A stretch of 52,444 bases of DNA from Bacteroidota bacterium (lineage in GTDB: Bacteria > Bacteroidota > Bacteroidia > Flavobacteriales_C > GCA-002722245), in the NCBI GenBank assembly GCA_026390935.1, contig JAPLEZ010000076.1, forward strand, positions 1-52,444. The letters run 5' to 3'. The notes under the pieces were generated by a model. It saw only the letters and a program-made list of their open reading frames with translations. It had not been told where the DNA came from and did no database searches. The position numbers and the translations under genes are program-made. Shown here one piece after another: positions 1-52,444 of the stretch (its first letter is position 1; each line of letters begins with the position of its first letter).

Positions 1-351
1 CATCATTACACTTCCACCCAAAACATTTAAAGTGTGTCCCATGATTTCGTTGATCCACTTGTATTTTGAATAACTTCCGTGTGCACCATCGTGCATGATG
101 TTAAAGCCGATAGCTGCAACATTCACCCCAAACAACATACACAACAACACATTGAGCCAAACATTTTCAGGCGTAAAAAAAACAAGTACTGTGTAGAGAA
201 TAATTATGCTGCTGATGAGAATCGCCGTTTTGGAAAACAATTTGAAGTTGCCGGTAGGTTCAATTTTGTTTTGCTTGAAGTAAGCATCAACTCTCTCTCT
301 CAATGCAGAAAAGAAAACTGCATCTTTATTATTGAATTTAACTTTTGCCAT
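1..351 (-). CDS. Fatty acid desaturase / acyl-CoA desaturase, N-terminal part (cut by window edge)
   Basis: Reading the minus strand from an ATG at 351 gives 117 codons open to the first base of the window, so the 3' part is missing. The product starts MAKVKFNN. It has a hydrophobic stretch at about residues 42-85 and then the first histidine box, HDGAH, at about residues 88-92. This order (two membrane segments, then HxxxH) is that of membrane di-iron fatty acid desaturases, which introduce double bonds into acyl chains. The remaining histidine boxes would lie outside the window, so substrate and regiospecificity cannot be judged. A well-formed Bacteroidota promoter lies just upstream. The family call is fairly safe. 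Confidence 0.8.
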   Translation of the reverse strand, partial: MAKVKFNNKDAVFFSALRERVDAYFKQNKIEPTGNFKLFSKTAILISSIIILYTVLVFFTPENVWLNVLLCMLFGVNVAAIGFNIMHDGAHGSYSKYKWINEIMGHTLNVLGGSVMM

Positions 352-367
352 TTTTCAAATTTGAATG

Positions 368-397
368 CAAATATAGTTAATTACATCCTCCCTACAA
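368..397 (-). promoter_or_regulatory. Bacteroidota-type promoter for the desaturase gene
   Basis: On the minus strand there is TTG at 397-395, a 19-base spacer, and TATATTTG at 375-368. This matches the TTG / TAnnTTTG consensus used by the Bacteroidota primary sigma factor. The predicted start of transcription is roughly 10-15 bases before the ATG at 351. It is called from pattern only. Confidence 0.55.
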
Positions 398-448
398 GAT
401 ACGACTTCTTTATAGTTATAAACTCTAGGTGGAAAACTATATACATTT

Positions 449-1426
449 TTAACATGACCATGATGAAGGCACTCTGTCCCAGCGGTGCTTTCTTAGAAGA
501 GCAAGAGTTTCCTGGCTCAACCCTATACTTCCATCATTACCCACTTTCATGTTATTTTCCACATTCCTGATCTTCCTCATACCGGGAATCATGGTGGATA
601 CTGCCGGGTGATGCTGAATGAACTTTAAGGCCATTTCGGGCAAGGTCATGCCTGCCGGAATGATTTTCATTAAGTCCTCCACCCTATCAATTGTAGGTTC
701 CAGGTTGTCCTTGCAGAAATAGATGTTCCTCCAATCGCCTGTATCCCACTTGGATTCTTTGGTTAATGTTCCGGTTAAAGAACCTTCATCAAAGGGAACA
801 CGGGCAATGATGGCGATGTTATTTTTTTGGCAGTAAGGGAAAAGCTCATCTTCAGGCGACTGATCAAAAATATTGTAAATCACTTGAATAGCATCAATTA
901 GCCCCGTTTCCATAGCTTTCATGCAATTGGTAGGCTCCCACCTGTTCACACTTATACCGAATGCCTGCACTTTTCCCTCTCTCTTAAGCTTTTCTATGGC
1001 CGATTTCCAATTGTCGGCTTTTGCCCAATCGTCTTCCCAAACATGAAATTGCTGCAAATCGATGGTTTCAACTCCTAAATTTTTTAAACTTTTTTCGGTG
1101 TATTCAACGATGTGTTCAATGGGAAAAACATCAATCATGTTAGATCCCTTGATGGGAGGCCATTTTAAATTTTTGGGCGGGATTTTAGTCGCAACATATA
1201 ATTTTTTCTCCGGATGTCTTTTCACCAACGCGTTCAATATCGTTTCACTTTTTCCGGCTCCGTACGCAAATGCAGTATCAAAAAAATTGCAGCCCAGCTC
1301 CACCGATTTATCCAATGCAATAGCGGTTTCTTTATCGTCGCTCTCTGTCCAACCAGCCATTCCCCACATTCCGTAGCCCACTTCACTGACTTTCCAATTG
1401 AGTTTTCCGAAATTTCGCTGTTGCAT
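449..1426 (-). CDS. Aldo/keto reductase
   Basis: A 325-aa cytoplasmic oxidoreductase of the AKR TIM-barrel family, which reduces aldehydes or ketones with NADPH. From the chosen start (MQQRNFGK) the family tetrad is visible: Asp50 in FFDTA, Tyr55 in AYGAG, Lys81 in VATK and His128 in QQFHVW. The reading frame is open 13 codons further upstream to 1465, but family members begin close to the MxxRxFG motif, so the ATG at 1426 is preferred. The C-terminal part keeps the usual GMRK segment (about residue 280) that contacts the cofactor phosphate. The gene is divergent from serC, with about 93 bases between the starts. The physiological substrate cannot be read from the sequence. Confidence 0.85.
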   Translation of the reverse strand: MQQRNFGKLNWKVSEVGYGMWGMAGWTESDDKETAIALDKSVELGCNFFDTAFAYGAGKSETILNALVKRHPEKKLYVATKIPPKNLKWPPIKGSNMIDVFPIEHIVEYTEKSLKNLGVETIDLQQFHVWEDDWAKADNWKSAIEKLKREGKVQAFGISVNRWEPTNCMKAMETGLIDAIQVIYNIFDQSPEDELFPYCQKNNIAIIARVPFDEGSLTGTLTKESKWDTGDWRNIYFCKDNLEPTIDRVEDLMKIIPAGMTLPEMALKFIQHHPAVSTMIPGMRKIRNVENNMKVGNDGSIGLSQETLALLRKHRWDRVPSSWSC

Positions 1427-1472
1427 AAAAGATGATTTAGGAGGTATAATATAAATGTAGCACAAAAAATCT

Positions 1473-1502
1473 TTGTCTTATCACACCAATAAAGTAATTT
1501 CA
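1473..1502 (+). promoter_or_regulatory. Possible promoter of serC-serA
   Basis: TTG at 1473-1475, then 19 bases, then TAATTTCA at 1495-1502, which keeps six of the eight positions of TAnnTTTG. It lies 17 bases before the serC ATG in the short divergent gap with the reductase gene. Weak match. Confidence 0.3.
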
Positions 1503-1519
1503 CGGCTCAATATATTTTT

Positions 1520-2596
1520 ATGTCAAAACACATTCACAATTTCAGTGCAGGACCCTGCATCCTCCCAAAAGAAGTAATGCAAAAAGCAGCAGAATCAGTG
1601 GTAGAATACAACAATAGCGGTTTGTCTATTATTGAAATGTCGCACCGCAGCAAAGATTTTGAAGCGATAATGGACAGAAGTCACGCCATAGTGCGTGAGC
1701 TTATGAATGTGCCCGAAAACTACGACATCTCTTTTTTACAAGGTGGAGCAAGTTTGCAATTTATGATGGTACCTCAAAACCTTTTTCCAATTGGCGGAAA
1801 AGTAGGTTATGTAAATACAGGTGTTTGGGGAACCAAAGCTTTGAAAGAGGCGCAACTCTTCGGTGAAACCATTGAAGTGGCTTCTTCTAAAGACAAAAAT
1901 TTCAGCTACATTCCTAAAGGATACAACATCCCAAAAGATTTGGCTTACTTGCACATTACATCCAACAATACCATTTACGGAACACAATTCAAATCTTTTC
2001 CAGAGACTGCTGTTCCTTTGGTTTGCGACATGTCATCTGACATCATGAGCAAACCTGTTGATGTAAGTAAATTCGATTTAATATATGGTGGAGCGCAAAA
2101 AAATATTGGTCCGGCTGGTGTTGTTGTAGTGATTTCTAAAAAAGGAATTTTCGGAAAAACTGGTCGAACAATTCCAACCATGCTCGACTACCGAACGCAC
2201 ATCGATAACGGTTCAATGTTCAACACACCTCCATGCTTTTCAATTTACACTTCTTTATTGACCATGGAGTGGATTAAAAATTTGGGCGGACTAACGGAAA
2301 TGGAGAAAATAAATGAAGCAAAAGCAAAAATCTTATACGATGAGATAGACGCCAATCCTCTATTTGTTGGTGCTTCTGCCAAAGAAGATCGTTCGTTGAT
2401 GAACGTGACTTTCGTTATGAAGGATCCTGCTTTAGAACCTGAATTCGCAAAATTAGCCAAGGAAAGAAACTTGAGTGGCATTGGCGGACATAGAAGTGTT
2501 GGTGGATTTCGTGCTTCTATATACAATGCAATGCCAATTGAAAGCGTTCAAGCTTTAGTAGATGCAATGCGCGACTTCTCTAAAACACATGCTTAA
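1520..2596 (+). CDS. serC: Phosphoserine aminotransferase
   Basis: A 358-aa PLP enzyme of class V aminotransferases. It converts 3-phosphohydroxypyruvate and glutamate to phosphoserine in serine synthesis (and can act in pyridoxine synthesis). The N-terminal NFSAGPC motif is characteristic, SHRSKDF follows at about residue 41, and the PLP lysine is Lys194 in the GGAQKNIGPAG block. The C-terminal GHRSVGGFRASIYNA arginine motif that binds substrate phosphate/carboxylate is intact. Length is normal for the family (about 360 aa). The next gene starts 13 bases after the stop and encodes the preceding step of the pathway, so the two form an operon. Confidence 0.95.
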   Translation: MSKHIHNFSAGPCILPKEVMQKAAESVVEYNNSGLSIIEMSHRSKDFEAIMDRSHAIVRELMNVPENYDISFLQGGASLQFMMVPQNLFPIGGKVGYVNTGVWGTKALKEAQLFGETIEVASSKDKNFSYIPKGYNIPKDLAYLHITSNNTIYGTQFKSFPETAVPLVCDMSSDIMSKPVDVSKFDLIYGGAQKNIGPAGVVVVISKKGIFGKTGRTIPTMLDYRTHIDNGSMFNTPPCFSIYTSLLTMEWIKNLGGLTEMEKINEAKAKILYDEIDANPLFVGASAKEDRSLMNVTFVMKDPALEPEFAKLAKERNLSGIGGHRSVGGFRASIYNAMPIESVQALVDAMRDFSKTHA

Positions 2597-2609
2597 TTAA
2601 TATAACCAC

Positions 2610-3551
2610 ATGAAAAATATTCTTGTCAATGACTCATTTCATCCTTGTGGGATTTCTTTACTGAAAACCAAAGGCTTCAATGTATTTGAAGGATCTTATA
2701 ACGGACAAGAATTGATCAATTTCATCAACAGCAAAAGCATTGGCATATTGCTGATTAGAAGCGCAACGCAAGTAAACAAAGAAGTGATTGACGCTTGTCC
2801 GACTTTAAAATTTGTTGGTCGCGGTGGAGTTGGAATGGACAACATTGATGAGGTTGCCGCAAAGAAAAAAGGAATTATCACTTTTAATACTCCAGGCGCA
2901 TCTACTACTGCTGTTGCTGAATTGGTGTTCGCTCACCTACTCTCTATTTATAGATTTGTAAGCACGAGTAACAAACTCATTTCTGAAAATCCCGACAGTG
3001 TAAAACGCTTAAAAAAAGAGTTGGCAAATGGTAGGGAACTAAAAGGAAAAACCCTTGGAGTTTGGGGAACCGGTCGCATTGGCTGCGAAGTAATGAAAAT
3101 TGCTATTTCCTTCGGAATGGAAGTCATTGCTTACCATCCCACATTAGATGAAGTAGAATTTACACTGGAGTTTTTTGACACCGCTTTGGATCTCCGAATT
3201 CCAATATCACCTTTGGATGAATTTTTAGCTCAGGCCGATATAATTTCATTGCATATTCCTTTAAATGATAGTCCTGTCATCACCAAAGACATTATTTCAA
3301 AAATGAAAAAAGGTGTAACTTTCATCAACACTTCACGAAGTGGAAATGTGGATGAAGTGGCACTTTTGGAAGCGCTAAACTCTGGAAAAATTGCGCACGC
3401 TGCTTTGGATGTTTTTAATGGAAACACTGAATTGTTGCAGCATCCCAATATTTCTCTGACGCCCCATTTGGGTGCATCAACAATTGAAGCGCAAGAGAAA
3501 ATATCTGATGAGTTGGCGAAGAAAATTATTTCATTGGTGAAAAATCAGTAA
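2610..3551 (+). CDS. serA: D-3-phosphoglycerate dehydrogenase, short form without ACT domain
   Basis: A 313-aa NAD-dependent D-isomer 2-hydroxyacid dehydrogenase. The substrate-binding GRGGVGMDNID block is at about residues 70-80 and the NAD-binding GTGRIG at 153-158. Catalytic Arg243 (TSRSG), a probable catalytic Glu274 and His286 (LTPHLGAS) are in place. The C-terminal ACT or intervening domains of long PGDHs are missing, so serine feedback through an ACT domain is not expected. Its position 13 bases after serC supports the assignment to oxidation of 3-phosphoglycerate in serine synthesis rather than to another hydroxyacid dehydrogenase. Confidence 0.88.
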   Translation: MKNILVNDSFHPCGISLLKTKGFNVFEGSYNGQELINFINSKSIGILLIRSATQVNKEVIDACPTLKFVGRGGVGMDNIDEVAAKKKGIITFNTPGASTTAVAELVFAHLLSIYRFVSTSNKLISENPDSVKRLKKELANGRELKGKTLGVWGTGRIGCEVMKIAISFGMEVIAYHPTLDEVEFTLEFFDTALDLRIPISPLDEFLAQADIISLHIPLNDSPVITKDIISKMKKGVTFINTSRSGNVDEVALLEALNSGKIAHAALDVFNGNTELLQHPNISLTPHLGASTIEAQEKISDELAKKIISLVKNQ

Positions 3552-3579
3552 GTTTTTTTTGCGGAAATGACTTTCAGGA

Positions 3580-3714
3580 TATGGGCTTCCCTCTCGGAGG
3601 AGAGGGGTGTGAAAGCCTTTTCGCGGGGAGGAGGGAGATGGAATCATTAAATAATCCATCTCCCTCCCCTCACACTTTCCCTCGCACCCCTCTCCTCCGA
3701 GAGGGAAGCCCATA
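3580..3714. repeat. Nested palindromic intergenic repeat (REP/MITE-like)
   Basis: The outer arms at 3580-3609 and 3685-3714 are perfect 30-base inverted repeats (GC-rich, beginning TATGGGCTTCCC). Inside them is a second perfect 13-base stem (3630-3642 with 3655-3667) around an AT-rich 12-base loop. The base composition differs sharply from the surrounding AT-rich DNA, and the element encodes nothing plausible. It sits between serA and uvrB and could also act as a terminator or as an RNA hairpin. Only one copy was noticed in the window. Dispersed multicopy status is an inference. Confidence 0.75.
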
Positions 3715-3769
3715 CCCGAAGCATACTCAACAATACATTTATCTAGAATAAATCTTATTTTTGAAACAT

Positions 3770-5791
3770 ATGGATTTCCAACTCACCTCAGATTATAAAC
3801 CCACCGGAGACCAGCCCGAAGCCATTCGACAGTTGGTTGAAGGAATTCGCAACGACGTGGAATTTCAAACACTTCAGGGAGTTACTGGTTCAGGAAAAAC
3901 ATTCACAATGGCGAATGTGATTCAACAATTGCAACGCCCCACTTTAATTCTCAGTCACAACAAAACTTTAGCTGCACAATTGTATGGTGAATTCAAACAG
4001 TTTTTTCCCAACAACGCTGTAGAATATTTTGTCTCCTATTACGATTACTACCAGCCCGAAGCATACCTGCCAACCACCAATACTTACATTGAAAAAGATT
4101 TAGCGATCAATAAAGAAATTGAAAAATTACGATTGGCTACTTCTTCTATCCTACTTTCTGGAAGACGCGATATCATTGTGGTTTGCTCGGTGTCGTGTAT
4201 TTATGGAATGGGGAATCCTGCCGACTTCACCGAAAACACTTTTAGCATAAAAAAAGGGGAAGTCATTCCACGAAATAAATTATTAAGAAAGTTTGTCGAC
4301 AGTTTATATTCCCGCACCGAAATTGATTTGGAAAGAGGAAATTTTAAAGTGCGAGGTGAAATCATTGATATTTTTCCAGCCTATTTGGATCATGCTTACC
4401 GCATCTCTTTTTGGGGTGATGAAATTGAAGAAATTCATGTGATCGATCCAATTTCCGGACATAAAATTGAAGCTGTTTCCGAACTCACCCTCTACCCTGC
4501 CACCATCTTTGTTACCAATAAAGACCGCATGAACGCTGCGCTTTATGAAATTCAGGATGATATGATGAAGCAAGTAGAATATTTTGAATCACAAGGAAAA
4601 AAAATTGAAGCAGACCGCATCAAAGAACGTGTAGAATACGATTTAGAAATGATGCGTGAATTAGGCTACTGCTCGGGAATTGAAAATTATTCGCGCTATA
4701 TGGACGGTCGCGTGGCCAACAGTCGGCCTTTCTGTTTAATGGATTATTTCCCAAAAGATTTTCTGATGATCATTGATGAAAGTCACGTTACCATTCCGCA
4801 AATTCGCGCGATGTACGGCGGCGACAGATCACGAAAAACAAATTTAGTGGAATACGGATTTCGCCTACCAGCAGCGCTGGATAACCGTCCGCTGCAATTC
4901 GAAGAATTTGAAACTTTACTCAACAATACGATATATGTAAGTGCTACACCTGCCGACTTTGAACTGGAAAAATCGGAAGGTGTTATTGTGGAACAGATCA
5001 TTCGTCCAACTGGATTATTAGATCCTTTGATTGAAGTGCGTCCGAGCTTAAATCAAGTGGACGATTTACTGGAAGAAATTGACGAAACTGTAAAAAAAGG
5101 AGAGCGCATTTTGGTGACTACGCTCACCAAAAGAATGGCCGAAGAACTCACTAAATATATTGTAAACCTCAACATCACTTGTCGATATATTCACTCCGAT
5201 GTGGACACTATGGAGCGTGTTGAAATCTTGCGCCAGCTTCGCTTGGGCGACATCAATGTTTTGGTTGGAGTGAATTTATTGAGAGAAGGATTAGACTTGC
5301 CCGAAGTTTCTCTCGTTGCCATTTTAGATGCCGACAAAGAAGGATTCCTCCGTTCGGAAAGATCACTCACACAAACAGTGGGTAGAGCTGCCCGTAACGT
5401 GAACGGAAAAGTGATTATGTATGCCGATAAAATCACCGACTCGATGAAAAAAACCATCGACGAAACCAATCGCCGCAGAGCCATTCAACTCGCCTATAAT
5501 GAGAAACATGGCATCACACCAAAAGGCATGAGCAAAACGCGTGAAGAAATTATGGGACACACTTCTGTTCTCGATTTCCAAAACAAAAAATCTTACGCTG
5601 AACCTGCAAAACCAGCTTTAGCCGCCGATCCTATCATTGCTTATATGAGCGCACCTCAGTTGGAAAAAGCAATTGCACAAACTCAAAAAGCGATGGAAAA
5701 AGCAGCAAAGGAATTGGATTTCATGTCGGCTGCGAAGTATAGAGATGAGTTGTTTGCGATGAAGGATAAGTTAAACGAGAAGAAAAAATAA
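3770..5791 (+). CDS. uvrB: Excinuclease ABC subunit B
   Basis: A 673-aa helicase-like subunit of the UvrABC nucleotide excision repair complex. It receives damaged DNA from UvrA and recruits UvrC. The Walker A motif GVTGSGKT is at residues 37-44, and the damage-verifying beta-hairpin region YYDYYQPEAYLP is at about 90-101. The IDESH box, helicase motifs V-VI (GLDLPEVSLVAILDADKEG and QTVGRAARN) and the C-terminal UVR motif that binds UvrC (about 630-665) are all present. An in-frame TTG three codons earlier (3761) exists, but the ATG at 3770 gives the usual MxFxLxSxYxPTGDQ start. The next gene overlaps the stop by one base (TAATG). Confidence 0.97.
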   Translation: MDFQLTSDYKPTGDQPEAIRQLVEGIRNDVEFQTLQGVTGSGKTFTMANVIQQLQRPTLILSHNKTLAAQLYGEFKQFFPNNAVEYFVSYYDYYQPEAYLPTTNTYIEKDLAINKEIEKLRLATSSILLSGRRDIIVVCSVSCIYGMGNPADFTENTFSIKKGEVIPRNKLLRKFVDSLYSRTEIDLERGNFKVRGEIIDIFPAYLDHAYRISFWGDEIEEIHVIDPISGHKIEAVSELTLYPATIFVTNKDRMNAALYEIQDDMMKQVEYFESQGKKIEADRIKERVEYDLEMMRELGYCSGIENYSRYMDGRVANSRPFCLMDYFPKDFLMIIDESHVTIPQIRAMYGGDRSRKTNLVEYGFRLPAALDNRPLQFEEFETLLNNTIYVSATPADFELEKSEGVIVEQIIRPTGLLDPLIEVRPSLNQVDDLLEEIDETVKKGERILVTTLTKRMAEELTKYIVNLNITCRYIHSDVDTMERVEILRQLRLGDINVLVGVNLLREGLDLPEVSLVAILDADKEGFLRSERSLTQTVGRAARNVNGKVIMYADKITDSMKKTIDETNRRRAIQLAYNEKHGITPKGMSKTREEIMGHTSVLDFQNKKSYAEPAKPALAADPIIAYMSAPQLEKAIAQTQKAMEKAAKELDFMSAAKYRDELFAMKDKLNEKKK

Positions 5792-6654
5792 TGAAACTAA
5801 TCCTCCCCCTACTCTTCATATTATTCACCAACATCGCCTATTCCCAAACCGCCAAAAAGCTTTTAAACAAAGGAATGAAAGAAGCAGAAACGGGAGATTT
5901 TCCAAAGGCCATTCAACTGATTTCACTATCCATTCAAAAAGATTCAACTGATTATCTCGCTTGGTATTCCCGTGGATTAATGAAATCAATGTCAGATAAG
6001 GAAGAGCAAGCCCTTCCCGACTTTGACCGCGCACTAAAACTATCTCCTAAATTCACAAAAGGATATATGTACCGGGCTGCTGCAAAGAAAAATTTAACGG
6101 ATTACGAAGGCGCTTTACTGGATTATTCCACAGTAATTACTTTAGAACCCTATCACGGAAACGCGTATTACAACAGAGGCTTGATTTACGAATTACTCAA
6201 TAAAGAAGACTCGGCCTGTATCGACTTCAACAGAGCCACGCAAGAAGGAATACAAGCATCGCTGATTAAAACCGAACAATGCAAAGATTCCACTAAAACA
6301 AAAACCCATTCCATTCTTCGCTTAACAAAAACCGCTACCGACAATAGCTATGGATTCAACTCCGAATTCCCGATAAAAGTGGGCACCGGTCCTAACGGAG
6401 GACCAGCCAATCAAAAAACTTATTTAAAACTATTGAGAGATGTTAATGGAAATGCCATCACTTATAACCGGGTTGGAAGCTGCTGTTCCTACACTTCCGA
6501 CAATGGCTTTATGGGAACCGCAACTTTAGATAAATACGTTATTACTTTTTCCGATGAAAACGGAAAGAAAAAAGAAGCCACGATCTTTATGACGTTTTAC
6601 GATTACGAAGAACCAAAAATTCTATTTGGTTTTCAGACAGTGGGACAGAAATAA
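5791..6654 (+). CDS. Secreted TPR protein with a Bacteroidota C-terminal domain of unknown function
   Basis: A 287-aa exported protein translationally coupled to uvrB (stop and start share one base). Residues 1-18 form a signal peptide ending AYS. About three tetratricopeptide repeats follow (residues 20-155, with A-W-Y-S-R-G and Y-N-R-G type signatures), suggesting a protein-protein contact role in the periplasm. The last 110 residues contain GTGPNGGPANQ and GSCCSYTS segments. I associate these with a conserved region of Bacteroidota envelope proteins that has no known function and is sometimes misnamed as an aldolase. The coupling with uvrB is probably local organisation rather than a repair role. 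Confidence 0.7.
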   Translation: MKLILPLLFILFTNIAYSQTAKKLLNKGMKEAETGDFPKAIQLISLSIQKDSTDYLAWYSRGLMKSMSDKEEQALPDFDRALKLSPKFTKGYMYRAAAKKNLTDYEGALLDYSTVITLEPYHGNAYYNRGLIYELLNKEDSACIDFNRATQEGIQASLIKTEQCKDSTKTKTHSILRLTKTATDNSYGFNSEFPIKVGTGPNGGPANQKTYLKLLRDVNGNAITYNRVGSCCSYTSDNGFMGTATLDKYVITFSDENGKKKEATIFMTFYDYEEPKILFGFQTVGQK

Positions 6655-6731
6655 TTACCCTCCCTAAGAATTTAAAGGAGTAAATTTTAGATCTGCCTTC
6701 CCCTAAGTGAAAAGTCACAATTATTGAAATT

Positions 6732-8624
6732 CTAATCGCATTTGGAAAACCAAAAAGTTTGATCTTTTACTTTTGCAAAATAAATCCCTGCCGGAATATC
6801 GCTTACATCCATCGTTTGGTTATGAAATGATTTTATTTCAACACCAAGTATATTTAGCACATGTACTGTTTCGTTTTCAGGCAAATTTCTTATTTGCAAA
6901 AGCTCTTTTACCGGGTTGGGATAAAGAATCATGGCAGGTTGATTGACTGTTTCATTGCTGCCTGTTACAACTTGATCTGCCGTGAATTCAAACCAATTAA
7001 TATTAAAATCACCAGTGAGCACCACAAATTTCAGTTCCTGAATACCTGCGCTCAAATCCACTTCAAATGTGCTTGTTTGCCACGTTTGCCATCCTCCGCT
7101 AAGTGTGAAATCAAAAGTTTTAACGACATTGTTATTGATTTGCATCTGTAGTTTTCCGTTGGTAGTCATGCTCGCATTCCTAAAAGCAAGCATGTATTTT
7201 CCCGCTGTAGCAACGTTGATCGTGTAGCTAAACCAATCGTTAAGGTTTAAATAACCAATGTTCTTTCCACCATCAACGTCTGTTGTGTTTTCCAGTTGAA
7301 CACCTAGCATAGCTGTATATGATTCCGCCTCAATTTTCCCTGGCACAACTTGAGGTGCTTTTGACAATACGATGCCCGAATTGGCCATAACACTTATTTT
7401 GCCATTGACGATAGCTGTAGCTGCCACATTTACACCAACATTTGTTATATCACTTGTGTAAGTCCCAATTGTTGAGTTTCCGTTGAGTGCTATTGTGACC
7501 AGAGTATCAGAGTTTCGGGTAATAGCCCCAATACTCACTCCTGCCGGTAAATTACTAAGTGTAAAGTAGGAAGCATTAAGTGATGAGACGAATTGAGCTT
7601 TTGTTAATTTTACCGTTATGGTTTTTCCTTGTTCCTGTCCTTCATAAATAGCCGAAGTTTGCGCCAGCGAAATGCTGATTCCACTGCCATTCATATTATA
7701 ATCAAAAGAAAATTGCGAACTAGCATTGGTACGAAAAGCATTATTAACCACATTATAGCTGTATGCATATACTTTGTTCTCAGATGGTTTAAAGGTATAG
7801 TACCTAACCGTTGCCCCTTTATCAGCGTCGCATTGATAGTTTGATAAAATGCATTTAGCGCTATGGCCTCCATTGGTTGTTTCATCCCAGGCATACTCTC
7901 CGGTGATCATGCCGTTAAAGCCTTGTCGGGAACAGGAATGACCACAAAGAGATAAAAAAATGTTGTCATTTTTTTTAACCAAATCATTTATCAACTTATT
8001 TCCACTAGGTTCAAAAAAGTCGTGAGTAGCAAAAATTCCTCTTCTGTTGGGGTACGCTTTAAATATGGAATCTGCCCACTTTATGGAAGCCAAGTCGTAA
8101 TCCAGTTTAAAATCACCTGTAATAAACTGATCGTGGGGTTCAATAATCACCATTACGAAATCCATTCCGCTGGCCGAAAAAAGATACGATGTATTCGCCG
8201 AACCGTTTAAATTATCATTTAAATAAGGATTTTGCGCTTTCATTTCAATGATAGGAAAATACTTGTTAAACATTTTAAATTCATTGTCCCCTGGCTGTCC
8301 ATCGTGATTTCCTGCGCAAGGTGCGTAAGGAATTCCGGCATTCGTTAAATTTTGAAATGCCGGTTTAATTCTCATGTATTCAGCTTCCATAACAGCATCT
8401 GTACTGTATCCATATACGTTGTCTCCCAACGACACAACCATTTGTAGATTTAATGCGGTTTTGTTATCAATAAAATGCTGTGTCATCTTTTTTACTTTTA
8501 ATGCTTCAACATCCGACTGACTCATGTTTTGGATATCAGGCAACACGCCTATCGTAAAATCCTGCGAAAAAGCAAGCGAAATGTTTAACACCATGAATGC
8601 CAATACCTGTAAATACTTTTTCAT
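6732..8624 (-). CDS. Secreted calcineurin-like metallophosphoesterase with CBM6 and T9SS type A sorting domain
   Basis: A 630-aa multidomain protein. Residues 1-20 are a signal peptide. The metallophosphoesterase domain (about 22-300) shows DIQ with Asp30, GDN at 67-69, GNHD at 105-108, a later THDFF and CGHSC, which are the metal ligands of the fold. Residues about 305-420 look like an Ig-like linker. A CBM6-type module (about 425-550) starts at KIEAESYT and contains GGWQTWQT and FNINWFEF. The tail from about 560 (YPNPVKELLQI to AGIYFAKV) is a T9SS type A sorting domain, although its last residues (FWFSKCD) are unusual. The natural phosphoester is unknown. CBM6 suggests that the enzyme is tethered to glycans. 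Confidence 0.85.
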   Translation of the reverse strand: MKKYLQVLAFMVLNISLAFSQDFTIGVLPDIQNMSQSDVEALKVKKMTQHFIDNKTALNLQMVVSLGDNVYGYSTDAVMEAEYMRIKPAFQNLTNAGIPYAPCAGNHDGQPGDNEFKMFNKYFPIIEMKAQNPYLNDNLNGSANTSYLFSASGMDFVMVIIEPHDQFITGDFKLDYDLASIKWADSIFKAYPNRRGIFATHDFFEPSGNKLINDLVKKNDNIFLSLCGHSCSRQGFNGMITGEYAWDETTNGGHSAKCILSNYQCDADKGATVRYYTFKPSENKVYAYSYNVVNNAFRTNASSQFSFDYNMNGSGISISLAQTSAIYEGQEQGKTITVKLTKAQFVSSLNASYFTLSNLPAGVSIGAITRNSDTLVTIALNGNSTIGTYTSDITNVGVNVAATAIVNGKISVMANSGIVLSKAPQVVPGKIEAESYTAMLGVQLENTTDVDGGKNIGYLNLNDWFSYTINVATAGKYMLAFRNASMTTNGKLQMQINNNVVKTFDFTLSGGWQTWQTSTFEVDLSAGIQELKFVVLTGDFNINWFEFTADQVVTGSNETVNQPAMILYPNPVKELLQIRNLPENETVHVLNILGVEIKSFHNQTMDVSDIPAGIYFAKVKDQTFWFSKCD

Positions 8625-8719
8625 ACTGTGGTTATTTATTTTTTAATACTATAAAGAATTTGCCTTGTTTCAATTTTTGAGAATTTTGATCGTTTGACTT
8701 GAATGCATTCCTTTGAGAC

Positions 8720-8911
8720 TTAAATTGTTCTCATTTTGTCCGGCTGGATAAGTTTCCTCTGTCCATGAATAAACTGCGCTAAATCGGAGCCCTGATAAGA
8801 AAAATTCACCACCTGAAACTGTGTATTAGGTAAAATAAGAACAGTACTATTTTGTGAATTAATGAATGTGGAGCTAAATAATAAGAAGCAAAATAGAATA
8901 ATATATTTCAT
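8720..8911 (-). pseudogene. Possible 5' stub of a secreted phosphoesterase gene, or a small exported peptide
   Basis: A 63-codon reading frame with a clear signal peptide (MKYIILFCFLLFSSTF, cleavage near NSQ), followed by VLILPNTQFQVVN. The ILPxTQ pattern right after the signal sequence is what secreted metallophosphoesterases of this kind show (the downstream gene has VLPDIQ). The frame then stops after about 40 mature residues, and I found no continuation in another frame before the next gene at 8624. It could be a truncated paralogue of the neighbouring phosphoesterase or a real small secreted protein. Confidence 0.35.
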
Positions 8912-9559
8912 AGCTTATAGACTCTAGTTTTTCAAGTTTAAGGAATCATTCAGGAAAAACTCAACCAAAAACTATCATTCATAGACAATCCCAAAACAAT
9001 TACAGATGGTTTTTAGTGTTGGATCAGCGCCTCTCTTGTATTTGTTTATCTATTGAAACGATTTAAAAAAAACTACAAATATTCACTAAAGAAAGAGGTC
9101 TCAATTCAAAAGAAATATGAAAAAAAACAGAGAAATAAACTGCCTATATTATGGGATATTAAAATATTTCCTGTCATATTATCCAATAACAATTTTCCTC
9201 CAACGGATCAGACATACTGCCGTTCAAAAATCAGGATTTACTTATATGACTATGACAACAGGTGTTTTTTCTCGCTAAATCAAACCGAGTAAGCGTTAGA
9301 GACAATAAAATTCTTATTTAAGCATTCATTTTTATGGTTACCTAAATGTATTTTTTCAGACAACAATCAACACCAACTTCAATGCATAACACAACCTGCA
9401 TTGAATAACACATTTTTCAAACAGTGTTTCTTAAACGTAAAATCAATTTTTTACAAAAAAATTCATCTTTGGCAAATCAATTTTTTTATTCGTTTCTTCA
9501 CTATATCTCACAAAATTTATAGTAGAAGGAACCCAGGCTAAAATGAACGAATTTAATTC
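8912..9559. other. 648-bp stretch without a recognisable gene
   Basis: AT-rich DNA between a divergent gene stub and the GH81 gene. A 79-codon frame at 9053-9292 is lysine- and asparagine-rich, resembles nothing and has no ribosome-binding context, so it is not called. Just before the GH81 start a six-codon frame (ATG at 9543) overlaps that start in an ATGA junction. I see no strong promoter or repeat. It probably holds the regulatory region of the GH81 gene. Confidence 0.5.
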
Positions 9560-12500
9560 ATGAAAAAACTCAAATTACATTTTCAAAAATGCAGTTTTGC
9601 GTACGCCACCACCCTATCATTATTTCTATTATTTATTTCAAACACAAGTAGAGCGCAAGAAGTTTTTCAAAGCGGAATAGGAAGTTACAACTTAACCCTG
9701 CCTCCCGACGATTATATTCCAGGCAATACTTTTGATGAGATTGGCGGCGGTGCTGCCGGCGCTAGTTTTATCACCAAAGGTCCGAATTATGTTGGTCCAT
9801 TTCAATCGCATCAATGGTGGACGTCCGCACTTTGGAACGTCAATCGCGGTGATGGCACCGATGGTGAAATTACTTTTCGCGGCGATTACCATTCCACTAG
9901 AATGACCGCTGAGCCGCTTCTTATCACTGCAAAAAGCTATGGTTACGATTTGTTGTACAGAAGCAATGCCAACCAAACCAGCGGCGCCAATGATATATTG
10001 AACGGTCCGTGGAACCCCGGCATGCGCATAGGTTTCACGGGGCAAAATGCCAGTGCTACTAGCGTAGATGGCTATGGCGACTGGCACGCTATTTTCCGAC
10101 AAGAATGGGCCGGTGATGTATTAACCGCTACTGCATCCAAAGGTTGTCCTTACATGTTTTTACAGCGTCAGGGCAACACCGATTTCACGGTGACTTATCC
10201 AGGAGCCCCCGCCACCATTAACGCAAAATATTCAGATGCGAATGTGGATGCGCTGATGTACACTTCGAGTCCGCAAGGTGATCCTTTAACCGATCAAACG
10301 ATGGCACTATTTTTACCAAAAGGATGTTTGATCAATGGCCTTCCTTTTGCAGCGCTGAATGGCAGTATTTCCAACAGCTTCACAATTGATGTTCCCAGCG
10401 GAAGCAACTATATATCAGTGGCGGTGATGCCCGACAAAACGCTACCTTCACTCACTTTGTACGCGCAACATGCTTTCAATTTCATAACCGCTACCACGCA
10501 CAGTTATGCTTACAATGAAAGCACATCAAAATTAACTACCACTTTTGCCACCACTACCAACAACGTTTATGGCTTACCCAACAATGGCACTTTGCAAGCT
10601 TTATACCGCCACCAATGGTTATACAGTCCGGAAGCAACAGGTGCTGCCAACACCAACATTGTTTATTTTTCTCCTCGTGGAAGAATGAAAGTTTTGGCCA
10701 CCAACACCTTCACCACCGTGATGGACAACCAGGGAATTTTACCCAATTTAGGTTGGGCCAATACAGGAAGCACAGCGCAGCTAAAAACTTTCATTGATAA
10801 TTTTGCAGCAACGATAAATCCTATGCCCAACGCCGCCGATGGCTATGCCAAAGATCAGTTTAGCGACTTGATAACGCATATTCAACTGGCCGAACAAATT
10901 GATGATTTTGCTGCTAAAAATAAAATGCTTGCTGAACTAAAAAGCAGGTTGATTGATTGGCTCACCGCCCCAAACAGTGAAGCCAACTTCAACAGATATT
11001 TCGCTTACAGTCCGCAATTCAATCATATGTCGCATTATCCCAACGGCTTTGGTTCTGGCGGAACTTTAGTAGATGCTCATTTTCACGTTGGTTATTTTGT
11101 GATGGCCGCAGCTATCCTTGCGCGCTATGACCAAACTTTTGTGGCGCAATACAAAGGCATGGTGGAAACTGTAATTCGCTCCATTGATAATTATTCAAAA
11201 GACATGAGCGACCCAGGCGCAAATGGCACTGTTCGACCGTGGTTTCCCTATTTAAAATACTTTGATCCTTACGCCGGATTTTCGCATGCTGGCGCTAATG
11301 GTGGCGGACAAGAATCTATCTCCGAATCCATGCAATTTGCATCGGGAGTATTTTTGTGGGGAGAAACTATTCATGATGATAACCTGCGCGATTTAGGCGC
11401 ATTATTGTATATCACCGAAGGAGAAGCCGGCAGGCAATACTGGTACGACGTAGACGGCGAAGTCAATGGCGCAACTGCTACCAACGGAAATTACTGCACT
11501 GCTTACCAATGGCGACATATGTGCCGCCCCAACGATGGCGGAGGAACGCACGACACTTATTTCGGCGGCAATCCGGTAGCTGGAGTTTGGATTGATTATT
11601 TACCTTGGTCGGCTTCCACCATTTGGAGCGGAACCAACTTTGCAGGTTCGGCAGCCAACTATGCGGATCTCGGATTAGATTATCCCAATTATCCCATTGC
11701 AGCAGGCACTGGAAGCACCAAACCGATGGGAGGTGAAATTGTTCCGTTGCAAGCCATCACCGATCCGCAAGGAGCTATCAGCGCTTTCAATTCTTACCGA
11801 ACATCGTGTAACTGGTCGCCAAACGGTTATGCTTTTGCTTACCAATGGATGCACACTTTTGATAGTTGCGGCGTTTATGTTGGCGCAAAAATTCATGCTG
11901 ATATCACGAGCTACGGCATCTTTCAAAAAGATTCCTGCGACACTTGGTACCGTCATTACATGATGTACAATCCGCCGGGAGATCCAGTACGAACGGTGAA
12001 ATTCACCGATGGCACTTGCTGGCGTTTGCCGCAAGACACGGTGGTTACTTACACTTTGCTTGGACCCGATTCCGTTGGACCGGTGACTGCCGACAAGCAT
12101 TCGCTGTGTATTGGTGAATCGTTCAAATTAACTTTTCATGATTTTAAAGTGTGCGACAAAGACACCACCATTGAATATCAAGTTTCCACCGATGGTATCA
12201 ATTGGAACAAATTATATCGTGTAGCTTCTGCTGGTGATTCACTAACTATTTCCATCACTCCGCCAACCACAGGAAATTTTTATTACCGCGCCATCATGCT
12301 CAACGAATATTTAAACAAACCTTATTTGCTCTGTCATCCTTTTAATGACACCGCCATCGTTAGCGAACAAGATATGGTGACTGTTACTGCTTGCGGTTGC
12401 GACTCGGTGGGCAAAATAAATTTAAGTAAACACAAAGCATGTGTGAACGATGTGGTGACAATGAACACTTCCAATTTTAAAATGATGACGAGCGACACCA

Positions 12501-13963
12501 TCGTTGATTTTCAAAAATCATTGGACAAAATTTCATGGTCGACAATCAAGCGTGTTGGACCATTAAATTTCACCAAAGACAACACAGTGAGCGACACCTT
12601 AAAACAAAAAGGAAAAGTGTTTTACCGCACCATCATGATCAATGAACCCAATCCGAGTTGCATTGACGATACGGCAAAAATTTCCATTCTCGGACAAGTA
12701 GACAGCGTTATTGTTGATGAAATTCCAATCGCTTTAGCCGGAAAAGACAGCACCATTTGCAGTTCCGAATTTACACTACAAGGAAATATTCCAAACGCAG
12801 GAGTTGGTGTGTGGACGCGCTCTTCGGGCACAGGAAACATCACCAACGTTCTTTCGCCTACAAGTCAAATAAGCAACTTAAGCATTGGAACAAATGTTTT
12901 TGTGTGGACGGTGATTAACGGTGCTTGTCCAACAGCAAGCGATGAAGTCACCATCACCACCCTCGCTCCCATTTCTGTTGCTGATGCAGGAGATGACCAA
13001 ATTATTTGTGCGTCGCAAACCGCTTTGAATGCCGATCCAGCGCTGATAGGAAAAGGTATTTGGTCGCTGCAAAAAGGTGGTGGAACAATTAGCGATTCAC
13101 TTGATCCAGCTTCACAGATCACGGGTCTGTTGCCCGACACCAATATTTTTGTGTGGACCATTTCGCAAGCTCCTTGTCCTTTATCTGTTTCAACGGTAAA
13201 TATTATTGTAGATGAAAACCCAACCAAAGCCAACGCCGGAAATGATCAAATTATTTGCACCACTTCCACTCAACTCAATGCAAACACCCCACTTATTGGA
13301 AAAGGAAAATGGACCATAATTTCAGGAAACGGAGAAATTATTAATCCCGATGACGCAAAATCTTTAATAGAAAAATTAACTACCGGCTCCACTACAAATT
13401 TACGATGGACCACCACCAATGGCGTTTGCAAAGAAGATACACAGGAAGTACAAATTCAGGTTTTAACTTTTCCTGAAACTGATCTTGGTGCCGATGCTTC
13501 ATTTTGCGATGAGGAAATAATTTTGTCGGCAGCCATTGGAAATTACTCTTATCTGTGGCAAGACAACAGCAGCGATTCCATTTATATTGTAAAAGCTCCG
13601 GGAACTTATTTTGTGGAAGTTTCTTTATTGGATTGCAAAAATTCCGACACCATTGTTTTCAACGACAACTGTCCGTATTCACTTTATATTCCTAATGCCT
13701 TCATACCAAACATAGATGGATTCAATGAAATATTCAAAGCCAAAGGAACGAACATCGAAGAATTTGAAATGCTAATTTTCAATCGCTGGGGCGAACAAAT
13801 TTTTTCATCCACCGACATCAATACCGGCTGGGATGGAAAAACAAAAAATGCTTTTGATGCGCAAATTGATGTGTATGTTTACATGATAAATTTTAGCGCT
13901 TACAACATCAGTAATAAGCTGGAGAAAAAACGGCGCATTGGGCATGTTTCGGTGATTAGGTGA
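9560..13963 (+). CDS. Secreted GH81 endo-beta-1,3-glucanase with PKD-like repeats and CHU_C (T9SS type B) domain
   Basis: A 1467-aa protein. A signal peptide (residues 1-32) precedes a GH81 catalytic region to about residue 830. Family landmarks are SHQWWTSALW (83-92), GTLQALYRHQW (about 341), DAHFHVGYF (about 505, with the catalytic Asp region) and QESISESMQF (about 583, the catalytic Glu region). GH81 enzymes cut internal beta-1,3-glucan bonds in laminarin, curdlan or cell walls. Two Cys-containing Ig-like modules follow, then three repeats of about 82-85 aa starting ICSSEFTLQ, ICASQTALN and ICTTSTQLN. A type B gliding-associated sorting domain (about 1374-1467, with IPNAFIPN and IFNRWGEQIF) ends the protein. 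A diverged copy of the last 37 codons lies 1.35 kb downstream. Confidence 0.88.
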   Translation: MKKLKLHFQKCSFAYATTLSLFLLFISNTSRAQEVFQSGIGSYNLTLPPDDYIPGNTFDEIGGGAAGASFITKGPNYVGPFQSHQWWTSALWNVNRGDGTDGEITFRGDYHSTRMTAEPLLITAKSYGYDLLYRSNANQTSGANDILNGPWNPGMRIGFTGQNASATSVDGYGDWHAIFRQEWAGDVLTATASKGCPYMFLQRQGNTDFTVTYPGAPATINAKYSDANVDALMYTSSPQGDPLTDQTMALFLPKGCLINGLPFAALNGSISNSFTIDVPSGSNYISVAVMPDKTLPSLTLYAQHAFNFITATTHSYAYNESTSKLTTTFATTTNNVYGLPNNGTLQALYRHQWLYSPEATGAANTNIVYFSPRGRMKVLATNTFTTVMDNQGILPNLGWANTGSTAQLKTFIDNFAATINPMPNAADGYAKDQFSDLITHIQLAEQIDDFAAKNKMLAELKSRLIDWLTAPNSEANFNRYFAYSPQFNHMSHYPNGFGSGGTLVDAHFHVGYFVMAAAILARYDQTFVAQYKGMVETVIRSIDNYSKDMSDPGANGTVRPWFPYLKYFDPYAGFSHAGANGGGQESISESMQFASGVFLWGETIHDDNLRDLGALLYITEGEAGRQYWYDVDGEVNGATATNGNYCTAYQWRHMCRPNDGGGTHDTYFGGNPVAGVWIDYLPWSASTIWSGTNFAGSAANYADLGLDYPNYPIAAGTGSTKPMGGEIVPLQAITDPQGAISAFNSYRTSCNWSPNGYAFAYQWMHTFDSCGVYVGAKIHADITSYGIFQKDSCDTWYRHYMMYNPPGDPVRTVKFTDGTCWRLPQDTVVTYTLLGPDSVGPVTADKHSLCIGESFKLTFHDFKVCDKDTTIEYQVSTDGINWNKLYRVASAGDSLTISITPPTTGNFYYRAIMLNEYLNKPYLLCHPFNDTAIVSEQDMVTVTACGCDSVGKINLSKHKACVNDVVTMNTSNFKMMTSDTIVDFQKSLDKISWSTIKRVGPLNFTKDNTVSDTLKQKGKVFYRTIMINEPNPSCIDDTAKISILGQVDSVIVDEIPIALAGKDSTICSSEFTLQGNIPNAGVGVWTRSSGTGNITNVLSPTSQISNLSIGTNVFVWTVINGACPTASDEVTITTLAPISVADAGDDQIICASQTALNADPALIGKGIWSLQKGGGTISDSLDPASQITGLLPDTNIFVWTISQAPCPLSVSTVNIIVDENPTKANAGNDQIICTTSTQLNANTPLIGKGKWTIISGNGEIINPDDAKSLIEKLTTGSTTNLRWTTTNGVCKEDTQEVQIQVLTFPETDLGADASFCDEEIILSAAIGNYSYLWQDNSSDSIYIVKAPGTYFVEVSLLDCKNSDTIVFNDNCPYSLYIPNAFIPNIDGFNEIFKAKGTNIEEFEMLIFNRWGEQIFSSTDINTGWDGKTKNAFDAQIDVYVYMINFSAYNISNKLEKKRRIGHVSVIR

Positions 13964-14094
13964 CCTTATTTATTAGTTTGCGCATGCTAATCGGGCGTCT
14001 CTTGGCATATTTTTTAAACAGTAATTTTTTAAATACCGTATGTCACTAGTTTTTTTTCTTATAACGTTCTTGTGAAATGGGCGGGTACCAATAC

Positions 14095-14625
14095 CTAATC
14101 TTCATGGGGCGGGGAATCCTTTTTATCTCCTGATTTAAAGTTTTTTAATCCCTCTAAAAAACCCGGCATCCACTTACTTTCAATTGGCATTATTACATTT
14201 GATAAGTCTTCTTCTATTATATGCTCCGTTAGTTGATCAATGAATAAAGAAAAGGAATCACATATTTTCTCATATTTATTTTCTTCATGGAAATAATAAT
14301 AAACGGACGCATCAGCAAGATTTACAAGAAATAAATCACCCGTCAAATCTCCTCCTATACATAAATATTTATTTATTGTAACATCATCATAATCATGTTG
14401 GTATTTATTAATTAAATTTTCAGGGTCATGAAAATTTGGACGCAGGTCAAAAAAATAACATTCTTTTCCGAGCATGAATTTCAATTCAACTTTTTCATTG
14501 AAGCAAAATTTACTGTAAAAGTCTTTTATCTCTAATAAAATCATAACACCTTCATTTTCAAGTTGCCTGATGTTATTTTTTACAACTTCTGTCTGATTTA
14601 GTCCTAACGGTAAATACTTTTCCAT
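14095..14625 (-). CDS. SMI1/KNR4 (SUKH) family protein, probable toxin immunity protein
   Basis: A 176-aa soluble protein with the SUKH-type core: a CIGGDLTGDLFLVNL strand region at about residues 88-102, VYYYFHEEN, and a C-terminal CDSFSLFIDQL helix. SUKH proteins commonly neutralise nuclease toxins of polymorphic toxin systems. Its start lies 19 bases after the stop of a fragment that looks like the C-terminus of an HNH-type nuclease toxin, on the same strand and in the usual toxin-immunity order. The gene itself looks intact while the toxin is only a stub, so it may be an orphan immunity gene. The target nuclease is inferred from context. Confidence 0.75.
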   Translation of the reverse strand: MEKYLPLGLNQTEVVKNNIRQLENEGVMILLEIKDFYSKFCFNEKVELKFMLGKECYFFDLRPNFHDPENLINKYQHDYDDVTINKYLCIGGDLTGDLFLVNLADASVYYYFHEENKYEKICDSFSLFIDQLTEHIIEEDLSNVIMPIESKWMPGFLEGLKNFKSGDKKDSPPHED

Positions 14626-14644
14626 TTTTTAAAATTAATTAGTT

Positions 14645-14806
14645 TCATTGATTTTTTATTACAGAGACACCTCCTGAATGAGTTAATTTATGTAATCCAG
14701 CAGGAATCAATTGAAGTGTTTGACCATCTGGCGCGTGATGAATTCTATACTTGTTTGTTTTAAGATAATCAACAATTTCACTTCGTGATTTCACTCCTTT
14801 AACCAT
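14645..14806 (-). pseudogene. C-terminal stub of an HNH/endonuclease VII-type polymorphic toxin
   Basis: This short minus-strand frame (53 codons from an internal ATG at 14806, open a little further upstream) encodes KSRSEIVDYLKTNKYRIHH, then PDGQTLQLIP, then GLHKLTHSGG. The HH, DGQTxQLIP, LHxxxxHxGG pattern is that of the WHH/LHH group of HNH nuclease toxins, which end polymorphic toxin proteins and cut nucleic acid. The delivery and pretoxin domains are missing. Upstream the frame runs into a short repeat tract and stops. The SUKH immunity gene follows directly. I infer a decayed toxin rather than a working one. Confidence 0.6.
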
Positions 14807-14807
14807 T

Positions 14808-14884
14808 AAATTAGGGACACGCGCTCCGTTAAAAATCAGAAAATCAGGGACAAATCAGGGAAATCAGGGACCGAAATCAGGGAC
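14808..14884. repeat. Short repeat tract, AAATCAGGGA units
   Basis: AAATCAGGGA occurs four times (14841-14850, 14852-14861, 14861-14870, 14874-14883), with degenerate copies at 14808-14818 and 14833-14840. On the minus strand the unit reads TCCCTGATTT. It lies between the RAYT stub and the toxin stub. It could be a target array of the REP transposase or slippage in the former toxin coding sequence, since one frame of the unit encodes VPDF. Confidence 0.6.
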
Positions 14885-14915
14885 AGACGGTATTTATTTG
14901 AATATTCAAACATAT

Positions 14916-15086
14916 TTATTTCTTTTTTGGTCTTCCTTGTTTATTGAAATTAAACGTTTTTCCGCTAAGTTTTTCTATTTTCTTTACAAACTTAGTATCT
15001 CCTGCCGGACGGTTGGTCTTTGTTCGCTCGCGCAAGGTTTTTACTATTTCATCATCCGCCTTTTCTTTTAGATAAGCCTTCCAATC
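14916..15086 (-). pseudogene. C-terminal fragment of a REP-associated tyrosine (RAYT, Y1_Tnp) transposase
   Basis: A 56-codon minus-strand frame ending in a TAA at 14918-14916 encodes DWKAYLKEKADDE, LRERTKTNRPAGD, FVKKIEKLSGK and a GRPKKK terminus. The block R-x-R-T-x-T-x-R-P-x-G-D followed by F-x-x-K-x-E-x-L and a terminal GRPKK is the hallmark C-terminus of RAYT transposases, single-strand DNA Y1 enzymes tied to REP palindromes. The catalytic HUH motif and tyrosine would lie in the missing 5' part. The frame is cut at 15086 exactly where a 224-bp palindromic element begins. No start codon is available, so the gene is dead. Confidence 0.72.
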
Positions 15087-15310
15087 CCCGCCTCTCCAAG
15101 TTTAGCGCAGCGAACTTGGAGATTTTACATCTCAACTTAGAAGCTTTCAGCTTCTTTTTTCTGAAAGAAAAACAGCTTCTCCACTCAAGCACTAAAGTAA
15201 ATAGTTGAACTAGAAAACAAAATCTTTTTCCTACGGAAAAAAGAAGCTGAAAGCTTCTACTCCCACTCGTCATTTCGAAAAGTTCGCTGCGCTAAACTTT
15301 TCGAGGCGGG
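15087..15310. repeat. REP/MITE-like nested inverted repeat, 224 bp
   Basis: The ends are perfect 8-base inverted repeats (CCCGCCTC at 15087-15094, GAGGCGGG at 15303-15310). Just inside each end lies the same 20-base core in opposite orientation (AAGTTTAGCGCAGCGAACTT, 15098-15117 and its complement near 15280-15299). Further in are two more mirror hairpins with AGAAGCT/AGCTTCT stems (about 15141-15157 and 15243-15257). The flanks of the core differ between the two ends but pair within each end (CC/GG on the left, AA/TT on the right), so the hairpin seems to be kept. It adjoins the RAYT stub on its left and a CHU_C fragment on its right. Confidence 0.75.
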
Positions 15311-15314
15311 TGGT

Positions 15315-15428
15315 TTTGACGCGCAAATTGACGTGTACGTTTACATGATAAATTTTAGCGTTTACAACATTAAAAATAAGCTGGAGAAAAAACGGCGCAT
15401 TGGACATGTGTCGGTGATTAGAAAATAA
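15315..15428 (+). pseudogene. Orphan copy of the last 37 codons of a CHU_C (T9SS type B) domain
   Basis: The frame FDAQIDVYVYMINF to RRIGHVSVIRK, with stop at 15426-15428, matches the end of the GH81 protein (13853-13963). By eye I count about ten differences in 108 bases, several of them silent. The copy has no upstream coding sequence: the palindromic element starts four bases before it. It is the remnant of a second CHU_C gene or of a partial duplication, and not a recent target duplication given its divergence. The chitinase gene begins 43 bases later. Confidence 0.8.
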
Positions 15429-15470
15429 ATAAAGATTTTTCTATCTTGCAAGGACTAACTTCTTGTACGT

Positions 15471-16670
15471 ATGAAAAAATTAATTCTTGCTATAGCACTG
15501 CTATTGATCTCCAATCCGTTTTTTTCTCAAACCTTTAATGTATCAGGAGGATATTTTCCTTATTGGCGATCTACTGCCGGCATTGATTTAAGCACTTTCA
15601 ATTATTTATATTACGCTTTCGTAGTTCCTTCCAACTCTGGAGGAGTACTTTTGGAGAACAACTCCACTGCCGCTTTCAATAGTTTTAAAAATGCAACAGC
15701 CAACCTATCTTCCAAAAGATTAATTAGTGTTGGAAGCACCAATTGCCCTACCATGGCTGCAGACGCAACAGCAAGAAAAAATTTTGCTGATGGACTACGT
15801 ATATTTTGCAGAACACATAATTTTGATGGAATTGACATCGATTGGGAAGCCATTAACAACAGCACTGATCAAGCTAATTTCACAGCCTTAATGCACGATA
15901 TTAGAAATGAAATTGATAGCACCGACTTAGAATTTGTCATTACCGTTGGCTACGGAAATTACAACTTGCAATGGTATTCAAACGAGGCGCTACACTTAGC
16001 TGATTTTATCCAAATAATGGTGTATGACCAAACAGGAACATGGTCATCTAGTCCTTATGGAAATCACGCCAGCATGAATCACTATTTAGATGCCGAAACG
16101 TACTGGGTTTCCAGGGGATTTACTCGCGATAAAATGGTAATGGGACTTCCGTATTACGGATATCGATTTAACAGTACCTCTGGCGGATTGGCAGATGCCA
16201 TCACCTACGCTGATATTTTAGCTCACTTCCCCAACGCAACAGCAGCCGATAATCTTTTAAGTGACAACACTGGTTATTATTGGTTCAACGGCGTTGACCT
16301 GATAAAACAAAAAACAAAGTACGCAAAAGACAACGGCTTTAAGGGGGTATTTGTTTGGGAAATAGCGCAAGACAATCCCAATCATTCCCTGTCCTTGAAC
16401 AAAGCCATGAAACAAGAAATTGCTATGGAGATAAGCGAAATTAACAATGTTGCAAAAACCTCCTTTTTCCCTAATCCTGTAAACAATATTTTATTTATTG
16501 AATCAGAAAAAAACCTAGGGAAAATATCAGTTTACAATAGTATTGGACAAGCGGTATATGAGAACACCAGCAATGAAAAGCACATTGAAATTCCAGCCAG
16601 CACTTTCTCGCCAGGCATATATTTTATTCAAAGCAACTCAGTGAACATTGGTAAAATTGTTATTGAATAA
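15471..16670 (+). CDS. Secreted GH18 chitinase-like glycosidase with T9SS type A sorting domain
   Basis: A 399-aa protein. Residues 1-20 are a signal peptide ending FFSQ. The GH18 TIM barrel runs to about residue 315. It carries the DGIDIDWE motif at 119-126 with the catalytic Glu126, a YDQ motif in MVYDQTGTW (substrate-assisted catalysis) and a late FVWEIAQDNP strand. GH18 enzymes hydrolyse beta-1,4-linked N-acetylglucosamine (chitin or related glycans) using the substrate acetamido group. The last 75 residues (FPNPVNNILFIES to SPGIYFIQS) are a type A sorting domain for T9SS export. There is no separate carbohydrate-binding module. The chitin substrate is the usual family activity and is not proven here. 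Confidence 0.88.
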   Translation: MKKLILAIALLLISNPFFSQTFNVSGGYFPYWRSTAGIDLSTFNYLYYAFVVPSNSGGVLLENNSTAAFNSFKNATANLSSKRLISVGSTNCPTMAADATARKNFADGLRIFCRTHNFDGIDIDWEAINNSTDQANFTALMHDIRNEIDSTDLEFVITVGYGNYNLQWYSNEALHLADFIQIMVYDQTGTWSSSPYGNHASMNHYLDAETYWVSRGFTRDKMVMGLPYYGYRFNSTSGGLADAITYADILAHFPNATAADNLLSDNTGYYWFNGVDLIKQKTKYAKDNGFKGVFVWEIAQDNPNHSLSLNKAMKQEIAMEISEINNVAKTSFFPNPVNNILFIESEKNLGKISVYNSIGQAVYENTSNEKHIEIPASTFSPGIYFIQSNSVNIGKIVIE

Positions 16671-16721
16671 ATTAAATTTTGCGCACTCATAGTTGTGTTC
16701 TTAATTCCAGAGAAATTCAAG

Positions 16722-16729
16722 TACATTTG
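16722..16729 (+). promoter_or_regulatory. Candidate -7 element for tex
   Basis: TACATTTG is an exact match to TAnnTTTG, 32 bases before the tex ATG. No TTG is found 17-20 bases upstream, so only half of the expected promoter is visible. Confidence 0.35.
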
Positions 16730-16761
16730 AACTTCCGTTTAAATACTAGAATCTCTCTGCA

Positions 16762-18885
16762 ATGCTTAGCAAAAAAATTTCTACAAGCACTAACTTAAGT
16801 GAAAAGCAAGTAGCCAACGTCATTCAATTATTAGAAGCCGGCGGCACCATTCCCTTCATTGCCCGTTACCGCAAAGAAGCCACTGGCAGCTTAGACGAAG
16901 TGAAAATTGGAGAAATTAAAAAGCAGTACGACGATTTTATTGAACTCGACAAACGCAGAGCAAGCATCATAAAAATAATTGAGCAACAAGGTCAGCTCAA
17001 TCCCGAACTACAAAATCAGTTGAACAACTCGCATACTTTACAAGCGCTGGAAGACTTGTATTTACCCTACAAACAAAAAAGAAAAACTCGCGCCTCTACC
17101 GCTATTGAAAAAGGATTGGAACCTTTGGCCAAAATTATTTTTTCGCAAAACGAAAGAAATATTGAAGCGCTTGCAGCCACTTACATTATAAATGGTGTGA
17201 AAGATAGCGACGATGCTTTAGCCGGTGCGCGCGATATTATTGCCGAATGGGTGAATGAAAATGTTAGCGCAAGAAACACCGTTCGTAATTTGTTTGAGCG
17301 ACAAGCTGTGCTCTATTCTAAAGTGAAAAAGGGGAAAGAAATTGAAGCAATGAAATACCGCGACTACTTTTTCTTTAATGAAGAATTAAAAAAAATTCCG
17401 TCGCATCGCTTGCTGGCGATTCGTCGCGGACATGAAGAAGAGCTCTTAAAAGTGTACATCACCATCCCCGAAGAACCCGCCATTGAAGCCATCAACCGAC
17501 AGTTCATTAAAGGTAGTGGCGCTGCACAAAATCAGGTTTTATTGGCCATTGAAGATGCGTACAAAAGGTTGTTGTCGCCAAGCATGGAAAATGAATTTGA
17601 AAATCTTTCCAAAGAAAAAGCCGACAAAGAAGCAATACAAATTTTTAGCACCAACCTTCGTCAATTGTTGCTGAGTGCTCCTCTCGGACAAAAAAGAATT
17701 TTGGCCATTGATCCGGGAATGCGAACAGGTTGCAAAACAGTTATCCTAAATGAACTCGGCGATTTACTAGAAGATACTGTTATTTATCCGCTGCAAAAAA
17801 AACAGGAAAGTGAACAGACTTTAAAACATTTATTGAAGCAATTTGACATTGAAGCTGTAGCCATTGGCAACGGAACTGGTGGCCGTGAAACAGAAACTTT
17901 TGTGCGCGATGTAATTAAAAATCATAGCGAATTGAAAGCGGTGCTAGTGCACATGGTATCCGAACAAGGTGCCTCCATTTACTCAGCTTCTGATATTGCA
18001 AGAGAAGAATTTCCTAACAAAGACATTACAGTGCGTGGTGCAGTTTCTATCGGTCGCCGATTAAAAGATCCTTTGGCCGAGCTGGTGAAAATTGATCCGA
18101 AATCTATTGGCGTTGGACAATACCAGCACGATGTAAATGCAAAATTGCTCAAAGAATCTCTGGACCAAACCGTCATCTCTTGCGTAAATCAGGTGGGCGT
18201 TGAACTCAATACTGCCAGCAAACATTTACTGAGTTATGTTTCGGGATTGGGTCCGGTGCTGGCGCAAAACATCATTGACTATAGAAGCGAGAATGGAAAA
18301 TTCACCTCACGATCACAACTGAAAAAAGTACCCCGCTTAGGTGAAAAAGCTTTTGAACAAGCAGCAGGATTCTTGCGCATTCATGGCGCAAAAAATCCAT
18401 TAGACAATTCGGGAGTGCATCCCGAAACTTATGCTATTGTGGAACAAATGGCAAAAGATTCAAAAGTAAGTGTGCATGATTTAATTGCCAATACTGAGTT
18501 GCGAAAGGGAATTGATTTGCAAAAATACAGCAATGAACAAATTGGACTACCCACCTTAACCGACATCATCAACGAACTAGCAAAACCCGGCAGAGATCCG
18601 CGCGAAACATTAGAAGCCTTTTCTTTTGGCAATGTAAATAGCATTGATGATTTGCACGAAGGAATGACTTTGCCCGGGATTGTTACCAATATCACCGCCT
18701 TCGGCTGCTTTGTAGATATAGGCGTGCATCAGGACGGATTGGTCCACATTTCCCAGATGACGGACAAGTTTATTAAGAGTCCGAACGACGTAGTAAAGCT
18801 CAACCAACACATCAACGTTAAAGTCACAGAAGTCGACAAAGCCCGAAAACGCATTGGATTGAGCATGAAGGGCATTACACAATAA
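16762..18885 (+). CDS. tex: Tex family RNA-binding transcription accessory protein
   Basis: A 707-aa cytoplasmic protein of the Tex/YhgF family. The N-terminal helical part has the typical GGTIPFIARYRKEATGSLDE segment (residues 27-46). A YqgF/RNase H-like domain begins at about 313 (ILAIDPGMRTGCK). Helix-hairpin-helix motifs follow (YVSGLGPVLAQNI and VPRLGEKAFEQAAGF, about 490-540), and an S1 RNA-binding domain ends the protein (about 632-705, PGIVTNITAFGCFVDIG). Tex proteins bind nucleic acid and influence transcription and stress survival. Their exact role is not settled. Length and domain order are normal, and the gene stands alone. Confidence 0.94.
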   Translation: MLSKKISTSTNLSEKQVANVIQLLEAGGTIPFIARYRKEATGSLDEVKIGEIKKQYDDFIELDKRRASIIKIIEQQGQLNPELQNQLNNSHTLQALEDLYLPYKQKRKTRASTAIEKGLEPLAKIIFSQNERNIEALAATYIINGVKDSDDALAGARDIIAEWVNENVSARNTVRNLFERQAVLYSKVKKGKEIEAMKYRDYFFFNEELKKIPSHRLLAIRRGHEEELLKVYITIPEEPAIEAINRQFIKGSGAAQNQVLLAIEDAYKRLLSPSMENEFENLSKEKADKEAIQIFSTNLRQLLLSAPLGQKRILAIDPGMRTGCKTVILNELGDLLEDTVIYPLQKKQESEQTLKHLLKQFDIEAVAIGNGTGGRETETFVRDVIKNHSELKAVLVHMVSEQGASIYSASDIAREEFPNKDITVRGAVSIGRRLKDPLAELVKIDPKSIGVGQYQHDVNAKLLKESLDQTVISCVNQVGVELNTASKHLLSYVSGLGPVLAQNIIDYRSENGKFTSRSQLKKVPRLGEKAFEQAAGFLRIHGAKNPLDNSGVHPETYAIVEQMAKDSKVSVHDLIANTELRKGIDLQKYSNEQIGLPTLTDIINELAKPGRDPRETLEAFSFGNVNSIDDLHEGMTLPGIVTNITAFGCFVDIGVHQDGLVHISQMTDKFIKSPNDVVKLNQHINVKVTEVDKARKRIGLSMKGITQ

Positions 18886-19094
18886 TATTCAATGCAACTT
18901 TTTCCTAACGATAACTGTATTAAGACAAAATTAATCGTTCTTATTGGGTTGTTCAACGGAGTGTCTTGCGGATTTAAAAATGAATGTAGTTGTGTTACAT
19001 CATTCAAATAATTAAATTGCATCTCTAATTACTTTGAACGAGTCGTTTATTTCAAGCATAACTTTTTGGGGGGTTATCAATTGAGGAAATTTCT

Positions 19095-20153
19095 ATGATC
19101 AGAGTACTATATAGTATATTGTTTTTTTGTGTTTTTCTTTCCGTGCGGAGCTATGGCCAAACGGATAAGGAGTTTTGGTTTGTAGCTCCCGAAATTTCAA
19201 ACACTCACGTTGACCGTCCAATTTACTTGAGGATTTCAGCTGGCGCCAATGACGCCGTTGTTACTATTGAGCAACCTGCCAACGTAGCCCTATTTAATAG
19301 CGGCGTACCAATGGTTATTAATGTCCCTGCAAACACCACGTACTCGCAAGATTTAACCCCATGGATAAATCAAATTGAGAGCGGACAACCAACACCCGAT
19401 GTTATTGAAAACAAAGGTTTACATATTACCTCTACCGAAGACATCACCGTTTACTATGAAGTTTTAGGAACGACTGGCGGAGGTGTGGTGCAAAACTCCG
19501 ATATTTTTGCGCTGAAAGGAGCCAATGCCTTGGGCACTACTTTTTTCACTCCATTCCAAAATTTATTAGACAGCCCCGACAATGCCTATGGGAGTATCAC
19601 AGCCTATTCTGCATTTGACATTGTAGCCGTATACGACAATACTACCATTACCATAACCCCTACGCAAAATGTGGTGGGCCATGCCGCTGGCGTTCCGTAC
19701 ACCATTACATTAAACAGTGGTCAAACATACTCAGGCAGAGCCGCTGGCTTTTTAGCAGCCGAACATCTTAGTGGTACAAAAATAACTTCCAACAAGGCCA
19801 TTGCTGTTACAATAAAAGATGACTCCGTGCGTCAAAACTGGGCTTTAGATTTAGTTGGTGATCAGCTAGTGCCAGTGAGTGTTTTGGGTTCCGATTATAT
19901 AGTTGTTAAAGGAGCGGTGAATGGGAACAATGATGCCGGACTTTATGGAAACAGCAATCCTAATCCAAGTTTTGGTGATAGAGCGGTAATTTGCGCAACG
20001 CAAAATGGGACAACAGTCACCATAGGCGGAGTAATGCAAACAACGCTCTCGGCGGGGCAAACCTACAATTACCAAGTCACTTTACCTGCTGAATACATTT
20101 CCTTATCTCATCCTGCTTACGTATATCCGTATCGGGTTTTGGAGATGAATTAG
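19095..20153 (+). CDS. Piece 1 of the giant adhesin: signal peptide and IgGFc-binding-like domain
   Basis: A 352-aa frame starting from an ATG. Residues 1-21 are a signal peptide ending SYGQ, and the mature part opens TDKEFWFVAPE. This and phrases such as VYYEVLG, GANALGTTFFTPFQ, SDYIVVKG and DRAVICATQNGTTVTI resemble the N-terminal region of bacterial proteins with the IgGFc-binding fold. The last 8 residues are out of frame: just after AYVY the correct continuation VSGFGDELGG is one base away. The stop at 20153 is therefore produced by the frameshift. Confidence 0.75.
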   Translation: MIRVLYSILFFCVFLSVRSYGQTDKEFWFVAPEISNTHVDRPIYLRISAGANDAVVTIEQPANVALFNSGVPMVINVPANTTYSQDLTPWINQIESGQPTPDVIENKGLHITSTEDITVYYEVLGTTGGGVVQNSDIFALKGANALGTTFFTPFQNLLDSPDNAYGSITAYSAFDIVAVYDNTTITITPTQNVVGHAAGVPYTITLNSGQTYSGRAAGFLAAEHLSGTKITSNKAIAVTIKDDSVRQNWALDLVGDQLVPVSVLGSDYIVVKGAVNGNNDAGLYGNSNPNPSFGDRAVICATQNGTTVTIGGVMQTTLSAGQTYNYQVTLPAEYISLSHPAYVYPYRVLEMN

Positions 20154-23100
20154 GTGGTGCGCTCCTTCCTCCTATTGTTTGTACAGGCTCTCGTCAGGCT
20201 AGTGTTTTTAGGGACACCAATGAACCTTTCTACATTAATATATTGGTAAAAAATGGCGGACAAGGAAATTTCAGTCTAAAAAATAACATCACAGGAATCA
20301 CTTCTTCTATTCCTTCCGGATCATTTACAGTGGTGCCCAATACTCCCGTTGCTGGTGATTGGTATACAGCAAGTATTTTATACAACACTACCGACTTCCC
20401 TGCAGGAAGCAGCGGATTGGTCACCAACAGCACCAATGATTTCCATTGCGGAATCATCAATGGAGAAGCAACAGGAGCCGGTTGCCGTTATGGCTATTTT
20501 TCTGATTTCGCATATGTAACAGGTGGTACAGCCAGCGCGAACTCCACTCCTATTTGCTACAATAGCACTGCTACTTTGGTAGTAACTGGTAGCGCCGGAA
20601 ATATTCAATGGCAAAAATCAGCGAATGGTGTTTCAGGATGGGCGAATGTGGTTGGCGGCAGCGGTGCAACTACCGCAACTTATACCACTCCAGCTCAAAC
20701 CTCTACTGCTTATTATCGCGCGGTTTTAACCAAAGGAACTTGTATTTCTGCCTACTCTACAGTAGCTACGGTAACCGTTAATCCGCAAACGGTGGTGGGT
20801 GCTGTAAGCAGCGACGACGTAGTTTGTTCGGGAAGCAACTCAGGAACGCTGACTTTAGCGGGACACACAGGAAGTGTAGTCCGCTGGGAAAGATCAACCA
20901 ATAACTTTGCAACCACTACTACCATTGCAAACGTTACTACTTCACTAACCTATACAAACATTACCGCTACAACCAAATATAGAGCTGTAGTAAAATCGGG
21001 AGTATGTGCTGCTGGAAACTCAAGCAGCGCCACCATCACCGTTGATCCGGTTTCAGTGGGAGGAACAGTTAGTTCAAGCGCTACCGTATGTTCGGGCTCA
21101 AACACAGGAACTTTAACCTTAGCAGGACATACAGGCGATGTAATTCGCTGGGAAAGATCTACCAATAATTTTGTGACCACCACTTCTATTGCCAATGTTA
21201 CTACTTCACTCACTTACACCAACATCGTTGCAACAACTAAGTACAGAGCAGTGGTGCAATCGGGAACTTGCGCCGCAGCAAATTCAGCAAGTGCAACCAT
21301 CACTATTGATCCGGTGACAGTAGCAGGAACAGTAAGTTCAAGCGATACCGTTTGTTCGGGATCAAATTCCGGCACGTTAACCTTGGCGGGGAATACAGGA
21401 AGTGTTTTACGTTGGGAAAGTTCAACCAACAATTTTGCTACTTCAACTGTTATTGCAAATGTCACCACTTCTCAATCTTATACCAACGTTGCCACCACTA
21501 CTAAATACAGGGCAGTGGTACAATCGGGAACCTGCAGCGCAGCTAACTCCGCAAGCGCCACCATCACTGTTGATCCGGTGACAGTAGCAGGAACAGTTTC
21601 TTCCAGCGCAACGGTTTGTTCGGGATCCAATTCGGGAACATTAACTCTGGCGGGACATACAGGAAGCGTGGTGCGTTGGGAAAGATCAACCGACAATTTT
21701 GTGACTACTACAACCATTGCGAATGTCACCACGTCACAAACATACACCAACATTGCAGCCACTGCTAAATACAGAGCGGTGGTGAAATCGGGAACTTGTT
21801 CATCTGCCAATTCCACTGCCGCCACTATCACCGTTGATCCGGTGACGGTAGCAGGAACAGTTAGCACCAGCGATACCGTTTGTTCGGGATCAAACTCTGG
21901 GACTTTAACCTTAGCAGGACATACCGGTAGCGTAGTGCGTTGGGAAAGTTCAACCAACAATTTTGTATCCACCACCACTATCGCCAACGTTACTACTTCT
22001 CAAACCTATACCAACATTGCTGCTACAACTAAATACAGAGCAGTGGTAAAATCAGGGACTTGTTCGTCGGCCAATTCAACTGCCGCCACTATCACGATCG
22101 ATCCGGTGACAGTAGCAGGAACAGTAAGTTCAAGCGACACCGTTTGTTCGAGAAGCAATTCAGGAACTCTAACATTATCGGGTAACACTGGAAGTGTTGT
22201 TCGTTGGGAACGTTCAACCAACAATTTTGCAACTACTACAACAATTGCGAATGTTACCACTTCTCAAACCTATACCAACATTGCTGCTACTACCAAATAT
22301 AGAGCTGTTGTAAAATCAGGAACCTGCTCTGCAGCCAACTCAACTGCCGCCACTATCACCGTTGATCCGGTAACAGTTGCAGGAACAGTAAGTGCAAGCG
22401 ATACCGTTTGTTCGGGATCAAACTCTGGGACTTTAACTTTAGCAGGACATACCGGTAGCGTAGTGCGTTGGGAAAGATCAACCAACAATTTTGTATCCAC
22501 CACCACTATCGCCAACGTTACTACTTCACAAACCTATACCAACATTGCTGCAACTACTAAATACAGAGCGGTTGTAAAATCAGGAACCTGTTCGTCGGCC
22601 AATTCAACTGCCGCTACCATCACCGTTGATCCGGTAACAGTTGCAGGAACTGTTTCTTCTGATGCTACTGTTTGTTCGGGATCAAATTCAGGAACTTTGA
22701 CCTTGGCGGGTAACACTGGAAGTGTTGTGCGTTGGGAAAGATCTACAGATAATTTTGTAACCACAACTACAATAGCCAACGTTACTACATCTCAAACCTA
22801 TACCAACATTACTGCTACCACTAAATACAGAGCAGTGGTAAAATCGGGTACCTGTTCTTCGGCCAATTCAACTGCCGCCACTATCACCATCGATCCGGTA
22901 ACAGTTGCAGGAACAGTTTCTTCCGACGCTACGGTTTGTTCAGGATCAAATTCGGGAACTTTAACACTCGCAGGTTATACAGGAAGCATAGTTCGCTGGG
23001 AAAGTTCAACCAACAATTTTGTGGCTACCACCACCATCGCCAACGTTACCGCTTCTCAAACCTATACCAACATTGCTGCAACTACTAAGTACAGAGCTGT

Positions 23101-26100
23101 AGTAAAATCGGGAACCTGTTCTTCTGCTAATTCTGCAAGTGCCACCATTACTATAGATGCACCTACTGTTGCAGGTACGGTTTCTGCGAATGCAACAGTT
23201 TGCTCGGGTAGCAATTCGGGAACTTTGACTTTAGCGGGTAAAACAGGAAGTGTTGTGCGTTGGGAAAGTTCAACCGATAATTTTGTGACTACTACTTCAA
23301 TTGCAAACGTTACAACATCACAAACCTATACCAACGTTGCCGCTGCAACTAAGTACCGAGCAGTGGTGAAATCAGGAACCTGTGCTTCAGCCAATTCAAC
23401 AAGTGCAACTATTTCTGTTGATGCCCCAACTGATGCGGGAACTGTTAGTTCTGATGCTACGGTTTGCTCTGGAAGCAATTCGGGAACTTTGACCTTAGCA
23501 GGTTATACTGGAAGCATAGTTCGCTGGGAAAGTTCAACCAATAATTTTGTAGCTACCACCACTATCGCCAATGTTACTGCTTCTCAAACCTACACCAACA
23601 TTGCTGCAACTACTAAATATAGAGCAGTGGTGAAGTCGGGAACTTGTTCTTCGGCCAATTCAACAAGTGCAACTATCACCATTGATCCAGTTTCTGTTGG
23701 TGGCACAGTTTCTTCAGATGCAACGGTTTGCTCGGGAGCAAACTCGGGGACATTAACATTGGCTGGTCATACCGGAAATGTTTTGCGTTGGGAAAGTTCA
23801 ACTAATAACTTCGCTACTGCAACAACAATAGCCAATGTAACAACTTCACAAAACTACACCAATCTTGTCACAGCAACTAAGTACAGAGCAGTAGTTCAAT
23901 CGGGAACTTGCGCCGCAGCAAATTCTGTGAGCTCATCTATCACATTAGATGTTCCAACAGTAGCTGGATCAGTGACATCAGATGCTACTGTTTGCGCCGG
24001 AGGAAATTCGGGAACACTCACTTTAGCAGGACATACTGGAAGCATTGTGCGTTGGGAAAGTTCAACAGATAATTTTGCCACCACCACCAACATTGTCAAT
24101 ACAACAACAACGCAAAATTATTTGAATCTATTGGTGACTACTAAATATAGAGCAGTGGTACAATCGGGAACATGCTCTTCAGCGAATTCTGCCAGCGCAA
24201 CCATCACCATCGGTAATATCACTGTGGGCGGAACGGTGAGCAGCGACGCTACAGTTTGTTCGGGATCCAACTCGGGTACTTTAACCTTAGCCGGACATAC
24301 AGGAAGTGTATTGCAATGGGAAAGTTCGGTGGATAATTTTGTAACGCCTGTTGTTATAGCCAATGCTACTACATCACAAAACTATTTAAACTTAGTGGCT
24401 ACTACAAAATACCTTGCGCTGGTGAAATCGGGAACCTGTACTTCTGCCTACTCAAGCGAAGTTGAAATTACAGTAGGAGCGGTTTCCGACGGTGGTTCAG
24501 TGAATAGCGATGTTGCTGTTTGTTCAGGAGTCAATTCGGGTACCTTAACATTGGTAAGCTACAGCGGAAGTATTTTAAACTGGGAAAGTTCAACCGATAA
24601 TTTTGCCACCAGCACAAACATTGTCAATACTACAGCAACTCAAACATACACCAATCTTGCAGTGGCCACTAAATACAGAGCCGTGGTGCAATCGGGAATT
24701 TGTGCGCCAGCAAATTCTGTCGCAGCTAGCATCACCATCGATCCTACCACTGTAGCGGGAACAGTATCATCCGATGCTACAGTTTGTTCTGGAAGCAATT
24801 CAGGAACATTAACTCTAGCAGGAAATACAGGAAGTGTTGTACGCTGGGAAAGTTCTACCGATAACTTCGCAACCATCAATAGCATTGCAAACGTCACTGC
24901 GTCACAAACCTACAACAACCTCATTGCTGCAACAAAGTACAGAGCCATTGTTCAATCGGGAACCTGTTCCTCAGCAAACACAAATGAAGTTACCATTTCT
25001 ACCGACGCCCCCACCCTTGCCGGAACAGTAAATTCAGATGCTACAGTTTGTGCTGGTGCCAATTCGGGAACCTTAACTTTATCGGGATATACAGGAAGTA
25101 TTTTGAATTGGGAAAGTTCAACTGATAATTTTGCCACCACCACGAATATTGCTAATGTAAGCAACACTCAAAATTATTTGAATTTACTCAGCTCCACAAA
25201 ATACCGAGCAGTGGTGCAATCGGGAACTTGTGCTGTAGCGAATTCAACAAGTGCAACAATTACCATCGATATTCCTACTGTGGGCGGCACCATCAATTCC
25301 GACACTTCAGTATGTTCTGGCGCTCATTCTGCAACACTTAATTTAGTGGGTTATACCGGAACTATTGACCATTGGGAAAGTTCAAGCGATAATTTTGCCA
25401 CCATCAATACCATTGCCAACACTAGCGCTTCACAAAGTTATACCAACCTCACCAGCACCACAAAATACCATGCGGTAATCACATCAGGTGTTTGTCCTTC
25501 TGCTAATTCAGCCGATGCTACTATTTCAATAGATGCTACAACAGTAGCTGGTACGGTGAGTTCCGACAGTACCGTTTGTGCTGGTTCAAATTCGGGAACC
25601 TTGAATTTAAGTGGGCACACTGGAAGTATCGTGCGCTGGGAAAGTTCAACCGATAATTTTGTGTCAACAACAACCATTGCCAACGTAACGGCCACACAAC
25701 TTTATAATAACATTGATAGCACCACCAGATACAGAGCAGTGGTAAAATCGGGAACGTGCGCCGCAGTTAATTCAACAGCCGCCTTAATTACTACCGATGC
25801 TCCAACGGTTGCTGGAACCTTGAGTTCCGACACTACAGTTTGCTATGGAGCAAATTCAGGAACATTAAATTTAGTGGGTACAACAGGAAGCATCGTTCGT
25901 TGGGAAAGTTCAACCGATAATTTTGTTAGCGCTGTAAATATTTCCAATGTTGCTTCCTCCTACTCTTACACCAATAATACTGCAACAACAAAATACAGAG
26001 TGGTGGTACAATCGGGAACTTGTTCAGCCAGCAACTCCAATACTGCAACGGTAACAATTGATCCTACAACATTGGGAGGCTCAGTGGACACCAACACAAC

Positions 26101-27034
26101 GGTTTGTTTCTTCTTCAATTCTGGAACATTAAATTTATCCGGACAAACAGGATCAATAGTCGGCTGGGAAAGTTCTACCGATAATTTTGCAACAACAAGC
26201 AACATTGCAAATACAAGCTCAACAAATAATTATACTGCGTTAACAGCCACCACAAAATTCCGCGCAGTTATTAAATCGGGGGTTTGTCCAATTGATTATT
26301 CCACAGCCGCTACTATTACTACAGATGCTCCAACAGTTGCAGGAACGGTGAGTTCCGACAGTACCGTTTGTTCGGGCTCAAATTCGGGAACATTAAATTT
26401 AAGTGGATACACTGGAAGTATTGTGCGCTGGGAAAGTTCAAGCGATAATTTTGTATCAACAACAACTATTGCAAACACAACGACTGCGCAACTTTATAAC
26501 AATTTAATTAGCGCAACGAAATACAGAGCGGTGGTGAAATCGGGAACTTGTGCCGAAGCAAATTCAACAGCCGCTTTAATCTCTATTGATGTTCCAACAG
26601 TTGCAGGAACTTTGAGTTCCGACACTACTGTTTGCTCGGGAGCAAATTCAGGAGTATTAAATTTAGTGGGCAATACAGGAAGCGTTGTTCGCTGGGAAAG
26701 TTCTAACGATAACTTCTCAACTGTTACCAATATTTCCACAGTTGATTCCTCATACTCGTATACCAACAACACCGAAACAACTAAATACAGAGTGGTGGTG
26801 CAATCGGGAACCTGCCCAGCCAGCAATTCCAATGCTGCAACTGTAACGATTGATCCTACAACCTTGGGAGGAAGTGTTGGGATAAACGCAACGGTTTGTT
26901 ATTTCTCCAATTCAGGAACTTTAAATTTATCGGGACAACGAGGATCAATATTGGGTTGGGAAAGTTCTACCGATGATTTTGCAACGACAACTCCTATTGC
27001 AAATACAAGTTCAACAAATATTTTTCAGCGTTGA
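20129..27034 (+). CDS. Piece 2 of the giant adhesin: end of head domain, one divergent and 24 regular Ig-like repeats
   Basis: The frame is open from 20129 (VSGFGDELGG) with no good start; a TTG at 20243 is only a formal start. Residues to about 20520 finish the head domain (PPIVCTGS, NEPFYINILV). A divergent Ig-like repeat follows (about 20536-20797, PICYNSTATLVV), then 88-aa repeats 1-24. Each repeat has a cysteine near position 10 (TVCSG), a tryptophan near 30 (VRWES), a tyrosine near 61 (KYRAVV) and a cysteine near 70 (SGTC). This is an Ig-fold pattern with a likely internal disulfide. The frame breaks within repeat 24 after NTSSTN, giving the false end IFQR. Confidence 0.8.
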   Translation, partial: VSGFGDELGGALLPPIVCTGSRQASVFRDTNEPFYINILVKNGGQGNFSLKNNITGITSSIPSGSFTVVPNTPVAGDWYTASILYNTTDFPAGSSGLVTNSTNDFHCGIINGEATGAGCRYGYFSDFAYVTGGTASANSTPICYNSTATLVVTGSAGNIQWQKSANGVSGWANVVGGSGATTATYTTPAQTSTAYYRAVLTKGTCISAYSTVATVTVNPQTVVGAVSSDDVVCSGSNSGTLTLAGHTGSVVRWERSTNNFATTTTIANVTTSLTYTNITATTKYRAVVKSGVCAAGNSSSATITVDPVSVGGTVSSSATVCSGSNTGTLTLAGHTGDVIRWERSTNNFVTTTSIANVTTSLTYTNIVATTKYRAVVQSGTCAAANSASATITIDPVTVAGTVSSSDTVCSGSNSGTLTLAGNTGSVLRWESSTNNFATSTVIANVTTSQSYTNVATTTKYRAVVQSGTCSAANSASATITVDPVTVAGTVSSSATVCSGSNSGTLTLAGHTGSVVRWERSTDNFVTTTTIANVTTSQTYTNIAATAKYRAVVKSGTCSSANSTAATITVDPVTVAGTVSTSDTVCSGSNSGTLTLAGHTGSVVRWESSTNNFVSTTTIANVTTSQTYTNIAATTKYRAVVKSGTCSSANSTAATITIDPVTVAGTVSSSDTVCSRSNSGTLTLSGNTGSVVRWERSTNNFATTTTIANVTTSQTYTNIAATTKYRAVVKSGTCSAANSTAATITVDPVTVAGTVSASDTVCSGSNSGTLTLAGHTGSVVRWERSTNNFVSTTTIANVTTSQTYTNIAATTKYRAVVKSGTCSSANSTAATITVDPVTVAGTVSSDATVCSGSNSGTLTLAGNTGSVVRWERSTDNFVTTTTIANVTTSQTYTNITATTKYRAVVKSGTCSSANSTAATITIDPVTVAGTVSSDATVCSGSNSGTLTLAGYTGSIVRWESSTNNFVATTTIANVTASQTYTNIAATTKYRAVVKSGTCSSANSASATITIDAPTVAGTVSANATVCSGSNSGTLTLAGKTGSVVRWESSTDNFVTTTSIANVTTSQTYTNVAAATKYRAVVKSGTCASANSTSATISVDAPTDAGTVSSDATVCSGSNSGTLTLAGYTGSIVRWESSTNNFVATTTIANVTASQTYTNIAATTKYRAVVKSGTCSSANSTSATITIDPVSVGGTVSSDATVCSGANSGTLTLAGHTGNVLRWESSTNNFATATTIANVTTSQNYTNLVTATKYRAVVQSGTCAAANSVSSSITLDVPTVAGSVTSDATVCAGGNSGTLTLAGHTGSIVRWESSTDNFATTTNIVNTTTTQNYLNLLVTTKYRAVVQSGTCSSANSASATITIGNITVGGTVSSDATVCSGSNSGTLTLAGHTGSVLQWESSVDNFVTPVVIANATTSQNYLNLVATTKYLALVKSGTCTSAYSSEVEITVGAVSDGGSVNSDVAVCSGVNSGTLTLVSYSGSILNWESSTDNFATSTNIVNTTATQTYTNLAVATKYRAVVQSGICAPANSVAASITIDPTTVAGTVSSDATVCSGSNSGTLTLAGNTGSVVRWESSTDNFATINSIANVTASQTYNNLIAATKYRAIVQSGTCSSANTNEVTISTDAPTLAGTVNSDATVCAGANSGTLTLSGYTGSILNWESSTDNFATTTNIANVSNTQNYLNLLSSTKYRAVVQSGTCAVANSTSATITIDIPTVGGTINSDTSVCSGAHSATLNLVGYTGTIDHWESSSDNFATINTIANTSASQSYTNLTSTTKYHAVITSGVCPSANSADATISIDATTVAGTVSSDSTVCAGSNSGTLNLSGHTGSIVRWESSTDNFVSTTTIANVTATQLYNNIDSTTRYRAVVKSGTCAAVNSTAALITTDAPTVAGTLSSDTTVCYGANSGTLNLVGTTGSIVRWESSTDNFVSAVNISNVASSYSYTNNTATTKYRVVVQSGTCSASNSNTATVTIDPTTLGGSVDTNTTVCFFFNSGTLNLSGQTGSIVGWESSTDNFATTSNIANTSSTNNYTALTATTKFRAVIKSGVCPIDYSTAATITTDAPTVAGTVSSDSTVCSGSNSGTLNLSGYTGSIVRWESSSDNFVSTTTIANTTTAQLYNNLISATKYRAVVKSGTCAEANSTAALISIDVPTVAGTLSSDTTVCSGANSGVLNLVGNTGSVVRWESSNDNFSTVTNISTVDSSYSYTNNTETTKYRVVVQSGTCPASNSNAATVTIDPTTLGGSVGINATVCYFSNSGTLNLSGQRGSILGWESSTDDFATTTPIANTSSTNIFQR

Positions 27035-28452
27035 CTGCCACTACAAAATTCCGAGCTGTAATTAAATCAGGTGTTTGTCCAATTGATCATTCCACTGCAT
27101 CAACCATTACAGTAGATGTGCCAAGTGTTGGTGGAAGCATAAGTTCCGACACCACAATTTGCGCGGGAGTAAATTCAGGAACTTTGTATTTAAGTGGAAA
27201 TACAGGTAACGTTTTAAGATGGGAAAGTTCAGACAATGATTTTACAACGGTAAGTATTGTTAGCAATGCCACTCCTACTCTAGTTTACTCCAATTTAACA
27301 GCCAGCACTAAGTACCGTGCAGTAGTAAAATCAGGGGCCTGTCCTTTCACCAAATCAAATCCTGCAATCATCAGTGTTGATTCGGTATCCAATGGCGGAC
27401 ATGTTACATCTGACATCACCGTTTGTTTGGGTTCAAACGCCGGAACATTATCATTAAGTGGAAATGTAGGAAGCGTTTTATACTGGGAGCAATCAACCGA
27501 TGATTTTGCAACAACATCACCAATTCCTAACACTTCAAATACCTTAGTTTACAACGATATTTCAGTACCCACAAAATACCGTGCAGTGGTACAATCGGGA
27601 ACATGTAACCCAGCAAATTCTGATAGTGCTATGATCAGCATTTATCCTTTATCTGTTGGCGGACAAATTTCTACCAGCGCTCATGCATGTTATGGAAATA
27701 ACAGCGGATCATTAACGCTTCAAAACTATGAAGGTACAGTGCAAAGCTGGGAAATTTCAGAAGACAACTTTGCTAACTTCAGTACGATTCCGAATGCAAC
27801 AATTAATCAATCTTACTCCAATTTGGTGAACACCACATATTACCGAGCAGTGGTAAAATCGGGAACTTGTCCTCAAGACATCTCTAGTTCAGCCATCATT
27901 ACCGTTGACCCTACTACTGTTCCCGGAGCAGTGATCAGCAACACCACCGTTTGTCCGGGAAGCAACGCAGGAACTTTAGCATTAATTCAACACACAGGAA
28001 GTATATTGAACTGGGAAAGTTCTACCGATAATTTTGCTACAAGCAATGTCATTGCAAACACCAACATCATATACAACTACAGCAGCTTAGAAGACACCAC
28101 CTGGTACCGCGCAAGCATTAAATCGGGAACCTGCGCGCAAGCTTATTCGACTCCAGTAAAAATTACAGTTCTGCCACATGCCCTTGGTGGTGAAATTTTA
28201 TCGGATACAGTGGTTTGCTACGGAAAAAATTTGGGTACTTTATCCTTGAAAAATCAAAGAGGAGATCTCTTGTATTGGGAAAGCACCACCGACAATTTTG
28301 TGAAAAGCACCAAGCTTTTAATATACACTACCACTAAGCAGTATGTGAACTTAACTGCTACTACCAAGTACAGAGCGGTATTGCGATACGGTAACTGTCC
28401 GGAAGAAAAATCACAACCTGTTACCGTAGAAGTGGATCCGCTCTTCTCCGTA
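20798..28452 (+). repeat. 29 tandem coding repeats with an exact 264-bp period
   Basis: Repeat starts (the glycine of G-T/S-V-S) fall at 20798 plus multiples of 264: checked at 21854, 25550 (18 periods), 26342 (21 periods) and, after one missing base, 27133 and 28189 (28 periods). All 29 units are 88 codons. Similarity is highest among units 2-9 and lowest in 25-29. Larger blocks are duplicated: units 5 and 7, and 9 and 11, are near-copies (528 bp apart). Units 19-20-21 match 22-23-24 (792 bp apart). Confidence 0.92.
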
Positions 28453-28977
28453 AATTTAGGAGCCGACACCACCATTTGCTTTAAAAAAGGAGAATGGCTG
28501 GGCAGTGTTTCAAATTCATATCCAACAGTATTGTGGTCGAATCAATCCACCGCTCACAACATCACTGTGAAAGAACCTGGACAGGTATGGGTGAAAGTAA
28601 CCAACAACGCTTCCTGCTCGGCTACCGACACGGTTGATCTTTCTGCTTACTGTGAAAACGTAGTGATTTGTTTTCCTGATGTGATCACCCCAAACAACGA
28701 TGCTATAAATGATAATTTTAAACCATGCGTTGAAATTGGCGGAGTACGATCAGAGGGCAGCGACGAGGTACTCAATGAAAATGTAATCTTCAAAAAATTT
28801 GAAGTTCACGACAGATGGGGCATCAAAATTTTTGAATCGACCAACAAAATTCCAAAATGGAACGGTGATGATTTAGTGAATTCGGTTTCGGCAGGCACCT
28901 TCTACTACTATGTTACTTTTACCGACATGAACGGTGTAGAGCAGGAACAAACAGGTTATGTAACGGTGATTAAATAA
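27031..28977 (+). CDS. Piece 3 of the giant adhesin: last repeats and CHU_C (T9SS type B) domain
   Basis: A 648-codon frame whose TTG at 27031 is only the first formal start; it continues repeat 24 directly (LTATTKFRAVIKSG). Repeats 25-29 are the most diverged of the array but keep the two cysteines and the tryptophan. After 28452 a short Ig-like module (VNLGADTTICFKKGEW, with VLWSNQSTAHNITV) leads to the sorting domain. This shows CFPDVITPNNDAINDNF, FEVHDRWGIKIFES and YYYVTFTDMNG up to VTVIK, the standard CHU_C layout. Confidence 0.8.
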   Translation: MTATTKFRAVIKSGVCPIDHSTASTITVDVPSVGGSISSDTTICAGVNSGTLYLSGNTGNVLRWESSDNDFTTVSIVSNATPTLVYSNLTASTKYRAVVKSGACPFTKSNPAIISVDSVSNGGHVTSDITVCLGSNAGTLSLSGNVGSVLYWEQSTDDFATTSPIPNTSNTLVYNDISVPTKYRAVVQSGTCNPANSDSAMISIYPLSVGGQISTSAHACYGNNSGSLTLQNYEGTVQSWEISEDNFANFSTIPNATINQSYSNLVNTTYYRAVVKSGTCPQDISSSAIITVDPTTVPGAVISNTTVCPGSNAGTLALIQHTGSILNWESSTDNFATSNVIANTNIIYNYSSLEDTTWYRASIKSGTCAQAYSTPVKITVLPHALGGEILSDTVVCYGKNLGTLSLKNQRGDLLYWESTTDNFVKSTKLLIYTTTKQYVNLTATTKYRAVLRYGNCPEEKSQPVTVEVDPLFSVNLGADTTICFKKGEWLGSVSNSYPTVLWSNQSTAHNITVKEPGQVWVKVTNNASCSATDTVDLSAYCENVVICFPDVITPNNDAINDNFKPCVEIGGVRSEGSDEVLNENVIFKKFEVHDRWGIKIFESTNKIPKWNGDDLVNSVSAGTFYYYVTFTDMNGVEQEQTGYVTVIK

Positions 28978-28992
28978 TCTGCTTTAAAATTG

Positions 28993-29017
28993 ATCGCGAT
29001 TGAAAATCGCAAAAAAA
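28993..29017 (+). repeat. Left copy of a short hairpin repeat beside the R-M cassette
   Basis: ATCGCGATTGAAAATCGC followed by seven A. It forms a GCGATT/AATCGC stem. A near copy in opposite orientation lies at 31777-31804, so the two flank the restriction-modification genes. Each also follows the stop of a T9SS cargo gene. Confidence 0.5.
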
Positions 29018-29101
29018 TATTTAAGCAAAAGCAAACCCTTTCGCAGCGGGATCAAGGTAGTTTAAGAGCTACTCATGTAAAACCGCTTTACAAGGGACTA
29101 C

Positions 29102-29143
29102 CTCCATCTCAAAATGGAGTCTGTAAAAGAACTTCTCTTTTAC
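29102..29143. terminator. Two small hairpins between the adhesin and the R-M operon ends
   Basis: CTCCAT/ATGGAG (29102-29107 with 29114-29119) and GTAAAAG/CTTTTAC (29123-29129 with 29137-29143), in the gap between two convergent genes. There is no long U-run, so termination is only a possibility. Confidence 0.25.
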
Positions 29144-29184
29144 TTCTTGTGGCGACTGGTTAACAGGATTCTTGCATGAAACCT

Positions 29185-30270
29185 CTACTTTATGAATCTA
29201 ATTTGAAGATTTAATTTTATTTTGTTTACTCCTTTATCAGGATAAATTTGCCCAAATCCATGTTTTTCAGGATCGGGCGTTTCAAGTCTAGTGTTAGAAA
29301 ACAAATAGTCTTCAAAATTTTTGGTAAAATAAAAGTGGTAGCAAATTATTTCACCATCGTCTTTAACTATTAAATAACCTCCTGTTGCTTGATAATCTCT
29401 TTTCCATACTTCTGCCGCCCTCATTCCAAGTGCATAATCAGTTAAAAATTTTTTCATTATTAACTCATACATGCTTGAATTAATTTTCAAATCATAACCA
29501 AAAGAGTTTTTCGAAGATACTTTGTTTATGAATTTAGGAATTGTGTTTTCAGAACTAATGTCATTAGAATAAAAAAGAACTAAAATTTCAGATAGTATTT
29601 TTTCAAAGTTATAATCAATAGTCTGAAGGTTGCTTTTGAAAATATTATTCTCTACATTTTCGTGTTGTAGTGATGCACCAGATTCTGCTAGTAATTTGAA
29701 CTTGCGCGAAAATTCCCTTGTTTTATTGATTTCTTCAATTTTCTCGCCAGTAAGTTTTTTGCCTGCGATTATGTAAGTAAAATTCGTTGCACCACTTGCA
29801 TTAACTAATGTTGAAGGTCTTCCCAATTGAGATTTAATACTGAACCCCATTGAAGGTGTAATAAAAGTATTTGGATCTTCTATTTGAATAGTTATGTCAT
29901 TTTTTTGTTTTGATTTTGCTTTTAATGTGTAAATCGAAAAAGACGATAAGAATTCTTCGATTTCGGGGATTTCAAATGATCCTTTTCCTTTTTTAGAGTT
30001 TTTTATTTTTTCGAAACAAAGCTTTGCATTTTTAACGAAATCATTTATAGGTACTTTAAAAAGCAATTTTTCGTCTGAAATAATAATTAGACTATCGCTA
30101 TAAGAGAATTCAATAATTCTTTCTTTTTCGTGCCTAAGTATTTTTACAATGGGATAAAACAATCCTTTTATCTTACTGAAATTTTCACCACCTAGGAAGA
30201 GTTTTCCGTCAGCTAACAATTTAAGTAATGCGTATGGCTCGCTCCATTCTCCTTTATTTCCAGTCAGCAT
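29185..30270 (-). CDS. HpaII-family type II restriction endonuclease
   Basis: A 361-aa protein opening MLTGNKGEWSEPYALLKLL and continuing ADGKLFLGGENFSKI. This N-terminus is characteristic of HpaII-type restriction enzymes, and the length (about 360 aa) fits. HpaII enzymes cut CCGG, and the methylase partner has the matching family features, so CCGG is the expected but unproven site. The start overlaps the end of the methylase gene by seven bases (TTATGCTGA), so the two are translationally coupled with the methylase first, the safe order for host protection. No controller gene is visible. I see no frameshift or truncation. Confidence 0.8.
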   Translation of the reverse strand: MLTGNKGEWSEPYALLKLLADGKLFLGGENFSKIKGLFYPIVKILRHEKERIIEFSYSDSLIIISDEKLLFKVPINDFVKNAKLCFEKIKNSKKGKGSFEIPEIEEFLSSFSIYTLKAKSKQKNDITIQIEDPNTFITPSMGFSIKSQLGRPSTLVNASGATNFTYIIAGKKLTGEKIEEINKTREFSRKFKLLAESGASLQHENVENNIFKSNLQTIDYNFEKILSEILVLFYSNDISSENTIPKFINKVSSKNSFGYDLKINSSMYELIMKKFLTDYALGMRAAEVWKRDYQATGGYLIVKDDGEIICYHFYFTKNFEDYLFSNTRLETPDPEKHGFGQIYPDKGVNKIKLNLQIRFIK

Positions 30271-31535
30271 AATGTTTTTATTCCAATCGTTTCTAAAATT
30301 TTATTTGCTGTAGCTTGAATTGCGGGTACAGCAACAGAATTTCCAAATTGCTTGTATGCAGAAGCATCTGCTACTGGGATAACATAATTGTCAGGAAAAC
30401 CTTGAAGTCTAGCCCATTCTCTAGGAGTCATTTTACGAACTCCTTCACGATTTACTCCGCCTTTAATTTTTGTTTCGGGAGTAAAGTCCGTGATTCGATC
30501 ATCTATGACTAAATTTCTTTCGCGTCCCATGCCTCCGCAAACAACGGCGTTAGCTATACCTGTATCAGGAATAATTTCAAATCCAAAACCATTGCCTTTA
30601 TTTGCATGGCGATTCTTATGATTATGCAGAGTTTGCAAGTATTGTACAGAAAGATAGTAACGAGTCGGTACAGTTTTTTTCTCTTTCACATTTGCGAAGG
30701 TTACTTTTTTCTCTAAAGGTTTGGGATATTCAAATTCAGTAATATTCAAGTCTTTTCTGAATCCAACAATGTATATTCTTTCGCGATTTTGAGGAACACC
30801 GAATTCTTTTGCATTGATGATTTGCGGTTCAGGAACATAATAACCAAGGTCGTTTCGTAAAACATTTAAAATGGTTTCTAATGTTTTTCCTTTATCATGA
30901 CTTCTTAGTCCTTTTACATTTTCAAGAAAAATTGCTTTTGGTTTTTTTCGTTTGATTATTTCTGCAACATCAAAAAACAGAGTCCCTCTTGTATCATCAA
31001 AGCCACCGCGCTTACCTGCGATTGAAAATGCTTGACAAGGAAATCCTGCACATAAAACATCAAATCCATCGGGAACATAGTTTTTAACTTGGTCTTTTGT
31101 TATGTCTCCGAATGGAACTTCTCCAAAATTTGCACGATATGTTTTTTGAGCTTCCTTATCCCATTCACTGGTAAAAACACACTTTCCTCCGAGATTTTGC
31201 ATTGCCAGTCTAAAACCACCAATGCCAGCGAATAGGTCAATGAATTTAAAACTGTAATTGTCAGGCGTAGGGAATGGAACATTTTCAACTTCAAAGAGAA
31301 GATGTTGCAGCGCTTCTTCTGCCACTAAAGATAAATGCTCTTCGTCTTGCTTGTAACTGACGTACTCTTTTAGAACCTTTAGAGCCTCTTTCTTGTAATG
31401 TTTTGATACGCCATTATCAATATTGTGAAGGTAATGGGTTAAAACGGCCTTTCTATTGTCAATAGGTTCAACAAGCCTAATCTGAAGGCGTTTACCGTCA
31501 AATTCATTAATACTTATTTTTTCTATTAGCTTCAT
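30264..31535 (-). CDS. DNA (cytosine-5-)-methyltransferase, HpaII-like
   Basis: A 423-aa C5 methylase. After an N-terminal extension of about 95 residues, motif I (FIDLFAGIGGFRLA), the catalytic Pro-Cys loop (GFPCQAFS), motif VI (ENVKG), motif VIII (QNRERIYIVG) and motif X (KQFGNSVAVP) come in the standard order. The target recognition region between VIII and X contains RYYLSVQYLQTL and GNGFGFEIIPD. The frame is open ten codons upstream from a TTG (31565), but the ATG at 31535 (MKLIEKISINEFDG) is the better start. It protects CCGG-type sites from the endonuclease encoded by the overlapping next gene. Confidence 0.92.
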   Translation of the reverse strand: MKLIEKISINEFDGKRLQIRLVEPIDNRKAVLTHYLHNIDNGVSKHYKKEALKVLKEYVSYKQDEEHLSLVAEEALQHLLFEVENVPFPTPDNYSFKFIDLFAGIGGFRLAMQNLGGKCVFTSEWDKEAQKTYRANFGEVPFGDITKDQVKNYVPDGFDVLCAGFPCQAFSIAGKRGGFDDTRGTLFFDVAEIIKRKKPKAIFLENVKGLRSHDKGKTLETILNVLRNDLGYYVPEPQIINAKEFGVPQNRERIYIVGFRKDLNITEFEYPKPLEKKVTFANVKEKKTVPTRYYLSVQYLQTLHNHKNRHANKGNGFGFEIIPDTGIANAVVCGGMGRERNLVIDDRITDFTPETKIKGGVNREGVRKMTPREWARLQGFPDNYVIPVADASAYKQFGNSVAVPAIQATANKILETIGIKTLC

Positions 31536-31858
31536 TGATTGTATTAAAAATTTGTACTTGTGCAATTTCGTGAATTTTAAATTATGTCCTTCCTACAAAA
31601 CCTAAAACTTTCCAGCAATCTTTCAACATTTTTTTATTCACTTCCTGTCTCGTTCAATATTTCTTTCAATTATGAATATCCAAAAGACTTGATTAATCAT
31701 ATGATCTTGATTTTTGTTACTCAACCCAGCAATTCCGCATCTGTAATTGCAGATTTAAGCGCAGCGGAATCTGAAATTTTTTTTCAGCGATATTCAATCG
31801 CGATGAGTGTTGAGCAATACCCTTGCTCCCACCCTATTTCAATTCACAAAAGCTTTCA
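31536..31858. other. 323-bp gap between the methylase start and the NHL gene end
   Basis: No convincing gene: a plus-strand frame from 31584 runs on into the antisense of the NHL gene and looks like a shadow. It contains the right hairpin repeat (31777-31804) and an imperfect AGATT/AATCT hairpin followed by eight T at 31777-31784. The promoter of the R-M operon should lie near 31560-31600, but I see no good consensus. Confidence 0.45.
31777..31804 (-). repeat. Right copy of the short hairpin repeat beside the R-M cassette
   Basis: On the minus strand it reads ATCGCGATTGAATATCGC, TG, then eight A, matching the plus-strand copy at 28993-29017 at almost every position. The pair is inverted and encloses about 2.8 kb holding the R-M genes. 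Confidence 0.5.
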
Positions 31859-34768
31859 CTATTGCTTCATCAACTTCATATCGATAACAGAATTTTCAGA
31901 AGAAATTTTTACGATATACATTCCTTCTAAATATGTTGAAATATCAATTGAAATATTGTTACCTGCAGCTAATTTATTTTGTGCGAAAATTTGTTTTCCA
32001 AGCACATCATAAACTTCAATACCGAAAGCACTTTTTGATTGAGGCAATTGAATATTCACTTGGGTATTGGCTGGATTTGGCCACATTTCAATACCAACAC
32101 CTTTATCAACGTTTGCAACAGAACTTACAACCGAACAAATATTCACTGAATTTTGAATGCAATAATTTAAACTATTGTTGGAAGTATCATTGGCTCCTAA
32201 ATCAACGGTGTACAGCGAGCTAACACCAACACCAACGATATCAACTTTCACTTTGTAAGTACCACCCGACAAATTATTAAAAACATAATGACCGTTGGCA
32301 TCTGTTGTTGTTTTTTGAACCGACTGAGAAGGTGGAATTTTGTCAAGAATAATGTCTAATCCCGGAATTGGATCATTGGTTTTTAAAGTACCATCAGAGT
32401 ATACATAACCTGAAACACTTGAACTTCCTCCTACATCTGCCAAAAGTTGAATCACCGAAATATCAGTAGTTGTAATTACACACGACGCTGCATCTATAGC
32501 AGATAAAACGTTCCAGTCGAATTTTCCATCTTGAAGTGTTGGCACCAATTTAGGGTAAGTGACTGCATCGGGCACAGCACGTAAAATGTACTTTCTTGGA
32601 AGCACTCCATCAAAAGCATAGGTTCCATCATTGTTAATTGTTGCTGAGCGAATTTGGTCCCATCGGTTATTTGCTGTTGAATCAGCAAACAAAAGCACCA
32701 CACCTACTTTTACTGGTTGCACACCATATGTAACTGTACCATGAATATTAGCACGATTGGTCACGTTGATAGTGGTAGTTTTTGAATCCTTACATTTATT
32801 GACGTCGGTATAAGTATAAGTAATGGTGTTTTTACCAATTAAAGCAACTGATGGATCAAAATTATTTCCAACAACGCCCAATCCCGAATACACTCCGCCT
32901 ATCGGACTACCACCGCTCAACAATACAGCACCAGCACTTTTACAAACATCACTTAATGCACCCATTGACACAACCGGCAATGGATTCACTGTTAATTTAG
33001 CAGAACCTGCAGCCTGACAGCCATTCACATCTTTCACTGTACAAATATAAGTTCCAGCCTTTGTTCCCTTGGTAGTTCGCGCTGTGCCTGTACCTTGTGA
33101 GCTCCAAGCGTAAGTAGCATAAACACCCGCATCAAAAATCGCTGTATCACCTGCACAGATAGTTTGATCTGGCATAACAGGACTCACCACCGGACCGTTT
33201 ACTGTTAGCACACCTGTTGCAGTTGCTTTACATCCATTGGTGTCGGTAACAGTACATGTATAATTCCCAGCCGAACTTCCAGTAGTGGTACGAGATGTTC
33301 CAAATCCTTTATTACTCCACAAATACGCTTTGTATAAGCCAGCATCAAAAGTTGCCACAGGATCACCGAAGCATATTTTTTTATCGGCGATAGATGGAGT
33401 TGGTAAGGCATTAACTTTAAGAATAGCAGTTGTTTTAGCCATGCAACCATTTTTATCTGAAACGGTGCAAGTATATTTTCCGGGTATAGTTCCAGTTGTA
33501 GTTTGTGTTGCTCCCGTTCCATTATCGCCCCATGAATAAGAAAAGTAAGTCCCTGCATCAAATATCGCGGCAGGATCACCAGCGCAAATAGCTTGATCAG
33601 GAATTACTGGAGCTATAGGATTAGGATTGACAGCCACCGATAAAAATGAACTTATTCCGGTTCCACAGGCATTTACTGCCGATACAGAAATTGATCCGGC
33701 ATCGCCAACATTACCAGCATCCACAAAAATTTTCGTGGTCCCATTTCCGCTGATAATCGTCCATCCCTTTGGCACTGTCCACATATAACTATTTGCACCT
33801 AATACCGGATTGACTGAGTAACTCTGTGCTTTGGCGAAAGCACATTGGGCCAATGCTCCAGTAATAATGCCAGGATGAGCCGGTGCAAAACAAAAAACCT
33901 GCACTCTGTTGTTTCTGTCGTCGGTAATAAACGCATCTCCGTTTTTATTAAATCCAATACCATAAGGATTTGAAAAATTACCATCACCTGTACCTGGAGT
34001 ACCCCACTCTAAAATAAAATCCCCTTTGGATGAAAATTTTTGAACGCGACTATTTCCATTGTCCACCACACAAACATCGCCAGCAGCATCTACTGCGATT
34101 CCGGTTGCACCATTAAACTCACCAGTTTTGCTTCCTGCAACTCCCCATTTAAGCAAAAATGCACCATTTGCTTTGTACATCTGCACTTCGTTTTTAATGG
34201 CATCGGTAACATACACATCACCACCTGCACTCACAGCAATACCTGTTGGACCTTGCATTGCGTCTACATTACCCCATTTTAATAGAAATTTACCTTCAGA
34301 ATCAAAGCACTGAATTCTGTTATTACCAGCATCAGCCACATATACATTTCCAGCACCATCCACTGCAAGACCTTTCGCACCAGAAAACTCACCATCTTTT
34401 GAACCGTAATTACCCCATTGCATTTTGTAGGCTCCAGTAGCATCAAACTTGTAAATTTGATTGGTGAATCCTTCAAAAACGTAAACGTATCCCGTTGCAT
34501 CTACAGCAATTCCCTGCAATGATGGAGTAGAAATTACAGGTATTTTCCATTCTAAAAGGTATGATCCCTTGCTATCGAATTTTTGAATTCTATTGTTACC
34601 TTGATCAACAATGTACATGTTGTCAGCAGCGTCAACAGCGATTCCTTGAGGTGTGCTAAACTCACCGTTTTTACCTCCGAAAACTCCCCATTGATTTTTA
34701 TATACCTGAGCTGTCAATGACCCAACAATAAACAAACACAGGAAAATAGATTTAATTACAACTTTCAT
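31859..34768 (-). CDS. Secreted NHL-repeat beta-propeller protein with PKD-like modules and T9SS type A domain
   Basis: A 969-aa exported protein with a signal peptide (residues 1-20). Six NHL blades follow (about 25-295), each with patterns such as GIAVDAADNMYIVDQGNNRIQ. An Ig-like module (about 300-385) comes next, then three repeats beginning IPDQAICAGD, IADKKICFGD and MPDQTICAGD (about 390-600) and a fourth, more distant one. A SdrD-B/Cna-B-like module (about 775-860, with TTTDANGHYVFNNLSGGTYK) precedes a type A sorting domain (about 895-969, WPNPANTQVNIQLP to LEGMYIVKIS). NHL propellers usually bind proteins or glycans. A surface or matrix role is likely, and no enzymatic motif is seen. 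Confidence 0.85.
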   Translation of the reverse strand: MKVVIKSIFLCLFIVGSLTAQVYKNQWGVFGGKNGEFSTPQGIAVDAADNMYIVDQGNNRIQKFDSKGSYLLEWKIPVISTPSLQGIAVDATGYVYVFEGFTNQIYKFDATGAYKMQWGNYGSKDGEFSGAKGLAVDGAGNVYVADAGNNRIQCFDSEGKFLLKWGNVDAMQGPTGIAVSAGGDVYVTDAIKNEVQMYKANGAFLLKWGVAGSKTGEFNGATGIAVDAAGDVCVVDNGNSRVQKFSSKGDFILEWGTPGTGDGNFSNPYGIGFNKNGDAFITDDRNNRVQVFCFAPAHPGIITGALAQCAFAKAQSYSVNPVLGANSYMWTVPKGWTIISGNGTTKIFVDAGNVGDAGSISVSAVNACGTGISSFLSVAVNPNPIAPVIPDQAICAGDPAAIFDAGTYFSYSWGDNGTGATQTTTGTIPGKYTCTVSDKNGCMAKTTAILKVNALPTPSIADKKICFGDPVATFDAGLYKAYLWSNKGFGTSRTTTGSSAGNYTCTVTDTNGCKATATGVLTVNGPVVSPVMPDQTICAGDTAIFDAGVYATYAWSSQGTGTARTTKGTKAGTYICTVKDVNGCQAAGSAKLTVNPLPVVSMGALSDVCKSAGAVLLSGGSPIGGVYSGLGVVGNNFDPSVALIGKNTITYTYTDVNKCKDSKTTTINVTNRANIHGTVTYGVQPVKVGVVLLFADSTANNRWDQIRSATINNDGTYAFDGVLPRKYILRAVPDAVTYPKLVPTLQDGKFDWNVLSAIDAASCVITTTDISVIQLLADVGGSSSVSGYVYSDGTLKTNDPIPGLDIILDKIPPSQSVQKTTTDANGHYVFNNLSGGTYKVKVDIVGVGVSSLYTVDLGANDTSNNSLNYCIQNSVNICSVVSSVANVDKGVGIEMWPNPANTQVNIQLPQSKSAFGIEVYDVLGKQIFAQNKLAAGNNISIDISTYLEGMYIVKISSENSVIDMKLMKQ

Positions 34769-34904
34769 AAAATGCTTTATTAAAATTCATCCAATGCATT
34801 TTCCAAGCAGACAATGATGGAAACGCCGAGCTAAAATAAGAAATGAAAACAGGAGATACAAACTAAATTTTATCAAGTAAGTGCTTGAACAAAAAGAAAA
34901 TAAA

Positions 34905-35738
34905 TCACTTTTCGACTTTCAAAGCAACAATTCTGCTTACTTCCGCTAATAGCAAAGGAAAAGCAGGCGCCGTCATCGCATGATCATAACCCGGAAATTC
35001 AATGAGTTTAGTTGCGTTGTGTCCCGCCACTTTCATCATGCGCATCATGTATGCATTTTCTTCGTATCGGCCCCACAACTCTAGCTCTCTGTCGCCAGTC
35101 ATTAAAAACAGTGGTGGTGCATCCGCCCTAACATAGTACAAGGGAGCCAATTCATCAACAAGAGGTTGAGAGCTCGACATTCCTTTTTCTTTGCGCGCTG
35201 CAAAATGCGTGATGCATTGTCCGCTAAAAGGAATCAATCCAGCAATGTGATTAGCGTCGATAGTGTATTTCATCAACCATTTTTTGTCTAAACCCAACAT
35301 CATGCTTAGATAAGCTCCGGCCGAATGACCCGATAAAAAAAGGAGGTTGGTATCTCCCCCTAGTTTTGAAATATTGGAATAAACCCATGCCACTGCCGCA
35401 GCGGCATCTTCAATGCAATTTACAGTGGATACGTTTGGCGTTAAACGATATTCAACACCCACAACACAAAGTCCTTTTTTCTTCAACGCTTCAGGAATTT
35501 CTTTTGATCCTTCGGTCAGTCCACCTCCATGAAACCAAATCACTGTTGCAAAATTTTTGATATTAGCAGGATAGTAAATATCCAGCACGCAACGTTCGTT
35601 CATGTAGGAATTTTTATCGTTGATGGAGTTGGCGTAATACTGAACATTTGTTTGACTTTTATAAACAGTATCCTGAGCAAGGGAAGTGATCCAAAAACAA
35701 AGGAAGAGGAAAGAAAACAAAAGCTTTTTCATACACAT
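34905..35738 (-). CDS. Secreted alpha/beta hydrolase (esterase/lipase-like)
   Basis: A 277-aa protein with a signal peptide (MCMKKLLFSF to SLAQ). The oxyanion motif HGGG (residues 70-73) and nucleophile elbow GHSAG (137-141, Ser139) mark an HSL/BD-FAE type carboxylesterase. Asp215 (TGDREL) and His252 (GYDHAM) complete a plausible triad. Such enzymes often remove acetyl or feruloyl groups from polysaccharides, or hydrolyse small esters. Two in-frame ATGs (35738 and 35732) are equally possible; the second gives the more typical MKK start. No sorting domain is present, so it is probably periplasmic. Confidence 0.82.
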   Translation of the reverse strand: MCMKKLLFSFLFLCFWITSLAQDTVYKSQTNVQYYANSINDKNSYMNERCVLDIYYPANIKNFATVIWFHGGGLTEGSKEIPEALKKKGLCVVGVEYRLTPNVSTVNCIEDAAAAVAWVYSNISKLGGDTNLLFLSGHSAGAYLSMMLGLDKKWLMKYTIDANHIAGLIPFSGQCITHFAARKEKGMSSSQPLVDELAPLYYVRADAPPLFLMTGDRELELWGRYEENAYMMRMMKVAGHNATKLIEFPGYDHAMTAPAFPLLLAEVSRIVALKVEK

Positions 35739-35861
35739 TTAAATATCGGCTTTAAAGGTAAACTAAATCAATAATGAATTTCACTAAGTAAAAAATAGCT
35801 TACACTAATTGTGCGTTTTAATAAATATGAAAGTGCTGTACATTGCTGAAAAGAATTCACT

Positions 35862-36425
35862 ATGAGAGATTTTGAAATCACCATCCCCAAACCCTGTCAC
35901 GAAAACTGGGATAAAATGACAGCCAATGAACAAGGCAAGCATTGCTGTGTTTGCGAAAAAACCGTTGTAGATTTTTCTGTGATGGAACCACAAGAAATAA
36001 AATCCTTTTTTGAAAAAGAGAAAGGAAAAAAAATCTGCGGACATTTTCACAGCTCGCAAGTGAGTGAAAAAATTCCTGTAATACATCGCTATTTGATTCG
36101 ATTGCAAAAGCGATTAGAAAATAATTTCACTGTTCATCCCCTCAAAAAAATAGCGCTCACTTTACTAGGAATAGCAATGTTTATGAGCGGTTGCTCACAA
36201 ACAACAAAAGGCGAAACAGCGATTCAAAAACCAAAATCAAATAATGGAGATTCAATAAAAGTCGAGAAATGTCAAACAGTCATAAAGGGAGATACGGACT
36301 ATTCTACTAAAAACGATACGATTCCCGCAGATAACCATTTAATGAAAATGGGCAAAACAATGTATAGAAACGACACTATCCAACAAAATAATTTTATAGA
36401 CGGGGAAGTGAAAATAACTAGGTGA
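35862..36425 (+). CDS. Membrane protein with an N-terminal CxxC-type zinc ribbon-like motif, function unknown
   Basis: A 187-aa protein. The N-terminal domain has IPKPCHENWDKMT, then HCCVCEKTVVDFS (cysteines at 28, 29 and 31) and KKICGHF (Cys58). This cysteine/histidine arrangement is common in Bacteroidota proteins of unknown function and may bind metal. A hydrophobic segment at about 93-108 ends in SGCS, and the remaining about 75 residues are polar and low in complexity. The arrangement suggests a cytoplasmic metal-binding head and an exported tail. The next gene starts four bases after the stop. Confidence 0.65.
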   Translation: MRDFEITIPKPCHENWDKMTANEQGKHCCVCEKTVVDFSVMEPQEIKSFFEKEKGKKICGHFHSSQVSEKIPVIHRYLIRLQKRLENNFTVHPLKKIALTLLGIAMFMSGCSQTTKGETAIQKPKSNNGDSIKVEKCQTVIKGDTDYSTKNDTIPADNHLMKMGKTMYRNDTIQQNNFIDGEVKITR

Positions 36426-36428
36426 AAA

Positions 36429-36869
36429 ATGAACATCAGAAATCCAACATTACTTCTTTTATTTATTTTCCTGATCTGTTCACTCAGCTCCTGCTGGCTT
36501 CCGAAATTTGCAAGGGGAGTGCAGGAAGACTCATTGAGAATATCCAGAATCAATCGAAGCACTTTTTACTCAAGTGGATTAATTGGAATTGTAAAGAAAA
36601 AAGAAATTAAAAACCCTACATCCAAACATTATATTTCCATTGATTTTATTGATAGAGACGAAGCTCTAGATGGAATAAATAGAGATATATTCTGCTTACC
36701 TTATTACGAAATTCACAACAATACTTTAGATGTTTTAGTGTCAAAAGAATTATTCAAACAAATATCTGTCTCTGATACTGTTTTAAAAAAAATTGATTCC
36801 AGATTTTTAACTGTAAAAGGAAGCGAATTGCCTTTTTTAAATCCTAATCAGGAAATATGGTTACCATGA
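36429..36869 (+). CDS. Small lipoprotein, function unknown
   Basis: A 146-aa protein with a lipoprotein signal: a hydrophobic stretch (LLLLFIFLICSL) followed by LSSC, with the cysteine at about residue 22 as the lipidation site. The mature part shows no motif I recognise. It lies four bases downstream of the zinc-ribbon membrane protein and is probably cotranscribed with it. Its role is unknown. Confidence 0.65.
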   Translation: MNIRNPTLLLLFIFLICSLSSCWLPKFARGVQEDSLRISRINRSTFYSSGLIGIVKKKEIKNPTSKHYISIDFIDRDEALDGINRDIFCLPYYEIHNNTLDVLVSKELFKQISVSDTVLKKIDSRFLTVKGSELPFLNPNQEIWLP

Positions 36870-37010
36870 TAGTTTGGACAAATACAAATCCAAACCATGA
36901 TTTAAGACAAACAAAAGAGTTGCCCCTATCAATACCGCACCATATGTACTTCCTCCCCACTTTTATTATTAAATTCCTTCCGTCCTTAAAATTCTTATTA
37001 GTTTTATCCA

Positions 37011-38009
37011 ATGGAAAAAATTCCTTTGCACAAATTAATTAAAACAGGACTTAGCACTGTTCCTATTATAGCTCTGCTATTGATCACTCCTGTTTATCTT
37101 TTAACAAGCAAAATTCACAACTTCAATTTTTTTTTAGCATGGTTACTTATCTCCTTTGCTGTTTCTTTAGCCTGGACACTGAACTTAGCTTTCATTGTTT
37201 TAATTAAACGATCATGGATCCTGTCGTGGGTGCGCGTAGTAATTGTAGGCGCGTTGATGTATATCATTAGTTTTTGTGTGCTTATGATCATTGATCCAGA
37301 AATAGAAATTGATAAAAGTACAATTGAAATCATTCGCCTAAGTAACATCCTGGCCGTAAATACCATCATTCATATTTTAATTATCTTAACGATTACTCAA
37401 GAAAGTAAAAACAAATTTGCTCTTGAAAACAGTAACCTAAAACTGGCCAATCTGGAAGCTGAATACAAATTATTAAAAGATCAAATCAATCCCCATTTTT
37501 TATTTAATGCACTAGGCACAGCTAAAGCCTTGATAAAAAAACAACCTTTGATCGCGGAAGAATACCTACTTCGCTTATCGGATTTTTTGAGAGCAAGCAT
37601 CAACAACAATCATAAAACAGTTTTAGTGAAAGACGAGTTGAATTTATGTGATGAATTTATTGCTTTACATAAAATGCGTTTCGGTGATGCCCTCAAGTAC
37701 ACCAGCACTGTTGATGCACTAAACTCAGAAAAATATTTCATCCCCCATTTTTCCATTTTAAGTTTAATTGAAAATGCCATTAAACACAATGCTTCAACGC
37801 TTGAATCTCCTTTAGAAATCAGGATCTATATGGATCAGGATTTTCTTAACGTGAAAAACAATAAACAAAAAAAGTTTGTGATGGAAAGTTCTCTTAAAAC
37901 AGGATTAAAAAATTTAAACAACAGATATAATTTACTCAACTCCACAGAAATAGTGATTCACGATAACGACAAAGAGTTTTGGGTACAAATTCCCTTATTA
38001 AAAAAATGA
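37011..38009 (+). CDS. LytS/YehU-type sensor histidine kinase
   Basis: A 332-aa membrane kinase. Four hydrophobic segments fill residues 15-125 and act as the input domain; no PAS or periplasmic loop is evident. A coiled linker leads to the His_kinase (PF06580-type) block QINPHFLFN at about 158-166, holding the phosphorylated histidine, and an HATPase region with LIENAIKHN and a degenerate glycine box (TGLKNLNNRYNLL). The stop overlaps the start of the response regulator in ATGA, so the two form a two-component system. The downstream efflux genes are the likely target. Confidence 0.9.
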   Translation: MEKIPLHKLIKTGLSTVPIIALLLITPVYLLTSKIHNFNFFLAWLLISFAVSLAWTLNLAFIVLIKRSWILSWVRVVIVGALMYIISFCVLMIIDPEIEIDKSTIEIIRLSNILAVNTIIHILIILTITQESKNKFALENSNLKLANLEAEYKLLKDQINPHFLFNALGTAKALIKKQPLIAEEYLLRLSDFLRASINNNHKTVLVKDELNLCDEFIALHKMRFGDALKYTSTVDALNSEKYFIPHFSILSLIENAIKHNASTLESPLEIRIYMDQDFLNVKNNKQKKFVMESSLKTGLKNLNNRYNLLNSTEIVIHDNDKEFWVQIPLLKK

Positions 38010-38770
38010 AAGTTGTAATTATAGAAGACGAAGCCCTCACAGCAGATGACATTAGCTCCTGTATCACTGAACTGCGTGAAAAATATACTGTTACAGCCAT
38101 TCTTTCTTCCATCAAAGAAGCTAAAGAATACTTTAATGCGCACAAGGATTTCGATTTAATATTTTCCGACATTCATTTGGGAGATGGTTTAAGTTTTGAA
38201 ATTTTTAGTGCTGTCGATTTATCAGTCCCTGTAATTTTTTGTACCGCTTACGACAACTATGCCATCAACGCTTTTAAAAGCAACGGAATCGACTATGTGC
38301 TAAAACCAGTAAACAAAAAAGATTTACTTACTGCGATTGAAAAATTTGAACGGCTGAGTTCACGAACCCAAAGTACCAATCCTGATATGATTGAACTTTT
38401 AAAGCTTTTCAAACCCAGCACTACCGAAGACCAAAACAAATCAATTTTAGTACATCATAAAGACAAAATCATTCCAGTAAAGCTAGAAGAAATAGCCGTT
38501 TTTTACATCCGCAATGAAATCACCACCATTGTAGATTTTAAAGGACAAACGCATTCAATCAATGAAACTTTGGAAGAAATTGAACTTTTTAAGCATCCTT
38601 CATTTTTTAGAGCCAACCGCCAATTCATTGTGAACAGAAAAGTAATTAAAGATGTTTCGCAATATTTTGTTCGCAAGTTAACCGTGAATTTATCCATCTC
38701 CTTTAGCGAGCAAATCATCATAAGTAAAGAAAAAGCGCCCTTGTTTTTACGATGGCTCAAAAATTCTTAG
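38006..38770 (+). CDS. LytTR-family response regulator
   Basis: A 254-aa regulator. The receiver domain has the acidic pair in IIEDEA, the phosphoacceptor Asp55 (FSDIHLG) and the conserved Lys100 (VLKPVNK). A LytTR DNA-binding domain occupies about 148-250 (ILVHHKDKIIPV, SINETLEEIE, FFRANRQFIVNRKVI). The frame is open from 37979, but the ATG at 38006, overlapping the kinase stop by four bases, is the true start (MKVVIIEDEA). LytTR proteins bind two direct repeats about 21 bp apart, and such repeats lie just after this gene. Confidence 0.93.
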   Translation: MKVVIIEDEALTADDISSCITELREKYTVTAILSSIKEAKEYFNAHKDFDLIFSDIHLGDGLSFEIFSAVDLSVPVIFCTAYDNYAINAFKSNGIDYVLKPVNKKDLLTAIEKFERLSSRTQSTNPDMIELLKLFKPSTTEDQNKSILVHHKDKIIPVKLEEIAVFYIRNEITTIVDFKGQTHSINETLEEIELFKHPSFFRANRQFIVNRKVIKDVSQYFVRKLTVNLSISFSEQIIISKEKAPLFLRWLKNS

Positions 38771-38777
38771 TTCAAAT

Positions 38778-38808
38778 TTTGTCCGTTTGAAACAATAATT
38801 TGTCCGTT
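38778..38808 (+). promoter_or_regulatory. Probable LytTR operator in front of the efflux operon
   Basis: TTTGTCCGTT occurs at 38778-38787 and again at 38799-38808, exactly 21 bases apart, one helical face and two turns. LytTR regulators such as AgrA and AlgR bind pairs of about 9-bp direct repeats with about 12 bp between them. The site lies between the LytTR gene stop (38770) and the TolC-like gene start (38871). I infer that the regulator controls the efflux genes here. Confidence 0.6.
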
Positions 38809-38870
38809 ACAAGCACTATTTCCTCGCACTACTCCTTATTTCTCTGCTAATTTGATACAAAACATTAGCA

Positions 38871-40205
38871 ATGCATCAAGGCAAAACATATTATTTTCCG
38901 CTTTTCCTTTTCTTCATACTTTTTGTTGAAAATTTAAGTGCACAAAACACTCTTCAATTTAACACTATTGACTCCTTGTTTATATATGCCGAACAAAACA
39001 GTGCTGCCATTAAAACTGGTAATCAACAAAGTTTATCGGCAAAGTGGACAAAAATTGCAGCTATTGGAAACACCATTAATTTAAAAAGTCCGCTAAGCAC
39101 ATCATGGACCAACAATACAGTACTACCCATTTCCTATCTTCCCGCCGAAGCTTTTGGTGGTCCGGCCGGCACTTTCAAGCAGGTATCATTAGGTCAGCAA
39201 TACGTTATCAATACTGCAATAACACCGCAAATAGATATAATAAATCCTGCAGCGTGGGCACGAATAAAAAGTGCCGACCTTAACCAACAATTGGTTGAAA
39301 CCAATAATTTAATCACCAAAAAAACCTTATTCGAATCTATTGCCGCGGCATACTACAACATCATAGCAATTCAGTCACAAATCAAAAAAATTGAACAAAG
39401 CGTTAATGCTGCCGACTCCATTGTATACAGCATGAAAAATAAATTTACACAAGGCATTGTGCGAGAACAAGAACTCAACAATGCAACCATCAATTTATTA
39501 AACCTACAAGACAAATTAATTCAGGCGCAAGCAGCCTTGGAACAAAACTACAACAGCATTAAAATTTTATGCGACCTGCCTGATGAAAGTGAAATTGTAA
39601 TCACAGAAACCATTCAAAATATAGCGCTTGTTAACACCACAACAGCACTACCTTCTCACTTGTACGAAAAACAATTTCAGCTACAAAGTGATTTTTTAAA
39701 AAGTGAATTAACCACAAATCGCCTCACTTCATTTGCACCCACCTTATCTCTTATGTTCAATCAAAACTGGCAACAAAACAGCAATAAAAATTTCAACGAC
39801 GACAACGCCAATCACTTTTCATCTCAGTACGTTGGTCTAAAAATTTCTGTACCCTTTCCTTTGGATGTCAATAGGCTAAGTACCAATTATACATCAAAAA
39901 TAAATTACAATATTTCTAGTATCAGTAGAGATCACGCACTGCTTCAAAATGAAATTAACTACAAACAACTCAACCTCGATTATCAAAAAGCCAACTCCAC
40001 CTACAGCACTGCAAAGCAAATAAGTGAGTTAAAAGAAAAAAACTATATGTCCAGCGTAAATCAGTACAACGAAGGTGTTATTTCAAGCGACATTTTATTG
40101 ACCGCCTTTAACGATAAAATAAATGCTCAATTAAATTACAGCGCTGCCCTTGCGGGATTAAAATATGCTGAATCAAAAATTAACATTAATAATTCAATAC
40201 AATGA
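38871..40205 (+). CDS. TolC-family outer membrane efflux protein
   Basis: A 444-aa exported protein with a signal peptide (to about residue 24, LSAQ). The rest is mostly long helices with the TolC duplication pattern: two heptad-rich regions (about 135-240 and 345-435), including ESIAAAYYNIIAIQSQIKK and DYQKANSTYSTAKQISELKEKN. Such proteins form trimeric channels through the outer membrane for efflux or type I export. It is the first gene of a four-gene set with an adaptor, a permease and an ATPase. The adaptor gene overlaps its stop by four bases (ATGA). Confidence 0.88.
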   Translation: MHQGKTYYFPLFLFFILFVENLSAQNTLQFNTIDSLFIYAEQNSAAIKTGNQQSLSAKWTKIAAIGNTINLKSPLSTSWTNNTVLPISYLPAEAFGGPAGTFKQVSLGQQYVINTAITPQIDIINPAAWARIKSADLNQQLVETNNLITKKTLFESIAAAYYNIIAIQSQIKKIEQSVNAADSIVYSMKNKFTQGIVREQELNNATINLLNLQDKLIQAQAALEQNYNSIKILCDLPDESEIVITETIQNIALVNTTTALPSHLYEKQFQLQSDFLKSELTTNRLTSFAPTLSLMFNQNWQQNSNKNFNDDNANHFSSQYVGLKISVPFPLDVNRLSTNYTSKINYNISSISRDHALLQNEINYKQLNLDYQKANSTYSTAKQISELKEKNYMSSVNQYNEGVISSDILLTAFNDKINAQLNYSAALAGLKYAESKININNSIQ

Positions 40206-41293
40206 ACAAAATAATTGCCTTCGGTTTTGCTTTGGTACTTTTGTCGTCATGCGGCAATTCATCCCTTGAAGTATCTCCTCAATACAAAAAAATTACTGAA
40301 ACAGTATTTGCGTCGGGCATACTTGAACCCGCCGACAAGTACAATTTAACTGCGCAAACCGACGGTTATCTTATTCAGTTAAATTTCAAGGAAGGCGACA
40401 TTGTAAAACAAAACGAAACACTGGCTGTTATTGAAAACCAACAAAATATTTTAAGTGAAAAATCAGCCTCCGAACTTCTAATTATTTCGCAACACAATAC
40501 TTCCAGCTCTGCCCCTGCTTTAAAACAAGCGGAAGCAAATATTGCACTGGCTGTTGAAAAAATGAAACAAGATGAGATTCAGGCAGCACGCTACAAAAAA
40601 CTACTGGAATCAAATAGTATATCCAAATTAGAATACGAAAATGTTGCACTCGCACTTGAAAACTCAAAAACAAATGTAGCAAACCTAAAACAAAGTTATG
40701 CCCTGCTAAAGCAACAGGCCGAACAACAATTAATAGCGCAAGAATCACAAAAAAACATCAATTCAGTTTTCAGTAATAACAACAACATTAAAGCAGTAGT
40801 AGGCGGACGAGTTTATAAAAAAATTAAAGAACTAGGAGATTATGTAAGAAAAGGAGATGTTATTGCAGTAATAGGAAATGCCAAAGAATTGTATGCGCGA
40901 TTGAATATTGACGAAAGTAATATTTCAAAAATAAAAATCGGACAAAGCGCCATCCTCCAATTAAACATCAGCAAAGGAATTAATTACGAGGGTGTGGTTT
41001 ATGAAATTTTACCTGCATTTGAAGAATCTTCACAATCGTTTATTTGTAAAGTTAAATTCACTAAAGAACCCAATTTAAAAATTTCGGGCACACAATTACA
41101 AGCTAACATCATCATTGGCAGTAAAGAAAATACTTTAGTGATTCCTCGGAGCTATTTAGATTTTGGCAACAAAGTAATGCTTAAAGGGAGCGATACTGCC
41201 ATTGAAATTAAAACAGGATTTATCTCCAGTGAATGGGTGGAAGTACTCTCTGGTTTAAAAGAAAGTGACGTACTGGTATCTCAAATTAAATAA
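40202..41293 (+). CDS. HlyD/MFP-family periplasmic adaptor lipoprotein
   Basis: A 363-aa membrane fusion protein. The N-terminus is a lipoprotein signal with LSSC and Cys17 as lipidation site. A barrel-sandwich hybrid half (GILEPADKYNLTAQTDGYL, about 38-56) leads to a helical hairpin (about 85-185). The second half and beta-barrel domain follow (GGRVYKKIKELGDYVRKGDVIAV, about 201-223). Such adaptors connect an inner membrane ABC transporter to TolC. It overlaps the TolC gene, and the permease starts 3 bases downstream, supporting a MacAB-TolC-like pump. Confidence 0.9.
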   Translation: MNKIIAFGFALVLLSSCGNSSLEVSPQYKKITETVFASGILEPADKYNLTAQTDGYLIQLNFKEGDIVKQNETLAVIENQQNILSEKSASELLIISQHNTSSSAPALKQAEANIALAVEKMKQDEIQAARYKKLLESNSISKLEYENVALALENSKTNVANLKQSYALLKQQAEQQLIAQESQKNINSVFSNNNNIKAVVGGRVYKKIKELGDYVRKGDVIAVIGNAKELYARLNIDESNISKIKIGQSAILQLNISKGINYEGVVYEILPAFEESSQSFICKVKFTKEPNLKISGTQLQANIIIGSKENTLVIPRSYLDFGNKVMLKGSDTAIEIKTGFISSEWVEVLSGLKESDVLVSQIK

Positions 41294-41295
41294 CC

Positions 41296-42534
41296 ATGAA
41301 GCACAAGCACAATATCAATTCCGAAATTTCCATTTCTTATATCGTCACCAATAAGAAACTAACAACTATTGCTGCCTTAGGTGTCACCATTGGTATTGCC
41401 ATCTTTGTATTTATGAATTCCATGATGAAGGGCTTTGACCGCACCTCCACCGAATCAATTTTTAAAACCGTACCTCACATCCGTTTGTACAAAGATGATG
41501 AAACCAGCGTTCCGCTTTCTGATAAACATAAAGAATCTGAAACCATCATCGTGAATCCTAAAATTGTTCCCGACAACAATGTACTTGTTAACCCCAACGC
41601 GCTCATCAAACTATTGCAAAGTCAGGAAGATGTAAAAGTGGTTACGCCACAAACCAACGCCAATGTTTTTTACAACAACGGAAAATCTCAAATATCAGGA
41701 AATGCAACAGGCATCAATATTGAAGAAGCCAACAAAATGTTCAATATTAAATCCTATGTAGTTGAAGGAAATGCCGATGATTTAAAAAATATACAAAACG
41801 GCATTTTACTAGGCGTTGGCATTGCCAATAAAATGAATGTAAGAACTGGCGACGACATTAGTATTACTTCCTCGAAAGGAGTTCTTAAAACAATGAAGGT
41901 GGTTGGTTTATTCAGAACCAATAACTCCAATACCGACAAATCTAAATCGTACATCAACATCAGCTTAGCACAACAATTATTGCAAAAAAATGCCAGCTAC
42001 ATTACCGATATCAATGTGAACGTAAATGATTTCAACAATGCAAACATTTACGCCCAACGCTTTTCAAAATTAACCGGATATAAAGCAGAAGACTGGCAAG
42101 CAGCCAACGAAACACTCATGGCTGCAGCCAAAATGCGTAAGGTCATTATTACCGTTATTTCTTTTTCCATTTTGCTGGTGGCCGGTTTTGGAATTTACAA
42201 TATTTTAAACATGACCATCACGCAAAAAATAAACGACATTGCCATCTTAAAAGCAATGGGATTCAGAGGTGGCGATGTAGTACGAATTTTTGTGCAGCAA
42301 GCATTAATTATTGGTTTCCTAGGAATTGCTTTAGGACTAACACTTGCCACTATTTTAGTCAATGTACTTTCGCATGTTTATGTAGGTGGCGATATTGGAT
42401 ATTTCCCTATCCGCTTTGAACCCTCTCAATATTTAAAAGGTTTGATTTTTGGTTTTCTGGTGACCTTTTTTGCAGGATATATACCGGCCCGAAAAGCAGC
42501 CAATGTTGATCCTGTTTCAATTTTTAGAAAATAA
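41296..42534 (+). CDS. FtsX/MacB-type ABC transporter permease
   Basis: A 412-aa membrane protein with the MacB/LolC layout. One membrane segment is at about 22-45, a large periplasmic MacB-PCD domain at about 50-270, and three C-terminal membrane segments at about 285-305, 335-355 and 378-398. NMTITQKINDIAILKAMGFRGG, before the second C-terminal segment, is the FtsX-domain coupling region. Unlike E. coli MacB, the ATPase is a separate protein, as in LolCDE. With the neighbouring adaptor and TolC it likely moves a lipophilic or peptide substrate out of the envelope by mechanotransmission. Confidence 0.9.
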   Translation: MKHKHNINSEISISYIVTNKKLTTIAALGVTIGIAIFVFMNSMMKGFDRTSTESIFKTVPHIRLYKDDETSVPLSDKHKESETIIVNPKIVPDNNVLVNPNALIKLLQSQEDVKVVTPQTNANVFYNNGKSQISGNATGINIEEANKMFNIKSYVVEGNADDLKNIQNGILLGVGIANKMNVRTGDDISITSSKGVLKTMKVVGLFRTNNSNTDKSKSYINISLAQQLLQKNASYITDINVNVNDFNNANIYAQRFSKLTGYKAEDWQAANETLMAAAKMRKVIITVISFSILLVAGFGIYNILNMTITQKINDIAILKAMGFRGGDVVRIFVQQALIIGFLGIALGLTLATILVNVLSHVYVGGDIGYFPIRFEPSQYLKGLIFGFLVTFFAGYIPARKAANVDPVSIFRK

Positions 42535-42538
42535 GAAT

Positions 42539-43219
42539 ATGCAAACTGTACTTGAAACAAAAAATGTAGGAAAATATTTTTACGATCCTGAAAAATTCAG
42601 GGTACTCAACAACATTAATATCAAGGCATACAAAGGCGAGTTTTTAACCTTGGTAGGCAAATCGGGATCAGGTAAATCAACTTTACTCTATTTGCTTTCA
42701 ACCATGGATACCGATTACGACGGTGAAATTTGGATGGACAAAAAATTGGTGACCGGACTCAATCAAAATGATTTGGCTGATATTAGAAATGAAAATATAG
42801 GCTTTGTATTTCAGTTTCATTATTTGTTACCCGAATTCACTTGCCTTAATAATGTAATGATTCCAGCACTGAAATTAGGGCGTTACTCCAAACAAGAAAT
42901 TGAAGAACGTGCTTACAAAAAACTAGAAATTCTTGGTTTAAAAGATCAGGCTTTAAAACCTGCTTCAAAACTTTCGGGCGGACAACAGCAACGTGTTGCC
43001 ATAGCAAGGGCTTTGATCAACGACCCGAAAATTATTATGGGAGATGAGCCTACTGGAAATTTAGACAGCAAAAACACACAAATAGTTTTTGATATTTTTA
43101 AACAACTCACCACTGAATTCGGACAAACGATCATCGCCGTTACACACGATAATGATTTTGCAAAAGCATCTGACCGAACAATTGTAATGCAAGATGGAGA
43201 GATTCTCAGTGAAAGATAG
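42539..43219 (+). CDS. ABC transporter ATP-binding protein (MacB/LolD type)
   Basis: A 226-aa ATPase with Walker A GKSGSGKST (40-48), Q-loop FVFQFHYLLPEF (about 89-100), signature LSGGQQQ (145-151), Walker B IIMGDE (165-170) and the switch histidine His203 (VTHDND). The reading frame is open 23 codons into the permease gene, but the ATG at 42539, four bases after the permease stop, is the real start. It energises the FtsX-type permease. This ends the efflux operon. Confidence 0.94.
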   Translation: MQTVLETKNVGKYFYDPEKFRVLNNINIKAYKGEFLTLVGKSGSGKSTLLYLLSTMDTDYDGEIWMDKKLVTGLNQNDLADIRNENIGFVFQFHYLLPEFTCLNNVMIPALKLGRYSKQEIEERAYKKLEILGLKDQALKPASKLSGGQQQRVAIARALINDPKIIMGDEPTGNLDSKNTQIVFDIFKQLTTEFGQTIIAVTHDNDFAKASDRTIVMQDGEILSER

Positions 43220-43377
43220 AAATAGTTAGCATACAATTATATCATTGATTTATAATTATTTACACGTTTTTTATCTTCTTTAGGATTAGCCATTCAAAGC
43301 AAAAATTGGCAATACTTTTACTTACTTGCAATTGTATCTTAATGCAATAGAACTAACCCCTTCTAATTGCATTTATT

Positions 43378-45636
43378 ATGAAATACAAAAACTTTACTCT
43401 TACTACAGTAATTGCAGTGTTTCTTTCTTTATCGGTGATAAAGGCTCAAACTCTCACCTTAAAAATCATGTCATATAATATTCAACAACCTTATGGCACC
43501 AATTGGGATGGTAGAAAAGCTTCGTTAGTTGCCGTAATCAACAACGAAAATCCTGATGTATTGGGATCGCAAGAAGCTGTGAATTATCAACGTGATTACA
43601 TAAGCACTAATATTTCTGGCTATTCATGGTTTGGTGAAGGACGTGATGGCGGTGATGCCGGTGAAGGCTCATTTATTTATTATAAAACTTCAAAATTCAC
43701 GTTAGATGCAGCCAACTCTGGTAACATGTGGTTATCAAACACACCTACTGTTCCCTCACGCTTTAACGGAAGCTACAATAGAATTTGTACTTATGTTCGT
43801 CTCACCGACAAAACCACAAACAAAAGTTTTTACCTCTTTAATATCCACAATTATATGCCAAGCGAATACGACAATCGTTTGGCTGCTGTTAAAATGTTGG
43901 TGCAAAAAATTGCAGCGCGAACACATAGCAGCGATCCTGTTTATATCACTGGAGATTTCAATTCATCGGAAGGAGATGGCGTTACAGTATGGATGAAATC
44001 AGGATCTGACAATTCTATCAAGTTCAGAGATACCTATCGCGATTACGATCCAACAGGAAATGTCACCACGGGTTTCGGAACAAAATTCGATTATATTTAT
44101 TGTCCGAATTCTTCAAAATACACCACCACTTCTTCTCATGTTGTTACTTCGGCCACCAGCTCTTCCGACCATTTGCCAATTATCGCAACAGTAAGTTATG
44201 GAGAGGCCGTTACTGTGACCCACAACATTCCCGGAAAAATTCAGGCCGAAGCCTACACTTCAATGACGGGAGTAATATTAGAAAACACTAGTGATACCGA
44301 CGGTGGACAAAATGTAGGTTTTTTAAATATAGGAGACTGGATGCTTTACAAAGTGAACGTTGAAAGCAGCGCAACTTACAACGTAAAATTCAGAACAGCT
44401 AGTGCGACTACAGCTGGTGTCATTGATATTTTGGTAGACAATGTTGTAGTAAAATCGCAATCTTTTACCGTTAGTGGAGGCTGGCAAACATGGCAAACAA
44501 TTACGAGCACTTTAGATCTTTCAGCAGGAATTCACGAAATAAAATTTCTGATTAAAACAGGCGACTTCAACATCAATTGGATGGAATTTGCCGAGCAATC
44601 GAATCAAAGTGGATTTCAAATAAAAGCAGTATCCATGAATTTGTGGCGACGCAATACATCATGGCCAAGCCGCGTGAATAATGTAGCATCCATGATCAAC
44701 GACCAGGCTCCCGACGTAGTAGGTATACAAGAAGGCGACGAAGGAAAAAGTCCGGAACTAGATAATTTATTAAACAATTACACTCTTGAAACCGGACCGT
44801 GGAAAGAAGAATCAACCTCAATTTTATACAACCACAACACATTGACTTTGGTTGAAACAGGCGTATTCGGATACTCCTCTACTCCCGATGTCAATAAATC
44901 CAGCGACTGGGGTGATGGTGCCGTTTACAACTGGTTGCGCAAATGCAACTGGGTACTGTTGGAACAAAAAAGTACGGGCAATCGATTTTATGTTTACAAC
45001 AATCATTTAGATGCTAACGGCCTTTCCTCCAATCCGGCACTATGGAGAAGCAAAGAAACCGAATTGATGGCCGCACGAATTTCTGCCAGAACTCACCCCG
45101 AATATCCATTTATTGTTTTGGGCGATTTAAATGGAGATGAAGCAGATGCAGCCATTATCTATTTGAAAAGCGGCAGCGGAAATCCTGTTAAAATGAAAGA
45201 TACTTATCGAGAAATTTTACCGAATGGCCCGGGAGATTCCTTCGGCTCAGGAAAATACGATTACATTTTAGTGGCCAACACATCCAGCTCTACTACTACT
45301 GATGCAAATATTATTTACCAAAATCAGTACGGACATCTTTCCGATCACAACGGAGTATATGCTGTAATTAATTTTGGCGATGTGAGTACAACTATTTTTG
45401 ATGTTGAAACAAAACAAAAAACTACAATTTATCCCAATCCGGTAAGCAACGGCAGTATTTTCATTACAAGTCAAAGTGAAAACCTAGCTTATTTAGAAAT
45501 TTATGATGCACAAGGAAAACTTGTTTTGAAAAACGACAACATTCAAAACAATTCCAATATCAATATTTTATCCCTAACACAAGGAATATATTTCGTAAAA
45601 ACAGAAAATGACATTCAAAAATTAGTGGTGCAGTAA
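43378..45636 (+). CDS. Secreted protein with two endonuclease/exonuclease/phosphatase domains, CBM6 and T9SS type A domain
   Basis: A 752-aa exported protein with a signal peptide (to about residue 23). The first EEP-fold domain (about 25-278) has MSYNIQ, SQEAV, FNIHNYM, ITGDFNSSEG and SSDHLPI. A CBM6 module (about 285-405, KIQAEAYTSM, GGWQTWQT, FNINWMEF) separates it from a second EEP domain (about 412-668: SMNLWRR, GIQEGD, NNHLDANG, LGDLNGDE, LSDHNGVYAV). Both keep the catalytic Asn, Glu, Asp and His residues expected for Mg-dependent nucleases or phosphodiesterases. The tail (YPNPVSNGSIFITS to QGIYFVKT) is a type A sorting domain. Extracellular DNase or sphingomyelinase-like activity is possible; the substrate is unknown. 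Confidence 0.85.
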   Translation: MKYKNFTLTTVIAVFLSLSVIKAQTLTLKIMSYNIQQPYGTNWDGRKASLVAVINNENPDVLGSQEAVNYQRDYISTNISGYSWFGEGRDGGDAGEGSFIYYKTSKFTLDAANSGNMWLSNTPTVPSRFNGSYNRICTYVRLTDKTTNKSFYLFNIHNYMPSEYDNRLAAVKMLVQKIAARTHSSDPVYITGDFNSSEGDGVTVWMKSGSDNSIKFRDTYRDYDPTGNVTTGFGTKFDYIYCPNSSKYTTTSSHVVTSATSSSDHLPIIATVSYGEAVTVTHNIPGKIQAEAYTSMTGVILENTSDTDGGQNVGFLNIGDWMLYKVNVESSATYNVKFRTASATTAGVIDILVDNVVVKSQSFTVSGGWQTWQTITSTLDLSAGIHEIKFLIKTGDFNINWMEFAEQSNQSGFQIKAVSMNLWRRNTSWPSRVNNVASMINDQAPDVVGIQEGDEGKSPELDNLLNNYTLETGPWKEESTSILYNHNTLTLVETGVFGYSSTPDVNKSSDWGDGAVYNWLRKCNWVLLEQKSTGNRFYVYNNHLDANGLSSNPALWRSKETELMAARISARTHPEYPFIVLGDLNGDEADAAIIYLKSGSGNPVKMKDTYREILPNGPGDSFGSGKYDYILVANTSSSTTTDANIIYQNQYGHLSDHNGVYAVINFGDVSTTIFDVETKQKTTIYPNPVSNGSIFITSQSENLAYLEIYDAQGKLVLKNDNIQNNSNINILSLTQGIYFVKTENDIQKLVVQ

Positions 45637-45800
45637 TATATTTTCACACTTCAGTTGAATAAAGGAAAAGCAAATATGTTTTTGTTAATGTTCCCAGCAA
45701 CCATAGAAGCTCTAAAAATCTTGTGCCATTAGTACGTTGAAAGAATAATATCTTAGGACATACACTCTCATTACCATAGTTTGTATTTGTCCCAGTGCGA

Positions 45801-45830
45801 TAAAGGCAGGTTCCCCAAAACCTGCCTTTA
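45801..45830. terminator. Bidirectional intrinsic terminator
   Basis: A perfect 12-base stem TAAAGGCAGGTT / AACCTGCCTTTA with a six-base CCCCAA loop, followed by TTATT on the plus strand. It lies between two convergent genes (EEP protein and GH16 enzyme) and can serve both. Confidence 0.7.
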
Positions 45831-45931
45831 TTATTAAAAATCACTACCAAAAAAAACAACGAATAGTTACTCATCAATCTCTTTTGAATAGCAAAGGAAA
45901 ATTGTAGTAAAAAGTTGAAGGAAGAAAAAAA

Positions 45932-45991
45932 GACAGACGTATATTGATTGCATTTTGCTTCAAAACTAAATGCCATCAATGTACGACTGTC
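45932..45991. repeat. Long imperfect hairpin
   Basis: The arms 45932-45955 and 45968-45991 (24 bases each, starting GACAGACGTA) pair with three mismatches around a 12-base loop, 25 bases from the end of the GH16 gene. It may be a second terminator, a transcript stabiliser or a mobile-element remnant. Confidence 0.5.
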
Positions 45992-46015
45992 TCCTTCTTA
46001 GATTGCTGACGAGTA

Positions 46016-47413
46016 TTATTTTACAAAGGAAACTATTTGATGATGCATCTCAGCATCATCGACCACCATAGTGTAAAATCCTTTTGCTAAGTTTTCAGTA
46101 TTAACGGCTGTTCCCGGATTTTGAAGAGTGAGCACCAATCTTCCAGCAGCATCATAAATTGAAATTTCGCGCAAAGCATATTGAGAATCAATCCTAAGTA
46201 AATCAGATACAGGATTAGGATACACTTTTAAGCGTTCTGTTTTTAATTCTAATGAACTCACAGTACTTGAAAAATCCATCCAGTTTAAGTTGAAACCACC
46301 AGAAGGTGTTGCAACCGCAACATTTAATTGTCCGGCGGGCAATTGAACATTATGAGTAATAGTCTGCCATTTTTGCCAACCACCAGTGTTAGGCACATCA
46401 ATGGTTCCGTATATTGTGCCACCACCTAAAGCTTCAAATTTTAAAGACGCCCCTATTGCATTAGATGCCACTCTGTACGACAGTGCATACTCTCCCGCAA
46501 CTGGCACGTTGATTTTATAGGCCATCCAATCGCCTGCATCCACATAACCTACATTTTGTCCGGCAGCAGCATCGTTGGAACTTTCCAATTGAATACCGTC
46601 CATATCACAATAATTTTCCGCTTGAAGAATCCCAGGAACACTAACGGTGCTGCAAACTTCACTTTGATATACGCGCACATAATCCACATACATTTTTGCA
46701 GGAAAAGCATTGTTATCAATGTTATAACCAGGCCATTTTCCACCTACCGCTAAATTCAAAAGCAAAAACATTTTATTATGAAAAGCGCCAGTATTATTGA
46801 TAGAATTTTGAATGTTTGCAGTACCAAATAAGGTTCCATTCACAAACCACTTAATTGAATTCGCATCCCATTCAATGCTGTAAACATTGTAATCTTTTAC
46901 GTTAAAATCAGTCGAGTTATTTCCGAAGTGCGTGTAACCGGAAGGGCCGTTCCAATGAATAGTGCCAAAAACATGACTTTCGATGTTTACCTGCTCCATA
47001 ATATCAATTTCGCCGCATTTGGGCCAGCCATCAGTCCATATGTTATCACCAAGCATCCAAAAAGCTGGCCATGATCCCGAAAAAGCAGGTAGTTTTATAC
47101 GCGCTTCCATTTTCCCGTATCGAAATGATTTTTTGCCACTAGTATTCAATCTTGCCGATGTATAGTTTTTGCCACCAAAATCTTCTTTTTTTGCTGTAAT
47201 TACTAGGGCACCATTCTCTACCGACGCGTTCTCTTTGCGATAATACTCCAATTCATTGTTACCTGCACCAATATCCCCTACCTCAAAATTCCAGTCGGAA
47301 CTAATGCCATTGGTAAACTCATCCGACCAAACCATTTGGTAAGTCTGCGCCTTCAGTGAAGTTGAAATCAAGAAAAATAAAGCCACTGCTTTTAAGTAGT
47401 AAATTGCTTTCAT
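46016..47413 (-). CDS. Secreted GH16 beta-glucanase (laminarinase-like) with CBM6 and T9SS type A domain
   Basis: A 465-aa protein. Residues 1-22 are a signal peptide. The GH16 domain (about 25-250) has the catalytic GEIDIME motif at 134-140 (nucleophile Glu135, Asp137, acid/base Glu140), with NNELEYY and FRYGKMEARIKLP upstream, as in bacterial endo-beta-1,3(4)-glucanases. A CBM6 module (about 262-385, GILQAENYCDMDG, GGWQKWQT, FNLNWMDF) and a type A sorting domain (YPNPVSDLLRIDS to AKGFYTMVV) complete it. With the GH81 enzyme it would break down laminarin-type beta-1,3-glucan. Confidence 0.9.
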   Translation of the reverse strand: MKAIYYLKAVALFFLISTSLKAQTYQMVWSDEFTNGISSDWNFEVGDIGAGNNELEYYRKENASVENGALVITAKKEDFGGKNYTSARLNTSGKKSFRYGKMEARIKLPAFSGSWPAFWMLGDNIWTDGWPKCGEIDIMEQVNIESHVFGTIHWNGPSGYTHFGNNSTDFNVKDYNVYSIEWDANSIKWFVNGTLFGTANIQNSINNTGAFHNKMFLLLNLAVGGKWPGYNIDNNAFPAKMYVDYVRVYQSEVCSTVSVPGILQAENYCDMDGIQLESSNDAAAGQNVGYVDAGDWMAYKINVPVAGEYALSYRVASNAIGASLKFEALGGGTIYGTIDVPNTGGWQKWQTITHNVQLPAGQLNVAVATPSGGFNLNWMDFSSTVSSLELKTERLKVYPNPVSDLLRIDSQYALREISIYDAAGRLVLTLQNPGTAVNTENLAKGFYTMVVDDAEMHHQIVSFVK

Positions 47414-47689
47414 AAATGATTAAAGTTTAGGTTAAAGTTGTTTTGTGTCTACCCTAATATAAAGGCGCATTGCCTTTCCATCTTGTGTTGTGGTTCAAAG
47501 TATTTATTCCACCGTTCATTTCAACAAAATATAGACCGGACAAATTCCGTACACCCTTACCTGAAAAGAGATTGCTAGTCGCAACAAAAATTACATTCAA
47601 GAAAAATTTAAAGATGGATTTTCAAAAAAAATCACCATTTGTAAAAAGCTTTTCTATATTCACTACATTAGCGCACCAAGCAAAACAAC

Positions 47690-49015
47690 ATGAAGTCCAT
47701 CACCCAGTATTTTATTCCAAGGAAATACAAAGAAGGTTCTGAAGACTATCGGCGATCAGCATTACTTGTAAACGTATTTTTATTGACTGCTCTGATTTGT
47801 TTAGGCTTATTACCCCTTGGTTTTTATATTAAGTACTACCGGTCATTTGTTGTAATGCCTATCGGCGCCCTTGCCTTTTTAATCAATACTTGGCTCGTAA
47901 AAAAAGAGGTGAATTATTTCATCACCGGAAATTTATTTGCTTTCATTGGCTCTGTCATATTAATTGTAATGATGACATACTCAGGGGGGATCTATTCACC
48001 TGTAACTCCATGGATCGCTGCCGGACCAACTTTTGCATTATTGCTGGTGAATAGAAAATCAGCTTGGATATGGACCTGCGTAATGATAGTAGTCATCTCC
48101 ACATTTTCATTCATTGAAGCGAAAGGCCTCACTCCTTTGCCTGAATTCGATTTAGAAACCAAACCATTTTATTTTATGACTGTTTTTTCTTCTCTGATTT
48201 TGTTGATGCTTACCATCAACATGATTTTTGAAAAAAACAAAAACGATGCTTTACAAAAAGTAGAAGCTGCAAAAAAAAGCATTACCGATAGCATCAACTA
48301 TGCCCGCAGAATTCAAAGTGCTATACTGCCTACAGCATTAGAAATGCAAAAACTGTTTGGCGAATCCTTTGTGCTTTTTAAACCCAAGGACATTATTAGC
48401 GGCGATTTTTATTGGACTGCCGAAAGCAACGGCAAAAAATTTATTGCCGCTGCCGACTGCACCGGTCACGGCGTACCCGGCGCACTCATGAGCATGGTTG
48501 GAAATGAACTGCTCAATAAAATTGTTTTTGAAAAGAAAATTACTTCCGTTGATGAAATTCTAAATCAATTGCACAGCGATTTATGCAGTGCCCTCCGACA
48601 ATCATCTACCGAAGTGAAAGACGGAATGGACATTGTGTTAATCTCAGTTAGCGAAAATAAAGAAGTTGAATTTGCTGGCGCAAAAAACGCTCTTTATTAT
48701 GTCGACACAGAATTGCACAGTATAGCCGGGAACCGCGAAACCATTGGCGGTGACACCAACTCTCGACAATTTACAAAACACACCATTCCTTATGTTCCAG
48801 GAACTTCATTTTACTTGTGCACTGATGGCATTCAAGATCAGTTTGGTGGCGACAAGGGCAAAAAATTTATGATCGGTCAGCTCAAAAGAACTTTGCAAAA
48901 AATTAGTGCGTTGAAAATGGAAGAGCAAAAAACAGAACTCACTTCAATTCTTCAGCAGTGGCAAAACGAATATGAACAAACGGATGATGTATTGATCATT
49001 GGAATAAAATTATAA
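47690..49015 (+). CDS. Membrane PP2C-type (SpoIIE) serine phosphatase
   Basis: A 441-aa protein. About six hydrophobic segments span residues 25-180 without a recognised sensor domain. A helical linker (about 182-215, with ITDSINYARRIQSAILP) and a SpoIIE/PP2C phosphatase domain (about 225-441) follow. The domain shows KPKDIISGDFYW, AAADCTGHGVPGALMSMVG (metal-binding Asp), KDGMDIVLISV, CTDGIQDQFGG and a final QTDDVLIIG. Proteins of this type regulate partner-switching (anti-sigma antagonist) pathways. The ligand and target are unknown. The AAA_28 gene starts three bases downstream of the stop. Confidence 0.88.
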   Translation: MKSITQYFIPRKYKEGSEDYRRSALLVNVFLLTALICLGLLPLGFYIKYYRSFVVMPIGALAFLINTWLVKKEVNYFITGNLFAFIGSVILIVMMTYSGGIYSPVTPWIAAGPTFALLLVNRKSAWIWTCVMIVVISTFSFIEAKGLTPLPEFDLETKPFYFMTVFSSLILLMLTINMIFEKNKNDALQKVEAAKKSITDSINYARRIQSAILPTALEMQKLFGESFVLFKPKDIISGDFYWTAESNGKKFIAAADCTGHGVPGALMSMVGNELLNKIVFEKKITSVDEILNQLHSDLCSALRQSSTEVKDGMDIVLISVSENKEVEFAGAKNALYYVDTELHSIAGNRETIGGDTNSRQFTKHTIPYVPGTSFYLCTDGIQDQFGGDKGKKFMIGQLKRTLQKISALKMEEQKTELTSILQQWQNEYEQTDDVLIIGIKL

Positions 49016-49018
49016 GTC

Positions 49019-49546
49019 ATGCAACGAATCATCATCACCGGCGGCCCAGGCTTCGGAAAAACAACCATACTTAATCACTTACAAAATAAAGGATTCAACA
49101 CTTTTGACGAAGTGGCGCGCATTGTCATCAAAGAAGAAATGGAAATAGGAAGTGATGTCCTACCCTGGAAAAACCTCGATGCCTTCAGCAAAAAAGTTTT
49201 GCCTTTACAAATCGTCAATCACAAAAATGCAGTGAGCGGTTTTAATTTTTACGATCGTGGAATTCCCGATATTGCAGCTTACCAAATTCATGGAAAACAA
49301 ACTATTTTCAAGGAACTGGATGAAGCAATAAAAGATTTCCGTTACCACAGCACCGCATTTATCACTCCTCCTTGGAAAGAAATTTACGGCACTGATAATG
49401 AGAGAAAGGAATCGTTTGAAAAAGCATGCGCAATTCATTTTCAATTAACGCAGACTTACACTAATTTTGGCTACCTCGTTGTTGAGGTTCCTCAACTAAA
49501 AATAGAAGACCGAGCTCAATTTATTTTGGATCAACTAAATGCATAA
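49019..49546 (+). CDS. AAA_28-type P-loop NTPase
   Basis: A 175-aa cytoplasmic protein starting MQRIIITGGPGFGKTT, with Walker A GGPGFGKTT at residues 8-16. FNFYDRGIPDIAAY (about 76-89) resembles the second acidic motif of AAA_28 proteins, which are related to small-molecule or nucleotide kinases. Length is typical of the family. The start is just after the phosphatase gene and the end overlaps recQ by eight bases, so the three may be cotranscribed. The substrate is unknown. Confidence 0.82.
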   Translation: MQRIIITGGPGFGKTTILNHLQNKGFNTFDEVARIVIKEEMEIGSDVLPWKNLDAFSKKVLPLQIVNHKNAVSGFNFYDRGIPDIAAYQIHGKQTIFKELDEAIKDFRYHSTAFITPPWKEIYGTDNERKESFEKACAIHFQLTQTYTNFGYLVVEVPQLKIEDRAQFILDQLNA

Positions 49547-51413
49547 ATCGCCACAAGAAATACTGAATGAAATTTTTCATCACGATGAATTCCGACCCTT
49601 TCAGGAGGAAATCATTTATTCGGTGTTGAGTGGAAAACACACGTTGGGCGTTTTGCCAACCGGCGCAGGAAAATCTATTTGCTACCAATTGCCAGGCGTG
49701 ATGCTACCGGGAATCACCATTGTGGTGAGTCCGCTCATTGCATTGATGAACGATCAAATAAAACGACTGCAAAGACTCGACATTAAAGTTGCCGGAATTT
49801 ATGGCAACATGAATCAGGAGCAAATTGATATCGCTCTCGACAATTGTAAATATGGCGAAGTGAAATTTTTGTTTTTATCGCCGGAAAGACTTTCGTCTCT
49901 TCTCGTTAAAACGCGCATCAAACAAATGGAAGTTTCGTTGTACGTAATTGACGAAGCGCATTGCGTATCGCAATGGGGACATGATTTCCGACCGTCGTAC
50001 CTCAACATAAAAATATTGCGCGAGTGGCATCCCAACACACCCTGTTTGGCGCTAACAGCAACGTGCACGCCCAAAGTAAAAAAAGATATTTTAGAGATTC
50101 TTGAAATCACAAAAGCAAAGGTTTTCCAGGGATCATATTTGCGTCCGCAACTGTCGTATTACATCAAAAAAAGTGAAAACAAAATTGCCGATTTGATCAA
50201 CATCATCAAAAGAAGACCCGCGCCAGGAATCATCTACGTCAACAAAAGAAAGCTCACTGATTTACTCAGTAAAGAACTAGAAAAAAATTCTCTGCCTCAC
50301 GAAATATATCACGCCGGAATACCTGTAAAGGAAAAAGAAAAAGCAGCGAAAAACTGGTTGCTGAGCGATAGCAAATGGATGATAGCTACATCAGCTTTCG
50401 GGATGGGAATCGACAAACCCAACGTTCGCTCTATTGTTCATTTTCATGTTCCAGGCTCAATGGAAGAATATTACCAGGAAAGCGGTCGCGCTGGAAGAGA
50501 TGGCGAAAAAGCCACTTCCATTATTTTATACTCACAGGAAGATACTACCTTTTTAAAACTCAATATTGAATGGGCTTTTCCAGAAAGAACGTTAATTAAA
50601 AAAGTATACGACAGTTTATTCAACTACAAAAAAATTGCTGTTGGCGGCGGAGCGGAAATCGGATTTTCTTTTGACTTGGCCGACTTCTGTTCAAAATTTG
50701 GACTTCCCGCAAAAAACACTTTTTACGCCATTGAGATTTTGGAAAAATGCGGCTATCTTTTTCAAACCGAAGACGTTCAAAAAAGTTCGAAAATACAAGT
50801 CCTTGGCAGCAAACAAATCCTCAATGAACTCACCGCCCACGACACTCTGGAAGGAAAAGTTTTAGGCACCTTACTTCGCTCCTACTCAGGATTACATCTT
50901 GAATTAGTTGATTTCAGCGAATCGATCATCGCCGAAAGATGCGACATCACGCGACATGAAGTCATTAATACCTTGCAGCGTTTGGAGCAAAAAGAAATAG
51001 TTCATTATGAACTCATGTCTTTTCTGCCCAAAATTATTTTCACGCAAAACCGCATCGACTCTCAATATTTAATCATCCCAAAGGAACTGTTGGAGGAACG
51101 ACGCAAAGTAAAAACGGAACAAGCCAATTACATGATTGCCTTCGTTGAAAACAAAAATCAATGCCGATCACAACTCATTTGCAAATACTTCAGCGAAGAT
51201 GCTCCTCGCTGTCATCAATGCGACAATTGCGCAAATCCGAACAACAATAAAGACATCAAACAATATATTTTAGAGGAACTCACCTCTAAAAAATCCGCCG
51301 AGAAATTAATTGAAAACGCTCCGTTTTTGAAAGATGAAGTACTGGCTGCTTTGAGAGAATTGCTGGAATTGAATAAGGTGAAAGTGGATAAGGAAGGATT
51401 TTATTCTTCGTAG
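49539..51413 (+). CDS. recQ: RecQ-family ATP-dependent DNA helicase
   Basis: A 624-aa superfamily 2 helicase that unwinds DNA 3'-5' in recombination and repair. Visible motifs are FRPFQEEII (Q-motif-like, 18-26), Walker A TGAGKS (41-46), DEAH (138-141) in VIDEAHCVSQWGHDFRP, TATCTPKV, AFGMGIDKPNVR and QESGRAGRDG. The zinc-binding cluster CKYFSED, RCHQCDNC sits at about 540-560. The RQC and HRDC parts are shortened or divergent, as in several short Bacteroidota RecQ proteins. The genome may hold a second, longer RecQ. The stop codon lies inside a perfect palindrome. Confidence 0.93.
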   Translation: MHKSPQEILNEIFHHDEFRPFQEEIIYSVLSGKHTLGVLPTGAGKSICYQLPGVMLPGITIVVSPLIALMNDQIKRLQRLDIKVAGIYGNMNQEQIDIALDNCKYGEVKFLFLSPERLSSLLVKTRIKQMEVSLYVIDEAHCVSQWGHDFRPSYLNIKILREWHPNTPCLALTATCTPKVKKDILEILEITKAKVFQGSYLRPQLSYYIKKSENKIADLINIIKRRPAPGIIYVNKRKLTDLLSKELEKNSLPHEIYHAGIPVKEKEKAAKNWLLSDSKWMIATSAFGMGIDKPNVRSIVHFHVPGSMEEYYQESGRAGRDGEKATSIILYSQEDTTFLKLNIEWAFPERTLIKKVYDSLFNYKKIAVGGGAEIGFSFDLADFCSKFGLPAKNTFYAIEILEKCGYLFQTEDVQKSSKIQVLGSKQILNELTAHDTLEGKVLGTLLRSYSGLHLELVDFSESIIAERCDITRHEVINTLQRLEQKEIVHYELMSFLPKIIFTQNRIDSQYLIIPKELLEERRKVKTEQANYMIAFVENKNQCRSQLICKYFSEDAPRCHQCDNCANPNNNKDIKQYILEELTSKKSAEKLIENAPFLKDEVLAALRELLELNKVKVDKEGFYSS

Positions 51414-51437
51414 GGGCGAAAAATTTTTCGCCCCTAC
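51410..51437. terminator. Perfect 28-base palindrome, probable bidirectional terminator
   Basis: GTAGGGGCGAAAAA is followed directly by its exact complement, giving a 14-base stem without a loop. It overlaps the recQ stop and lies 9 bases from the end of the convergent gene. The plus and minus strands both end in a T-run within the stem. Confidence 0.6.
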
Positions 51438-51446
51438 AAGAATTAA

Positions 51447-52442
51447 TCAATACTTTCTCTGATCGTCAAATTGCCACCAACCAAAACTATTCCTGCTAAA
51501 AAACATTCTCAGCGTAATTTGATTGAGCGGATAAGCAAACACATTGTCTTTCGGCAAAAAGAAATTACGGGTGTAAGAAATATTCGTGGAGAACCCGCCT
51601 AGTCCAACTGAAAAAGGCGTATACAAATATCTTGTTTTGAAATCATTAACAAGCGCTACTTCATACGCCAGATTCAAAATTATATTAAAATTCACACCTG
51701 CTTTAATAGTATTTAAAGAATGGAAAAAGTCATACTCCACCCCAACATTATACCCATACAAAGGAGTTGAATATGCTTTGGAATATTGCCTTGCATATCC
51801 AGCTCCTAGTGACAACGAGTTGATCGTTTTTAGATCCAAATAACCATAATGATGATAGTCCCTGTCCTGAAAATAACCTTCCTTCATAATATTGTCGCAA
51901 TCCTTACAATTGAATCTTTTAGCTACAGTATTAATGGAGTCCTTCAAAGGAACATCATTCAACTGATGACGAAAATACAATCTTGCCATTTCCTGAGCGC
52001 CATCGCAGCCTTTATCGTCCATGAATTTATGCATTCTTGGAATCGCTACAGAATCAATGTTTTTGATTAACAAAACATGGTCGTAATAATACTCATCACT
52101 GTTTGGCCAATCGGTAGCAACACTATCCACATTTTTTTTGTCGAGAGGAGGAAGCATTAAAGATTCCGACAACATAGAGATTTCCTCACAGGATTTATCG
52201 CCCATCGCCGCTATAAGAATATAACGCTCACAGCGCGCCTCGTCTTTGGCTAAAGCTATCCGATAACATGTGCAAATATTAGTGAGCGCAGCGGAATCAT
52301 TACCCAAATACAAATCATTTTTTGCCAAATAATTAAAGTAGGTAATGCTGTCATTAAACAATTGAAAATATTTTGTTATCAATTCTACAACTCGATTGTC
52401 TTTTCGGGTAATTAATGAATCAATATTTCGCTCTATAACAAT
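51447..52442 (-). CDS. Unidentified envelope-associated protein, N-terminus outside the window
   Basis: The frame is open from the window edge to the stop at 51447 (about 331 aa). The TTG at 52382 is not a convincing start, because the frame continues upstream as IDSLITRKDNRVVELITKY, so the gene is cut by the edge. The first 180 residues are helical and rich in cysteine and charge (NICTCYRIALAKDEARCERY, KSCEEISML). The last 130 alternate hydrophobic and aromatic residues (VEYDFFHSLNTIKAGVNFNI, YTPFSVGLGGFSTNISY), like an outer membrane beta-barrel. I do not recognise the family. Confidence 0.65.
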   Translation of the reverse strand: MVIERNIDSLITRKDNRVVELITKYFQLFNDSITYFNYLAKNDLYLGNDSAALTNICTCYRIALAKDEARCERYILIAAMGDKSCEEISMLSESLMLPPLDKKNVDSVATDWPNSDEYYYDHVLLIKNIDSVAIPRMHKFMDDKGCDGAQEMARLYFRHQLNDVPLKDSINTVAKRFNCKDCDNIMKEGYFQDRDYHHYGYLDLKTINSLSLGAGYARQYSKAYSTPLYGYNVGVEYDFFHSLNTIKAGVNFNIILNLAYEVALVNDFKTRYLYTPFSVGLGGFSTNISYTRNFFLPKDNVFAYPLNQITLRMFFSRNSFGWWQFDDQRKY

Positions 52443-52444
52443 AC

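Follow-up and report, generated by a model that had tools for sequence, protein, structure and literature searches.

Twenty-nine in-register Ig_7 units in a putative T9SS-exported stalk protein from a Bacteroidota bacterium

We analyzed 52,444 nucleotides from the genome of a Bacteroidota bacterium (hereafter, the window). A gene on its + strand (19095..28977) probably encodes a T9SS-exported surface protein whose stalk is a tandem array of Ig_7 units. We propose that the units resemble each other and share one length because of an inherited unit length, the duplication of blocks of units, and purifying selection, and we give this reading as a whole, including the exported stalk, a probability of roughly 0.78. 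The type of protein is ordinary. What is unusual is an old, indel-free array that is under constraint at the protein level without homogenization at the DNA level.

The array (20798..28452, + strand) consists of 29 units of 264 bp each, except that unit 24 has 263 bp. The initial annotation had already described 29 in-register units of 264 bp, and this was borne out by the fit to a consensus unit, by a hidden Markov model (HMM) of the unit, and by TRF, which reports a period of 264. The autocorrelation of the array region peaks only at multiples of 264, and it reaches 0.62 at a lag of 264, as compared to a background of 0.32. The best offset for the consensus unit is 0 for units 1-23 and -1 for units 25-29. 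Similarly, the starts of the HMM matches are exactly 264 apart from 20798 on, or 263 across unit 24. Once unit 24 is excluded, the other 28 units align without gaps in 88 columns, of which 11 are invariant, including C10, W30, Y52, and C70. (Two cysteines, a tryptophan, and a tyrosine were said to be fixed in all of the units. This is correct for the 28 aligned units, but unit 24 has phenylalanine at position 52.) Compensating indels had been named in advance as the observation that would speak against a fixed length, and they are practically excluded in the units of the window and of its ortholog (described below): across 1275 pairwise comparisons of these units, a gapped alignment outscored the ungapped alignment for only 20 pairs, by at most 3 score units. 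The units were also thought to diverge strongly at the 3' end; instead, divergence is not confined there and rises along the array. A search of the region against Rfam found no RNA element, and the inverted repeats within the array are all imperfect, chance-like pairs.

The order of the gene's parts is a signal peptide, an IgGFc_binding-type head, a diverged "unit 0," the 29 Ig_7 units, a short domain, and a CHU_C signal. If the frame were unbroken, it would encode about 3,300 residues. The signal peptide and the first part of the head are in frame 1 at 19095..20153 (PF17517, E = 7.7e-32; the N terminus was judged by eye to be signal-peptide-like). Unit 0 (20525..20797) has a spacing of 273 and matches both Ig_7 (E = 1e-06) and the unit HMM (27 bits). 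As for the array itself, units 1-3 and the 3' units score 34.2 and 30.0 bits against Ig_7 (PF19081) when scored as whole proteins, and the curated cut-off is 27.3 bits. After the array comes a short domain that is not Ig_7 (28453..28671, as judged from the translation; it lies outside the unit HMM), and then a type IX C-terminal sorting domain of the CHU_C family (28672..28968; PF13585, E = 1e-11, 45.3 bits with a cut-off of 27). All of these features are on the + strand. The C-terminal domain scores 24.9 bits against TIGR04131, the T9SS type B sorting domain, which is below that model's cut-off of 35, so it is only the likeness to CHU_C that makes it type B-like.

We then examined the structures. 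The initial annotation had suggested an Ig-like module, and besides the match to Ig_7, an AlphaFold2 model of two adjacent units (mean pLDDT of 95) contains two Ig-like beta sandwiches, so an Ig-like fold is predicted. Among known structures, the model is most similar to fragments of GhpA (Z about 10), with ordinary Ig tandems scoring nearly as high. The unit profile matches three proteins in the PDB: RemZ (E = 3.6e-27), RemA (E = 3.1e-17), and GhpA (E = 3.9e-12). In contrast, the sequence of the head has no match in the PDB. In the model of the head (459 amino acids, pLDDT of 85), the first 120 or so residues partially match TM1070 (1nc7; Z = 10.0, rmsd 4.5, 109 residues aligned), and the last 110 residues have weak matches to pilin- or adhesin-like folds. 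Given these partial and weak matches, with no clear match to a full-length fold, we drew no conclusion about the head's function. We know of no tested bacterial ligand for IgGFc_binding-type heads, and we found nothing direct in the literature on this exact protein family. Of 295 Bacteroidia genomes, 65 have the head, within open frames that look complete and range widely in length, from about 600 to 6194 amino acids.

The domain layout suggests that the protein is most likely a fibrillar adhesin. Such proteins have been defined by tandem stalk domains together with at least one known adhesive domain (PMC8286594). The 29 Ig_7 units and unit 0 form a tandem stalk; a candidate for the adhesive domain is the IgGFc_binding-type head, which lacks a clear fold match. 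We propose that this domain would be the distal head, that the roughly 30 Ig_7 modules would form a beaded rod, and that the CHU_C domain would route the protein through the T9SS and retain it at the cell surface. At about 4 nm per Ig domain, 30 domains would span roughly 120 nm. (We infer both the orientation of the head and the length of the rod.) The genome does encode a T9SS, as shown by SprA and 15 matches to PorP/SprF. PorP-like proteins are believed to hold type B proteins at the cell surface (PMC9143113); none of the 15 matches is beside the array gene.

The unit profile has 131 matches in this genome, 77 in another genome of the genus (G002), and 13, 2, and 0 in three others, so the genus is highly variable in its number of these stalk domains. 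Immediately downstream of the array, on the - strand, are an HpaII-type restriction endonuclease and a C-5 cytosine methylase (29185-31565). Two other regions of the window (6732-16670 and 31859-45636) encode other T9SS substrates, namely GH81C with a CHU_C domain, GH18, and an NHL/PKD protein, as well as CBM6-bearing metallophosphatase and endonuclease/phosphatase proteins. Between the GH81C and GH18 genes, there is a lone SUKH (SMI1/KNR4) immunity-like gene (14095-14625, - strand). An intergenic stretch at 14833-14884 contains a short tandem repeat with a period of 20 and 2.5 copies.

The ortholog in G002 is at the same place, beside the same Tex-like gene, and has one intact frame of 2783 amino acids (L039:4065-12413) with 23 units, all of 264 bp. 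(Between 29 and 46 kb, the window has no alignment to the syntenic G002 contig.) Units 1-3, 12-18, and 25-29 of the window are one-to-one best matches of units 1-3, 9-15, and 19-23 of G002. Units 19-21 (25550..26341) and units 22-24 (26342..27132) both match G002's units 16-18 best, and trees of both genomes' units mostly agree with these pairings. Units 19-21 and 22-24 are thus two copies of a 792-bp block, the second being one base short in unit 24. Units 19 and 22 are 83% identical in DNA, as are units 20 and 23, and the dS between the copies is 0.58, which is under the value between the species (about 0.8-1.2). Either the block was duplicated in the window's lineage or one copy was lost in G002's lineage. 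The remaining difference is in units 4-11 (21590..23701), the region where the units are most alike: these eight units correspond to five in G002 (units 4-8). So, the difference between 23 and 29 is accounted for by whole units, with three extra in the block of units 22-24 and three extra among units 4-11. A comparison of unit numbers between related genomes had been recommended by the initial annotation, and the numbers have indeed changed by whole blocks.

The extent of the gene is defined by the ortholog and the Pfam domains. In this genome, the gene has two single-base losses. The first frame break is inside the head domain (20126..20129), where there is one base fewer than in the ortholog, and the second, identified by comparison with the ortholog, falls within unit 24, next to several consecutive Ts (27018..27026). 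(It had been noted that only one base is missing. This is true of the array but not of the gene, because of the other loss near 20128.) With two frame breaks, the full-length protein may not be made in this genome. A programmed frameshift is unlikely: the frame stays open at that point in the ortholog and in the paralogs on contigs C7 and C2, and the paralog on C89 breaks elsewhere. In that paralog (L012, about 2012-2074, - strand), the frame changes between the head and the array. Another paralogous array, on C50 (L017), shifts its frame as well as its phase partway through a unit (4737-4900), close to where the contig ends; it resembles a contig-end chimera or a deletion, so we left it out of the evidence.

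The breaks may be real mutations or they may be assembly errors. If they are real, this genome's copy of the gene could be a pseudogene, with the array as a relic. We consider this possible but doubtful. The two losses relative to an intact ortholog, together with the third break in the C89 paralog, fit with this idea. However, dN/dS past the second break is 0.125 (units 25-29), which is similar to the 0.145 before it (units 20-21), and the C-terminal part has a dN/dS of 0.141. Since constraint is not visibly relaxed downstream of the breaks, any inactivation would be recent. Also, the break beside the run of T may be a sequencing error. Across the rest of the window's orthologous coding sequence, there is no net frame break relative to G002.

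Next, we asked what keeps the units alike. The initial annotation had offered two explanations, strict structural constraint or homogenization by recombination of whole units, and we found that each is right in part. Neighboring units can be about 80-95% alike in protein while their silent sites are nearly fully diverged, so it is selection on the protein that keeps them alike. For example, units 4-8 (leaving out the pair 5/7) have 92% protein identity, a pS of 0.55, a dS of 0.98, and a dN/dS of 0.058. (The dS values are near saturation and hence rough.) By this measure, units 4-8 appear to be about as old as the split between the species. In the array, dN/dS is 0.06-0.15, which indicates purifying selection; for other genes compared between the two species, it is 0.035 (UvrB), 0.054 (Tex), and 0.062 (GH81C). 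Furthermore, among unit pairs from other Bacteroidota arrays with at least 85% protein identity, the median pS is 0.24, as compared to 0.55 in the window and 0.56 in its ortholog. This high pS at a given protein identity implies an unusual age for an array with modules so alike.

Recent homogenization of the array is contradicted by these data, because the silent sites of similar units would have become alike too. It is therefore unlikely that gene conversion or unequal crossing over continues at whole-unit steps and preserves both the likeness and the equal length of the units. Concerted evolution has been proposed for Periscope-type stalks (PMC8201768), and we do see some signs of it: the species differ by whole units (29 and 23), a 792-bp block was duplicated, and units 5 and 7 have 92% DNA identity (dS of 0.29). 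But most units are closer to their ortholog than to any neighbor, and where amino acids are shared, the same codon is used at 59.6% of positions in orthologous units, 52.5% in neighbors, and about 46-50% in most distant units. The near-saturation of silent sites in units 4-8 also argues against it, as does the absence of any repeated 51-mer in the array. The mean DNA identity of adjacent units is 68.5% and the maximum is 83%. The closest units are mostly 2-4 positions apart, as expected after block duplication. In short, recombination by whole units has changed the number of units but has not homogenized most of the array. (Because no 51-mer is repeated, the number of units could be assembled; a caveat is that a draft assembly could have collapsed extra copies that are perfectly identical.)

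Another explanation is that the Ig fold of Ig_7 units permits exactly 88 residues, with every indel being lethal. We consider this mostly refuted and quite improbable. On the one hand, the 52 units of the two species have no indels despite divergence to about 45-55% identity. At the rates seen in relatives, length differences would be expected in about 6 of 25 neighboring pairs, and the window has just one, between unit 0 and its neighbor. (Naively, so few differences would have a probability of 0.0006, but this value ignores the kinship of the units and is a guide only.) On the other hand, among 359 units from relatives and paralogs, 233 have 88 amino acids, 74 have 89, and the remainder have 85-94, so 126 depart from 88; the changes cluster near positions 40, 48, 7, and 54. 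Also, in some arrays the units are strictly 267 bp throughout. So the constraint in the initial annotation holds as purifying selection but not as a strict limit of 88 amino acids, and a length inherited from the founder, together with selection, explains the equal lengths better than an absolute limit does. Under our preferred reading, each unit would derive from an 88-amino-acid founder by duplication of whole units or blocks, purifying selection on the folded module would remove indels and most amino-acid changes, and most duplications would date from the time of the split from the sister species, or from before it.

Lastly, the idea that selection scrambled the silent sites to prevent recombination among near-identical modules is very improbable. 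Among units with 90-97% likeness in protein, the likeness in DNA is mostly about 80%, which does resemble an engineer's anti-recombination design (full protein identity with about 70% DNA identity; PMC4083281). But codon sharing at every distance is above what codon usage would predict, adjacent units share no fewer codons than in shuffled unit orders, and drift alone, given the array's age, is enough of an explanation.

In long proteins, neighboring domains are mostly under 50% identical, and this is believed to keep misfolding in check. For bacterial stalks that depart from this pattern, the explanation offered has been selection for variable length via DNA identity (PMC8201768, PMC4660218). 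We tentatively suggest that many near-identical Ig modules in this array are "frozen," with each one selected separately, and with no homogenization of the DNA over at least one species split, although we would not bet on it. If so, the modules would do a repeated job, such as binding a ligand or assembling side by side, and high identity between neighbors need not be a by-product of recombination. Whether the modules function one by one, or the stalk tolerates near-identical neighbors, becomes a testable question. More broadly, comparing silent sites and orthologous units is a way to tell constraint from homogenization in repeat arrays.

Finally, we compared this protein to known systems. Like the Periscope Proteins (SasG, Rib, and Sgo_0707; PMC8201768), it has an N-terminal functional domain carried by a tandem-domain stalk, and its length varies by whole units. 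Periscope repeats are longer than 50 residues and at least 80% identical, a level that the amino-acid sequence here reaches in much of units 1-11 but not in units 12-29. However, the length variation of Periscope Proteins is linked to repeats that are highly identical in DNA, whereas the window's units are old and their DNA identity is lower, as described above. Also, the Periscope definition refers to variation between close strains, and we observed 29 versus 23 units between two species. The ice-binding adhesin MpAFP (PMC4083281) has a long run of constant-length Ig-like domains in its Region II, but these are about 120 repeats of 104 amino acids that are identical even in DNA, and MpAFP is a Ca-dependent RTX adhesin, not a T9SS substrate.

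Other comparisons are found within the Bacteroidota. GhpA, the grappling hook protein of Aureispira (PDB 9flp and others), is a giant surface protein (5898 amino acids) with related Ig-like domains, but at only about 15-24% identity; hook assembly and predation are features of GhpA. RemA and RemZ of Flavobacterium johnsoniae (PDB 8gl6 and 8gl8; PMC10994853) are T9SS substrates with stretches that are related in sequence to Ig_7 units, and RemA is a gliding adhesin; RemZ differs in being a 1114-residue type A substrate that lacks a long Ig_7 array. Also in F. johnsoniae, SprB is a repetitive gliding adhesin of 669 kDa with a type B C-terminal domain (PMC9143113). SprB is encoded beside its PorP-like partner SprF, unlike the array gene. 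The likeness to SprB is one of layout: both are very long, repetitive proteins with a type B or CHU_C-like C-terminal signal in a host with a T9SS.
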